From positions 9,338,001-9,402,000 of the forward strand of contig OX940863.1 of NCBI GenBank assembly GCA_954871525.1: 64,000 nt of DNA, in the 5' to 3' direction. This document shows, piece after piece, positions 1-64,000 of this stretch. A model generated the notes under the pieces. That model was not told the DNA's origin. It was given only the letters and a program-made list of their open reading frames with translations, and did no database searches. Source of the stretch: Parietaria judaica. Lineage: Eukaryota; Streptophyta; Magnoliopsida; Rosales; Urticaceae. How positions within the stretch are numbered: position 1 is the first letter of the stretch; every line of letters starts with the position of its first letter. The translations under genes and the position numbers were made by a program.

Positions 1-238
1 ACCAATAAACATTAACTAATAAACTAATCAGCTTCATTAAGATTGATTAATTAATACGTAATTACCACGGCACGCCTTAATCAATACCTATCTATCCGTT
101 GCTTCATAATTAAAGACCTTTACTAACTTCTTCCACAATCTTTATTTCTCTTTTCGAATTTCAAATTTCAAACGTCTCTCTCTCTTACTAATACTCTTGA
201 AGTTGCCCTAGATTCACTCTCTCTGTCTCTGTGATTCA
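1..238 (+). promoter_or_regulatory. Upstream region and 5' UTR of the IQD gene
   Basis: This AT-rich stretch precedes the IQD start codon. The last ~70 bases before the ATG are rich in CT runs (for example around 175-186 and 219-230), which is usual for plant 5' UTRs. No clear TATA box or other motif was recognised. Confidence 0.4.
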
Positions 239-2019
239 ATGGGAGCTTCGGGAAAATGGCTGAAATCGTTCATCGCCCCCAAAAAAGACGATCAGGTTGG
301 TACCTCATTGACCTCCATTGAACGCTTTTAAGCCCTGGATGATTGATTTGTTTTTGTTTGTTTGTTTGGGTTGGGAGTGAAGATTGGGGAGGAAGCTAAG
401 AGCAAGAAGAAGTGGAAGCTGTGGCGGACCTCGTCGGAAGGGTTCGGATCGGCGGCGGCCAAGGGCGAGAGCGCGAAGGCGTTGGCGTCGTTGGTCGCTG
501 ACGAGGCCTTCGCTGCCGCCATGGCCGCCGTGGCCAGAGCTGCGCCCAAGAATTTCAAGGCGGTTAAGCAGGAGTGGGCTGCGATTCGGATCCAGGCCGT
601 GTTCCGCGGCGTGCTGGTACGTGAAGCTTTTGATTTTTGTTCCCAATTTATGTTTGGGTTTGGTTTGTAGATATCACCTTGAGTATTTTGAATTTGATTC
701 TCTCTAGATTGAGATTTTGGTATTTTGAATAAAAATTAGGGAAATTCCTTTCGAGTTTGACCTCGAGTTTTCTCAATTCCTTCCTTGAACACATACATTT
801 TCGTGCCCTAATTTTAGTAGGACTGAGTGTAAATTGATTTTGGTGAAGTTTAGTGTCAGATTAAATTAAGTTAGCTAACGACCTTGTGGGTTTTACGCGC
901 AGGCAAGGCGAGCCCTGAAGGCACTGCGGGCCGTGGTGAGGATTCAAGCTATATTTCGGGGAAGGCAAGTGCGGAAACAAGCTGCAGTGACTTTACGGTG
1001 CATGCAGGCTCTTGTTCGAGTTCAAGCTCGGATGAGAGGCCGTTGTGTCGATGCTTTGTCTGAAGCTCATGCTGCTGGGAAGACATTGGACGAAACGAAT
1101 TCTGTCAAGCAATCAGAGGTGTGTTTCTCTGAGCTCTGCTAATTAATCTTTGAACTTCGAGATTGGCGAATTTTCAATTTTGTGACCATCGTTCTTTATT
1201 TATGCCAGGGAGGGTGGTGCAGTAGTCCCGGAACGTTGAGCGACGTTCAAGCGAAGCTTCAAAACAGGCAGAGAGGAATCGTGAAAAGGGAGAGAGCAAT
1301 GGCGTATTCCGTCTCTCAGCAGGTACTTGAAGAATCGCGTGAATTGTTTTTTTTTTTTCTTTCTCTGGTTTGGTTATTAGTTTGAATAGAAGTTGATTAC
1401 AATCAACTATGGTCAGTTCCAGAGAGTCCGATCAAGTGCGAGCCCTTATGCACGAACAAACCGGAATGTGAAGTCTTCGAAAAAGCCCGAGAAGCAAGGT
1501 GACAACAGCTCAGAAATGAGTTGGTTAGACCGGTGGATGGCATCGAAGCCATGGGAGAACAGGCTGATACCGGAAGAGTCCACACCCGAAACAACCCCGC
1601 TTTCGAAAAAGAGCGACGATCGCTCCTACTCTTCTTCCGGAGGGCAAGGCTCGGTCGAAGTGAGAAGGAACAACATGACATCGAAAGTTTCAGCCAGACC
1701 CTTCGCGCCAAACCCACCGACTCGCTCGTCTTCATCTCCGAGCTCAGAGTTTCTCTACGACGAGACCCCATCGCCCTCCACCTCCTCCGCATCCCCGTCT
1801 CCGAAGATGGTCGACCTGCGCAAGCCCAGTTACATGAGTCTCACAGCGTCAAGGAAGGCGAAGCAGAGGTACGAAAACAATTTTCTGTGCTATAGCAGCC
1901 CGATGGCTCTCTCCAACGCCGACACCAGAAGCTGCGCGGGTTTTTCAGCGAATCTGAGCCGAGATCTGTACCCTCCGAGCAGATACAACAGCGTCCGAGC
2001 ACGGAGGCCGAGAGTCTGA
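239..2019 (+). CDS. IQD family calmodulin-binding protein (IQ67 domain)
   Basis: Five exons fit in phase: 239-295, 383-616, 903-1118, 1209-1322 and about 1417-2019, giving roughly 407 residues. The N terminus [11 protein letters not shown] is the family signature. The IQ67 domain lies at about residues 80-150 and is split by the intron after residue 97, the usual IQD position. It carries successive IQ motifs ([33 protein letters not shown]). After it come a basic stretch, [14 protein letters not shown] and the conserved C-terminal [13 protein letters not shown] block. IQD proteins bind calmodulin and act as scaffolds at microtubules, plasma membrane and nucleus; that is family knowledge. The ATG at 239 is preferred because it gives the conserved N terminus. 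The start of exon 5 could be 1417 or 1423, as both acceptors keep frame. The subgroup (IQD6/7/8-like) is a guess. Confidence 0.9.
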
Positions 2020-4895
2020 TGCAACTGCCTGATACGTGACGAATGATGAGGACTCGCCTCGAGTCTATTAGAGGTTTGTAAGTAGGCTTACTTAACTAAT
2101 TAAGTAGCCAATTAATTAGTTAAACGTGTTGATTATAGGTCTAAAGTGGTCAAATATTATTACATGTTGTGTTTTTGTGTCTCTGTAGTTTGATATCTGA
2201 TTGATACACATACGCCTAAGTGCAAAATCCTATGTTTTCGTTTGAAAGAGAGTGCTTTGTTTTGTAATTCCATTAGTGAACGCAGCTTTTTTGGTCTATA
2301 GAAACATAACTACAGTTTGTTTTATATCGTTCTGCTTCTTGGATTTTGCATTAAGTTACCTATTTTGTGATTGTACGACATTATATGAGACTAAAACGAC
2401 ATGTTTTTAGATAAAAGACGCTTCATTTTCAAAAGGAAAAAAACGACAATGTTTTGAAAGACGACGTTGTTTGTTTGAATAATGACACATGGACACGAAA
2501 GTTGGGGAACTAGCGTTTCGATGAAACGACGAAGTTTCTGCAACATGACAATTGACAACAATGACACGTTCAATAACCAAAGTCTTTGAAAGAATGAAGT
2601 TTATGGTGCAATTTTGTTATATTGATAAAAAATATATATATTATATTTGTTAATGAGCAAATAAAATTACATAATAAAAAAATAATGAGAAAGACATACG
2701 TATATAACGGCGGCAAAAAGACCTAACCTTTGGTCAAATGCTCTGCTGTCTATACAACCTCCGTAAATGGCGGCAAAAGTACCCAAACTCGGCATTTGGG
2801 AGTTGACCGAGAATATTTGTCCATGTGGCTATTAGCCTTTGCCACGTGGCATGCCACGTGGCACTTGGCCGCCACGTGGCATGCCACGTAATTATTATTT
2901 TATTAAATAATTTAAATAATATCCAACTTCTACTTTATTAAAGATTTTGAAAGTTTTTTTGGATTGCATTAGGTAAATTCAAGCCGTTGTAAAGTGAAAC
3001 TTAAGTACATTTATCATTGGAAATAAAAATATTGCGTCTATGCCGCCTCGTACAACCATTATAACGATTAACCTAAGAAAAAATAACAAGAAAGACATGC
3101 AATCATCTTGTTCAAAAGTATACTCTATAATGGACAGAACTTATTTTGCTCAAAATACTACACTACTTTTGCTATCAACGGGAGCTCTCGTCCCTGTTAA
3201 CTATCTTGTTACGATACTTTTGCCAAAATTATTTCTTGTTCCTAGATGCTAAATCAATAATGATATATCATATATAATATATAAAGGAAAAAGAATGTGT
3301 CTAGCTTTAACAAAACCGGAAGAGATAGGATATATATCATAGTAACCCCACAGTTAGAAGATCAATGGCTAGGTTTTCATTTCGACACTCAAAAGGCTGT
3401 GAAAAATACTCACATATTATATAAAACTATTAAAAAGAAGTGAGAAACCCTAGTAAAAATTTCTGGGATTTTTTCTCCTCAGGACAAAGACCCTACTCTA
3501 GTGCTGATTCCTGAATTGACTTCAGAACCTTAACTTTATATAACACACATATATATATATATAAAGTAGATATATATTGGCCAAAAGATGATATTCCTGG
3601 ACCATCACCAAAAAGTAAAACACCCATAATTGCCCATCACACATTTCTTGTCCTTCCTTCTTTCCTTTTCCAGTGAGTATCATACTATTTATTCAATTAT
3701 TCTGTGTTACATTAAATATTGATCAAACCATTATGTTTAATAATGATTTAAACTCGTATATATATGCAGTTATATTATACAGATGTATTATGGTAGGTAC
3801 GTCGTACGTGTATATATTTTTCTTGATATATATAATCCTTAAGAGTTATATCCTTTTGTTGTAAGCAACGGGAAGGGACTATTTAGTTATATCTGGTGAT
3901 TATTATCCATAGTTCACGAAAGCAAAAATTGTTCAAGGGTCAATTATTTTGGAACTGAATGAATTGAGAGATACATATATGATGTACATATATATAAGCA
4001 CGTAAGTATACTATATATAAAAACATAATAAAGATATATATGATCAAATGTCCGTTGCAAGTTTGACTTTGAGTATAGATATAATGCTGCATGGCCTACA
4101 AAAGGACACCTTTGTGACGCTAGAGATTATGCATCAACAATGGCACGAAATATATATATATATAGCCTAAAAAGCTGTCAAATATTTTGATGCCACAATA
4201 ATTTTGATGGGATATTCATGAGTTGGAGCTTCGGGAAAGAAATAAATAAAAGAGAAACCATTTTAATTTTATTTTTTTATTACATAGAAGGTAAATTAAT
4301 ATGAGATAAAAAGAAAATATGATTTTGAAAGAAGGAAAAAAAAAGGTAAAATTATGAGCTCTCTTTCATGGAAGCTTTTTTGTATAATATGCAGAGAAGG
4401 TGACTGTTTTGAGGCATTGAAAAAAGAGTAGTTTTTTTTTTTCACAATGATTAATTATTGCATTAGAAAAATGTTTTTACTAGGATTAGTTGGGCATTAC
4501 ACACATGATATGAGACATGACAATGCATAATGTATCGTATAGCAATTAGCATATACATCAATTAGCAATTAACATTCGGAAACATAATCATTGGATTAAT
4601 AATTTATATATGCTGTTTTAGGAAGTGGTAATTGAATTGTACTTAAATATATGTATATATAGAGAGATTATATATGTCTCTCTCCCACATCATTAGTAAT
4701 AATGGATTTGAGAAAAGATTGTAGAAATTAGAATATTTAAAGTTACTTTATTTACTTTAGCTTTTTTTTAGCAACAAGTTCACCTTGACCCTCTTGCTAA
4801 CATGATCATATATATACACACACACATAAATTACATACAAATTGAGCTGAATTATTACAGTGATGATAACCTTATGTTTTTTGTTCGTAAATATA
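2020..4895. other. Intergenic region downstream of IQD
   Basis: No gene was recognised in this ~2.9 kb. It contains the IQD 3' UTR, short TA runs (for example 3549-3562 and 4150-4163) and a G-box palindrome cluster annotated separately. Short open frames here (such as 3040-3252 and 3673-3864) have no family resemblance or plausible exon context. Confidence 0.5.
2838..2889. repeat. Nested G-box palindrome cluster
   Basis: The ten-base palindrome GCCACGTGGC occurs three times within about 50 bp, plus a fourth partial copy (GCCACGTA). Copies one and two are joined by AT so that the 22 bp they span is itself a perfect palindrome. CACGTG is the plant G-box bound by bZIP and bHLH factors. The surrounding text (the phrase GGCGGCAAAA occurs twice, at about 2709 and 2769) looks repetitive, so this may be part of a decayed transposon rather than a promoter. 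Confidence 0.6.
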
Positions 4896-5490
4896 ATGGT
4901 TCTAAATGCCGATATCTATATCGCTTTGCACTCTCTATTTTACGGATATATCACTTGCCGACAGACTAATGGGAAGAAATGGATGTATTGCTTGCCGATA
5001 ATACCACATAATTTTCACGGATATATCGCTTCCCAATCGAAATATCGACAGATATTCCGGAAAATATTTGTAGTATTTCAATCATATTTTTATATTGTTT
5101 CTAAATTAACTATTTAATAAATATGACACATAGTTATAGCTTAAAAAACACACTCATAAATCATAACATAACACAAACATATAACATAAAAGTCATAACT
5201 CATAACATAATGTCGACATAACATAAAATAAGCTAGGCATCATAATAAAGTCATAGAGTATGAAGATAAATACTAACATAGAGCATGAAGTACAAACATA
5301 AAAACGAAACATGGTTCTAAATGCCGATATCGATATGGTTTCGCACTCTCCATTTTACGGATATATCGCTTGCTGACGGATAAATAGGAAGAAATGGATA
5401 TATCGATTTCCTGCGAATATCGTATCGCATTTCTCATTTTCTGGACACGTCGTCGATATATCGACGACATATCCCGATATTTAAAACCAT
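4896..5490 (+). repeat. Left arm of a ~595-bp inverted repeat (foldback)
   Basis: This arm matches 6531-7122 in reverse complement along its whole length, with many substitutions. It consists of a ~215-bp unit beginning ATGGTTCTAAATGCCGATAT, a ~200-bp AT-rich linker with repeated CATAAC words, and a second ~180-bp unit at 5311-5490. The second unit begins with nearly the same sequence and ends TTTAAAACCAT, so it has terminal inverted repeats of the form ATGGTTYTAAAT. Both units are packed with short palindromes of the GATATATCG type. Transposon origin is inferred from this structure; no protein-coding sequence is seen. Confidence 0.75.
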
Positions 5491-5598
5491 AACCATAAAC
5501 AAAAATATTAAATTCAATTTTAGTTTTTTTTTTCTTCAGTGTTGCCTCCATTAACATAAGTAACAATAAAATTTTCTAATGAAAAAAATTGATTGGTA

Positions 5599-5637
<39 letters not shown>

Positions 5638-6530
5638 ATTGAAGTAGTTTAATATCAAATTGCCATAAAAATTATAAACAAATAATTCACTCTCTAGCTT
5701 ATTTCTTATAAACTCATTCGATGTTAAATATATATAAATATATATGTGTGTGTTTAGAATAATTTAGAATGGCTTTTATCATTAAAAAGCATTTGACTGT
5801 TTGGAGAGAGAGAGAGAGAAATGATCGATCTCCCCTTAACAAAGGACAACGAATTACATATAGTCCCCATAATTCGTTGATGTACTTGTCTTTGATTCCT
5901 CAAAAAAGTTTCAAAAAAACAAAAACCAAATAGTTAGTGTCATTCAATAGGTAGACAAAAGAAGCAAGAGGGGTCTATTGCAATAAATTGATGCATGTGC
6001 TTCAATTAATTAAGAATCTCTTTTGGTCATGTTCTCTTGCATCATAAGCATTGCAAGCTCTTACCTTTTCTTACAAAAGCAACAAAGCTTTAATATATAC
6101 AAAATATATATTGACGTGCATTTATATATTATGATCATCTAGTACATAGAATTTCAGCACATTAATCTTCATAATAATATCATATAGTAATTAATATAGT
6201 GCTATTGTATATACTACATTTTATATGTAGTCGATAAAGGTTATATAGAGTAAATTTTTTATAAATTAATAATATTGGGGCCGTTAAAATTTATTATGTT
6301 ATCCAATTATTAATTTATACACTATTAGTTAAACAATCATTATAATTAGAAGAAATAAAAAATCTTTATATAACATGTCAAAAATATTATAATCATAATG
6401 CATAGTTTAAAGATGATATAATCCTATAAAATAGAACTTGTTTGAATAATTTTCTTACATCACGAATATACAACACCGAACCTTCTTAATGCTTTGCGGA
6501 ATAATATGCAATACATGTATGCTGGTTATC
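5491..6530. other. Spacer between the inverted-repeat arms
   Basis: About 1 kb of AT-rich DNA lies between the two arms. It contains a TA dinucleotide run at about 5606-5634, a GA run at about 5805-5819 and no recognisable gene. A stem of the two arms would leave this stretch as the loop. Confidence 0.5.
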
Positions 6531-7122
6531 ATGGTTTTAAATATCCGGATATGTCGTCGATATATCCACGACGTGCCCTGAAAATGAAAAATGCGATACG
6601 ATATATTTGCAGGAAATCGATTATTAATTTCTTCCCATTTATCCATCCGCAAACGATATATCCGTAAAATGGAGAGTGTGAAACGACAGCGAGATCGGCA
6701 TTTAGAACCATGCTTCGTATTTATATTCGTACTTCGTATTCTATGTTCGTATTTATGTTCGTACCTTATGACTTTATTATGATGCCTAACTTATTTTATG
6801 TTATGTCGACGTTATGTTATGAGTTATGACTTTTATGTTATATGTTTGTGTTATGTTATGATTTATGAGTGTGTTTTCGAGGCTATAACTATGTTTCATA
6901 TTTATTGAATAGGTAATTTAGAAACTATATAAAAATACGATTGAAATACTAAAACTATTTTCCGAATATCCGTCGATATTTCAATCGGAAGCGATATATC
7001 CGTAAAATTTATACGGATTATCGGCAAGCGATATATCTATTTCTTTTATATATCCGTCGGCAAACGATATATCTGTAAAATGAAGAGTGCGAAACGACAT
7101 CGATATCGGCATTTAGAACCAT
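6531..7122 (-). repeat. Right arm of the ~595-bp inverted repeat (foldback)
   Basis: This is the reverse-complement counterpart of 4896-5490, with the same order of parts: the ~180-bp unit (6531-6712), the AT-rich linker containing the words GTTATG and TTATGTT, and the longer unit ending in the complement of ATGGTTCTAAATGCC at 7122. The linker also matches its counterpart, so the arms are copies of one composite element rather than two independent small insertions. No clear target-site duplication was found outside the arms. Confidence 0.75.
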
Positions 7123-9357
7123 GTTGGTATACGATTAAATAAAAACATATATATATAATATATATTAATAAAATATATTGCACATTATTACTTCAATTGC
7201 CTTATATAATTTCTCGTAATATGTATAATAATATCATATTGAGAATAATAATTCATCTTGACTAAAAGGCATCCAACAACAGGACAAGACAAAAAATTCA
7301 ATCAAATCATTACTATAAATATACAATATATTATATACAACGTTAACAATAGGGAATCGTTTAACATCAACCAATGTAAAAGCTTACTCTTTTTTTTTTT
7401 GGCTGTGCAAAAGGAGCAAAAATAAATAAAAGCTTCATCGATCAATTAAACGTAAATTCAAAGCATCCTGAAAAAGATTGGTTTCCCCTTTTCACCCCAA
7501 TTGCAAGCTTTTCCCAATATTTCACTTTTTGACAAATTTATTCCTTCTTTGCCTCAACACATTAATAATGACCTTAAAGTAAGTTAATTATCTTAGCATT
7601 ATCATAAGTTAATGGGTGCAATTAGCTAATTATGAAGAGTGATCTTGACTATTTGTAATAAAAAATTTCCAAATTGATATCTCGTTCTTCTTTTGTTTCA
7701 GCTCCTTTAATGTTAATACCGAAAAATGGTAGTCGTTAGCCCATATAACAATAAACATGATAACATGGATGCTTTTCATAGTTGTCAATGAGCTACCTCG
7801 TTATTAGCCGAACGGAGAATTGTGTAATACGAGTAGGAGTTCCGCCCCATGTTCAAGACGTTTTGATATAAGAGGTATCTAGTATATTTATTGATCTTTT
7901 TTTCTCTCTAAAACCATCAAAATACATATAAATATCATTTTTTTTTTTATCTTTCATTACTATCATTGTATAGTATATATCCTTAATTAGATCACTCTTT
8001 ATCAAATAGGATTTTTAGTGAATTATTGTAGTGAAGAATAGTCTAACAAATCATTAGTTTCTATACAACACTAATGAGTGTAATTGTTAGAGTGGAAAGC
8101 TATCATAATCCCGGGAATCTGGCTAAATCATCACAAAAGATAAATACATATATCATATGATCACATATGCATACATGTTTTACATGATATTATATAGTTG
8201 TTTAATGTGCTTATTGTTATTCATCATCAATTGATTGACTTTTGTACTTATCAATTAAAGCTAATTTATAGGAAAAATAATCATGCAAACCCCAAAAAAG
8301 AAAATTACTAGAGATCATTATAAATGAAACTTCACTACATTATTTCACTTCAATTAAAGTCTTCTGAAGAATCATTAAGTCTCTTATTCTATTGGTTATA
8401 AAGATAAATAAACAAATTTGAAGAAAGAAAAAGAAATATTTAATTGCGTTAAAGGGACCCTTTGCTTTGACCTAGTTAAATACATGGCCCTCATGTCAAA
8501 AAAAAAAAAACACACACACACACACACACAGGAGAAACCCTAATTCTGAAGAAAGATTCTGATGGGATTTACAATCGCTTTTGGAAAAGAGAAAAAGATC
8601 ATGTCGTGACAAACTAGCTGATCAAAACCCTAATCTTTGTTTCCTCATATAATAATTAATTAGTAGGTTATCAATGAAAGCTTCAGGTAATTTGATAATA
8701 TTCACAAGAACAGAATGATAGGGACGACAAAATGAAACCCTAGTTTTGGTATAATCTTTTCTTGTTTGATCAATGCAGCCTAATTATTAGTCATCATCAC
8801 GGTGATCATTTTCAACAGCCAATATCAACCGTTGGATGATTTGAGATCATTGCATCTGAATTGCCCTTGTGCCGAAGTCAAATGAAGCTAATTATCATAA
8901 AGCCATGCAGGGATTTTATATACATGTATATAAAATGACAATATATGTATAATAAATGTCAATTTTCATACAGATGTTGTTAGGTTAAAACTTAAAACAT
9001 TTGTGAGATGATCAAAACTCAAAAGTAGAGATAAGTCTACTAAAGTACGTACAGAATCATGGACCCGCAAACCTGCATGAGTACACGTGTACAGTCAGGA
9101 TTGATCTACAGTTTGCCATACAAAGGCTATCTCATGCAGAAAAATAGTACTGAAAACTCTCAGCCTTTTTTTTCGACATTAAATTCCCCACTTCAGTGCT
9201 TTACGCTCATAATAATACACGTCCGTATTCATCTCTCTCTCTCTCTCATTTGACATATATCACTACTATAAGCTACAGAAATATTCTCATGATCCCTTTT
9301 CATCATGTTAACTATCCTTAGTTCATTAAGGTTCTCTTGTCAACTTGATTAGCATTA
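7123..9357. other. Intergenic region upstream of the MYB gene
   Basis: No gene was recognised. The region contains a dispersed repeat (7490-7850), a CA dinucleotide run at 8511-8530 and AT-rich DNA. Its last part presumably carries the distal promoter of the MYB gene. Confidence 0.5.
7490..7850 (+). repeat. Dispersed repeat, copy 1
   Basis: The segment from about 7490 (TTTCCCCTTTTCACCCC area) to GAGTAGGAGTTCCGCCCC near 7845 matches 51725-52090 in reverse complement. The shared landmarks are GGAGTTCCGCCCC, a block around ATTGTGTAATACGAG, and TTTCACTTTTTGACAA. The two copies are diverged with small indels. No coding potential is seen; an old mobile element is the likely source. Confidence 0.6.
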
Positions 9358-9364
9358 TATATAA
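9358..9364 (+). promoter_or_regulatory. Putative TATA box of the MYB gene
   Basis: TATATAA lies about 64 bp upstream of the start codon at 9428, a distance compatible with a short 5' UTR. The purine-rich leader before the ATG (GGGAAAGAAGAAGAC) supports this being transcribed leader. Not tested. Confidence 0.4.
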
Positions 9365-9427
9365 GCCTTAACATTTGAAGCCCTTCACTTCAAAAAACAA
9401 GGGAAAGAAGAAGACAATTAGAGAAAA

Positions 9428-9561
9428 ATGGGACACCACTCATGCTGTAACAAACAGAAGGTGAAAAGAGGGCTTTGGTCGCCGGAAGAAGATGAGAAGC
9501 TCATCAACTATATTTCAACTTATGGCCATGGCTGTTGGAGCTCTGTTCCTAAACTTGCTGG

Positions 9562-9610
<49 letters not shown>

Positions 9611-10923
9611 GCATCCATTTTACTATTATAATTTTTTTTTATGGTATGTCAAACTTTGTGACCCTTCTCGGCTCAGTTCTCGATGAAGCCCTTTGATGCG
9701 CGACATAAAACAATTGGATTTTTTGGGATTTAGTGTGGGCTTCGGGATCGGGTATCTTTGGATTAGGATTTTATGTTTTATATGTGCGTTTAGGGTTATT
9801 TATTTAGCTGCACGCTTTAGTGTATTTTCTCTTCTTCAATTTCTCCACTGACCACTATTGTGTATATATATACATATAAATATATATATATCTTTTTGAA
9901 TTTGGTGAATTTTTCTCCTCGGCTCCATGTTTTCGTTCTGAATTGGGTTTCCACGTAAAATATTGTGTTCATTTTATATCTTCTTATTTTCCGGTTCTTT
10001 ATGGTGTTTGATTTTGTAACGAGTATATAGTTTTGTTATGGAAGGTCTACAGAGATGTGGAAAGAGTTGCAGATTAAGATGGATAAACTATCTAAGACCT
10101 GACCTCAAACGCGGTAGCTTCTCTACCCAAGAAGCTGCTCTCATCATTGAACTCCACACTGTTCTTGGCAACAGGTTATTACATATATACATTTATATAC
10201 ACATACATATACATGTAAGTTATATATATTGATCGATAAATATTACACAGGTGGGCTCAGATAGCAAAGCACCTACCAGGACGAACAGACAATGAAGTGA
10301 AGAACTTCTGGAACTCAAGCATCAAAAAGAAGCTATTGTCTCACCATGATCAACATTTCCTTCACCATGATCATCAATATCACAATATATTTCATTTCCC
10401 ATCAACCACTTATTGCAGTGATCAGCCATTAATATCATCATCATCATCACCTGGCTTCTTCACTTCTTTCATGGCTAACCCTAATAGTATCCTCAACACC
10501 ACCATATTTTCTTCTCAACAAGACCACTTCCATAGCCAAAATCCAAACCTACCCATCCATGTCAATCCAACGCCTGTGCTTTCTCAAGCGTTGCTTCACC
10601 AAAACGGCGTCAAACTAGATCTCGGTCAAGCCGATAGTATCGCCCTTGAGTATCTTCAAAGCGATCCGATCGCGTTGCTCGATAGTACGTGGTCTTTGAG
10701 CCATGATCAAAGTAGTGACATCAATAATATTCTACCCATGTTGCCTAATAAAGTATATGACACTCTCTGCTTAAACATGCCATTGTTCTCTTCCTCCATC
10801 TCTCAACAAGCAAATCAAGCTCTCATGAATCCACCAATGACTTTGACTCCGGCGTCGTTGTCGTCATGCATACCGGCGTTATTGAACGGCGGTCAGTTCG
10901 CCAGTGTGATCATCAAACCCTAG
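9428..10923 (+). CDS. MYB103: R2R3-MYB transcription factor, MYB103-like
   Basis: Three exons fit in phase: 9428-9560, 10045-10174 and 10251-10923, giving about 311 residues. The protein opens [20 protein letters not shown]. The R2 repeat has its tryptophans ([24 protein letters not shown]), and R3 runs from [10 protein letters not shown] through [20 protein letters not shown]. The introns sit at the two standard R2R3-MYB positions. The phrase [13 protein letters not shown] with SIKKKL after R3 is what I recall for the MYB103 clade, which in Arabidopsis acts in secondary wall and syringyl lignin control. The long C-terminal half is Ser/His/Asn-rich and diverged, as in the family. MYB26 and MYB46 clades were considered but differ in R2. 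The protein should be nuclear. Confidence 0.85.
9565..9604. repeat. TA microsatellite in MYB intron 1
   Basis: About twenty TA units begin four bases after the first exon's donor site. The same intron carries more TA-rich DNA near 9870-9892. Such runs are likely length-polymorphic. Confidence 0.9.
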
Positions 10924-12190
10924 CTGGCAATGATACAGTAGTACTCTCTCATTATTTATTTTTATTAAATGAAGATGCTTTTTGTGACGTCGCGTGGGCC
11001 TGTAGACTGTTACAATAATATGCGTATTATTGTATTTACAGTCTGATAAGGAATTCATTATATATAGTGCATGCATGGATTGGTTATTGTTCATAAGATT
11101 GAGCAAAGTGCATTGATGGGTTTGGAATAAGAGTAAATACAAGAATGCTTAAAAAGGAAAACCTAGACGTTGCTAGTTCAGGATGTTCAGTGACTACTTA
11201 TTGTGCCCATAACAATAGTTTTATAAATACCTACTTTTCTTTCACATGTGAGTATGTGATTGATTGATCACTCGAGTGTGTTTTTATGTGCCTTCGTTTT
11301 TACGATTTGAGAATGTATAGCTTTCCTATTTGTTTGTTTCTTTGGGCTCATCTTGTGTTAAAGTTAGGGTTTTCTCCTATAGTAAACAAACAAGGCAGTA
11401 TTCTCTTAAATTACTTTAATTTTTTGAAAGTTGGTGGGCCTTAGGCATGGGCCTTGCCCACCTATGCTCACGGCCGACCCTGCTCCTTAGCTAGAACCGA
11501 ATCTTTTCTTATATTATATGTTTTTGTACTTAACGTTGGCGCATGAACACCATCGCCAATCTTGTGGAGGTGGAAATTCTCGCCTCAAAAACCAAACTTT
11601 TTGTCAAAAAACCGTGGAAACCGCCAAACCGGTCACAGTCATAATTGAGCTTTGGAAAAAAAGAAAAACGTATAAAAAAAAATACCCGCAAATGTAAAGC
11701 GGTGAACTGTGCTAATTTTTCATACGAGAGGTTTAAATTGTTTTTCTATATATAGTTCTTAAGATAATATATTTCAAATCTGTTACATTTGATGTATGAC
11801 CCTTAAAAATTGAAATTATCTGACATTCACGACCAAATAACATTGTACAATGGCCGTTACCTTTTGATACGAAGGTTCAAGCTATAGATGAATGAAATAA
11901 TACTTAAATACCGAAAAACGAATTCGCTATATTTTAATAGGATATGGTAAATACGATAAAGGCTGTATCTGTGCCATTTAACAAAATGTATTCCAATATA
12001 AATTCGCTTTTTTGAAGTTATGTTTTATGTGAATTGTGTAGTACTTTTTTCTTTCAATTTTTTTTTTATTATTTATTTACAAAACTAATATTGATATTTC
12101 TATATGAATTAATAGCATTGTGATACCTCATATGCAGCAAACGGCACTCAAGTCCATAAAATCCTACCGCTTTTCTAAAAACAGAATAAT
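10924..12190. other. Intergenic region downstream of the MYB gene
   Basis: No gene was recognised. The first part is the MYB 3' UTR. A short open frame on the minus strand at 10879-11142 overlaps the MYB 3' end and has no family resemblance. Confidence 0.5.
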
Positions 12191-12691
12191 ATAAGGTTCA
12201 ACTTACCGAATTTGCCGATAAATCGCTTGCCGTTATCGACGGATTAATCGATAACTTACCGGATTATCGACGGAAAACTAATAATATTGTAGCTTACCGA
12301 TTACCGATACTTTTCGATGATTATCGACGGATTATCGACACTTATCGAGGATTATCGATGAAAAATCACTAAAATATTTTAAAGAATTTATTTACTAAGA
12401 TTATAATGTTGATAAAACATTAAAAATGTCAAAAATAAAATCATTTCATACTCAAACATAGGTAAATAAAATATAGTCTCACTCTCACATATGTAAATAC
12501 TCGAATAAAATCATCGAAAAGTGCAAAATTTCTTGAAAAGTACCATATTTTTGTGTTTTTTTTTTCAAGATGTTTGCCGATTTTCAGCAAAAATCATGGA
12601 AAAGTACTGGCATGGCCGTCTTGCCGATAACTACCGGCAAGACGGATAATCGAAGATTATCGAAGATAATCGTGGAAAAGTCGAACCTTAT
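12191..12691. mobile_element. MITE-like element with TTATCGA-type arrays
   Basis: The left end ATAAGGTTCAACTT and the right end, read inverted, ATAAGGTTCGACTT, form a 14-bp terminal inverted repeat with one mismatch. Inside, the left ~170 bp is a dense array of ATTATCGACGGATTATCG-like words and the right ~90 bp carries GATTATCGAAGATAATCG. The middle ~240 bp is plain AT-rich DNA. No open frame or transposase is seen, so it would be nonautonomous. The superfamily is not clear and I found no convincing target-site duplication. Confidence 0.7.
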
Positions 12692-13507
12692 TCGGCACTC
12701 GAAAATAAAATAAAACCGCTCCAAATTTGCGGTAATACAGCCTTCATTTGAACCTTGATTTTAACCTTAAATATGTAATGGGCCTGAAGCTTTACTTTTT
12801 AAGCCGTCCAACTATTTCTGATAACTTGATAAGTGATAATGCCTTTAGCTGAGATAAATGACCTAAAATTATTTTCTTGTACCATGAAAATCGTGCTGAA
12901 AATGGAACCTTAATTTAGAGATAACATCCTCTGTTATAACAAGGTCATTCAGACAGAAATTTGCAATTAGACACTTGGTGATCTCACTCTGTAACCATAG
13001 AAACTAAGACAATGGCTAGAATTTTATGTACACGACGATAGACTTCTGTTAATCTACGACGTGGTAGCTCGTTAACTGTGGGTGAAAGTAAAGAACCCGA
13101 ACAACATAATCTCAGAGACAAAGATAAGCAGAAACTAAATAATTAACAGAAGTTCAAAGCTAATCAATAGAGGCTTTTCGGAGAAACGATTTAGGCTTAT
13201 ATTCCTCACAAAATGGGCATTTGCGATTTCCACCATTAAAACAGAATGGAGAAAATTTTATGGGCACAACGAAATATCATTGCTTTAGAATGATACATTT
13301 TATCACTTCAATGTAAACCACGCAAAAGTGATCAAGAAAAAACTGTCTGACAATTGAATTCAAAACTCAAACAGCCGTTAAGGGCAAATCAAACTGCAGA
13401 TGGAACAGAGTTCTTTCCTGATTTTCCAAGCCTACCCTTATCGTTAACCAAAGCGTGCATGCGGACTCTAATCCTATAAGCAAACCCGACGCTGGGTAAC
13501 AGAAGCG
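12692..13507. other. Intergenic region, 3' side of the bL34m gene
   Basis: No gene was recognised. The right part probably contains the 3' UTR of the minus-strand bL34m gene. Confidence 0.45.
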
Positions 13508-14319
13508 CTAAGCCGTGACTCTTGATCGACCTTTAGCAATCCTTCGAGCAATGACTCTCTGCCCACCCTTGGTTGCTTTTCTGCTCATGTTCAGGGAACT
13601 CTCGTTAACGAAAAACTTAAGAAACACAAACCAAATGTTTATGAGCGGATCAAACAGTGAATAGTTTACTCTCTAACTTTCATGAATGATGAGTTAAAGT
13701 GAATCCTAATTGGTCGATGTGCGCTATAGTATTCATTATCGAATGAAAAATCAGAGACGAGGGTCATTACCGAGCAAAGAATCCATGCTTCCTCTTACGC
13801 CGAATGGTGCTGGGCTGGAACGTCCGCTTCGGAAACAAGAGCATTGGCTCTTGTGACAAATCTCCTGAAAGTCACAAAAAGAGGATCAAGTACACACCAA
13901 GAAGAAGAAAAAAGTCCTGTTTCCTACACTCTATTCATAAGAATTCTATCATCATTGATTATCAATCCGCGGTATACAACATAAACAATGATAATGTAAG
14001 ATCTTACATTTTCAATTTCAACGCAATTTCGAGAGCCAAACGGAAAGGGAGTACCTTCGGGCAAGAAGAAATCGAGATTGGGGAGGCCACAAGGGTGAAC
14101 GAAACCCTCGCTCGCAACTTTCCTCACCGATCCAGCTTCATTTGGGCGGAAATGGAGAGGTGGTTGAAAATTCGAGAGCGAGGGGAAAAGCTTCGGAGCG
14201 ATGTCGATGGCGTTGGATGAAACGGGGATAGTGGAGCTCGAATTCTGGAAAATGGGTGGCTTCGAAAGCAAGCGGTTGAGCAGCGACGATCCTGTGCGAA
14301 TCAGGGTTTTGGACGCCAT
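13508..14319 (-). CDS. Mitochondrial large-subunit ribosomal protein bL34m
   Basis: Three minus-strand exons, 14319-14055, 13864-13771 and 13580-13508, join in phase to give 143 residues. The C terminus is the bL34 core: PKRTYQPSTIRRKRKHGFFA, then KATKGGQRVIARRIAKGRSR, the hallmark of this small basic protein. The N-terminal ~90 residues begin MASKTLIRTGSSLLNRLLSK, a Ser/Arg/Leu-rich stretch without acidic residues that looks like a mitochondrial presequence. FVHPCGLPNLDFFLPEG follows and is shared with plant mitochondrial L34 as I recall it. bL34 sits near the exit region of the large subunit and binds rRNA. A plastid destination is less likely because of the conserved presequence region. 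Splice sites are all GT-AG. Confidence 0.88.
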
Positions 14320-15561
14320 TTTCGGAAGCAGATTCGACCCTGTAAAACCCTAGTTTCTTTCAGAGCGACACCGACCTCTCTTAATTTTCTGTTTCTCAAC
14401 TGTGTGTTTTACTCTTTCAGAAAACTGCGGCGAAAATACTTAAGACTTGTAACATCTGTTGCAGTTGCACTACATTACATGAGCGGCGCAAATACTTACT
14501 TTATAATATTTGTTACACTTCATTATGTGAGTCTAATTTTTTTGAAGTAGTAATTCTTCCCGTTAAACACGCCCGTACTATTGTCACACCACTTCACCGC
14601 CACTCCGCCAACCCAACCCTCGTCTTTGCGCGCACCAAAAGCCTCAGTGTGAAAGTCGCGCGGCGGATCCACGGCCAAGCCTTTCGCACCAGGCTGGTCT
14701 TCTACGATGCCTGGCGTCATCGCTCGACAGGTCCATGAACCAAGCCTTTCGCGCCGGGGTTTACCAAGAATTAGAACAAATGCTTGGTTGTGTCCGGGTT
14801 TTGGTTCCAGGGATCGGCCTGAGTTGTGGGCCAACGCATCTATAAAATTTAGTTTCTTTTGCCTAAAACCGTATATCATGATCAAATTCTCAAATGAGTT
14901 TACCCAATCGTTTTTGCTTTTTGCACCGAGTCCCCAAAATATCCATACGATTTTTTACCTCACACCGCAAAGCTTTGCAAAGGGTCAAGACTTCAAAACG
15001 GATTCGGATCACTTAAATGACTTATTTGATTTCCTATTCCCCTTTACAGATTTGTTGACAGCTTGCCTTGGACTACACAACTTTCCAAGACTAAAACTGC
15101 CAAAGCAAAGAATCGAATATACCAACTCATAGGCACAAGCAACAGTTCTTGTCAAATTCTTTGCTTTCTTCCCATACATTTTACATTGTTGGCATCCTTG
15201 GACCACGTTATGAAAATTCTTTCAAAGATACCCGACGTTGCAAAAGAAAGATATATACACAAACCCGAAACCTGTATTGAAATCAAGAATGAAAAGGGTC
15301 CATTCATATTACAAGCTGTTTTTGCCGGTAAAAACAGACACACACACGCAATGGCACTACTAAAACATGCCAAATGGGGGGTATTACACGAAGCATTTGC
15401 TCCATCCTAAGAAGAGGAGATGAAAGGAACTAACCAATCCGACACCGAGAAAGTGGAAACCGAAATCAATTCTAAATCGAATGTAGCAATTGAATTTGGA
15501 AGGAAAAGAAGGTCAGAACACCAAATGTACACACAAAAAATAACGCTGTTTTCCGAAGGGC
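14320..15561. other. Intergenic region between bL34m and SurE
   Basis: The part next to 14320 should hold the bL34m 5' UTR and promoter, and the part next to 15561 the SurE 3' UTR. Open frames of 65-141 residues on both strands (such as 14523-14885 and 14707-15132) show no domain I recognise. They are not called as genes. Confidence 0.45.
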
Positions 15562-17707
15562 TTATTGGTCTTTCTGGAGAGCCAAAGAGAGCCAATCCGA
15601 GGCGGCTGTTTGAGCTTCCGGTTCGATATTTGGCGAAATACAGAGAGGTGTTACTGAAATCTGTAGCGTTAAAGCAGTTCCAAGAATGAGAAATAAGCAG
15701 TTCCAAGAATGAGAAATAAGCAGTTCTAGTGTTGATGGAAATTTACGTTCGGGTTCTCGGAACTTACAAATCCATTTTCAAGAGCTCGGAAATCCAGATC
15801 CTCGTCCGTTTCATCCTGGTCCTTCTTTATAAACTACAAAGACGCACACCCACCTCAATCATCAACTTGCTCAAACACAAAATTAAAAAATTAAAAAAAT
15901 TAAAAAAAGTTTAGTTAAGTAATCAATTTGTCAGTTCATAAAAACGACATCCAGTTACTCCGTTGTCCGTATTACCTCTAGACGGAAGTTCTTCTTGATA
16001 CGCTCAGGCTCAGATTTTCCGGCAGCTCCGGTGGACTCTACCACTTCAATACTCTTCCTCTGTGTTCCCAGGCGGCGAGCTGCTCCCTAAGATTAAGATA
16101 GGAAAAGGTGTTTAGTTAATTCATAATTACGAGGCTTATTAGTAATTAGCCACTTCTTTTGTCTCTCTAAGGCTACTCACAGCAGCTGAGGCGTCACGAC
16201 CAAGCTGAGCGAGCTGGATCCCGAGGCTTTGTTGGTTGGACATAAAATGCCCTGCTGGATAGCGACTAGCTGTAATAGCTTGCCAATTAGGAGTAGATCG
16301 CCATCTGCTTTGCTTAGTTAATCTGAAACCCTGTTGATCAAAGTATAAAGGAAGGTAAATTTTTATATGATTAAGAAAACTATGTCCCATATCAGATTAA
16401 TAACCGTTACAATAAATTTTGCAGAAAAAGTAGAATTTGAGAACAAAAACCTTGTTTGACGGAGGTGAAGTTGGGATTTCCACGCTAAGAGAACAACCTT
16501 TCGGGAAAACCCCCTTTTCAATATCCCTAATGGCTGCATTAATCAAAGGTAAACACACTGCAACAGCATCCTTGAAATCATTTTCTTGGCTTTCATCCTT
16601 CTTCCTATAAAAGATACCCAAATGCTTTTGTTTTATGAATAGTACTATAAATTGGAAGATGAAATCAACTCGGTATCACAGCCGACATACCAATTAAGTG
16701 ATAGTGATAACGATGGTACACCGGATAGCATTGCTTCTCTAGCCCCAGCGACAACACCCGAGTAGAACCTGATCGATTTGAATATCGGAATAAGTAATTT
16801 CTATAGGTCATATAGAAATCCACAAACAGGAGCTTAACTATTAAAAAACCGATGCACGCTTCAAATTTACACTAATCGCATTCAAATGATCCAGGTCTAA
16901 ATATGTTAGCTTACATGTGATGACCGCAGCTTGATCCGCGGTTAATTCCACTAATCACCTGAAATCACATTAGGAATAAATACTTGATAAAACGTAACTT
17001 GCATCAAAGGCGACAGCATAAAATGCTAACCAGCAAAGGCTTCGACCACGAGAACAGCGCCCCCGACAAGGCCAACGAAACACAATCAGCGGGAGTCCCT
17101 GAAAGCAAAAACAACCATGAAACCAGATACATCAAGATTCAAAGCAAAGCAAATGAAAGTACAAATGAATCACTTCTTCTACATTGGAAAGTTCCATTTT
17201 TAGTTTACATCAATAAGAATCAACAAAGGCTAATCGCGAACACGTTGCTTGTACCTGAAACTTCATAAGCAATGGCTCCATTCATTTCAGCCGAACTCAC
17301 AGCGACCGTTTCTCCAACAGTCACCGAATGACCACAAACTGATTTGTCTCTGAACCAACCGAAAATCAATTCAGACAAAGCAAAGCGATAATCACCGACA
17401 ACAAACGAAATTCATACAAGCGCGAGAGAACTCACGATTGAGGAGCGCATACATGGACGCTGTAAAGGCCCTGAGACACCAAAGCCTCGACGAGGCAAGT
17501 GAGTCCCGGTGCGTCGATTCCGTCGCCATTGGTGACCAGCACGATTGGCTTGGAGCTGTCCTCTGATTCATCGACGCAGTTGGAAGACGAAACGGGCGAA
17601 GGTTGCGGTTCCTTCGAAGCTCCTTCGGCGCCATTTTTCCTGCTGCGAAGGACCTCCTGGAGGTTGGAGACCAGGCCCGGAGGCAGGAGGTTGGTCTTCG
17701 CCGCCAT
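15562..17707 (-). CDS. SurE-type 5'/3'-nucleotidase, plant form
   Basis: Ten minus-strand exons fit in phase: 17707-17436, 17349-17255, 17098-17031, 16958-16915, 16768-16691, 16604-16451, 16330-16181, 16086-15976, 15833-15768 and 15660-15562, giving 378 residues. The SurE core begins at KPIVLVTNGDGIDAPGL, then GHSVTVGETVAVSS, GTPADCVSLALSGALF, VISGINRGSSCGHHM and GVPSLSLSLNW. SurE enzymes are metal-dependent phosphatases that dephosphorylate nucleoside monophosphates. Plants have NGDG where bacteria have NDDG, so this is normal here. The C-terminal part (LGRDASAAGAARRL, DETDEDLDFRALENGF, AASDWLSLAL) also follows the plant family. A 23-bp unit is repeated in tandem at 15675-15720 inside the last intron. 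The start at 17707 is the best-placed ATG; an upstream in-frame ATG at 17815 would add a 5' extension. Confidence 0.9.
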
Positions 17708-20396
17708 GGAATGGATTGAGGAGAAGTGGAATTGGAAATCAGAAACCCTAGATGGAGATTGGAGAAGGAGGGAATTCCTTTGTTGCAGATAGATGAATAC
17801 GAAGGACCGCTTCAAATGGAGTTATTCTTGGACTCATGTATCATAGGAAGAGAAAGAGAGAGATAGCTTGTTTTTTCAACTACTTGCGGCAAAAGTACCT
17901 AACTCTTAATAAACCAAAGCAACATTAGTCTAAAATGAAAAATAGCGTAATATTTTTCGTCTAATTTGGTCGATTGCACTATTCTAAAAATTGGATAGAT
18001 AAATATGTCGCATATTTTGGAATTTGAGTAAATTTATTGTTATTTTTTCCTTTCAACAATACCGCCTCACTTGATCAAAATTTGAGTTTTTATTTGTCGC
18101 GATTACCCATTTTATTTTTTGGAAGTGCAGCATAAATACTTAATTTGTATGAAGTGTGCTGATTTATTCCTAGTTTCTTCTTTTAGTGTTACAATGTTAA
18201 AAGATCATAAAAACAATGTGATGTCTAACTTTGATCTTGCGTTTGTTAAGTTTTGTTATATTTGCAACATATTTATATAGTTAACATTAAACTTCGAGAA
18301 CATCAATTATTAAATATTTGAAAGAAAGAAAAAAATGAACTATGTGTTTGTGTTTCTAGTTTAACTTACAATAACTCAAAATTGATAAAATTGGACATCG
18401 ACGTTATATTGTGACCTTTATGTATTATTGTCGCTAGTAAAAGATTAAGAATTTACCGACACATTTAGTGCAAAATTGAATACTTATATCATAAATATTT
18501 TTATATTTCTTAATAATAAACAAATGAAATTATATATGAAAATAATAATAGCTTGATTTAGATAAAGGATGTAGCGGCATACCTACTCACTTAATGGTAT
18601 TATTTTAGCTGTATTATATCTTATTATTTACTAATCACAAATTAAGTATTTAATATTACGACAAATCTATCTCGTAGACACTCAATCTGAACAATACCAG
18701 AAACCTACAAAAGTCATACGAATAGTAATATTGAATAATTAACTAACAATAAATAAATAATAACAATCACAGTAAAAACTCTTATAAATTAATAATGTTG
18801 TAACCTGATGATTTTATTATATTATTGAGGTAAAGAACTTATTGAAGCAAAATTTAGTAATGTTTGTTAGAGTCGGAGCGTTACAAAAGTATTAAAGTTA
18901 TTAATTTATTAAGTATTAATTTAACAAACTTCTACTTTATATAGCCCTAAAATATTATTGTATAGATACTTATCCTGTAAATGTCGATTCAATTAATATA
19001 CTGTTGATGACTTGATTCTAGACAACGACAATTATTAATGTAAGCTGTATTGCGTTGTTATATTTATGTAGTATTTAAAGGTAGAATGTATGGCAGAGTA
19101 GTGTAATATTTAAATAGTTTTTAAATTTTAAATTCCTCAGATAGAATTTGGTTGTAATATTTAAATAGTTTTTAAATTTTAAATTCCTCAGATAGAATTT
19201 GGTTGACAAATTAAAATGAGACCATGTGCTCTCTACTTAGTTACTAATAGCTATTAATCATTGATAAATAAATAAAATATACATATATGGGTAAATATGT
19301 CAATATTATGTCAACAACTCTTATGAATAAAGCTCAATGATAAAGTAAGGTTTGAAAAAATTGCCGCAAAATAATATTTAGAATTAGAAAGCTAAACTTT
19401 TAAATATAAATTGGGAAAAAAATAGGAACCTCATCATATAATAATATTATATATATTACGTCTCATAAGATATTTGTAACATATTATTATTCTCTCTCTA
19501 AGTCTCATTTACTATTTTGAACCATGGCATTAGATCATCTTTAAGGTAACTTCATCTTGTAATAATTACCGTATTAGCACAAAGCTTCTGAAGATAATAT
19601 TTACATATACATATTTTAGAAAATAAAATATAATACTAAGTAAAATATTAATGAGTAAATAGCATAGTCCTCGTGTTTCAGTATTTAGTACAGATAAATC
19701 TTTAAGTTATATTTTTGACGGTATTATTCTTTATGTAATATTTTTGTTAGAACTTCAAGTACATGAACGTCAATTTTTATGTTAATTGTTTTATTATTAT
19801 TATTATTATAACTTCATTGGTTAAGTATTTAAACCAATTGAAAAATATATAAAACAAATATAAAAATAAAACTTAAAGAACAAATACTTAAGTCTACAAA
19901 ATTTGAGGTGCAAACAGACATAAACACGTGAAGAATTATGAAGTCAAAAAACAAAACATGAAGATTTTTCTGCACTAATTCTATATAATGAAGATGTATA
20001 AATAAAATAAATCTATTAAAGTAAGCTTATTAGCAATATAATATGTTATTGAAAGTCTGAAAATGAAGATTTAAATAATGGGTAGATATTAAGAGACGTG
20101 GGGTAATTAGTGGAGTCATTATCCCAAAGGCAGAGGCTGTCGTGTAGTCAAACGCAATAATTAACTGTTTTCTCAAAATAATTAACTAAGATTAAAGTAT
20201 GATCAACGTAATTAATAAACTGTCAAATTGCTTGCTTGATTTTGGATGCATGGTTAATTTATAATTTATCAGCTTAGCTGTCTCGTAAAGTTAATGATAC
20301 TTTTATTACAAGCCCCCTTCACGTACACGTGTCGACTCACCATTCGTCATTATTATATAATTGTTTATTTGTCTGATATCATGAGAATGAAATACT
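17708..20396. other. Intergenic region upstream of SurE
   Basis: The first ~150 bp is likely the SurE 5' UTR and promoter. The rest is AT-rich with no recognisable gene. A 51-bp unit is repeated in tandem at 19102-19203. Confidence 0.5.
19102..19203. repeat. 51-bp perfect tandem duplication
   Basis: The unit starting TGTAATATTTAAATAG and ending AGAATTTGGT occurs twice in a row, at 19102 and 19153, with no differences seen. This points to a recent duplication. Confidence 0.85.
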
Positions 20397-21035
20397 ATGC
20401 ATGTAGAGCTGGGGCTCGCGATGCTTTGCCACAAGTCGCGACTCCTCGCGACTTTTTCTGGGAATCGCGATGCGTCGCGATTTTGCGGTAAAAGTCGCGA
20501 TTTGTCGCGACTTGTGGCAAAAGTCGCGATCCTCGGATTGGGGATTCCCGTGATTTTGTTTTTTTGTGGCATAAATAACACATTTTTTCACCCGAAATTT
20601 ATTACATGTTAATTAAATTTGTTAAAATTATTAATATGTTACAAACTAATATTTATTAACATATGTTACAAATTAAAAATTAATAATAAAAATTAAGATT
20701 ATTAATATCTTACAAAGAAATAAATTATAACATACTTAAATAATAATTTTGAAAAAAATAAATTATAGATAATAATTTTAAATAATTAACATACTTAAAT
20801 ATAATTTTGAAATAATTAATAAACTCTTGTAATTAAATTCGGGTAAAAAGTACTAAAATAAACATTTCAAGAAAACAGGTACATATGCCGCAAACATCGC
20901 CCAACGAGTCGCGACAAAATCGCGACCCATCGCGACTGCACGAGTCGCGACGCGTCGCGACGTGAACAGTCGCGATTTTTCACGATTAGGTCGCGATGCG
21001 TCGCGACGTCGTGAGTTGCGGCTGTATATGCATGC
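20397..21035. mobile_element. Element with two clusters of the palindrome TCGCGA
   Basis: TCGCGA occurs eight times at about 20415-20534 and eight more times at about 20907-21006. The ~370 bp between the clusters is strongly AT-rich and has none. The outermost parts (TATGCATGTAGAGC at the left; at the right the inverse reads TGCATATACAGC) form a weak inverted repeat. Several larger palindromes nest inside each cluster. No transposase frame is present. The structure resembles the two other elements in this window (4896-5490 and 12191-12691), which suggests a nonautonomous transposon with subterminal binding-site arrays. Confidence 0.6.
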
Positions 21036-22020
21036 GACGGTGGGTCTATGATCAATTATCATATACGACGATAAAATTAATGGATGAGAAGGTTTCAAAT
21101 TTGCTCCTTGAAATTTATATTTTGTACAATTGCTCTCCTATACTTTATAATATAGCGTGTTACTCCTTATGCATTAAAAATACTATTTTTTATTTTATTT
21201 TATAATATTGACATGATTTCCCACTTCAACCGTCGAGATAAACCTAGCATGCTACTGCCTTAATGTTCTTTGTTCCATTGTAGTTTCGTAATCTAGTATA
21301 TTAACCTCATTTACTAATTAATTGATAAAAAAAATTTCGATAAAATCACATGTTGTGATCAAATTTAAAATCTAATTATTTGTGCAATATGCATATTTTG
21401 AGATGAAATTAGAACGAGAGGAGCGTAGATACGGTAACAATTATTGGGTTTGCCGATGGAGGTGGCATCTTGCGTGTATGTGGAAGTAAATTAATTTTTG
21501 GTTTTTTTAAACAATTTGCAACTTGTTTTAAATTTTAATAATGGGGCTAAATATGATTGTAGATTACACATTCAGCACATCTATATATAGGGAAATATAT
21601 GTTGGCTCACTTGGTTTTAATTATAGATTTTTTTTTCTTTTCAAATATAGTCAATTCCCAAAATTTGTAAAATATTTATTTATAATAGATAAAACAAGAA
21701 TTGTTTATGTTAGATTCTATTAGATTACTCGTTATTTAATTATCCAAGGAAAAAGTCGTTATTTTGTTATGTTTTGAATTTGACTTGATATTCGGGATGG
21801 TTTACGATTATATAGTAAATATTGTGTGTTATGATGTTACTACGACGCTCTCCCACCACAAGTGAGTGACAATATTAATAAATTGAATACAGAACCACTA
21901 TATTAGTGATTATTGTTTTTTTTTTTCTAAGACAATGGTTATTTAAAAAAAATTTACTAGGTACATTGTTTATATATAATTTACGGGACAAATTCCAATA
22001 ACATACAAAATCCAAGAGAC
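21036..22020. other. Intergenic region before the LTR retrotransposon
   Basis: AT-rich DNA with no recognisable gene. Short open frames (for example 20996-21205 and 21541-21723) have no support. Confidence 0.5.
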
Positions 22021-22025
22021 CCAAT
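22021..22025. repeat. Target-site duplication, left copy (CCAAT)
   Basis: CCAAT directly precedes the 5' LTR and is repeated at 34046-34050 directly after the 3' LTR. Five bases is the usual duplication for LTR retrotransposons, and an intact pair argues against recombination with another copy. Confidence 0.92.
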
Positions 22026-22883
22026 TGTTGATGTACAAATTCGTCATTATTTAATATGACATAAAGTACTAAAGTCGTGAATTAATTAAATCCACAAACA
22101 AAGATTGAAGGCTTCAAAAGAAATAATTCGATATTCACAAAAGCCCAATTGAGAAGCCCACTAAAGCTCTCAATCAGACAAAGCCCAACGGATACAAAGC
22201 CACTCGGCCCAAAAGGCCCAAAGGCCCAATATCTATCCGTCATCAACCCAGAAAGACAAGGGTATAATCGTCATACTCTCTACCCGGCCTCTCATTTCAA
22301 ACCCAAGCGAAAGACCAGGAGTACGAAGTCAAGTCTTCAACGGGCATAATTCAAACACGACGAAGAGAACGCAGTCGTGGGACACGTGTAGCAAGGCAAG
22401 CCATTCAACCCGTTCAGCTCGGAAAGACAACCCCACGATTCTTGGAAGTCCAACGGGAAGAATTGAAATCTATAAATATCAAGCTCAAGCCCAGATCAAA
22501 GGGGAGATACGCATACACCATCTTGAGAGAATACATCGAAAGTTCATACTCGGCATTCTTGCTCACTTAGAGAGATTTTGTTGTATTCTTTGTTCCCTTT
22601 TTCATTCTTTTCTTTTATTCTAGACGTAATTTGCTGCCTGTAGCCATCCGTCTATGCTATCTGTCGCAATAAACTAACAGAGGACGTAGTCAACTACCGC
22701 CTTGGGACGAACCTCTATAAAAAACCACTCGTCTCATTTATATCGCTTATATCTATATACATATATCGAGAGTGAATCGAGAGCTCGCAACGTGAGAGAT
22801 CGAATTCCACAATATCTTAATCCAACAAATATCATACACTCACAAGTCACACTGACTGTTTGAAGTGGGAAACCACGTCAACA
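22026..22883 (+). repeat. 5' LTR
   Basis: The LTR starts TGTTGATGTAC and ends CACGTCAACA. It contains a TATA-like CTATAAATA near 22470, a G-box in GACACGTGTA near 22381, and AATAAA near 22667 as a candidate polyadenylation signal. Identical length in both LTRs and only five substitutions indicate a young element. Confidence 0.95.
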
Positions 22884-22886
22884 GTT

Positions 22887-22904
22887 TGGCGCCGTCTGTG
22901 GGAA
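22887..22904 (+). other. Primer binding site
   Basis: TGGCGCCGTCTGTGGGAA begins three bases after the 5' LTR. A PBS starts with TGG, complementary to a tRNA CCA end. The first nine bases match the PBS I recall for tRNA-Asp-primed plant elements, but the rest differs, so the exact primer tRNA is unresolved. Confidence 0.75.
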
Positions 22905-22947
22905 ATTGATCTCGCCGACATCCACGAGCTCGAAGCACTTCGCAAAC

Positions 22948-24633
22948 ATGAGCAACGACGAAATCGTAGCCGTGACTGAGTCTGAGGTGAACAATCCCAG
23001 GCAAAATACGGGAACCGACGAACTACAGTCTCAACTGGAGGCGAGGAACGCCGAGAACCAAGAACTGCGCAGGCAGATCGAACTTCTCGCGGCAAACCAA
23101 GCCCAAAATGAACAACACCAGAATAGTAGCCGAGTAGATCCAGCACGGGGCTCTAGGCACCAGAGCCGGGCTAACCTCAGCGCTGTCCATTTTGATTTTT
23201 CTGATCTGGACAATCCGCAAGCGTCGAGGCAAAACCAGCCCCCGCCGCCTAACGGCCCCAGGCCCCCAACACCTCCGCCGCCCCCCGAAGTAGGGACACC
23301 TCTCTTCACCCCCCTGTCGGGATACTACCCGACTGGGACAGGGAACTTCGCACCGAGCAGTCGCCAACACTCTGGTCGTCCGGGCTATCTGTCCGGACTC
23401 GAGCAAAATCGCAACATCACCTAAGCCCTTAATGGGCAGCCTAGCACGTACCCGAGGCATCCAAGTCCGGTGTACGGACGGGCACACCTCCAGGCCGTGC
23501 AGCCCGAACCCGCTCCCCAAAGCACGGAACTGGAGGAACTTAAGCGCTCAATGGCTGAGATAAACGAAAAGCTCGTTCGTGTACACTCCCGTGTACACAG
23601 CGCCACCACCGCTGCTCCTGAGATAGAACGTCTAGTGGAGGAATCAGAAAGGACCCCCTTCAGACTCGCCATAACTAGCGTAAAACTCAGAGACGGAGGA
23701 CGAGTGAATCTGCCAAAGTACGATGGGACAACTGACCCCAAAGTACACCTAAGGTCATTCAGGATCGCAATGGGGCGGGCAAACTTAGAAGCACACGAGT
23801 TAGACGCTGGACGATGCCAGTACTTTTCGGAGAATCTGGCCGGCCCAGCAATGGAGTGGTTCTCAAAACTGGAACCTCGATCCATCGATAACTTTGGGCA
23901 GCTGACCACCCTGTTCCTCAAACATTTTTCCATGTTTATGGAAACCGAGACCACAGTGGCAAACCTCTATGCTTTACAGCAGGAGAGAGGAGAGCCTCTC
24001 AGATCCTTCATGACTCGGTTCAAGAAAACCATGGTCAAGATAAACGGAATAAGTGACGAAACTGCCATAGCTGCGCTCACAGCCGGGTTATGGTACGACT
24101 CAAAATTCAGAACGGATATAGTCGTAAATCGTTACAACTCCATTGAAGACGTAATCCACAGATCGTCCAATTGGATCAGACACGACGAGGAGCTAGAGGC
24201 TTTACGAAAAAAGCACGGACTCCAGCCCGTCCATCAACGAAGCACAGGTCTACCCGGTCAACCGATGCAGCCCAGAACCGGAGGCCACAACAATCCCTTC
24301 AGAGGACAAAGGAGATCCTCCCCGCCCCAAAGGCATCCGTTCCAAACCCAGAGTCCAAGGGCAAACAACGGACCGAACCCGCGAAATCCGTACGTTTTCA
24401 ACGTAAATTCAGAAACCACGGATTTCGAAGCACAAGCTGAAGCAGGAGAAGCCCCAGGAGAGATATTAGTCAGCACCAAGGATTTCCCGTCCTATAACTG
24501 TGAAGCGTTCCCGCGACACGACCCAAAGCATGGTGCAATTTCCACAAGGCGTATGGACACCACACAAGAAACTGTATGGTGCTCCGTGCTCGCCTGGCCG
24601 AAAAATACATCAATGGAGAATTGGGAGAAATAA
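22948..24633 (+). pseudogene. Retrotransposon gag, interrupted
   Basis: The likely start is the ATG at 22948 (MSNDEIVAVTESE). One frame continues to 24633 apart from a TAA at 23422-23424. The part after the stop holds the retrotransposon gag core (around AMEWFSKLEPRSIDNFGQLT and MTRFKKTMVKI, residues coded near 23850-24060). A proline-rich segment lies at about 23230-23310. The frame is lost near the end: the continuing coding sequence is in another frame from about 24576. The TAA looks like a point change within an otherwise conserved reading frame. Gag would form the virus-like particle core. Confidence 0.85.
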
Positions 24634-25490
24634 ACTTCGGCAATGAGCTGAGGAATGGGCAAGCATCTGAACAGAACCCCCCTCAAGACCAACCTCAGAA
24701 CAGCCAAAAAAGAGCCGAACAGCAAGGGACACCAAGGGAAAATGCCCAGCCGAACAAAAGAGGACGGGTACACATGCTCGAAGAACCAGACGAACAGACA
24801 TATGAGGAAGCAGAAGACATTGGCGAACAGCTCGATGAGATCCCCGAGCCCATTGGCAGAATCTACACAATAGTAGGAGGGTCCCAGCTGCACGGAAATT
24901 CAATCAATTCCATCAAGGCTCACCAACGAAGGCTCAAAGCCGGACCAGTAATTGTTCCGAGGTGAGAACCGGATTTTGAAATTTCATTCGAGGACAGTGA
25001 AGCAGCCACACTGATCGGTCCGCATGATGACGCGCTAGTTGTCACACTCCTAGTTGCCTCATACACGATGGATAGAATACTAATCGACAATGGGAGCTCA
25101 GTCGATGTGATCTTCCTGGAACCGTTGCTGAAGTTGGGAGTCGAAGAAACTGAGATCAGCAGGGAAGCCATCCCTTTAACCGGCTTCGATGGAGGGACCA
25201 TCAATGCAATAGGCACGCTGCGACTTTCAATCGCAGCAGCAGGGGTAGGAAGGACAAAGAACTTCCTAGTATTAGACTGCCCGTCAGTTTACAACATGAT
25301 ACTAGGAAGACTCTGGTTGCACATGATGAAAGCCGTACCATCAACTTATCATCAACTAATACGCTTCCCGAATAGGGAAGGAAATTTTTTTGAAGTCAAG
25401 GGAAATCAGAAGCAATCCAGGATCTGCTATATGAGCGCATTCCGGAACATCCAAGCCGCTAAGACCGCAAGAGAAAAATCTACCGCATAG
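24576..25490 (+). pseudogene. Retrotransposon gag C-terminal linker and aspartic protease, interrupted
   Basis: The frame from 24576 encodes a charged linker and then, after an in-frame TGA at 24963-24965, the aspartic protease with the active-site phrase ILIDNGSSVDVIF (DNGSS, a plant gypsy variant of DTG). The later VYNMILGRLWLHMM block is also typical. The frame ends at a TAG at 25488-25490. The pol frame at 25497 is in the same phase, so the TAG alone separates protease from RT. It could be a read-through point or a disabling mutation; the other two breaks make mutation likely. Confidence 0.8.
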
Positions 25491-25496
25491 CAATTA

Positions 25497-28400
25497 ATGT
25501 CGGTAGAAGGAAAAGAGGAGGACGGCCAGGAGAGGACCGCCGACACGGATGGACCCAACTTGGAAATGACAGTCCAGGTCCAGATCGATCCCGATAATCC
25601 AGATCACCGGGTAGGGATAGGGAAAGGACTGGACAATAACGTCAGAAAAGAACTCCTCAAATTCCTCACTAAAAACCGGGATTGTTTTGCTTGGTCCCAC
25701 AAGGACATGCCCGGAATAGACCCAAGCATCGCAACCCATCGCCTGAATCTAGATCCCAGTTATAAGCCGGTAAAACAAAAAAGACGAAAGCTAGGCCCAG
25801 ACCGGGCCCAAGCCGTAAACGAAGAAGTCACGAAACTGCTGCAAACCGGATCCATCAGGGAAGTCAAATACCCGGACTGGTTAGCAAATACGGTCGTCGT
25901 GAAAAAGAAAAATGGAAAGGCAAGAGTCTGTATTGACTTCACTGACCTAAACAAAGCCTGTCCCAAAGACAGTTTCCCAATGCCCCACATTGACCGCCTA
26001 GTCGAAGCAACATGTGGGCACGAATTACTGTCATTCATGGACGCGTTTTCGGGATACAATCAAATCCTCATGCACCCGGAGGACCAGGAAAAAACGACTT
26101 TCATAACCGACAGGGGTACATACTGTTACAAAGTTATGCCCTTCGGGTTAAAGAATGCCGGAGCCACATATCAAAGATTAGTTAACCGGATGTTTGCTGA
26201 GCAACTCGGCAAAACCATGGAGGTCTATATTGATGATATGTTGGTAAAATCCTCCCAAGCAACCGATCATGTAGCCCACCTAGAAGAGTGCTTCGCGATA
26301 CTACGAAAGTATCAAATGAAGCTTAACCCGACAAAATGCACCTTCGGGGTAACTTCGGGAAAATTCCTGGGTTATTTGGTCACTCAGCGAGGAATAGAAG
26401 CTAATCCCGACCAGATAAAAGCCCTCCAGGACATGCCCTCCCCGAGGACTGTTAGGGAGACACAAAGGCTGACTGGGAGAATCGCAGCCCTTAATCGGTT
26501 CATATCAAGAGCAACAGACAAGTGCCTACCCTTTTACAAACTCTTGAAGGGGAACAAAAAGTTCGAATGGATCGAAGAGTGCGAGGAAGCATTCCAAAAG
26601 CTAAAAAGGTACCTCTCCGCGCCACCCATAATTACCAGACCGATCCTAGGAGAGCCATTATTCTTATACTTGGCTGTCTCACCATCGGCAGTGAGTGGGG
26701 TAATAGTGATAGAGGACCGTGGTGAGCAAAGGCCAATATTTTACATCAGCAAATCTCTAGAAGATGCTGAAACCAGATACCCAGCTATCGAAAAACTCGC
26801 ATTGGCAATGATAACCGCAGCGAGAAAACTCCGGCCTTACTTCCAATCCCACACCATCATGGTCATGACCACCCAGCCTTTGAGGATCATCCTCCACAGC
26901 CCGAACCAATCGGGAAGACTCATAAAATGGGCAGTTGAGCTAAGCGAGTTCGATATAGAATACAAAATCCGTACCTGTGCGAAATCACAAGTACTGGCTG
27001 ATTTTCTGATCGAATTACCGGCCGATGGTTCGAAAGAGGGTCACGAAGATGGAGAATGGAGACTCGAAGTCGATGGAGCCTCAAACCAAGGTGGATACGG
27101 GATCGGGATTCGTTTGATATCCCCTACGGGAGAAGTGTTGGAACAATCTTTCAGATTGAAATTCCACGCGACAAACAACGAGACCGAATATGAGGCCCTC
27201 ATCGCTGGCCTCAAACTAGCAAAAGCCGTAGGAGCCCAAAGGATAAGGGCCCATTCCGACTCCAAGCTAGTTACCAGTCAAATCAGTGGCGAATACGCCA
27301 CCCGTGACGATAGAATGGAGAAATACCTTTCGGTAGTAAAAGGTTTAATTCAACAATTCGATCACGTCGAGATAATCCAGATACCGAGAAGCGAGAACGC
27401 ATCAGCAGATGCATTGGCTGGTTTAGCTTCAACTTCGAATCCCGAAGTAAAGAGGATAATTCCAGTCGAAACAATAGATGAACCTAGCGTGACACGCGAA
27501 GTTTACAACATCCAAATAGAAGAAGACGATTGGAGAACCCCGATCGTCAACTATATCTTAACTGGAGCGAAACCCCAAGACAAGCAGAAGGCTAGGAAAC
27601 TGAGAATCCAAAGCGCCAGATTCTTCATTATCGGGGGAAAATTGTACAAACGCAGCTACACCGGACCCTACCTAAGGTGCCTAGGGAAGACCGAAGCTCA
27701 AATTGTACTCCACGAAATCCATGACGGAGAATGCGGCAACCACTCCGGAGGAAGATCTTTGGCAAACAAAGCGAAAAGGCAAGGCTTCTTCTGGGCCACC
27801 ATGCTGGCAGACAGCGAAGCATATGCCAGAAGATGCGATAAGTGCCAAAGACACTCCCCGTCCATACACCGGCCAGCAGAAGAACTCTCCTCAGTCTCAG
27901 TCTCATACCCGTTCATGAAATGGTCTATGGACATAGTCGGGCCTTTTCCCTTAGCCCCGGCTGGGAAAAGATTCATACTCGTTGTAACAGACTACTTCTC
28001 CAAATGGGTGGAAGCCGAAGCATACGCTAACATCAGGGACGTCGATGTAGAAAATTTCATCTGGAAAAACATCATTTGCCGTTTCGGCCTCCCAAAAGAG
28101 ATAATAGCTGATAATGGACCCCAGTTCATTTCCACGAGATTTCAAAACTTCTGTATCAACTGGAAAATGTCCTTGAACACATCCACTCCGAGGTACCCCC
28201 AGGGCAATGGCCAAGCCGAGGTAGCCAATCGGATCATAGTGGATGGAATCAAGAGACGCCTAGACACCAAAAAAGGACGATGGGCTGACGAGCTCATTGG
28301 AGTCCTTTGGTCCTACAGAACTACCCCGCGTAGGGCCACCGGGGAAACTCCATTTTCAATGGTATACGGCACCGAAGCCGTAATACCAGCAGAGATAGAG

Positions 28401-28772
28401 ACACCCAGCCTTCGAAGGGAACACGCACCCTTGAACGCAGAACTCAACGACGAAATGAGGGAAGATCAGCTCGACCACATCGACGAAAGACGAGAACAGG
28501 CTTTGATAAGAATTACCAACTATCAAAACTCGATAGCAAGGTATTACAATTCAAAGGTCAAACGTCGGAAATTTATAGTGGGAGAGCTGGTCCTCAGAAA
28601 AGTTTTCCAGAACACCACCGAGTTAAACGCGGGTAAGCTCGGGGCCAACTGGGAAGGACCTTACATCGTCACTGAAGTAGTAAAACCTGGAGTATACCGG
28701 CTAGCCACTCCGGAAGGAACAAGAGTCCTCCGGAGCTGGAATGCCATGCACCTGAGGAAATACTACGCCTAA
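25497..28772 (+). CDS. Retrotransposon pol: reverse transcriptase, two RNase H domains, integrase
   Basis: This 1091-residue frame is fully open. The reverse transcriptase has VNRMFAEQLG and the catalytic YIDD at residues ~244-247. Its own RNase H follows (around residues 370-500). A second RNase H starts near residue 522 (LEVDGASNQGG, Asp 526; Glu in NETEYEAL near 564; HSDSKLV). This archaeal-type extra RNase H is a Tat marker. The integrase has the HHCC zinc region (ending CDKCQRHS) and the catalytic triad near Asp 812 (MDIVGPFP), Asp 872 (ADNGPQF) and Glu 908 (GNGQAEVANR), with 35 residues between the last two. The C terminus ends around LRSWNAMHLRKYY. All catalytic residues seen are intact. 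Confidence 0.95.
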   Translation: MSVEGKEEDGQERTADTDGPNLEMTVQVQIDPDNPDHRVGIGKGLDNNVRKELLKFLTKNRDCFAWSHKDMPGIDPSIATHRLNLDPSYKPVKQKRRKLGPDRAQAVNEEVTKLLQTGSIREVKYPDWLANTVVVKKKNGKARVCIDFTDLNKACPKDSFPMPHIDRLVEATCGHELLSFMDAFSGYNQILMHPEDQEKTTFITDRGTYCYKVMPFGLKNAGATYQRLVNRMFAEQLGKTMEVYIDDMLVKSSQATDHVAHLEECFAILRKYQMKLNPTKCTFGVTSGKFLGYLVTQRGIEANPDQIKALQDMPSPRTVRETQRLTGRIAALNRFISRATDKCLPFYKLLKGNKKFEWIEECEEAFQKLKRYLSAPPIITRPILGEPLFLYLAVSPSAVSGVIVIEDRGEQRPIFYISKSLEDAETRYPAIEKLALAMITAARKLRPYFQSHTIMVMTTQPLRIILHSPNQSGRLIKWAVELSEFDIEYKIRTCAKSQVLADFLIELPADGSKEGHEDGEWRLEVDGASNQGGYGIGIRLISPTGEVLEQSFRLKFHATNNETEYEALIAGLKLAKAVGAQRIRAHSDSKLVTSQISGEYATRDDRMEKYLSVVKGLIQQFDHVEIIQIPRSENASADALAGLASTSNPEVKRIIPVETIDEPSVTREVYNIQIEEDDWRTPIVNYILTGAKPQDKQKARKLRIQSARFFIIGGKLYKRSYTGPYLRCLGKTEAQIVLHEIHDGECGNHSGGRSLANKAKRQGFFWATMLADSEAYARRCDKCQRHSPSIHRPAEELSSVSVSYPFMKWSMDIVGPFPLAPAGKRFILVVTDYFSKWVEAEAYANIRDVDVENFIWKNIICRFGLPKEIIADNGPQFISTRFQNFCINWKMSLNTSTPRYPQGNGQAEVANRIIVDGIKRRLDTKKGRWADELIGVLWSYRTTPRRATGETPFSMVYGTEAVIPAEIETPSLRREHAPLNAELNDEMREDQLDHIDERREQALIRITNYQNSIARYYNSKVKRRKFIVGELVLRKVFQNTTELNAGKLGANWEGPYIVTEVVKPGVYRLATPEGTRVLRSWNAMHLRKYYA

Positions 28773-28949
28773 CCCGACCTACCCGGTCTCCCATGAACTA
28801 CGTAATGACTTGATCCCCAAATATGGGGTACGTAGGCAGCCCGTCTTACCAACGGGCACAGTCTCAATCCAAATCCAAACCAAATCGGTCCGACCTTCAT
28901 TAAGTGTAAACTCTGAAGATTTGCATTATCAAGGTAAAAATATCTAAAC

Positions 28950-29222
28950 ACTTTTCTAAGGCAACAAGCCTACCGGGTAACAGACCCACTCTCTAAAGGC
29001 CAACGAGCCTAACCGGGTAACAAACCTACTTTTCTAAGGCAACAAGCCTACCGGGTAACAAACCCACTCTCTAAAGGCCAACGAGCCTAACCGGGTAACA
29101 AACCTACTTTTCTAAGGCAACAAGCCTACCGGGTAACAGACCCACTCTCTAAAGGCCAACGAGCCTAATCAGGTAACAAACCCATCAACTTAGGCAACAA
29201 GCCTCGCCGGGCAACAAGCCCA
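28950..29222 (+). repeat. 78-bp tandem repeat in the retrotransposon 3' region
   Basis: A unit beginning ACTTTTCTAAGGCAACAAGC recurs at 28950, 29028 and 29106, a spacing of exactly 78 bp, and decays after about 3.4 units. Each unit is itself two diverged ~39-bp halves, one with GGCAACAAGCCTACCGGGTA and one with GGCCAACGAGCCTAACCGGG. Tandem arrays between pol and the 3' LTR are known in Tat elements and can seed satellite DNA. Confidence 0.9.
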
Positions 29223-29713
29223 CTCCATTAAAATTATTTATACTAATCTTCGCAAATAGACTAAAAGTCTACGAGCATATTCATTATCAAGAAACGAAAC
29301 TTACGGACTACCACGAAGACGAGTAGAGATGATCGACGAACAGACAGAGAGGAGAATAAGAAGAATAATGAATTCACCTCAATCACTAGGTAAACTACCT
29401 TCTTTCATACTTAAGAAACTTTTATAATCTCTTTTATAATTTCGTATAAGTCTATCAATCTATATGCTGCTCCTAGCCAATCTTAGCCGTTATCAAGGAA
29501 GATCGTAAAGGAAATTAACTTAGAAGAAAGCTAGCATTAGAAACAAAGGAATCATTCAAAGAAAGAAAAATAGCAAAGGCCCTAACCACGGGCATATCCA
29601 AACCATACAAAAAAGGGTTCAAGCCGCCGTAGACTTGCCCATAGAAATTGTTCTGGCCTTAGGCCTTATTTAGCTAAAAAAAAAAATAAAAAAATAAAAA
29701 ATGGGGGACCGCT
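29223..29713. other. Retrotransposon noncoding region between tandem repeat and antisense gene
   Basis: About 490 bp with no open frame of note. An A-rich run lies at 29676-29700. It probably holds the 3' UTR of the antisense gene and part of the element's own 3' region. Confidence 0.5.
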
Positions 29714-32391
29714 CTATGCGTCAGCCCCGAGTACATCTGCGATATCCTCCTCATCATTTTTCTTCTCTCCGGTCATATCTTCTTGCAAGGCGGGCTCCCC
29801 GGTCACGACCTCTTCGGCTGCGGGTTCTTCAAGGGCAGGCTCTTCAGGGACGGGCTCCTTAGCGACTTGCTGCTCGGACCGGGCACTTTGATCTGCAAAG
29901 GAAAGCTCGGTCAAATCTGCATCAGGAGACATGGCCGGAGACCCTATCATCGGTATCGGTGTCCCCTCCAAGATAGCCTTGTAGCGGACAACGTTGCCTT
30001 CTAGGACCTCCTTCTCGGCCTCAAAGTCAGTAACCTTGCCATCAATCACATCCTGGACCAACTCGAGGCAACCTTCGGCTTGGTCCAAACAGCAATTATC
30101 GGCAGCCGTACCTTTGTACCAGTCAATCATCGCGTCCCTCTCTTTCACCCTTCGGCGATAACGGGAACGGATAGCATTTTTCTCGACCTCACGGTCAAGC
30201 GACTGCTGCCGGGCCTCCGCCAGCTCAGAGATGAGGCGCTGCACGTCCTCCTTTAAAACCGTCGCCTCCTCCTCCTTCTTCTTGGCCACTTCCTCTGCCC
30301 GTCCTCTTGCCGCATCGGAAGTTAGCACCTCCCTGACGGCCGCATCTCTCGCCTTATCGGCCTCCTCCACCAACCCGGAAGCATTTTTTAGCTTCTCTCT
30401 GAGATCCTCGACCGTGTTCACGAGGCCCTTAATCCTAGATTCGGAAGAAGTTATCTTCCGACCCATCGTCAGTAGCTGATCGGCCTTCGCCCGGATAGCC
30501 ACCACGGCATCCGCCAGTTCCCTCTCTTTCAACGCGAGCTGCTCGGCAGCTTGCGCCCCCTCCTTCGCCTCCTCTAACTGGTCCTCGTAATCGAGAACCA
30601 TGTCGTTTATGGTCGCCGTGAGCTACACGTCAAAAATAAAAAGTATAAAGTTAGAAAATTTTTGACAATCAGCAAAACTTGGGCAAATAAAAGATTAACG
30701 GAGACTTACGTGAACAGTCATAGCCGACACAGCCTTGTAGATAGGCTTCTCAGCAATAGATCTCGGAACTCTGCCAACCCCGCCATTCGTAATTTGCCGG
30801 AGGAGCCCGGCCGCGACCTTAGGCGCCTTGTGGAGACCCTTGTCCCCGTACCAAGTGCACCCGACCTTGCGGGTAACCTCTTTCTCCTTAGCTTTACCCC
30901 CGATCACGAGGGGAGCCGATCTCATTTTCTCCCCAGTCTTGCCCTGGGAGACCTCTCTAGGGCGCTCAGCTTCGTGAGCAACCTCTTTCCCTTTGGCCTT
31001 CTCGGGGACCCTGACCACTTCTTTCGGGGCCGAGTTACCCCTCGCCTTCTTACGGGCTTCAGAATCTCCCCCCTCTCGCGGCCGCTTCACCACGGCATCC
31101 GAATCCGCCCTAGGACGGGCTGCATCCTGAGAAGGACGAGTCGAATCCTTGGAAGGATGGATAGGAGCAGGAGGGGGAACATCCCTCTTTTCAGAATTCT
31201 TCGCCACAGGCGTGGCGTCCGGAGTATTATCGCCGTCATCAGAAAGCACTACTACGGACTGATCCCCTGCCGTCTGCACGGCAATATCAGCAGGAGCCTC
31301 CTCAGCAGGAGCCTCCTCGACCTTCTTCTCCGTCTCTTGACGGATAGCTCCATGAGCAGTAACGGTCGTGCCGGCATGGGCCTCAACTCGTGGAGCCGGG
31401 CTAGACGTACCCGCCTGCTCCTCCAACTTCCTCCTCGCCCGAAGGCTCAAACCCTTAGGACGAGCAGCTTCCATTTCCTCTGCACATCCAAAAACCACAC
31501 TTAGGCAGAAATCAACAATATTTAACGGAATGCTTAGAAAAATAGACCTTACCCGGAAGATCGGGAGCGTTGTTATCGTACGCGATGAATTTCTCCTCTT
31601 CTTCCTCGGGCCACAATCCGACGGACTCAAGCCTCTCCCGAGTAAATGACGACCACGGCTCGGGACCAAAAGGGAACAATTTCTTCTTCAAAGCCCTCCA
31701 CTTGTCAGTGATAGGAAGAGACTTAGGCTTCTTAGAATTTTCAGCTGCATAGAAAAAGAAAAAAGAGTATTAGCAAACTTGTCAAAAAATCCGAACAGAA
31801 AATCTCGCCAACCCAACCCGGAATCTCACCTATCTCATGCACCCATACGTTCCTGTAGCCCGGCCAAGATCCAAGTGTCTCCTGACTGGCTAGGAAAAAG
31901 AAATACTTGTGGGTCCAAGCACTTTCTTTCTTGGGAATACCAACAATGATCTCCCCTTCTTTAACGGATAGAAAAAACCTACCCTTAGCCTGACCATTAG
32001 TCTTGACGACCAAGCCCGTCAACAAATCTTCGAGTGTAAGTGTATGCAAACACTCGTGAGCCCGGACAAGCAAGGCCGTCAGGATCCTAAACGAATTAGG
32101 ACTAAATTGCCCTATAGAAACCCCTAAGTAAGAAAAATATTTTAGGATAAGCTCGAAAATAGGAAATCTAAGCCCCCCGGATTCAAAGAACCTTTCATAT
32201 ACACAAATCCACCCGTCTATATTTTGCTCGTCAGCATGTTCATCTGAACCCGGCAATCTGAGCGAGATAGACTGCGGGATATTATATTTTACCCGGATCC
32301 TAGTAAGATCCTTAGGCTTTAGAACAGACTTAGGAGAGTCTGTAGCCAGAAACTCCGTTTGCCATTTATCAGTTGCCTTTTTAGGACCCAT
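29714..32391 (-). CDS. Antisense gene of the Tat element (putative gypsy-type transposon protein)
   Basis: Four minus-strand exons, 32391-31830, 31744-31553, 31479-30710 and 30622-29714, join in phase through GT-AG introns to give about 810 residues. Exon 1 carries the plant family called putative gypsy type transposon (the GGLRFPIFELILKYFSYLGV segment and SPNSFRILTAL). Exon 3 is a long Ala/Glu/Lys/Arg-rich, probably disordered region. Exon 4 is a predicted coiled coil of ~200 residues (EEAKEGAQAAEQLALKEREL and on), ending in repeated ALEEPAAEE-like phrases. The function is unknown; such antisense genes are found in some Tat elements. Unlike gag, this gene shows no stop or frameshift. Confidence 0.78.
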
Positions 32392-33173
32392 TTCCTGTCT
32401 AGAGAATCCTAGAAAAAACCGAAAGATCTAAACCAGTACAAAAATCCAGGAAACTACCCAGAAACCAACAAAGAGGACAGAAAAGCAAATCCCAGAAAAA
32501 CCTCCTAGCAGACCCTCAGAAAACAAAAGATAATAGTTAGAAAGAAAACTAGAACCTGAACTTCCTAGGAGTTCGATGAAGAAGACGAAGAAATGGACCT
32601 CGGAGCACCTTCGATGGCGGTTCGAAAAGTTTATATCTCTAAAAACTCAAAGCTTTTCTCTCTCTAAAATTCGAAAATGATATTCGAATGCGAAACACGA
32701 TATATATGGAGGAGAGAGAAAGAAGTTACCTTCGACAAGACGCGTGACGGGCAGAAGCTGAAGAGACGTGCCCATTAAATGCGAAACACTTGAGTATTTA
32801 TACTCGAAAACCGTCGCTGATCCTACGGTTAGGGTTTCCTCGAAAATCGCAACAAATCTCATCCTACGGTTGAGATCAGCGAGCTATCCGGCGATACGTC
32901 AGCATGACAGTTGTATCAGGAGAATGTGAAGGGTTTATTTTCTTCGAACTCCGCAAATAGGGACACGTGTCATAACTGTTCCCGCCTAAAATTCGAAGCG
33001 ACAGTTACAGCTTCAAGGTCCTACTCGTCCATCGTATCTCGGAATTATCCAAAAATCCTGCCCGGAATATGCAGATTTGTGGCAAAAGTTACAGATTTAA
33101 TTAATTCTATCCGGTACGAATTTTACATGATTTCATCGAATATATACTATAAAATTTACTTCGTATTTTTTAT
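32392..33173. other. Retrotransposon region upstream of the antisense gene
   Basis: This ~780 bp lies between the antisense start codon and the polypurine tract, and should contain the antisense promoter and 5' UTR. On the minus strand the CT-rich stretch around 32645-32720 is notable. No other gene is seen. Confidence 0.45.
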
Positions 33174-33187
33174 AGTAGGGGGTTGAC
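33174..33187 (+). other. Polypurine tract
   Basis: AGTAGGGGGTTGAC lies immediately before the 3' LTR. The G run in a purine stretch is the expected plus-strand priming site, although the last bases are not purines. Confidence 0.65.
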
Positions 33188-34045
33188 TGTTGATGTACAA
33201 ATTCGTCATTATTTAATATGACATAAAGTACTAAAGTCGTGAATTAATTAAATCCACAAACAAAGATTGAAGGCTTCAAAAGAAATAATTCGATATTCAC
33301 AAAAGCCCAATTGAGAAGCCCACTAAAGCTCTCAATCAGACAAAGCCCAACGGATACAAAGCCACTCGGCCCAAAAGGCCCAAAGGCCCAATATCTATCT
33401 GTCATCAACCCAGAAAGACAAGGGTATAATCGTCATACTCTCTACCCGGCCTCTCATTTCAAACCCAAGCGAAAGACTAGAAGTACGAAGTCAAGTCTTC
33501 AACGGGCATAATTCAAACACGACGAAGAGAACGCAGTCGTGGGACACGTGTAGCAAGGCAAGCCATTCAACCCGTTCAGCTCGGAAAGACAACCCCACGA
33601 TTCTTGGAAGTCCAACGGGAAGAATTGAAATCTATAAATATCAAGCTCAAGCCCAGATCAAAGGGGAGATACGCATACACCATCTTGAGAGAATACATCG
33701 AAAGTTCCTACTCGGCATTCTTGCTCACTTAGAGAGATTTTGTTGTATTCTTTGTTCCCTTTTTCATTCTTTTCTTTTATTCTAGACGTAATTTGCTGCC
33801 TGTAGCCATCCGTCTATGCTATCTGTCGCAATAAACTAACAGAGGACGTAGTCAACTACCGCCTTGGGACGAACCTCTATAAAAAACCACTCGTCTCATT
33901 TATATCGCTTATATCTATATACATATATCGAGAGTGAATCGAGAGCTCGCAACGTGAGAGATCGAATTCCACAATATCTTAATTCAACAAATATCATACA
34001 CTCACAAGTCACACTGACTGTTTGAAGTGGGAAACCACGTCAACA
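33188..34045 (+). repeat. 3' LTR
   Basis: This is the second 858-bp LTR, with the same ends as the 5' copy. The five differences I see are C to T near 33400, C to T and G to A near 33478-33481, A to C near 33709, and C to T near 33983. It is followed directly by the right CCAAT target duplication. Confidence 0.95.
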
Positions 34046-34050
34046 CCAAT
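34046..34050. repeat. Target-site duplication, right copy (CCAAT)
   Basis: Matches the five bases before the 5' LTR at 22021-22025. Confidence 0.92.
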
Positions 34051-34706
34051 TACTCTTTCAAAATCAATTTTTTTATTTACCATAAATTAACAAAGAAATT
34101 AAAGAAGGGAGTGGGTATACCAGCTTCGTAGCCACTTTTATTTGGGCAAGTTAAATATTTTGCTAATTTGTTGGATTTAGTACATTTACATTTACTTACA
34201 ATAAATCCTTCTAGCTACTTTTGACATAACTACTTATCTAAATTTTAATATTATCAGTTGACATTTGCTACATGACATGGAACATCATTTGAAATACTAT
34301 ATACCATAGGCATTGGAATTTATATAATTTGGTATCAACAGAAATGATATTTCAAATTCAAACATTATTATTTATTTATTCGATTTTTGCAACACATTAC
34401 TTAAGCCGTGGACCCGTGGACCAAGTAAAGGACATGATATGTGTACATAGTATTAAATATATAAGAAAAAGTGTGACCATCACGTAATTAAGGACTGGGG
34501 TTGCACTATCTATCGTACAATATTTTTTTGTTTTGTTTTGGAAGACGGACTATAGACTATAGTACAATATTAGCCGTTTCAATTTTCTTCGTGGGTCCAA
34601 ATAAGAAGAAAAAGGACGTGTCATAATTTAAACTAAAGTACTACCAATGTTCGATATTCAATATTCAATCATGTTTCTTTTTTCAAAATAATAATATATA
34701 TATATA
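34051..34706. other. Intergenic region after the retrotransposon
   Basis: AT-rich DNA with no gene recognised. The right end is a short TA run into which the next element appears inserted. Confidence 0.5.
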
Positions 34707-35331
34707 CAGGCCCGGCCCTGAGGAAAGGCGCGCGAGGCGGCCGCCTTGGGCCCCCGATTCCGAAGGGCCCCATCTCTGCCGGAAGTCACCATGAAAGTCG
34801 ATCGCCATGGGAGCATGAAGTTTTCTGGTTTTGTTATATTAATAGGGCTTTTTGAAGAAGATGAAGAATGTGAACAATTTTTTGCATTGATAGTATAAAG
34901 ATTAGGGCCCAAATTCTCTCACATCCTGATTACAGTTTCAGATTAAATGTAATTTTTATTATCATTTATTTTATCTATAGCTATTGACGTGTGATAAAGA
35001 ATTTGTGGGGCCCATTACCTATATTAAATGCTATACAATGATATAATTTAGCAATAATTTTTCTTAGCTTTTATTCTGACTTATCACTAATATGATTTTT
35101 TTTCCTTCTAGAAATATTAGATATTAAGTCTAAAATTTATATTTTTGATAGATTTAAAACTTTAATTTGAAACTTTAACATATAACTAATACAAATTTTT
35201 TAGCATGATGTTTTGATGAAGAAAAAAAAAGTAAAACTAATTATTTTATTTGGATAAAATATATTATTTATATATTTTATTAGGGCCCAAAAAAATATTT
35301 TCGCCTCGGGCCTCTATTGAGTTAGGGCCGG

Positions 35332-35335
<4 letters not shown>
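34707..35335. mobile_element. hAT-like nonautonomous element with GGGCCGGCCC ends
   Basis: The left end CAGGCCCGGCCCTGAGG and the right end (inverted) TAGGGCCGGCCCTAA form imperfect terminal repeats. Just inside, GAGGCGGCCGCCTTGGGCCC on the left mirrors GGGCCC...CGCCTCGGGCCTC on the right. The middle is AT-rich with no transposase. GC-rich palindromic ends of this kind are common on plant hAT-derived elements, so the superfamily is an inference. It sits inside a TA microsatellite, which hides any target duplication. Confidence 0.65.

Positions 35336-35371
<36 letters not shown>
35336..35371. repeat. TA microsatellite
   Basis: A run of about eighteen TA units lies directly next to the hAT-like element. 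A shorter TA run lies on its other side. Confidence 0.9.
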
Positions 35372-35376
<5 letters not shown>

Positions 35377-36559
35377 AATGTTTCTCAAATTATCGTTTTA
35401 GTTTTTTGCGACTTGTGAATTGCGATTGGTGTCAAGTAAAATACATTCTCAATCAATCGACCACTTTTAAGCTATACGTTTATTATGTTATATACATTAT
35501 ACACCAAGCCAAATGAGCAACCCAAGGCTCAAACGACAAAGTGAAGAAACGACAAGTCGTTCGAAAGTCAAGGTTAGAGGATTTTGGACGTTCAGATAAA
35601 AGCTCAAATCAATAGGCAGTGTAAATGTAATGATGCGTCGTTTTGCGAAGCTCATGGAAGTCGGTAAGAAACCTTCCCAAGGGAGGAATGTGCCAATCTC
35701 ACACATACGTGGACCTTGCGAGTTTGTCACGTACCCCTAAAGTTTGGAAGATTATCGGTCAAATAAAGCGTTGTCTATGGAACACACAAGCAAGGTTATT
35801 ATGCACAATCGTAACACTCTAAAAGGAAACCTCGTAGACAAGAACTGCAAACACAACGAAGTATTAATACGGCAACGGCTTTCACGCTGACACGAGCATG
35901 ATGATGGCGGGGGTGGTGTCATGGGATGATGGTCAAATTTGAAGGACATATTATCTCAATTATGGGAAAATGGTGCGGAGTAACTATCAGAGATCTCAGG
36001 GATTAATGTCGATATCACGCTTTCTCGATCTCGAGAATTTGCGCCAATATCCTTTTATTCTCATTGCTTATTTTGTTTTGTTTGTTTGTTTATCTTGTTT
36101 TTTTATTGCTTCATATATTTCCGATACTCAAAGCCTCAATCACATATATCACCGGAATAAACAAAGCATTATGAATTTTTTCATGGAATTCAAACTATGC
36201 AAAGCGAATAAAAAAAAGAAGGCGTTTCTCTACATATTTTACAAATTGATAAAAATATAAGCCTTGTCTTAAAAGCAGTTACAAGCAGCAACAACTTAGA
36301 TATATTAAATTAATTGTTTTTTAAAACCAATCGATAAAAATACATTTGAGTAAAGCATAAGTTGCACATAAGTGAATGTTTCCTGCCTATCTTTCTTAAT
36401 ATTTGAAGTGTAAATGCTAAATTTTAAAAAGAATTAAGACATTAATGCAAAAGATTAAAATAAAAAGATAAGATTCATCGATAGACAAAAATATGGGGAC
36501 ATCATTGCAAATCTCTCGAATCTAGGAGTCAAAACATTCGAATTAGCCTCTGCAATTTG
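35372..36559. other. Intergenic region upstream of the first PP7-like gene
   Basis: No gene was recognised. Small open frames on both strands (35497-35730, 35752-35949, 35970-36260) show no known domain. Confidence 0.45.
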
Positions 36560-37109
36560 GCGCGTATCTAGTTCAATTCAACGACGCCGTTTCGACGCCA
36601 CCTATATAATCAAAACGCTTTAGGGGTTGTCGTCGTGTCATTTCTCGTCACTCCACACCAAAAGCGAAGACGTTTAAAGCTCAGACTCTCTCTGTTGCTT
36701 TCTTCTCCGAAATCGAGCTCCAAGAATTCTGAAGGTATCTTCAGATTCTCGAAACCAGGTTTGCGTTTATGCATGTGTGTTTGTGACTGTGAATTTGCGA
36801 TTCCTGTTAAGGTGAAGATTCGCTGGCTGTTTCGAACATGTATGATTTCATCTTCTCCATTGTTGCATGCTTATCGTGCCGTGGCTATCTGCAAATAATA
36901 GAGAATCGAGCATATATGGAGTTGTATTTATCGGTGTTTTGTGAATTCAAATACCGAATTGATTGTTTTGAACGCTCGAAATCATAATTTCAAATGTTTA
37001 GCGGGCGTATATGTATTTATGTATATTTGTATGTATATCGATATACTTGTATTGACAAATTGTATAAGAAGGTTGTGATTTAGATTTTTTTATTTTTTTT
37101 GCTACAGGC
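36560..37109 (+). promoter_or_regulatory. Promoter and 5' UTR of the first PP7-like gene
   Basis: AACGACGCCGTTT lies near 36580-36592 and TATATAA near 36603, followed by a CT-rich leader (36680-36710). A very similar AAACGACGCCGCTTT occurs at 44807 before the second PP7-like gene. A likely noncoding first exon ends either at 36733 (CTGAAG, donor GTATCT) or at 36758 (CCAG, donor GTTTGC). The acceptor CTACAG at 37107 leads into the exon with the start codon. Confidence 0.55.
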
Positions 37110-40100
37110 ATGGACCAACAGACGGAGGAAATGGTTAATGTAGCTAAGAAGATTGTGGAAAATGTTAATTGGATGACTTTTGAGAATATGGATGAGCAGC
37201 AAATGCACTCGATTAAGAGGATTCGGGAACTTGCTTGGGGCATTGTGAATAACAATAGCGAAAAGGTGATCGTCTGTTTGAGTTTCCTTTAGAAAAAAGG
37301 TCTGTTTGAATTATACGTTCGTCAAATTGCGTAGTATGATCAACTGTTAACTGTATCTCACAGGTTATGAAGAATGGCGTGGTCGGTAACATGTCCTGTA
37401 GCATTGAGCAGATGGTAAGCAATGTTTCCGTATGTTGTCTAGGTATCTCGTTTGACTGATTGTAGTTAGAATTTAGATATGATTTTGGGAGATGTGTACA
37501 ACGAACATTCATCTGTGCCACAATTGAAAGAAATTGTTAGAGTGATTATGCAAATGCCGTTTTTCATTAGCAGCACAACTGTTTTCAGTTCTGTGATGTT
37601 GGATTTTTGCAGGATTATGAAATTAGCACTGTGACGGTGGACAGTGAGGTGGCGTTCGCCATAGTTGCAAGCAACGAGACCGGTATCGTTGATGGGATTA
37701 AAGAGAAGCTATTTCCGACTGAAGTGATAGAGATGCCATTGGAGGTAGAAATTTATGACCAGACATCAAACTTGGGTGGTTATATAGTTGAAGAAGAGCA
37801 AAGTGTAGCAGTTGCTGTGGGAGAAACAAAACCGTGCAATGAGGTTCGGAATGGTCAAGAAGAAGGTCTCTTGTTTGAAAATATGGAGTTCGTTTTAGGC
37901 AGTTACCCTGCCTTACCGCATTCTGTTACGTGGCCTGCGGATAGGAAAATTGATTTCGATTGGGTGAAGAATTTGATGGACATACTTGAATTGGCTTCAA
38001 AGAAGATTTCACCATCAGATTTTCAGTCTATGATGCCTATTTCTGTGGTGGATGAATTAATCACTGCCGCTTCAAGTATCTTGTCCGAAGAGCCAAACTG
38101 TGTGAAAGTTGATTGCCATGGAGAGGATTCAAGAGTTGTTGTGGTAGGTGACATTCACGGACAATTCCATGACCTACTCAATCTTTTTGAGCTTGCCGGT
38201 TTTCCCTCAGAGAGCCAGTTTTATGTTTTCAATGGAGATTACGTAGATAGAGGAGCATGGGGTGTTGAAGTTCTTCTTGTCCTATTTGCTTGGAAGGTAA
38301 GTTAATACTCCCTAATTTGTATTATCATGCTTCAGTAAAAATATTGTATGACAATATAATTGCAATGGAATCACATGTTAAAGTTTTAGCTTTTGTACAT
38401 TTGTATGCTTCACTCATAGATTTAAGATTATAATTTTTAAAGTTTAGGAAAAGAATTGAGAATAAGAATAAACATTCATATAGTTATGACAAAGAAATTA
38501 TTAAAATGAAGAAGCAAAACTCTTAACTGCTATATATCTTATAAATGTTATAATTGATTTTATATACTAGTTATTAATTATTTTCTTCCCTACCAGAAGT
38601 ATTTATATGGTAAATTCAGAGCACTAGTTTTTATATAAAGTTGCTTGAACATATATTTCTTTCTTTAGGTTTTGTTGCCTGGCAGAGTTTTTTTACTTCG
38701 CGGAAACCACGAGACGGGGTATTGCACGTCGGTATATGGTTTCGAGAAAGAGATCAAGACAAAATACGGTGATCAAGGTGAAGTGGTCTACAAGAAATTC
38801 TTGGAATGTTTCAAAGAACTTCCTTTGGCCTCTGTTATCTCAAGTAGTGTGTTCACTTCTCATGGAGGGCTATTCAGAAGCATGAGTGTGGGCCCACTGA
38901 GAAGGTCTAAGAGAAAGATGGCACAGAAACTAGAGTTGGGCTCTCTAGAAGACTTATCGAAATTGAATAGACATTTTATAGATGTTGAATATGAAGACTC
39001 AAGTGCGTTAACTGATGTGCTCTGGTCCGACCCGTCAAAGCAAAATGGCCTTGCTGAAAATCCTTATCGAGGACTGGGTCTAATCTGGGGACCCGATTGC
39101 ACTGAGACGTTTCTCAAAAGATCCAACTTGAAGGTAAATACATTTAATTTACTGCATAATTTTGGAAAATTGTTCGTGAGATTCTTGGAGTTAAAGCTAA
39201 ATTAGGTAGCTGTATACATGAAATTCGTCTCTTTGCTCTATACATTTGCTTTTTCTTCGAGATTTATGCTTCTGTTTTAAAAGATGCTGTTAGCATGAAT
39301 AATTGAAATGTGTATATGTTAGTTTGTAAATTTATGTAGAATTAGTCATTGAGTAGTGTAAACATAGTCAATTTTCCTTGAATTCTAGGAAACTAGTTGT
39401 TTAAAAACGATCCAGTTTCGTATTTCATCAATCAAAAATACGTTCTATTTCTCAATCTCTCTAAACAAATTATAGAAAGCTAATAATTTTCTCTCGAAAT
39501 AGTTGATGATTCGATCGCATCAAGGACCCGACGCAAGGGCTGACCAAGATCATTTTGGGGACATGATGATTGGTTACAGCATGGATCATGCTGGAAATTC
39601 TGGGAAAACATTTACTTTATTTAGTGCTCCAAATTATCCACAGGTTTGCTTCTTACTCTTATCTTTTATTCTTAAGTAAATTTCCCCGGTTATACGTTGT
39701 ATACTTCATGCTTCTTCTACTAACAGAACATACAAATACAAGTCCATTTAACATGTTACTACACGAATTCCCTTTAGTTAAGTAATTCTGTTACAAACAG
39801 AAATATTGAATAATACCACAGATTGTTAGCAGTATATTATCCCGACTCTGTTACTGCTTTGAAAGTTTGAATATATTTGCAGTTTGGCGAAACAACGTAT
39901 GACAATAAAGGAGCATATGCTGTACTGAGGGCTCCGGATTTTGACAAACCGTCTTTCCATTCATTCAAAGCTGTTGAAAGACCAAAGGTGCGAATAGTTT
40001 GAAAACCCAATGATTGCTTCCTGGTAAAATGCGCAAGTTAATTTTATTATTATTATTATTATCTTTTAAATTAAGTTTATGAAATTGCCGGTACAGGTTA

Positions 40101-40510
40101 CTCCGTATGATGCCGATGACGCAGAAGGTGGGATTTGTGGCATCCAAAACGACTCGGTGTTAGTTGTAAGTAGCTTCTCATAGAAAATTATCTTTCAAGT
40201 TGCCATCAAGGCATAGCGTTGCGTAAGTATTTCCCCATTCACAGTAATCTTTCACTGATCGGTGCTTTTCTACATGCGAAAATAGCCTACAATTACGCTC
40301 AATGACTCTGCACCGCAAGCAACATTTCCAGAATTTGCTGATTTCGGCCTCTCGGAATCTCCTTCAACATGTGCTCCTTTGAGCTTCCCGGTAACAATAC
40401 CTGCTTTTTGCTCATTTCACCGTCATTCTACGAACGTCTATAACCTTCCGTATAACGATGCTTCCTGGTCCTCTCAATTTCAAATGCAGGCTTTCGATGG
40501 CGGCTTTTAA
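37110..40510 (+). CDS. PP7L: PP7-like Ser/Thr protein phosphatase, copy A (metal site intact)
   Basis: Exons 37110-37265, 37364-37414, 37613-38296, 38669-39133, 39503-39643, 39883-39987, 40097-40165 and 40286-40510 join in phase to about 631 residues, or ~598 if 40391-40489 is removed as a 99-base in-frame intron. The phosphatase motifs are all present: GDIHG (~248), GDYVDRG (~277), LLRGNHE (~309), SHGGLF (His ~362) and RSHQGPDAR (His ~458). The insert between HGG and GLIWGPDCTE, the [12 protein letters not shown] wording and SAPNYPQF are those of plant PP7. PP7L of Arabidopsis is nuclear and partners the mobile-domain proteins MAIN and MAIL1 (family knowledge). Residues 1-69 form a small module also found in copy B. 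The first methionine is placed at 37110 because the exon matching copy B's first coding exon has no ATG. Confidence 0.88.
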
Positions 40511-41415
40511 GGGATAGGCGCAGCGGAACAGTGAGGTTTGATTCCAAGTTAACGGAGACCGCTCAAATTTTCTGAAAATGTGAAGTTCTTACCTTATTTT
40601 GCCAATTTTTTGCTGTCCATATATGATATTATCATATAATTTTTTATACTAAAAAACATGTGTTTATCGCATGATGTGCAGAAGTGGCTAAATTTGTTTT
40701 ATATATGGGCTTTAGCTGCTTATCTTTTTTTTTTTTGGGTAAAAAAAAATCGAATGTCTTTTGAAACTTGTATGTAAATAGGTACAGTTTATGCATGCAA
40801 TATTTGTATCTAATTATTTTGCTTGGTTAGTAATTAGTATTATTTACTAAAAATCTTTGAGGTATAACCCAATTTTAAGTTGCACTTGCCCCCGGAAATT
40901 TCAATTTGAACGCAACACATGACTTGTTCGACAGTAATTTAATATATTTTATTTCGGTTTTATAAAACTTTCATCTTCACAATTTTGAATGACCGTACTC
41001 GTCGATTGTTCCATAATAGTTTACCAATATCATTCCAGATTGACGAAAAATACGTTTTGAGTAGAACTAAACTCGCGGTAGCAGTGAAAAATATTAACTA
41101 TTTTTCTAAGGCGTTAAGGATATTGATATTGCTGCTAAAAATTAACCTCACGGACATACAAAGTTCAAGGCTTCAGTTGTTGAAACATTCATAAATTAAT
41201 ATCATAAAGTTACACACAGAATAGCTTTCGGGTCGTCTCTCCGATGCAAAAAGCTCTGAGAATGCCACGCTAATCTCTCTCATCATCTTCTGCACAAAAT
41301 CACTTCACATGTCAAATTTCATTACAATTAACAGTCATTGAACTCGAAATTTACGAGCCGAAACGGAGGCGCCATCACAAGCACATCTAAACCCTGAGTT
41401 CGAGGAATATTATTA
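40511..41415. other. Convergent 3' region between PP7-like copy A and the mobile-domain gene
   Basis: The two genes end toward each other here, 0.9 kb apart. The region should hold both 3' UTRs. No further gene was seen; the open frame at 40985-41194 has no family resemblance. Confidence 0.5.
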
Positions 41416-43453
41416 CTACTCTAAAGTCTCACCATCATCGTTGTCCTTGATGTAGTAGTCCGCCCTCTTGCGCTTGGTGGTGCTCTTGCGCCTCCCGCTA
41501 GACTTGCGTGCCTCTCCGACAATGTCGACGAGACAGTTGTGTACCGAGCTCTTGATCTCGTCGAGTAGCTTCTTGTCCCGAGTTTCGATCTGCTCTGCAG
41601 CCACTGAATCCGCTAGGCTCGCGATTTCCTTCATCGCAGCGACCTGAAATTTGGGCATCAAACGAACTCATATTGGTTCAGCAATGGATAAACTCGATCT
41701 TTTATAACTAAAACTACGAAGAAGAAAAAAAAAACTGACCGTTCTCTGGAACTCGGACTCGAGAGTTTCAGGTCGTCCAACAGATACACGGGTAATTTTC
41801 TCGTACCACTCCATGTAGTCGCTTTCATCGACACCTTCCGCTTCTTCCAGGATCCGATGCCGACGGTCCAGCCACTCCTTAAGCTCCGATTGCAGCTTCT
41901 CATTGGCCTCGGTATCAGATTCTTTGCTCAGATCCACGCCTTCCTCAAGGGAGCGGATCTTCTTCTCCCACCGTCGGACTTTCCCGGGGATCGGCTGAGC
42001 CATGCCAAACTGCCTCAAGCAGCGGTCGGGCAGGTACCTCTCTGCTTTGTCGCAGCATATCAGCATGGTCTTTGATAACTTCAGGTCCAAGTTGTCTTTG
42101 ATGTAGTCGGGTACTACTGAAAGATCTAACTCCTTGTACGGAAGCCACTGGACCTGTATTTGTATTTGCGTATTAAACCGTCACGAAAATAGTAAGATTG
42201 TATGAGGATGGAATTACGTCAAATAATCTTTGCGTTAGAATGGACTTACATCGTTTGGTGCAAGACAATCCAAGGACTTGCGGTACGCTAGTAAACTGCT
42301 CGACGTTCTTGGACCGCTCTGCTTCCCTTTCCATCTACTAGCGAGCGGAAAGCTTCCTCTCCCTTCCTCGTTGATCTTTGGTTGGCCGATATTGAGGTGA
42401 TAGTAACTCCAACACTACGGAAACGACGCGAAAATACACCACTTTAAGGTAAAACAAAATCTGGGGTTAAACCGGTGTTTTGATTCTGAATTTTTACCAA
42501 TTCAAAACAAGAAATCAAAACTTTTATTCAAAGACGGAATTCAAAATTTAATTCCAGTTCATAACATGTAATGAAAGCAGTTTTTTAAAAACAGTTTTTA
42601 ATTGCATACCGAAAAGATAATTTTATTCAGGATTACGTACCTGCAACAAGGTCAATGAGCCACTAATGACACCCTGAGATTTGAAAGTAGCGTTCCCGAG
42701 AGTCCTGTACAGGATTGCCAGAGTCGCGGGTCCCCATGCGAATTTACCCGCCTCGTCGAAATTCTCAAACAGCGAAAGGTACATGATTGGGACTTTGTTC
42801 CCGGTCGTGGTCGAAAATATCGTGCTTCCCACAAGATACAGGAGATAAGCTCGGGTATACCGCTCCACAATCTCGTCCGGTGCGTCCTCGGGACACTTGG
42901 AGAAGCACTCCTTCAGCCACGTCAGCTTCAGCATCCCACCGTTCAGATCCTCTGGCGCTTTCCCAAGAAGGCTCTCGCACGTGGCGCTCGGCGATTCTGA
43001 AGTGGCGGTTATGACGGGTTTTCCGTCGATGGCAAGCCCGAGAATCAGCCCAACGTCTTCGAGCGTTATCGTCATTTCCCCGACAGGCAAGTGAAACGTG
43101 TTTGTCTCTCTCCGCCACCTCTCCACCAGCGCTGAGATCAGCGCGTTGTCGAGCGAGAAAGACGGGATCAATCTCAGGTACTTCAGGCCGGTTTTCTCGA
43201 TGAGCTCGACCTGCTTCGAAGTGAGCTTCCAGCTTTCCAACAACGAAGTGTGTTCGTGGCACCGAAGCGGGCCTCTCTCCTGCAATGCGTCGCGTTAAAA
43301 GCTCACCCTTAAAACAAAAACATCGAGTTTCAGACGGTTTTTTCCGAGACTTGGAATACGAACCTGACCCTCCCAAACTGCCGAAGAGACATGATTCTCT
43401 TGATCGTAGAGCACGGACTTGTCAACCGGTCCCGGATCCGTAACCGATCCCAT
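41416..43453 (-). CDS. Plant mobile domain protein, MAIN/MAIL1 type
   Basis: Five minus-strand exons, 43453-43364, 43279-42641, 42414-42250, 42153-41740 and 41643-41416, join in phase to 511 residues. The plant mobile domain covers about residues 30-350. It begins ERGPLRCHEHTSLLESWKLT, then VERWRRETNTFHLPVGEMTI, LEDVGLILGLAIDGKPV, a MYLSLFENFDEAGKFAWGPA segment, CWSYYHLNIGQPKI and APNDVQWLPY. The C-terminal part has MEWYEKITR and a basic KRKR end. Length and the lack of a fused phosphatase fit the stand-alone MAIN/MAIL1 group rather than the long PP7-fused form (MAIL3). Those Arabidopsis proteins are nuclear, keep meristems and genome stability, and silence transposons together with PP7L. A 5' UTR intron probably ends just before the ATG (TTTTTTCAG at about 43460). 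Confidence 0.87.
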
Positions 43454-45002
43454 CGCAGCTGAAAAAAACATACAAAAGTATCGATCATTATCTTCGTAAA
43501 ATTCTGCGAAAACATACATTTATAAGAGCACAGAATCGCTCAACAGGAAAATGGTGCAAGAACAATTGAACTCTATTTTCAGTCCAATTCTCAAAAATCG
43601 TGCGAAATCCCAGAAAAAGAAAAGAAAAAAAAAATCCACGAAAACGAAATCTAAAGAAAACAAGCTTCGTTTTTAAAAAATAATAATAAAGAGAATTAGA
43701 ACCCTAAACCCCAAAACCAAACCTAGCGATTTCAAATTCAAAATCAAAATCTAAGAACAGAACAGACGAAGAACTCGGTAAAGATCTGAACTTTGGCACT
43801 GCAAAATTCTCGATTTTTTTTTTTCTGGGTTCCATTGGACTCACATTACGTCACTTGCGAAGACGAAGGCCGACGAATTTCAAAGAGAAATTAAAGGGAA
43901 AAAAAGAAGAAGCAGCCATGGAAGTGGAATTGGACTTAACTGGAAGAGTTTTTGACTGCGAGCATGATGGGAATCTTGATTGATTCTGAGCTCGGGAAGA
44001 CCAGAGCGAATCCCTCCTCGCAACGACGACGTTTTGAGATGTCGTCTGCTTCCCAAACGCACTAGACTAGAGCTTCACGATAATATCTCGCAAAATAAAT
44101 AAATAAATTAAATAAAAAATAGAGAAGTGTGCGACTCTTTTGGCTTTGTGCGTGGAAAATAATACTGTGCGAGTTTGAAATTTTACGACTTTTTAAAGCT
44201 AATTTTGGAAAAAGGTGTATGAGGGCTAAATGTGCACATTGATAAGAGTTGGAGGGTCTAAAGTCTTAACTTTATTATAGTTTACTAGCGAAATTTGACT
44301 ATTAAGTAAAACACCATTATCACTAATTAGGCTATTTAACTAAACATGTTTTAAATATTTGATATATATATATATATTTTGAATTATTTGCATATTCGTC
44401 TCAAGTCTAAAATAATAAAACTTTATTTATACGTACCTGATTCTTAATACCGATTTAAAAGTTAATAGTGAGCTCTTTTTCTTCTTCTTCTTCGAAACCC
44501 TGTATTTGCTGGTCTCGAGATATTATTATCGAGTTTTACATGAATATTTCAAAATACTTTAAGTGACAAATAATATTACCGGTTTTAAATCAGTATCAAT
44601 ATTTATTTAAACTAAAAAAAAAAAGATGTGGAGATTAATTAATGTACCTCAAAAGACCAATTTTCGATTTCACCCTTACAAATTACAAAATAAAAATAAA
44701 AACCATAAAATAAATATAAATAATAATTATAATAATATAAAAAGCACATGTCACGTGCACATGTCCAACTTGTTCCTTCTCACTCAGTTGGCATCGTTCC
44801 GACTCCAAACGACGCCGCTTTTACGTCTTATCCCTTTCCATGTTGATCTATTAAAAGAGTCCTCAAAACGATCTAGGGTTTGAGGTCGTTTGCTCTCTCT
44901 CTCTCCGAGCCAAATCTCACATCGACTCTTCTTCAAAAACACACTCTCTCTCTCTCTCTCTCTCTTCAATTTCGTTGCTTGGCTTCATTGAGCGGAGCAG
45001 CC
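43454..45002. promoter_or_regulatory. Divergent intergenic region between the mobile-domain gene and PP7-like copy B
   Basis: This 1.55-kb region drives genes on both sides. On the copy B side, AAACGACGCCGCTTT lies at 44807, a telo-box (AAACCCTA, read on the minus strand) at 44874-44881, and a CT run of about twelve units at 44943-44967 just before the start codon, a candidate GAGA-type site for BPC proteins. On the mobile-domain side a CT/GA-poor leader and a probable 5' UTR intron are seen. No other gene is evident between them. Confidence 0.55.
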
Positions 45003-48000
45003 ATGCCTGCCGAAGGTGACTGATTTTACAGCTTTCGAATTGTTTCGTTTTACATTGCCAGCGACCGTAAAGACTCCATCTTTGAGATCAAACTCCGTGT
45101 TTGAGTTCTGGGCTTGATCGGTGTCTCGAAAAAAATATCTGGGTTTGGATTTGGAAGCTGGTTTTCGTACTCTTTGTTGCTTTTGAGAATCTGGGTGGTG
45201 TTTTTATTTATGTAAATAGTTCTTTGAGTTAGCTAGTGTTGAGAAACTGTTGTCGTTTGATCTGACATTGAGGCACTACGTTTTCTCACTAGTTTGACTT
45301 GGTAGAGTATACTCTAGTTCGACAATGGGTGATTGAGATTGTTTTATCGTTGTTAAGATGCTCTTGGCTTCGTTCATGTTGTAATGTAAATAATGCAAAT
45401 TGGATTGATTCGATCATGTATTTTGGTAACAGACGTGAACCGTCGGAAAGAGAGGGTGATCAATGAGGCGAGGAAGGTTGTGGAGAACATAAACGCGATG
45501 TCATTTGTTAATCTCGACGACCAGCAAGTGCATTCACTCATGACGATGAGAGAAATCGCACGCGGGGTTGTTAATAACAAAGTCACAAAGGTGAGTAATG
45601 TAATGGAGTCGGAGAATAGAATTTCGATTCTTCGGCGATAATTGGTTATATTTGGTTTTGTTGTGACTTAAATTTCGTGAACTTTTGCAGATTACTAAGA
45701 GTGATGTGAAGAAAGCTCTGTCCTCTAGTATCGATAAGATGGTGAGTTATGTTTGTTGGTATATAGAATTCAGCGATGACAAAAATCCGATCTCGACTAA
45801 GGATCTCACCAACCTTGAACATAATTTAATAATTGAAAACGACATAATTAAATAGTCCAAATAACATAATTAAATAACCATAATTACTTCTAAATGTTAC
45901 CCTTGTAACGATTCTATTTAGTTTTGCTAATTTGAATTTCCATTTGCGCAGGTGCTTTCGTGCAAGGATGTGAATACCATCTTGAGTAGGATACCTTGTG
46001 ATGGTATGGATGAGGAGCAGTTTCAATCGGTCTCACGGATGAAAGAGATTGCATCCACAATTGTTACTAGACGAGCTAAAGTATCAAGTAGCCGGCTACT
46101 CGAACCAGTATGGTGATAAGCGAGAATGTTTTTTGTTTATTCCGTTTAATTGTCGAGCAATATGATTCTAAACTGTAACTATGATTGCAGGCTTATAGAT
46201 CTACTGCAGAGACGGTAGAGAGTAAAATGGGGCTTATGACAGAAAACAAGGAAATGGATATGGGAGGACTACAAAGAAGGTTATTTGAATCCGAAAATGA
46301 CCCAGTGGGAAGAATCGAAATTGATCAGAGTGAAGGACAAGACATAATAATGATCGATGCATCGATCCCGGGAAACGGTAGTATTCAAGACATGGCAGTA
46401 AATGGTGGCAGCGGACTTCAGATTGCTCTGACAGAAGGAATGATGTTTGATGACGTGGAATTGGTGGTTGAAACCGACCTAGACGACCAGGCGATCGTTA
46501 ACAGAATGTCTGAACCGATAAACGACACCAGTCAGAATAAGGCTAAAAAGTTAGCCTTGGTGTCACCTCTTCGACTTTCTGTTGTGTGGCCTTATGATGG
46601 GAGGATAACCCTGGAGTGGGTCAAGGATATGATGGCCAAATTTGAGCTGTCTTCGAAGAAGGATCCACCTTCGGAGTTTTGGACTCTCATGGCGAGCGAG
46701 GTGGTGGATAAGCTGATTACCGCAGCTTCGAGCATCTTATCGTCAGAGCAAAACTGTGTGGAGGTTAATTGTCAGGAAGGTCAAAGCGTTGTCGTTGTGG
46801 GCGATGTGGAAGGGCAATTCCATGATTTGCTGAATATTTTTAGGGTTGCCGGATTACCATCTGAGGAACTGTTATTTGTCTTCAATGGGAATTACGTTGA
46901 CAGAGGAGCGTGGGGTTTGGAGGCGTTTTTGGTCTTGCTGGCTCTGAAGGTAAGATGACGATTTCGTAATTAATTTTATCGTAATGACTGCTTAGAATTA
47001 CTGTTGTCAGTCACCTATTGTATTAGGTTTAATTTTATTATAAATTAAATTATTACTTCATTTATGTTCTAGTTTAGGTTATAAGGGCTTTTTTTGGTAG
47101 TTTGTAATAATAGGGATTGAGTTTTCCTAATCTCTATATTAGGCGCCAATCCCAAGGGGAGACGCACATGAGTTTTGGCATAATGTATCTTACTTCTTTA
47201 GGGAGAGCTCGAAGTAATGGCCGCTAGGTTTGTGATTGGTTTTAATTTATTCAATATAAATCCTGAATTCATATCTTTCTTAGTTCCCGCCGGTTTATAA
47301 TATTGTAGCCCACAACATTCCATTAATACCCTATGGGTCTACCAGTAGAGTTTACGGTTTCGTTTTTTATTTATTTATTGGGTTTTTTTGGACTTGAGGG
47401 CGCGCTGGCCTCCTGATAAGTGCACTCGAGGTTTTTGTTTTTGTTTTCCTTCAGTAAATGTAACATTCTATTTGCAGGTTTTGATGCCAAATAGAGTCTA
47501 TCTGTTACGTGGGAATCACGAGACAAAGTTCTGCACAACCATGTTTGGTTTTGAGCAAGAAGTGAAGACCAAATTTGGTGAAGATGGAGAGATGGTTTAC
47601 CAAAAGTGCTTGGAGTGCTTCAAAGAACTGCCTCTGGCCTCAATCATCTCGAAGTGCGTGTACACAACTCATGGAGGACTTTTCCGAAGCACGCGTGTTG
47701 GACCGTTGCAAAGTTCAAAGAGAAAGAGGGCTTCAAATGTGGACTTGGGTTCTTTAGAAGAATTGTCGAAAGTCGAAAGAACCCTCATAGATGCTCCAGA
47801 TGGAGGTCTTTTGGCTGATATCCTCTGGTCAAACCCTTCGAAGGAGGACGGTCTATTTGAAAATGATGACAAACAAAGAGGTCTTTCGTGGGGTCCTGAT
47901 TGCACCGAAACCTTTTTGAAAGAATCCAATCTGAAGGTAAAATAGATATGATTATCATTTTGCTTTACTCGTTTTTTTTTTTTTGCATAATCTTTGGTGA

Positions 48001-51000
48001 TATCACTGTATTACTGTGATAGGAATGATGTTCGATTGGAAATTTCACTAATCAAGCATGAATCAGGACAACTAAAGACATAAATTACTAATTATTATAA
48101 AGATATAATTATTTAATTAAATAAGAGGTCTAAAAATTTGGTGGGCTGTTTTTCCGTTTTTGTATAGCTGATCATAAGATCACATCAAAGCCCCGATGCA
48201 AGGGCCGGTCAAGATGATTTCGGAGATCTGCTAAGTGGTTACAGTGAGGATCATGTTGGAGAATCAGGAAAACTTTACACTTTGTTTAGTGCCCCCGACT
48301 ATCCACAGGTTTTTGTTCTCGTCTCGTTCTTGTGTCTTTAGATATTTGGTCAATACATTTTTGCAAGTCTATTTGACATATCTTTGTGATCTGTTGTATA
48401 AATTGACAGTTCGGTGAACCGAAGTATAACAATGAAGGAGCATATGCTATACTGACGGCTCCGAATTTCGAGAATCCATCTTTCCATACATTTAAAGGTG
48501 TAAGACCACCAAAGGTAAGGTACACAAATTGTCGAGGAATATGATAGAACTCGAACTCGAATAGAGAACACCCACGAAAAAAAGAAGCCAATCGGGATTC
48601 ACCAAGCTGATGAATCCCGGAAACTTTCTTCCAAATCAACCGAAATTGCCTTTCCTTCAAGAGCAAGGCAAGGCAAAGACTCACAATCGATGCCATGTAG
48701 GATTAAACAACTTAATTTACGAAGCCTTAGACGCCTATATGATTTGGAAACCCAAATTAGTTACTAGTTTGGAAGTGACATAAATAACCTAAAGCTTAAA
48801 GACGATAAAAGGCTTAAAATTAAAATGGTGTGATTCTTGTTGTACCCCTTCCGTCCCGCCCCTGTATGTAATAATAAACCGGATGGTAGGGATTGATGAA
48901 TATCTTTTTTCTCTGGTATAATATTCTGTAAAGAACCTGACAATTTTTTTTTAAGGGAAGCTCATTCGAAGTTGGCACAACACTAATGGTTTTCTATTTT
49001 TCCATTTGTGCGCAGCTTACAGCATATGGCTCTTCTTCTTCTTCTTCTTCTCAAACTAGCTGTCCAGATTGGATGCTCTCGAAGGTTGACTTTGAGGCAT
49101 TGGGTATTTCAAACCCACCTTCATGGAGTGTTCCAATTGCCGACAGTACAGGCGGCACAAAATCTGTAGAAGTTCTGAGAGCCCCTTCTGTTGAAGGCTT
49201 GCCTCTGCCTTCAGAGTTACAGGTAAAACTAAATTTATGCAGTTGTATTGTCGGGATAGTGATAGGACCCAACATATAAACCAAGCACGAAACGAGGAAA
49301 TTTTATCGATAAACGTAAGCCTGCTCTCTATTCGAGAATTAGACTTGGAAAAGTCTCCCAATGTGGTTAAATAGGAAATTTCACTTATCAAACATGATGG
49401 CTAACCCTAACGGTGAGCGATTTATATAGTAGGCTTATACAACCTTATTAGACCAAGACCTGAAGTACCTAGAATACCCTTGATGAAAGTAAGTACAATA
49501 ACGGGTCTAACAAATTGATACTGTACTAAAAATCTTGATTTTGATGCAGGAGCCTCACATGGCTGCATTTGAGTATCTCTTCGAGCTTGTTGCTGGTTTG
49601 AAATATATGGTTTCAACTAGAGTGAGTTTGTAATTCGGTTCTTTTCCATTGATGTTTTTCTCCCTGAAAACATGTGAATTTGATATTTTTGTTACCGGCT
49701 GCTGATGCAGGCGAGTGAGAGCAGAGCACCCGAATCAGCTATGGAAGTGAGTGTCCCGAACGAAAATGAAGGAGAAATTGTTTTGAACGAAAACGAAGGG
49801 CAAAACGCTCTGGATGAGAGGGAACAGCAAAGTGCGTCAATTGAAATGGGAGAGTGCGAAGAGCAGAATGTTGTGGATGAAAAGGAAGAAGAGCCAGAGA
49901 TTCCGTCTGAGAAGGAAGAGAAAGAGAACGAGATGGAGACTGAAGAGGAAGGAAAAGGCGCAATGAATGAAACGCAAGGGCAAGATGGTCCGAGTGTGGA
50001 CGAAGAACATAACGTTGTGGCTGAAACGGAAGGACTAGATATTGAGACCGAAAAGGAGGAAACCGAAACAGAAAAAATGGAAATGGAGACCGAACAGGAA
50101 GAAACAGAGACTGGAAAGGTGGAAACAGAGACTGAGAATGTGGAAATGGAGACCGAGAAGGAGAAGGAAACCGAAACAGTGGAAACAGAAACCGAGAGAG
50201 AGGCTGAAGAGGAGGAATTGGAGACCGAGAAGGAAGAGGAGGCGGCAGTAAATGAGGAGGCCGAGAAGGAGAAAGAGGAGTCGTCAGTAAACGAGAAGGA
50301 GGCAGCGGAGGAGGAAATGGAGACAGAGAATGAGAAAGAGGAGGTGGCAGTAAATGAGAAGGAGGCCGAGAAGGAGGAAATGGAGGCCGAGAAGGAAACA
50401 GAGGAGAAGGTAGAAACGGTGTGCGAAACGGAAAAGGAAGGACAAGATGTTCGGAGTGGAAATGATGGTGAAAAAGAGGAAGCGCAGAGCGTTGCAGATA
50501 AGAAACGCGCAGAGGACGTTCCGAAGAAGAAGGACGAAGGGGAGAAACTAGCTGAAGAAGCTCCTACGGAGAAGGATGAGAGTGTTAAGGAGAAGAAACA
50601 AGAGGAGACGAACCTTAAAGGGAAGAAGAAGCATGCAGAAGAAGTTCCAAAAGAGAAGGAACATGGTGGGAATAAACAAGCAAAACAAGTTCTGAAGAAG
50701 GAAGACAATGATAAACTGGAGAAATCAGCCGAGAACGCTCCCGAGAAGAAGGAAGAGAAAGTGAAAAAAGCAGACGTTCCCGAGAAGAAGGAAGAGAAAG
50801 CGAGAGTGAAAAAAGCAGACCTTCCCGAGAAGAAGGAAGAGAAAGAGAAAGTGAAAAAAGCGGACCTTCCCGAGAAGAAGGAAGAGAAAGAGAAAACAAA
50901 AAAGCAAGCCGAGGAAGTTCCGAAGAAGAAGGAAGATAAGGATAAAGGCGAGAAACAAGCTAAAGACGTTTTGAAGGAGAAAGAAGAGAAGACTAAAGGG

Positions 51001-51222
51001 AAAAAACAAGCAGAGGAGGTTTCGAAGGAGAAGGAAGAGAAGGATCATAAAAGGAAGAAACAGACGGAGGATGTTCGGAAGCAGGAGAGTACTGTTGACG
51101 ATAAGGAAGTGAAAAAGACGTACAGAAAGGTCGGGAAGAAAAACCCGAACGAAGACGAGGCCAAAGTTGAAGAACAAGGTAAAGCGAAGAAGCACAAGAC
51201 GGAATCGAAGCCGAAAGAATGA
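45003..51222 (+). CDS. PP7-like phosphatase homolog, copy B (altered metal site, long charged tail)
   Basis: Eleven exons fit in phase: 45003-45015, 45433-45590, 45691-45741, 45952-46107, 46191-46949, 47478-47936, 48168-48308, 48410-48514, 49016-49222, 49550-49621 and 49711-51222, giving about 1210 residues. It is the paralog of copy A, with matching exon lengths of 51, 141 and 105. Two metal-site motifs are changed: GDVEG (~330) in place of GDxHG, and GNYVDRG (~359) in place of GDYVDRG. GNHE (~391), THGGLF (~444) and RSHQSPDAR (~538) remain. Residues ~707-1209 are a low-complexity tail, first Glu/Thr-rich, then Lys/Glu-rich with a repeated [14 protein letters not shown] unit, ending in basic [11 protein letters not shown]. 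The N-terminal module seen in copy A occurs twice. A structural or regulatory role is inferred; phosphatase activity is doubtful. Confidence 0.85.
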
Positions 51223-51724
51223 AGAATGCTGCTTCCTTAATAAAGCGAAGAAACTTGTTTATATTTGTTACCCTATTTTTCGGAATCAAGCTAAGTAAGC
51301 ATGTCTGTCTAAAAGTAATTGATGTTTTAGTGGTAATAGATCAGCTTTAGTTTGCAAACTGAATTAATTGATTATCAGGCTCTGCCTTCTATCTAATTGT
51401 ACCAATTTCTAATAATTACCAAATCAGATTTCGGGGAAATGTTGGTGTGGGGAGAAAAAACAAGAAAATCGGAACTTTCCCGTCTATAAATCAATTGCGA
51501 AAATTCTTTATCGGAATATGTTATTGGCAAATGGTATTCTAGAAATAAATACTGAAAATTCAGTGGGCAAAAGCATAAAAATCATTTTAAAAAATTGATA
51601 AATCAGTAATAAAAAAGATCTTGCCGGAATATAAGTAAAACATTGATTTTATTGTTGCAAATATGTAATTAATCAATCGCTAAAAGTTACCGCTATGCCG
51701 CTTATATTAAATTGTTTGCACACG

Positions 51725-52090
51725 GGGCGGAACTCCTACTCATATTACACAATTCTCCGTCCGGCTAATAACGGGTAGCTCATTGACAACTATGAAAAGC
51801 GACCATGTTATTATGTTTATTGTTATAGGCGTTTTTCTAACAACTACCATTTTTGTATTGACATTAAAGAGGTGAAACAAAAGAAGAATAAAATATCAAT
51901 TTGGGAAATTTTTATTACTAATAGTCAAGACTCTCCGTAATTAACTTATTGCGCGATTGACTTATCCATGATGATAAGAGAATTAACTTACTTTTATTTA
52001 AGGTCATTATTATAAACGTGTTTAGGCAAAGAAATTGTCAAAAAGTGAAATTTTGGAAAAAAGCTCGCAATTTAGAAAAGTAAGCTTTTC
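51725..52090 (-). repeat. Dispersed repeat, copy 2
   Basis: This is the reverse-complement counterpart of 7490-7850. It begins GGGGCGGAACTCCTACTC at about 51725 and includes GTCAAAAAGTGAAATTTTGG near 52040. Two copies 44 kb apart in opposite orientation in one window suggest a repeat that is common in this genome. Confidence 0.6.
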
Positions 52091-52590
52091 CATTAGTTTA
52101 CCATAGTATATACATAAAAGGATATACAATAGAGTGATGAGTGGTGAGATTTCAAAACGACAATAGAATAAAATTTTAAAATTAAATAAAATCTATATAA
52201 TTATATATATATATATAAAGATGAACTCACAAATGAGGTGGCACAATGAAATCAAGCAATTAAGAAATTGAGTTTTCTTCGAAAAACTACCAAGTGGTGT
52301 CACACAATAAAATCAAGCATTGAAAAATTCATTTTTTTTAGAATTTAACTTTTTTTAATCTTCTAAAAATCTTACCAATATTAAAGTCTCATTCATTTTC
52401 CAATAACAAAATAAAGTTTCTTTTATATTCAATAACAATAAATATTGTCTCCCCTTCAAAAAAAATAAAAAAAAATATTGTCTGTTCATTTTTTGTCTCA
52501 TTCAATTTCATGAAGGTATTGTGAATGTGAAATCTAGAGTTAGCATTGAAATATCATAACCAAAGTCATGAACAAACATATACATAATTG

Positions 52591-52726
52591 CTACAATTTA
52601 TAAACGTTTGTTATCATTATATCTTGAAAAAGGAAGAATCATATAAACTTAATTATTTCTACAATTTATAAACGTTTGCTATCATGATATCTTGGAAAAG
52701 GAAGAGTCATGCAGACTTGAATGCAT
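52591..52726. repeat. 68-bp tandem duplication
   Basis: CTACAATTTATAAACGTTTG starts at 52591 and again at 52659. The copies differ at several positions (for example ATCATTATATCTTG against ATCATGATATCTTG), so the duplication is older than the one at 19102. Confidence 0.8.
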
Positions 52727-54899
52727 ATATTATATATACGTGTGCTAACATATTTTTTTTTACTAATCCTTGGTTGCTCAGCTTCAAATCTCAGCCCTTT
52801 TCTCCACTAATCCACGGTTTAAAATCTCCGTCTCCGCTTGTGGTTTAGTTTTAGCATTATTTTATTTAGTTATGTCCATTGTCCCGGTACATGTTTCGAT
52901 CTCGGCTACAAACTCTGTTTGAACCTCACTCAGTTTCAGCATAATTTGTAGAAGAAGATTTTTTTTTTTTTTAAGGAAATTGTACGAAATACCCATTTTG
53001 TGTCAAAATGGTGAGGAGGCACGAAAGTGGTGAAGAAGAAGGTATTTTTTATTTTTTTTTAGCATTTTGCAGGCTATTTTTAGTTCATAAATCGTTCATG
53101 TATTTGGATCACATATTCACAGCATTGTCAACAAGAAGAAGTATGTAGGTATATTTCTTATTTATGTCTCAAATCTCCGTCTAAGCTTGAGGTATGGTCT
53201 TATTTACTCATGTCAGTTGTTCCGATATATGCTCAAATTTAACGAAAAATCCATACGAGAATATTACTTGAAAAATTATAAAGTCTCATGTGGATATAAA
53301 TCTTTTGATTATTATAGACAATCAAAAGAATAATAATAATAATAATAAGGATATTTTTTTTTATAGGATTTTGGATATTTAGGCGGTTTGGACTTATTGG
53401 GTGGGTCATGGGTGTACCGGAGAGTTGTTTGTGGACTATTTGTAGTATATAGAGAAATTAAAAAGAGTGGCTTATGTAATGTACTAAATCTATATATTAT
53501 AATAAGAAGAATTATATGTTAAAAGAAAGAACTACAAGATGTGAAATAGTATTGAAAATTTAGATTTTTTAATTAAAATTAGTGTTTCAACAATTATTAT
53601 TCGAAATTAATTATCGTTATTATTTTATTAATTACCATTGAAAAAATTAATTTACTATTTTTCTTGGTCTTTCGTTATTCACACTTGCTATTCGTTTGTC
53701 TTTTGCTATGTAGCATTATTAAACAATATTTATTTACTATTTGTCACAAACATGAATGAGATACGTTAATCAGTAAATGCATTTTGGTTTTATGTACGTA
53801 CAACGTACTAAAGGAAAGTTGAAGAGGAATATCTAATATCCATGCAAATCAGAGGATACAAAAATAATGGTATTTGTTTTATTTTTCTCGCTGATATATT
53901 TGATTTGTTCAAGTTCAACAATATGTATTGTCTATTATACAATGTTTTTTTGAAGAGAAATTGAGATTATCGGCCGGCATAAAGAGACAGTGGCTTGAAC
54001 AAAAACAATGCCAAGATGATGACAACCAAGCTTATCTGTGGAACACTAAAGATCATCTCTCTTAATGCTTATTTATTTATTTAATTGAATGATATTAAAA
54101 ATATATATGCGCTATGAATGAGAAACATTCTTATTTTATATGTAATATTTTTTCATCGGAAAAAAAATATGTTTAATAAATCAACTCCTACGTTTTCTGC
54201 TACCGTCCACTAGTAATGAAGTATAGGAGGTTTGAGTTTGGTGTTGGGCTTTGAAGCCCAGCCCAATAAAAGATTTTCTATTTAAATATTCGGCTTTTTA
54301 ACTGATCTACTTAAACTGCCGAGTGTCGGCAGATCTGCAGATTCCGCCGTCATCGACATCTAAAGACAAGCCGTCACCGATCTCCGTTCGATTTCGCCGC
54401 TGCTGTTGACTTCGCTGCTGTTCGCCGTAACTATTGATTTCCATTCTTCCAAACACTAGAAAGCTATCGTCTTTACAGTTTATACTCTTTATCAATCTCT
54501 TTTGATATGCTGGTTTCGAGCGATTCAAAAGTTTGAATTTTTTAGAGTTTCTCGAGCGATTGATTGATTTTTTATATTCATTTTTCTTCCAAAAAAATGT
54601 AGAAAGCTGTTGTCTTTAATATTGATTCAAGTTGCTTAGACTCTTTATCAATCCTTGTTTTTGTCAAGAGTACTTATTTATATCTCTTTGGTTTGCTGGT
54701 TGTTAGAGATACGGAAGACTAGGATTTTAGAAGCTCACATAGCTGGAATCATCTTCTACTTCATTATGGGTTTTTGGGGTCAGTTTTAGTTCTTGTCATT
54801 TAATTCTTCAGAATCAATTCGGACAATCGGTTTTTGTATTCATCTTTGCCGCTTTGACTTTCAGCTTTTTCAAAGTTTGGCCCGCGGAGGAACCATCAC

Positions 54900-57196
54900 A
54901 TGGGTTACAATCAGCACCCGAAATCTACGAGGCAAAACAAAGTCCAAGAGTGAGTTTTGCGGATACTTCAGCTCTGTCTTAGCCCGACAATTAAATTCTC
55001 TGGCTGCGTTGATTGAGTAATAAATTATTCAGGAAGAAAAAGAACAAGAAGAGGAAGCGTGATGAAAGTCCCGTTGTAACCCATTCCATTGCGTCAATAG
55101 TTGAAGATCTTGAAATAGGCGCGGTGGACGATAAAAAAGCTTCAAACGGTAGTACGGTATGTTTTGAATTTACTCGTGTACTGCCGATAAGGGTTTTTAT
55201 TGATCCTAAACTTTCGTGATCTATTGCTTAAAAGTGTGATCTTCATCAATCCTTATTACTTGATTACCGCCTCTATGTATAACATGTGTGTTATTCTGTA
55301 ACATTGTTAGGATCTGTTTTGCAGGTAAAGAATATCATGAAGTATAAAGTTGGTGGCAAGAGAAGAGATAGAATTTCCGACCTTCCTACATCTATTTTGC
55401 ATCGGATTTCGTCATTTCTCCCTCCGAGAGATGTGGCTATAACTTCCGTGTTGTCGAAGCAATGGCATTTCACACAGAAGTCCTTTCCTAGATTAAAATT
55501 TATTTCCAAGGACAAGGAAAGGCGTGGAAAATACTTTGACTATGTGGATAAGTCTCTGCAGTACTTCGTTCAACACAAGCTTTGCATAGATAGCATGGAC
55601 TTAAATCTCAGTTTTGAGGCTTCGGATTTTTTTCCAGTGGTTGATACATGGTTGCCATTAGCTCTTCACCGTGGTGCTTCCGAAATATCGTTCTCTTCCA
55701 TCCCATATCTGTACGCTCTCCCTGAAACAACATTCGTTGTCAACTCATCAATACCATGTGCTTATTCCACGTTTTTCTGCCTTCAAACACTTACGCTAGT
55801 TGGTATTACCCTAAGTGAGAATATTGTTCGTAATATCAACTACAATTGTCCTAACATCGCCGTGTTTGTTCTTGATTCCGTCCGTGGCTTTGAGACTCTC
55901 AATATTTCCAACCCTAACAAACTCGTGACTCTTACTATATCCAGAGCTGAGGAATTAAAGAATGTTTTCATTGATGCCCCTTCTCTCGATCACTTTCTCT
56001 TTCGGTGCGGTTTAACATTTCGGGACTGTGTCATTGATCTCACTTCTTGTTATAATATGAGAAAACTAGAGTTGCATAACAGTTTTATCGATGATGATCT
56101 ATTTCATCTACACATCTCTAGATTTCCTTTCTTGGAGGTTCTAAATATAGTGTATTGCCATTTTTTGCGAAGGATCCGGATCTCTCCGCAGCGGCTTAAG
56201 TATCTCCAAGTGTGTGGGTGTAATTCCATTGAAGCTATTGAAATTGATTCTCCAACTGTATCAAAATTGAAGTTCACACCAGGATATAAGGGATATGATA
56301 GAGATGTGGTTATGCCCACATTGGTTTCAACAAATACTAATCATTGTTCTATGGAATTTAGTTATTTAATAAACTACGCTATTGGCCAAGTAGAAACCCA
56401 TGCGTTCCTTGAGATCAGGGAATTCCTTGCCCGTGCTCCTTATGATCGAATAATATTTAAACCAAAAACTAGTGACCACCAGGTATAATTTTAAGTTCTC
56501 GTTTGCGTATTTTCATATTCAATTCTGAAATTGAGTTTGTCGTATTGATTATTGGTTTTGTTATAAATGGCAGGTAGATTGCGATCCAAAGGACGTGAGA
56601 TTTAAAATTGAAGAATTGAAAGAAGCTATAATTCCTCCATTGGTGGAAGTGGAATGTTTAGACTTCTGCAGTATTCATGTAAAGCATTCAGCCTATTGCC
56701 CAAGCCTTATACAAGGACTGATTTGGAGTTGCCATCCTAAGAGAGTGACTATGTACCATAAGGATGTAGATTGCATCAAGGTATTTTTCCATGACAACCC
56801 GGCCCGGATTCATTGTTTTCAACGCTACACTTTAATTCTTCTATTGATCGTAATTTTTTTTTACATTTTTTTTGTCACGAGGTTGTCCGCCTTATTTTGA
56901 CCTATTAGCTAAGGCAGCTTCTTCAGCATGAATTATATACACTAAACAGTCCTTTTGTTTTCCTGTGAATGTAGGTTTTTTGCCAGATGGTGATTCGAAC
57001 TAAATGCATGAAAACTGCGAAGATTGAAAGCATCGGAGGAACGGAACAAAACATCGAAAGCACTGGAGGAATCGAACTCGAACGCAAGCAGTTTCGTCAC
57101 TTGCTGGACAATCTCTCATCAATTCCAAAGTATAGTAAAGTAGTCTTCAAGTTGGAGTGGGATCATTCAGCGGTTCAAGGATTAACTTTATTTTAG
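54900..57196 (+). CDS. F-box protein with LRR-like (RNI-type) repeats
   Basis: Five exons fit in phase: 54900-54949, 55033-55156, 55325-56482, 56574-56780 and 56975-57196, giving about 586 residues. The F-box starts near residue 68: RDRISDLPTSILHRISSFLP, then PRDVAITSVLSKQWHF. Imperfect leucine-rich repeats follow through the large third exon (LTLVGITLSENIVRNI, LVTLTISRAEELKNV, LEVLNIVYCHFLRRI). The first ~58 residues contain a strongly basic KKKNKKRKR, a candidate nuclear signal. F-box proteins select substrates for SCF ubiquitin ligases through SKP1 binding. No substrate can be inferred. If translation starts instead at an ATG in exon 3, the basic part would be absent; the in-phase upstream exons and good GTGAGT donor favour the longer model. 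Confidence 0.82.
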
Positions 57197-57222
57197 CTTT
57201 CTTATCTTACCAAACAATAAAT

Positions 57223-57530
57223 TATTTTAGGGTTTTAATATCTCGATGAACGTAATGATCTTTGGTATGCTCGTGAATGTACTCGAGAACTCTAGCAGCG
57301 TCTAGAGCAATCTGTACCCTCACGATCCACGAAAGTGATGTGTTATGTGAAACAAAGTCAATTATTCAGTGTTAATTAATAAAACATGCAATTTTACACA
57401 AAAATGACCCGCCGTGGAACAAGCATACCCTCGGTTTGAGGATCATGTAAATGACTCTTAAGAGAACCCTTTTGTGCAAATACGTATATTAAACTCGTCA
57501 TTGGTTCCCGCATAGCCAATTAATCCTACC
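57223..57530 (-). pseudogene. Decayed LysM receptor-kinase fragment (kinase domain part)
   Basis: On the minus strand, 57345-57223 reads [20 protein letters not shown], then [16 protein letters not shown], before a stop. That is the kinase catalytic-loop region of plant LysM receptor-like kinases. Just upstream (57530-57430) come LIGYAGTNDEF and, in another frame, AQKGSLKSHLHDPQ, which is the preceding hinge region of the same family. The frame change and the break directly after HRDIKT, before the expected SNILLD, show it is a broken fragment. No ectodomain or other kinase exons were found nearby. Confidence 0.7.
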
Positions 57531-57607
57531 TGGAAACAACGAAGCATATATAAGTTATCGACTGGAAAGTTAATAGAACCGGGAGACAGAAACCGACGGG
57601 AAAAGGA

Positions 57608-57889
57608 GTGCATTTACGGGCCGCGGCTTTATTTCCACAGGATGACTCAGAAATAGCTTTGAGTTTGACAAGCAGACACGATTTAGGGGGTGAACGTTTC
57701 AAGCACGGTGTCATTACTATCAACGAATGCCTGCTTTTCGAGAGCATAAACGGAGCGCTTTCGTTTGCTGCCGAATCAGAAGGTTTCGACAAAGTGGCGA
57801 ATCGCATTTGGAATCTAAGGATAGAGGAATTGGCACGCCACGAGACGACAGGCGAAGGTGAAATTAAGAAACTCGTGTTCTTTTCCTGA
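57608..57889 (+). other. Unrecognised open frame, possible gene fragment
   Basis: This 93-residue frame reads protein-like throughout (for example FKHGVITINECLLFESINGA and FDKVANRIWNLRIEELARHE). I do not recognise the family. It has no obvious promoter or partner exons and lies between a kinase fragment and a duplicated exon, so it may be another fragment carried into this spot. It could also be chance. Confidence 0.25.
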
Positions 57890-58107
57890 GGACTTTTTGG
57901 CGCTCTGGTTTCTACTTTGACTCCGTACTTTGACTCGAAAGCAGCTTCTGAAATCTTGGGACCCAAGGCTGAAAGTTCCGGAGATGGCGTTCCATATGAA
58001 CAGCAATAAACACAATAAGATCAGAAGATGGAAACGAAATGGACCGAAAGATAAGACCTTACCTTCATGGAGGAAACCGTCTCGGACAAGACCCGAAGCA
58101 TATGACC

Positions 58108-58458
58108 GTGAACATGTGTACTTGTGTGGCAGGGTTTGATGCTAGTTCTTCTACTCAGCTTGTCGATGGAGATGGTGTGCTCAATGCGGATGGAATTGAC
58201 GGGTTAATGTGGTCTTTCTTATGCTGTTGTCTCCATCATGGGTCCTCAAAGTAGTGGTATGCCAGATTAGAGTTTAAGCTTGTTGTCGTCGTCTATTTTT
58301 TATCTCTTGTGTATGATTGAGGGTTCTAATGCTAATTACTCTACTAGTTTTAGAGTGAAGGAGCTTTGTCTGTAACGACTTTCAATATTATGATCTGTTT
58401 ATTTTCAAGTTGGTTATTCGATTTCAATGTGTTAATTGCTGATCCTGATTTTCATATG
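58108..58458 (+). pseudogene. Duplicated RHD3 exon 2 with flanking intron, disabled
   Basis: This segment matches 61578-61963 of the RHD3-like gene: the end of the upstream intron, the exon, and ~200 bp of the next intron, up to CTGATCCTGATTTTCATA. The copy has lost 23 bp inside the exon (after GACGGGTTAA), which shifts the frame and removes the segment coding IKEIKLGE. The P-loop part GPQSSG remains but out of phase. Intron sequence in the copy shows that it came through DNA, not RNA. Confidence 0.85.
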
Positions 58459-58895
58459 AACTTTGTCGGAACTTTCCCGTATTAAAAAAAATGGAATTTA
58501 ACTGAGACAAATGAAAAACTTTAGATACTTACGCCGTTATTTTCCCTATTTTAAAACATAAGAGATTACTTTACTACCAAAAAACAAGTTCAGGAGATCG
58601 CCAACATTGCATGGTACAACGAGTTGCCAATTACTCATCTTTCCTTAATGAATCATAAACCAAGAAACACTTATTTTTCACATTTATCTACCAAAACCAT
58701 GAAAATAAAACTACAATAGAGATCCAATGTTTCCCTGCATGAAAGCATAAGCTCAAACCTTGTTCAATCTACAATGATACAATTCAAACTGTCTCCAAGG
58801 AAAATATTTGTTGTGCATATTTCCCAGACCCCACAAGTCATACCGTGTCTGAGAAGTTTTCCTTCCATTAATCTGAGTCTTCCCTGCTGCTGGAA
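58459..58895. other. Short intergenic region before the RRM gene
   Basis: Nothing was recognised here apart from the probable 3' UTR of the minus-strand RRM-module gene. Confidence 0.5.
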
Positions 58896-60459
58896 TCACT
58901 TCTTCCACCCAGCGGAGAGGCGACGGCCCATGAAATCAAAGCCATTTAAGTAGTCGATTGCCTGTTTAGCTATGACATCACACCAAAAACACACACAAAA
59001 AAAAAAATTAATCAACATAGAAAATAATTAAAAAATGATTTAAGGAATCATAGCAAGTACTTACCCCAACCATTGGTACTGAAGGAGACAGTTCCATGTT
59101 TAACCAAAACGTCAAAGTTCGTATCCACTTCAATTTCGATGGAGGAGATCTCGGAGCGAGGAATGCCGCAGTTGCTCACGAGATGGAAACGCAATTGCAC
59201 ATCACGAATTTCCATTCCCATGTTGTGAACGTATATGGAAGTGTTCTGGGAGTTCTTGATTTTCAGCTTCTTGGAGCGAGAGCGTGAAGTCTCCTCCTGA
59301 GCCCTCTTGCCCCTCTCCACTGAAAAATATATTGCATTAGTGCCTTTGGCCAATAATATTGTCACTGAGTATAAAAGGTTGGGACAAAAATGATATATTC
59401 TATTCTATTTCTTAATTCAACTGTACTGTACAAGATCTACCTTGTGCTGAAGCAATCTCAGGCCTTTTCACCACCATCGATTTGGTGAAGTAGTTGGCAC
59501 CAGGCCTTTTCACCACCATCAATTTGGTGAAGTAGTTGGCACCAGCATTTCCGACTACCGCATTGAGAGCTATACATACACACAGAACATAAAAATTACA
59601 AATACAACTAGTTTTTTTAGTTCAAAACCAGAAAACAACAGACAAAGTTAGATGAAAATTTGAATTACCAGTTAAGGAGGATGCGAATGAAATTGTCGCA
59701 TAGCGGACCGTGAAGGAGGTGGTGTTGATGGAGTTGATATCGCCGAAGGGGCTGAAGATACTCTCGAGACCGCTCTCGGTAATGTCGGAGCCCAGGGTCC
59801 CGGTGTAGATCGTCTTCGACTGCGAGGTCTTTTTTTCCATCTTCTTGGAGCCAGAGCGTGAAGTCTCCTCCTCCAAATCTCTCTTGCCACTCTCGGCTGG
59901 ATTTTATATTAAATTAGTAAACTGATATAAACTTCTTGACTGACTTAGGGCTTGATAGATTTCGTTCTTCGATTTAACATAGCTATATTTATCATATGAT
60001 TCATCCTGGCAATCGGCAGAAGCTAAATTCATCCACTCATCCTCAATCAATCCTATCGTATTCTATTTCATAATTCAAATTTCAATTTAATGTAGAAAAA
60101 AATGTGAGATCTACCTTGTGCTGAAGCATTCTCAGGCCTTTCAACCACCATCAGTTCGCTGTAGAACTCAGCATCAACATTTCCAGCTATGGCCTTGCGA
60201 GCTATACATACACACAGAACATACAAATTACAATTCAAAACCGGAAAACATTAGACAAAACTATATGGAAATTTGAATTACCAGATGAGGAAGATTCGAA
60301 TGAAATGGCCGCATAACTGGCCGTGAATGAGATGATGTTGATGGAGACGATTTCGCCGAAGTGGCTGAAGGTAAGGTTCAGGTCGCTCTCGGTAATGTCG
60401 GAGCCCAGGGTCCCGGTGTAGACCGTCTTCTGATCACGGTGATCATCAGATTGCGCCAT
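58896..60459 (-). CDS. Protein with three RRM-like modules
   Basis: Six minus-strand exons, 60459-60282, 60201-60115, 59896-59669, 59569-59441, 59319-59065 and 58969-58896, join in phase (all introns in phase 1) to 316 residues. Exon pairs 1+2, 3+4 and 5+6 each encode one module. The first opens KTVYTGTLGSDITESDLNLT and the second KTIYTGTLGSDITESGLESI, both RRM-like (an RNP2-type strand followed by helix 1). The third (SIYVHNMGMEIRDVQLRFHL) is more diverged but closes with AKQAIDYLNGFDFMGRRLSA, a typical RRM second helix and last strand. Aromatic residues of RNP1 are not well kept (AAISFES, ATISFAS), so RNA binding is possible but not certain. Exon 4 contains a 14-residue internal duplication (GANYFTKLMVVKRP, then GANYFTKSMVVKRP). 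No closer family was recognised. Confidence 0.75.
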
Positions 60460-60923
60460 CGCCGAGACAAAGAGAGAGATGAGAGCGAGCGAGAGTGAGC
60501 AGAGGGAGAGATGAGAGCGAGAGAGAGTGAGCAGAGAGAGAGAAAGTGAGCGGTTAGAGAGTGAGTGAGCACTGATCAGTTAGAAAGAGCGCGAAATCAA
60601 AATTCAAAAAACGACATTGTATTTTGCGTTTTGGGTTCTCGTATTCATTCTCCTTCTTCTTCTTCTTTTTTTTTTTTTTTTTTTTGATTCACGTGTTTAC
60701 CACTCCAGTGCGTTAATGGCGGGTTTGGGTTCGATTTAGTTAGCAGCTGTTTACTACCCAAATTATAAACATGATCAGTTTTGGCGAAAATAGCCTTTAA
60801 TTATAAATAGTGAGCCCAAGCCCAATTAGCAGAGTGAGGTGGTGGGAATCATCGGAGCGTATTACTGGTCGGAGAAGCTCTGCTAGGTAGGGTTGCTAAA
60901 TCTGGTTTTATCCAAACCAAGCG
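60460..60923. promoter_or_regulatory. Divergent promoter region between the RRM gene and the RHD3-like gene
   Basis: About 460 bp separate the two start codons. A GA-rich run (60468-60550) corresponds to the RRM gene leader, and a T run lies at 60667-60686. The sequence around 60790-60900 is the probable leader of the RHD3-like gene. No TATA box stood out. Confidence 0.45.
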
Positions 60924-63374
60924 AATGTCCGATCTCGACGCCTCTCTCCCCTCCAACGCCGCTTCTTCTTCTTCGCCACACTCGCCAGTGATAGGGTAAG
61001 GAGTGCGACTACCTTCCGTTTTGGATTAGCGGGTATGGTCGATTTCGGAGTTCCCAAAGTTGGGACTGTTAATGCTGAAGATGAGTGATTCTGTATCATG
61101 GTTCAATTTTTGATGTAGGATATTGTTTTAGGGACTCATAAGATTATTACTTCATGCAAAGATTTTAGAGATTTTCGGGGGTAACATTAGGTTTAATTGA
61201 GTGTTGCCCAAGGTTGTTGTCACGGAATCGTGGATTTACTGACCTGAAATCTCTGAATTCCGGACCTGATCGCGGGGTTTTGTCACTCACTCTAGGAGCA
61301 TGTAGTGTTTTCTACATAGGATAAGCCTCGCATCTAATGCTCTCGATTGGAAGCTTTCGAGAGCTTTATATCCGACCTGCTATAAAAGCACTAGTAAGAT
61401 TCTCAAAGGCAATGATGAAAACAGCGAGAGCCGTGGAGCATAGGGTCGAACCTGTGCACTTGTTCTGACTTCTTTAAGATTGAAGAACGTTTTTATATGG
61501 GCGTGACACGTGTATTCACGCATTGCATATGTACATAAATGCTGTATAATGTATTTATTATTTGCAGTTATATATCTAATGTGAACATGTGTGCTTGTGT
61601 GGTAGGGTTTGATGCTAGTTCTTCTACCCAGCTTATTGATGGAGATGGTGTGTTCAATGCGGATGGAATTGACGGGTTAATCAAGGAGATAAAGCTGGGC
61701 GAATGTGGTCTTTCTTATGCTGTTGTCTCCATCATGGGTCCTCAAAGTAGCGGTATGCCAGATTAGAGTTTAAGCTTGTTGTCGTCGTCTATTTTTTATC
61801 TCTTGTGTATGATTGAGGGTTCTTAATGTTCCAATGCTAATAACTCTACTAGTTTTAGAGTGAAGGAACTTTGTCTGTAACGACTTTCAATATTATGATC
61901 TGTTTATTTTAAAGTTGGTTATTCGATTTCAATGTGTTAATTGCTGATCCTGATTTTCATACTTTAATATTGACAGGAAAGAGTACTCTGTTGAATAATT
62001 TATTTCGTACCAATTTCAGAGAGATGGATGCTTTTAAGGGAAGGCATGTTCCGTTCATTCTCTCATACAGGATCACTTGTGTATTTTATATGTTTATTTT
62101 TATCTTTTTCATATCAATATTAATATTATTAGCTTTCATGTGTTACCTTTTTCAGGTCGCAGACTACTAAAGGTATTTGGCTAGCAAAGTGTGATGGTAT
62201 TGATCCCTGTACGCTCGTTATGGATTTAGAGGGAGCTGATGGAAGAGAACGAGGAGAGGTGCCTATCTAAACCTATTTCGGCTTTATTGTTCATTTATAT
62301 GTTTGTTATTACTTATCAGTGTATAATCCTGATGTGTAAAGGACTTATGGGTCAACATTAGTAAGAATTGAACAGAAACACGTATTCTAGTTGTGTATTC
62401 GAAATATCGAACCAGATTACTATGACATGTTTTACTTGATGTATGAGTTTTTAAGTTGTCGAAACCTAGGGTTTAACATGGATTTGTCGATGAAAGATAT
62501 GATTTTGAATCTTGATTTGGTTTTATGTTTAGGATGATACAGCATTTGAGAAGCAGAGTGCTCTTTTTGCTCTTGCTGTTTCAGATATTGTGCTTATCAA
62601 CATGTAAGTAACTTTTCGTTCCTTGTGCTCATGCCTGTTTTGCTTTTTTGTTTCTTTTATAAATTTTATCAATAATACTCTTTTTTTACCATTTGTCAAT
62701 AGGTGGTGTCATGATATTGGTCGTGAGCAAGCTGCTAATAAACCTCTTCTAAAAACTGTGTTCCAGGTTCGTTTTCTCCTATTCCTTTATCTCCATGCTT
62801 TTATAGCTAGTCTAAATTTTAGTTCTCAGGATATATTTAAAATCAATTTAATTTTCTGACAGGTGATGATGAGGCTGTTTAGTCCACGTAAAACAACTCT
62901 AATGTTTGTCATACGTGATAAGACAAGGGTGGGTTACTCTTTTCCACTTATCTATATCGTTTATGTAGTGTTAGGGTTTTCCCAAATATAGTCGTTGAGG
63001 TTTTTTGTTGTAGTTCTATAGACACCCTTGGAGAATTTTGAACCAGTTCTTAGAGAGGACATTCAGAAGGTACGTGTTGGTTTTTTAATGTTTCTCAGTG
63101 TCGTTCGCTTTTGTTTTCCAGATATGGGACTCAGTTCCGAAGCCTCAAGCCCATAAGGAAACTCCTTTAAGTGAATTTTTTAATGTAAGATACCCCTATT
63201 TTGTATTATCGACCAGTTTAGTCTCTGCTTGTGCTTGAGGAAAGTGTTTTAATTACTGAGGTGTTATTGATTTTCAATTTGGTTAGGTTGAAGTTGTTGC
63301 TCTTTCGAGTTATGAAGAAAAGGAAGAGCAGTTCAAGGAGCAGGTATCAAATTTGCTTCTACTGTCTGGATAAA
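60924..63374 (+). CDS. ROOT HAIR DEFECTIVE 3 (RHD3/SEY1/atlastin-like) GTPase, N-terminal part only
   Basis: Exons: about 60924-61002, 61606-61752, 61977-62043, 62156-62258, 62533-62603, 62703-62766, 62863-62928, 63022-63070, 63122-63184 and 63287-63344. The GTPase signatures are clear: [16 protein letters not shown] (P-loop), SQTTKGIW (switch I), [14 protein letters not shown] (G3), FVIRDKT (G4 region), then [20 protein letters not shown] and [23 protein letters not shown]3 proteins fuse ER tubules and are ~800 residues with two C-terminal membrane segments. Here coding sequence stops after [10 protein letters not shown], about residue 275; reading on gives a stop at 63372. Either a long intron carries the rest beyond the window or the gene is truncated. 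Intron 3 uses a GC donor. An alternative start is the ATG at 61590. Confidence 0.78.
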
Positions 63375-64000
63375 TTGTTTTTTATCTCTGGTGTCTCTAG
63401 AATTTCACCCTTGAAGATCAAAGAACACTTCTGCGATAAGAATTCAGTCACGCATTATTGTTGACGATGAAAAGTTTGAATTTGCTGATCAAATAAGATG
63501 TTGCATTCGTTAATATTATTGGATTATGACTAATATAATCTAGACGGTGTAGTAAATAGTACTCTATTTATGTTATTTAGTAGTCTACTTATGTGCAATA
63601 CTAGTAATCTATTTACATTGATGAAGATCTTAAACTAAAAGCGGTAAATGTGGTTAAAAAAATCAATAATACTGCAATCGAACACCGAATATCGATTATA
63701 CAATAAATGCGGTTTTTATTTTTTTTAAGCAGGGCATTCAGTTTTCATTTTGAAAATATCGTAAATTGTGTGAGGAATGAAATTAAAAAAACGCACCGAC
63801 TATTCGTTTGTTCACCTCTATTCATAATATTATAGTTAAATTTGTGAGGAATGAAAAATATCTTTTAAAAAAAATTAAATCATATTGTAAATATGAGAAA
63901 AATGCCCTTCGAGTTTTATGGGTTTGCATTGTTCTCAAATCTCAAAAATGCTTATGTCATTAAACTGCCATGTGCCATGTTACATGTCAATTTTCTAAAA
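63375..64000. other. Region after the RHD3-like coding part, to the window end
   Basis: AT-rich DNA with no exon matching the rest of RHD3 (for example the expected RQRFF and GGLAGDRRG region). It is either intron or unrelated sequence following a truncation. Confidence 0.45.

Follow-up and report, generated by a model that had tools for sequence, protein, structure and literature searches.

In a 64,000-nucleotide stretch of Parietaria judaica DNA (the window), a stand-alone plant mobile domain (PMD) gene, M (41416-43453, -), sits between two intact genes for PP7-type phosphatases, A (37110-40510, +) and B (45003-51222, +). Shortly past the end of the window, 14.5 kb from B, comes a further mobile-domain gene, M2 (C5 tblastn extent 9403738-9406365, -). 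All four genes are present again, inverted, on contig C10, with dS between copies of 0.04-0.07. We give roughly even credence to the reading that this conserved cluster arose by tandem duplication of a PP7/PMD-C pair and encodes subunits of a MAIN/MAIL1/PP7L-like complex with a docking tail module. Gene models for A, M, and B were built by hand with GT-AG junctions, the A model opening with its start codon at 37110 and the B model closing with its stop codon at 51222, and the coordinates of M2 and its copy M2′ are tblastn extents rather than gene models. The features are:

37110-40510, +: A, PP7-type phosphatase, 598 aa, nine coding exons at 37110-37265, 37364-37414, 37613-38296, 38669-39133, 39503-39643, 39883-39987, 40097-40165, 40286-40390, and 40490-40510 (spliced model, Pfam, PP5 alignment, motifs, C10 copy)
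37110-37265, +: A exon 1, N-terminal tail-like helical module, one copy (HMM/profile comparison; predicted helix-loop-helix, mean pLDDT 90.7)
41416-43453, -: M, stand-alone PMD gene, MAIL2-like in appearance, 511 aa, five coding exons at 43453-43364, 43279-42641, 42414-42250, 42153-41740, and 41643-41416 (spliced model, Pfam, C10 copy, exon-2 tree)
41416-41643, -: M last exon, C-terminal tail positioned like the MAIL2-type and M2 tails, the most diverged (predicted single long helix, pLDDT 78.4)
43454-45002, no strand: M-B intergenic region, divergent start codons 1549 bp apart, CACGTG at 44752-44757
45003-51222, +: B, PP7L-like phosphatase in which two metal ligands are changed, 1210 aa, 11 coding exons at 45003-45015, 45433-45590, 45691-45741, 45952-46107, 46191-46949, 47478-47936, 48168-48308, 48410-48514, 49016-49222, 49550-49621, and 49711-51222 (spliced model, Pfam, motifs, C10 copy)
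45433-45590, +: B exon 2, first tail-like helical module (HMM/profile comparison)
45952-46107, +: B exon 4, second tail-like helical module (HMM/profile comparison)
49711-51222, +: B last exon, tail of about 500 residues rich in Glu and Lys (30% E, 19% K), internally repetitive (frame kept in C10 copy)
C10 29222655-29225951, -: A′, second copy of A
C10 29219733 to about 29221763, +: M′, second copy of M
C10 29210031-29216250, -: B′, second copy of B
C10 29201843-29204823, +: M2′, second copy of M2 (tblastn extent)

The spliced models and Pfam matches bear out the initial annotation in placing two plus-strand PP7-like phosphatase genes around a minus-strand mobile-domain gene; its three-gene unit holds for A, M, and B, and is extended by M2 to at least four genes. 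A, M, and B are collinear in the C10 copy, a recurrence that argues against their linkage being an assembly accident. The encoded proteins are identical at 575 of 598 residues for A and A′ (dS 0.070, dN 0.018), 506 of 511 for M and M′ (dS 0.043, dN 0.006), and 1158 of 1196 aligned residues for B and B′ (dS 0.044, dN 0.014), by which rates both copies of all three genes are under constraint. These comparisons support a cluster predating the duplication that yielded the C10 copy, probably a whole-genome duplication. The PMD stretches sampled elsewhere in the genome (5.8-20 kb each) contained no PP7-type match. The M-B intergenic region is a possible shared promoter of the two genes. One published instance of the DOWN motif, CATGCAGTTT, had no match within the cluster at one mismatch or fewer, and six matches across the window against 4.9 expected. 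The leader of B also matches the telomere box, at 44874-44881.

Both phosphatases match the Metallophos family (PF00149), A at 110.9 bits and B at 90.4 bits with its first 749 aa as query. A and A′ retain GDIHG, GDYVDRG, GNHE, HGG, and RSH, which we take to be the metal-ligand and active-site motifs, while in B and B′ the first two read GDVEG (E in place of H) and GNYVDRG (N in place of D), with GNHE, HGG, and RSH unchanged. At the level of motifs, A is apparently active and B apparently inactive, in line with the earlier suggestion of one phosphatase of each kind. The open frame of the last exon of B is weak coding evidence on so purine-rich a strand, but the frame is maintained in B′.

Both proteins carry a PPP catalytic domain nearest to the PP5 group on Pfam match and PDB ranking, PP5 chains being top-ranked for each among PDB sequences. 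In a genome search with A (73 of 74 candidates scored, counts being lower bounds), the four PP7-type genes of the cluster and its C10 copy scored far above the rest among the matches listed, the remaining PPP matches lying at 38-57% (C1, C3, C4, C5, C8, C9, C10, C21, and C22 among them). One further gene, C21:1091823, presumably encodes a PP2A. A second PP7/PMD linkage was considered on C7, where a phosphatase gene lies close to the MAIL2-type gene, but this phosphatase proved to be PP5: one of its exons is identical to PDB PP5 at 41 of 49 residues. Pairwise alignments show insertions in A and B relative to PP5; an insertion within the phosphatase domain is characteristic of the PP7 type (PMC8249667), to which those of A and B may or may not correspond. 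PP7 is reported from every eudicot tested by Nicolau et al. (PMC7156037), and PP7L is described as being without catalytic residues (PMC11180769). Because the cluster genes stand far above other matches and PP7 occurs in every eudicot tested, A is probably PP7 and B probably PP7L-like, an assignment made by elimination and from the state of the active sites rather than from a tree. The PP7L label first given to both would probably suit B and not A. In a comparison with an unverified AtPP7 sequence, A and B form the closest pair (64.7%), A being at 57.2% and B at 56.8% to AtPP7; a quartet tree with that sequence groups B and AtPP7 on one side and A and PP5 on the other (support 0.87) and favors neither naming.

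M matches the PMD family (PF10536) at 336.5 bits over residues 61-416, covering the whole profile. Among the PMD genes of its own genome it looks MAIL2-like, and the first reading of M as MAIN or MAIL1 is upheld for the mobile domain and not for that identity. Two genes, C7:40272310 and C19:6379045, we presume to be MAIL2-type from their top PMD scores. They are PMD-C-like, with an exon 2 comparable to that of M (the same residue encoded at 145 of 213 codons); the C-terminal tail of the C19 gene matches the module and the C7 contig stops before the tail. The DNA fetched around them held no PP7-type match, with the PP5 gene present on C7. A tree of exon 2, rooted on the MAIL2-type pair, places M beside M2 and the tandem derivatives of M2. 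It draws 11 sequences from the 44 PMD matches at exon level, omitting broken or partial copies (e.g., C8:627443, C21:27768307, C8:29311167, and C8:29320740) and distant PMD genes (C3, C20, C22:3525621, C8:35137794, and others), and a tree including some of those omitted was unstable. One sequence, T_C22, has an internal stop, and the T_C21/T_C8 pair has a dS of only 0.01, below other contig pairs. No relatives of M or A were found in a viral collection, nor of M in a prokaryotic one.

The N-terminal module of A and B has a homologue in M2 and in MAIL2-type proteins, where it forms the tail at the C-terminus. An HMM of seven N-terminal modules scored the MAIL2-type tail at 22.1 bits, with none of 5000 shuffles as high (best 6.0), and the M2 tail and another PMD tail at 16.4 and 13.8 bits (0/5000 shuffles each); the profile-profile score of module versus tails was 36.0, against a maximum of 14.5 in 200 column shuffles. 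The M tail is too diverged in sequence to show the module. Its 5.6 bits with the module HMM, equaled by 50 of 4734 reported shuffles, are not convincing alone, and seven pairings of it with the modules of A and B gave p values from 0.015 to 0.77. Shuffling M gave p 0.008 for the tail match; M scored 58 and the best other frame, a retrotransposon, 57 (among 293 frames of at least 60 aa), the best single-sequence windows in M begin upstream of the tail (401-417), and the predicted folds differ, one long helix in M and a helix-loop-helix in A. A reverse search with the tail HMM placed the modules at E 0.05-1.4, beneath two other frames. The likeliest role of the module would be docking between PMD and phosphatase partners, and its occurrence in both supports a link between the PMD and PP7-type genes that goes beyond adjacency.

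The phosphatase domains of A and B differ by a dS of 1.48 (95% 1.08-2.36) and exon 2 of M and M2 by 1.37 (0.97-2.30), so the ages of the two pairs overlap, within the limits of dS values near 1.4 that approach saturation. For M and M2, the stretch of exon 3 under comparison (55 codons, 31 identical residues) is saturated. Such values support old paralogues in the cluster. We infer a tandem duplication of one convergent pair, in which a PP7 gene (+) would have faced a PMD-C gene (-); such an event would yield the succession A+ M- B+ M2-, the cluster later being copied to C10. Its products may be subunits akin to the Arabidopsis MAIN/MAIL1/PP7L nuclear complex, with M and M2 as the MAIL2-like partners, A as a probable PP7 with its catalytic motifs in place, B as a catalytically dead PP7L-like scaffold, and the tail module as the docking surface between them.

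The module might itself stem from an old PMD-C/PP7 fusion, as in MAIL3 of Brassicaceae and a grape gene. A bolder version, which we think unlikely, has the PP7-type phosphatases of this lineage descending from such a fusion that shed its mobile domain and kept the tail as a recognition contact, with the linked pair ancestral in eudicots and the source of the grape and Brassicaceae fusions and of the trans complex. The suggestion of an ancestral state made in the initial annotation gains from a cluster older than the C10 duplication, from old paralogues, and from the shared module, with dS near saturation. That this is a neighborhood giving rise to the fused form is not evident, M being on the strand opposite to both phosphatases; a PMD-PP7 fusion here would need an inversion for that reason. 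No MAIL3-type protein joining PMD and PP7 was found in the cluster, where the genes are separate.

The tail could instead be a general helical interaction module, gained separately or from a third family, with no ancient fusion and with adjacency and module unrelated. Genes on C3 and C20 combine the same N-terminal modules with a B-like C-terminal region and show no phosphatase match in the 5 kb fetched, so the module is also present apart from PP7 or PMD; but non-self matches with E ≤ 1 fall at eight distinct places, six of which are PMD-C tails encoded by the exon after the PMD, in DNA chosen largely for PMD genes, and we judge this account unlikely, if a serious contender. We are slightly more doubtful that one or two members of a numerous and mobile PMD-C family landed by chance at a PP7 tandem pair, the accident then being copied. 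PF10536 does have 44 exon-level matches in the genome, tandem PMD pairs with no PP7-type match nearby among them, the linkage counts as one independent event because the second copy is a duplicate, and the pairs are not tightly datable by dS, one M/M2 exon being saturated. Against chance, all four PP7-type genes found with A, among the matches listed, sit in the cluster or its copy, block duplication fits both the strand pattern and the overlapping ages, and the module ties the PMD and PP7-type families by sequence.

That M is a transposon-borne PMD or decaying duplicate, leaving the cluster functionally meaningless, is very improbable. A gypsy element does occupy 22026-34045 of the window, and PMDs are known within gypsy elements (PMC5418596), but M lies outside it with five intact exons and is conserved on C10, where M′ has the near-identity and low dN given above.

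To our knowledge, AtPP7 has no N-terminal extension bearing tail modules, whereas A and B have such extensions, with one and two modules, respectively. They resemble Arabidopsis PP7 and the inactive PP7L in a PP5-related domain with insertions relative to PP5, and B is like PP7L in having lost catalytic residues (PMC11180769). In Arabidopsis, MAIN, MAIL1, and PP7L co-precipitate (PMC7156037), and that complex likewise unites a stand-alone PMD-C protein with a PP7-type phosphatase of broken catalytic motifs. In P. judaica, by contrast, the genes adjoin, a PP7-type gene with its motifs kept belongs to the cluster, and M resembles MAIL2, of which MAIN and MAIL1 are reported as Brassicaceae-specific paralogues (PMC7156037). 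How the PMD complex acts and what PP7L contributes to it have been called unknown or obscure (PMC8616336), and the conserved cluster with its shared tail module offers a concrete test for complex function and for PMD-C/PP7 fusion. Fusion of the two domains took place on at least two occasions among eudicots, and both Brassicaceae MAIL3 and grape VvMAIL2.2 join a PMD to PP7 (PMC7156037). The cluster shares with these fusions the physical association of PMD-C and PP7, the phosphatase domains of A and B being preceded by a module that resembles the PMD tail, but differs in having separate genes on opposite strands, and by Pfam neither A nor B has a PMD core.

The genome assembly searched comprises 538.7 Mb in 87 contigs, with the window at C5:9338001-9402000. 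The window contains intron-rich genes and one Ty3/gypsy retrotransposon, and three complete genes, A, M and B, occupy 37110-51222. Gene models and domains confirm the arrangement in the initial annotation, namely two PP7-like phosphatases on the forward strand flanking a reverse-strand plant mobile domain (PMD) gene. The three-gene unit also proposed there holds insofar as A, M and B lie together, but a fourth gene, M2, belongs to it as well, giving the gene order A+ M- B+ M2-.

Genes of the cluster on contig C5 and the second PMD gene of its copy on contig C10 (A, M and B in window coordinates)
37110-40510, + strand: gene A, PP7-type phosphatase, 598 aa
41416-43453, - strand: gene M, stand-alone PMD gene, 511 aa
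45003-51222, + strand: gene B, PP7-type phosphatase, 1210 aa
C5:9403738-9406365 (extent of the matches), - strand: M2, second PMD gene, 14.5 kb past B, just outside the window
C10, 5.2 kb from B': M2', second PMD gene on that contig

A and M lie tail to tail with stop codons 905 bp apart, and M and B head to head with start codons 1549 bp apart; the divergent M-B spacer contains a near-palindrome with a CACGTG core (44742-44764). Most exon boundaries are common to A and B, although B differs in its C-terminus and in having exon 4 as an additional exon; their phosphatase domains are identical at 234 of 364 residues. Except for one 40-base match, DNA alignment between them is confined to exons. 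The last exon of B (49711-51222) is purine-rich and internally repetitive, encoding a Glu/Lys-rich tail of ~500 residues; the frame is preserved on C10, where the length differs slightly. Between B and M2 on C5 lies a further gene (window ~59000-64000), which we take to be an RHD3-type GTPase; comparison of this segment with 50 kb of C10 gave a single 380-bp match, out of order.

All three genes are present again, inverted, on C10 (A', M', B') at similar spacing, except that the M'-B' gap is ~1.9 kb longer, and collinear matches of 78-93% DNA identity span window ~5.7 to 58.9 kb. Divergence between copies is dS 0.070 and dN 0.018 for A, 0.043 and 0.006 for M (the C-terminal end of M' being approximate), and 0.044 and 0.014 for B; dN is well under dS throughout, and all three genes are therefore constrained. 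Exon 4 of A' is followed by a GC splice donor. Similar dS values were found for other gene pairs (M2 exon 2, 0.07; MAIL2-type genes on C7/C19, 0.09; module-bearing genes on C3/C20, 0.116), and several PMD genes occur as contig pairs. Together these suggest a whole-genome duplication behind C5/C10 and the other pairs, with which the dS of 0.01 between two M2-like tandem derivatives on C21 and C8 is at odds. The Ty3/gypsy element (22026-34045; LTRs 99.4% alike over 858 bp; extra antisense frames) is absent from the equivalent place on C10, where the site is empty, and so was probably inserted after this duplication.

M and M2 differ by a dS of 1.37 in exon 2 (95% 0.97-2.30), a 55-codon part of exon 3 being saturated, and the phosphatase domains of A and B by 1.48 (1.08-2.36). 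When 11 exon-2 sequences are placed in a tree with the MAIL2-type pair as root, M makes up one branch, and a second unites M2 with its tandem derivatives from C8, C19, C21 and C22; this M2 group has support of 94 (protein) and 97 (DNA). The M2-like copies (exon 2 dS ~0.3 from M2; C8:622001-632000, C19:213001-223000, C21:27760001-27770000, C22:2018001-2028000) stand in tandem on three of these contigs (C8, C19, C21), and some of the copies carry stop codons. We infer that a single convergent PP7/PMD pair was duplicated in tandem, which would account for gene order, strands and the overlapping A/B and M/M2 ages together; with dS close to saturation, there is room for other histories.

A short N-terminal module, predicted to fold as helix-loop-helix, occurs once in A and twice in B. 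The window and 33 partly overlapping loci, picked largely for PMD genes, yielded 5814 reading frames of at least 30 aa, which were searched with an HMM built from seven copies (one of A, two of B, four of the C3/C20 genes). In this PMD-biased DNA, eight distinct places besides the modules and C10 copies reached E<=1, six of them PMD-C tails, all in the exon right after the PMD: a MAIL2-type tail on C19 (E 5.5e-4), M2 (0.078), M2' (0.14) and three tandem derivatives (0.28, 0.62, 0.87). None of 5000 shuffles scored as high as the spliced MAIL2-type tail (22.1 bits; 4098 reported, best 6.0), the M2 tail (16.4; best 14.3) or the tail of the C8 derivative (13.8; best 11.6). Module and tail profiles align with a score of 36.0 and 94% probability (best of 200 column shuffles, 14.5). 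The reverse search gave weak values: the tail HMM placed the C3/C20 modules at E 0.05-0.17 and those of B and A at 0.4-1.4, two other frames ranking above them at 0.02-0.03. We regard homology of the module to MAIL2-type and M2 tails as established; for the tail of M itself (5.6 bits, matched by 50 of 4734 reported shuffles) it is unproven.

Loss of the PMD core from a PMD-PP7 fusion would leave just such a remnant, a PMD tail ahead of the phosphatase domain. As a counterweight, a gene pair at C3:34282001-34287000 and C20:26329001-26334000 (dS 0.116, dN 0.03 over 161 codons) has B-like N-terminal modules and a B-like C-terminal region with no phosphatase match between them in the 5 kb examined, so the module also occurs alone. 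We found no description of PP7-PMD linkage or a common tail module in the available text of the open-licence literature, and Xu 2019 or de Luxan-Hernandez 2020, on PP7L, may mention them.

Aligned to PP5 structures, A retains the metal-ligand motifs; in B, GDVEG replaces GDxHG and GNYVDRG replaces GDxVDRG, with GNHE, HGG and RSH retained, and A' and B' have identical states. The suggested combination of an active and an apparently inactive phosphatase is thus borne out for motifs, intact in A and two altered in B. A genome search with A (73 of 74 candidates scored; at least 50 exon-level matches) was topped, among the matches listed, by A, A', B and B' at 60-96% in longer exons, the remaining phosphatase matches listed being 40-57%. 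Three places among these lesser matches were examined: those on C7 and C19 were rejected as PP7-type, both being PP5, and C21:1091823 is presumably PP2A. On C7, the interval ~40266300-40273085 at the contig end holds both a PP5 gene and, within a few kb of it, the MAIL2-type PMD gene; on C19 such genes are ~200 kb apart.

Nicolau et al. reported PP7 in all eudicots tested and PP7L in some only (PMC7156037). Since PP7 is universal in that sample, A keeps its motifs and the phosphatases of the cluster and its copy lead the genome search, A is probably PP7 and B probably a PP7L-like gene. By this elimination and motif state, the initial reading of both as PP7L would hold for B and fail for A. A quartet including a provisional AtPP7 sequence cautions against leaning on the naming by elimination and favours neither assignment: A and B are the closest pair (64.7%), but the tree joins B to AtPP7 and A to PP5 (support 0.87).

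Arabidopsis MAIN, MAIL1 and PP7L are reported to co-precipitate and to have misregulated genes and transposons in common (PMC7156037; PMC9899485). By analogy, B would join M or M2, perhaps together with A, in a nuclear complex that acts on gene expression and on the silencing of transposons, in which tail modules would be candidate contact sites between partners. In its two altered motifs B resembles Arabidopsis PP7L, which is described as being without conserved catalytic residues (PMC11180769).
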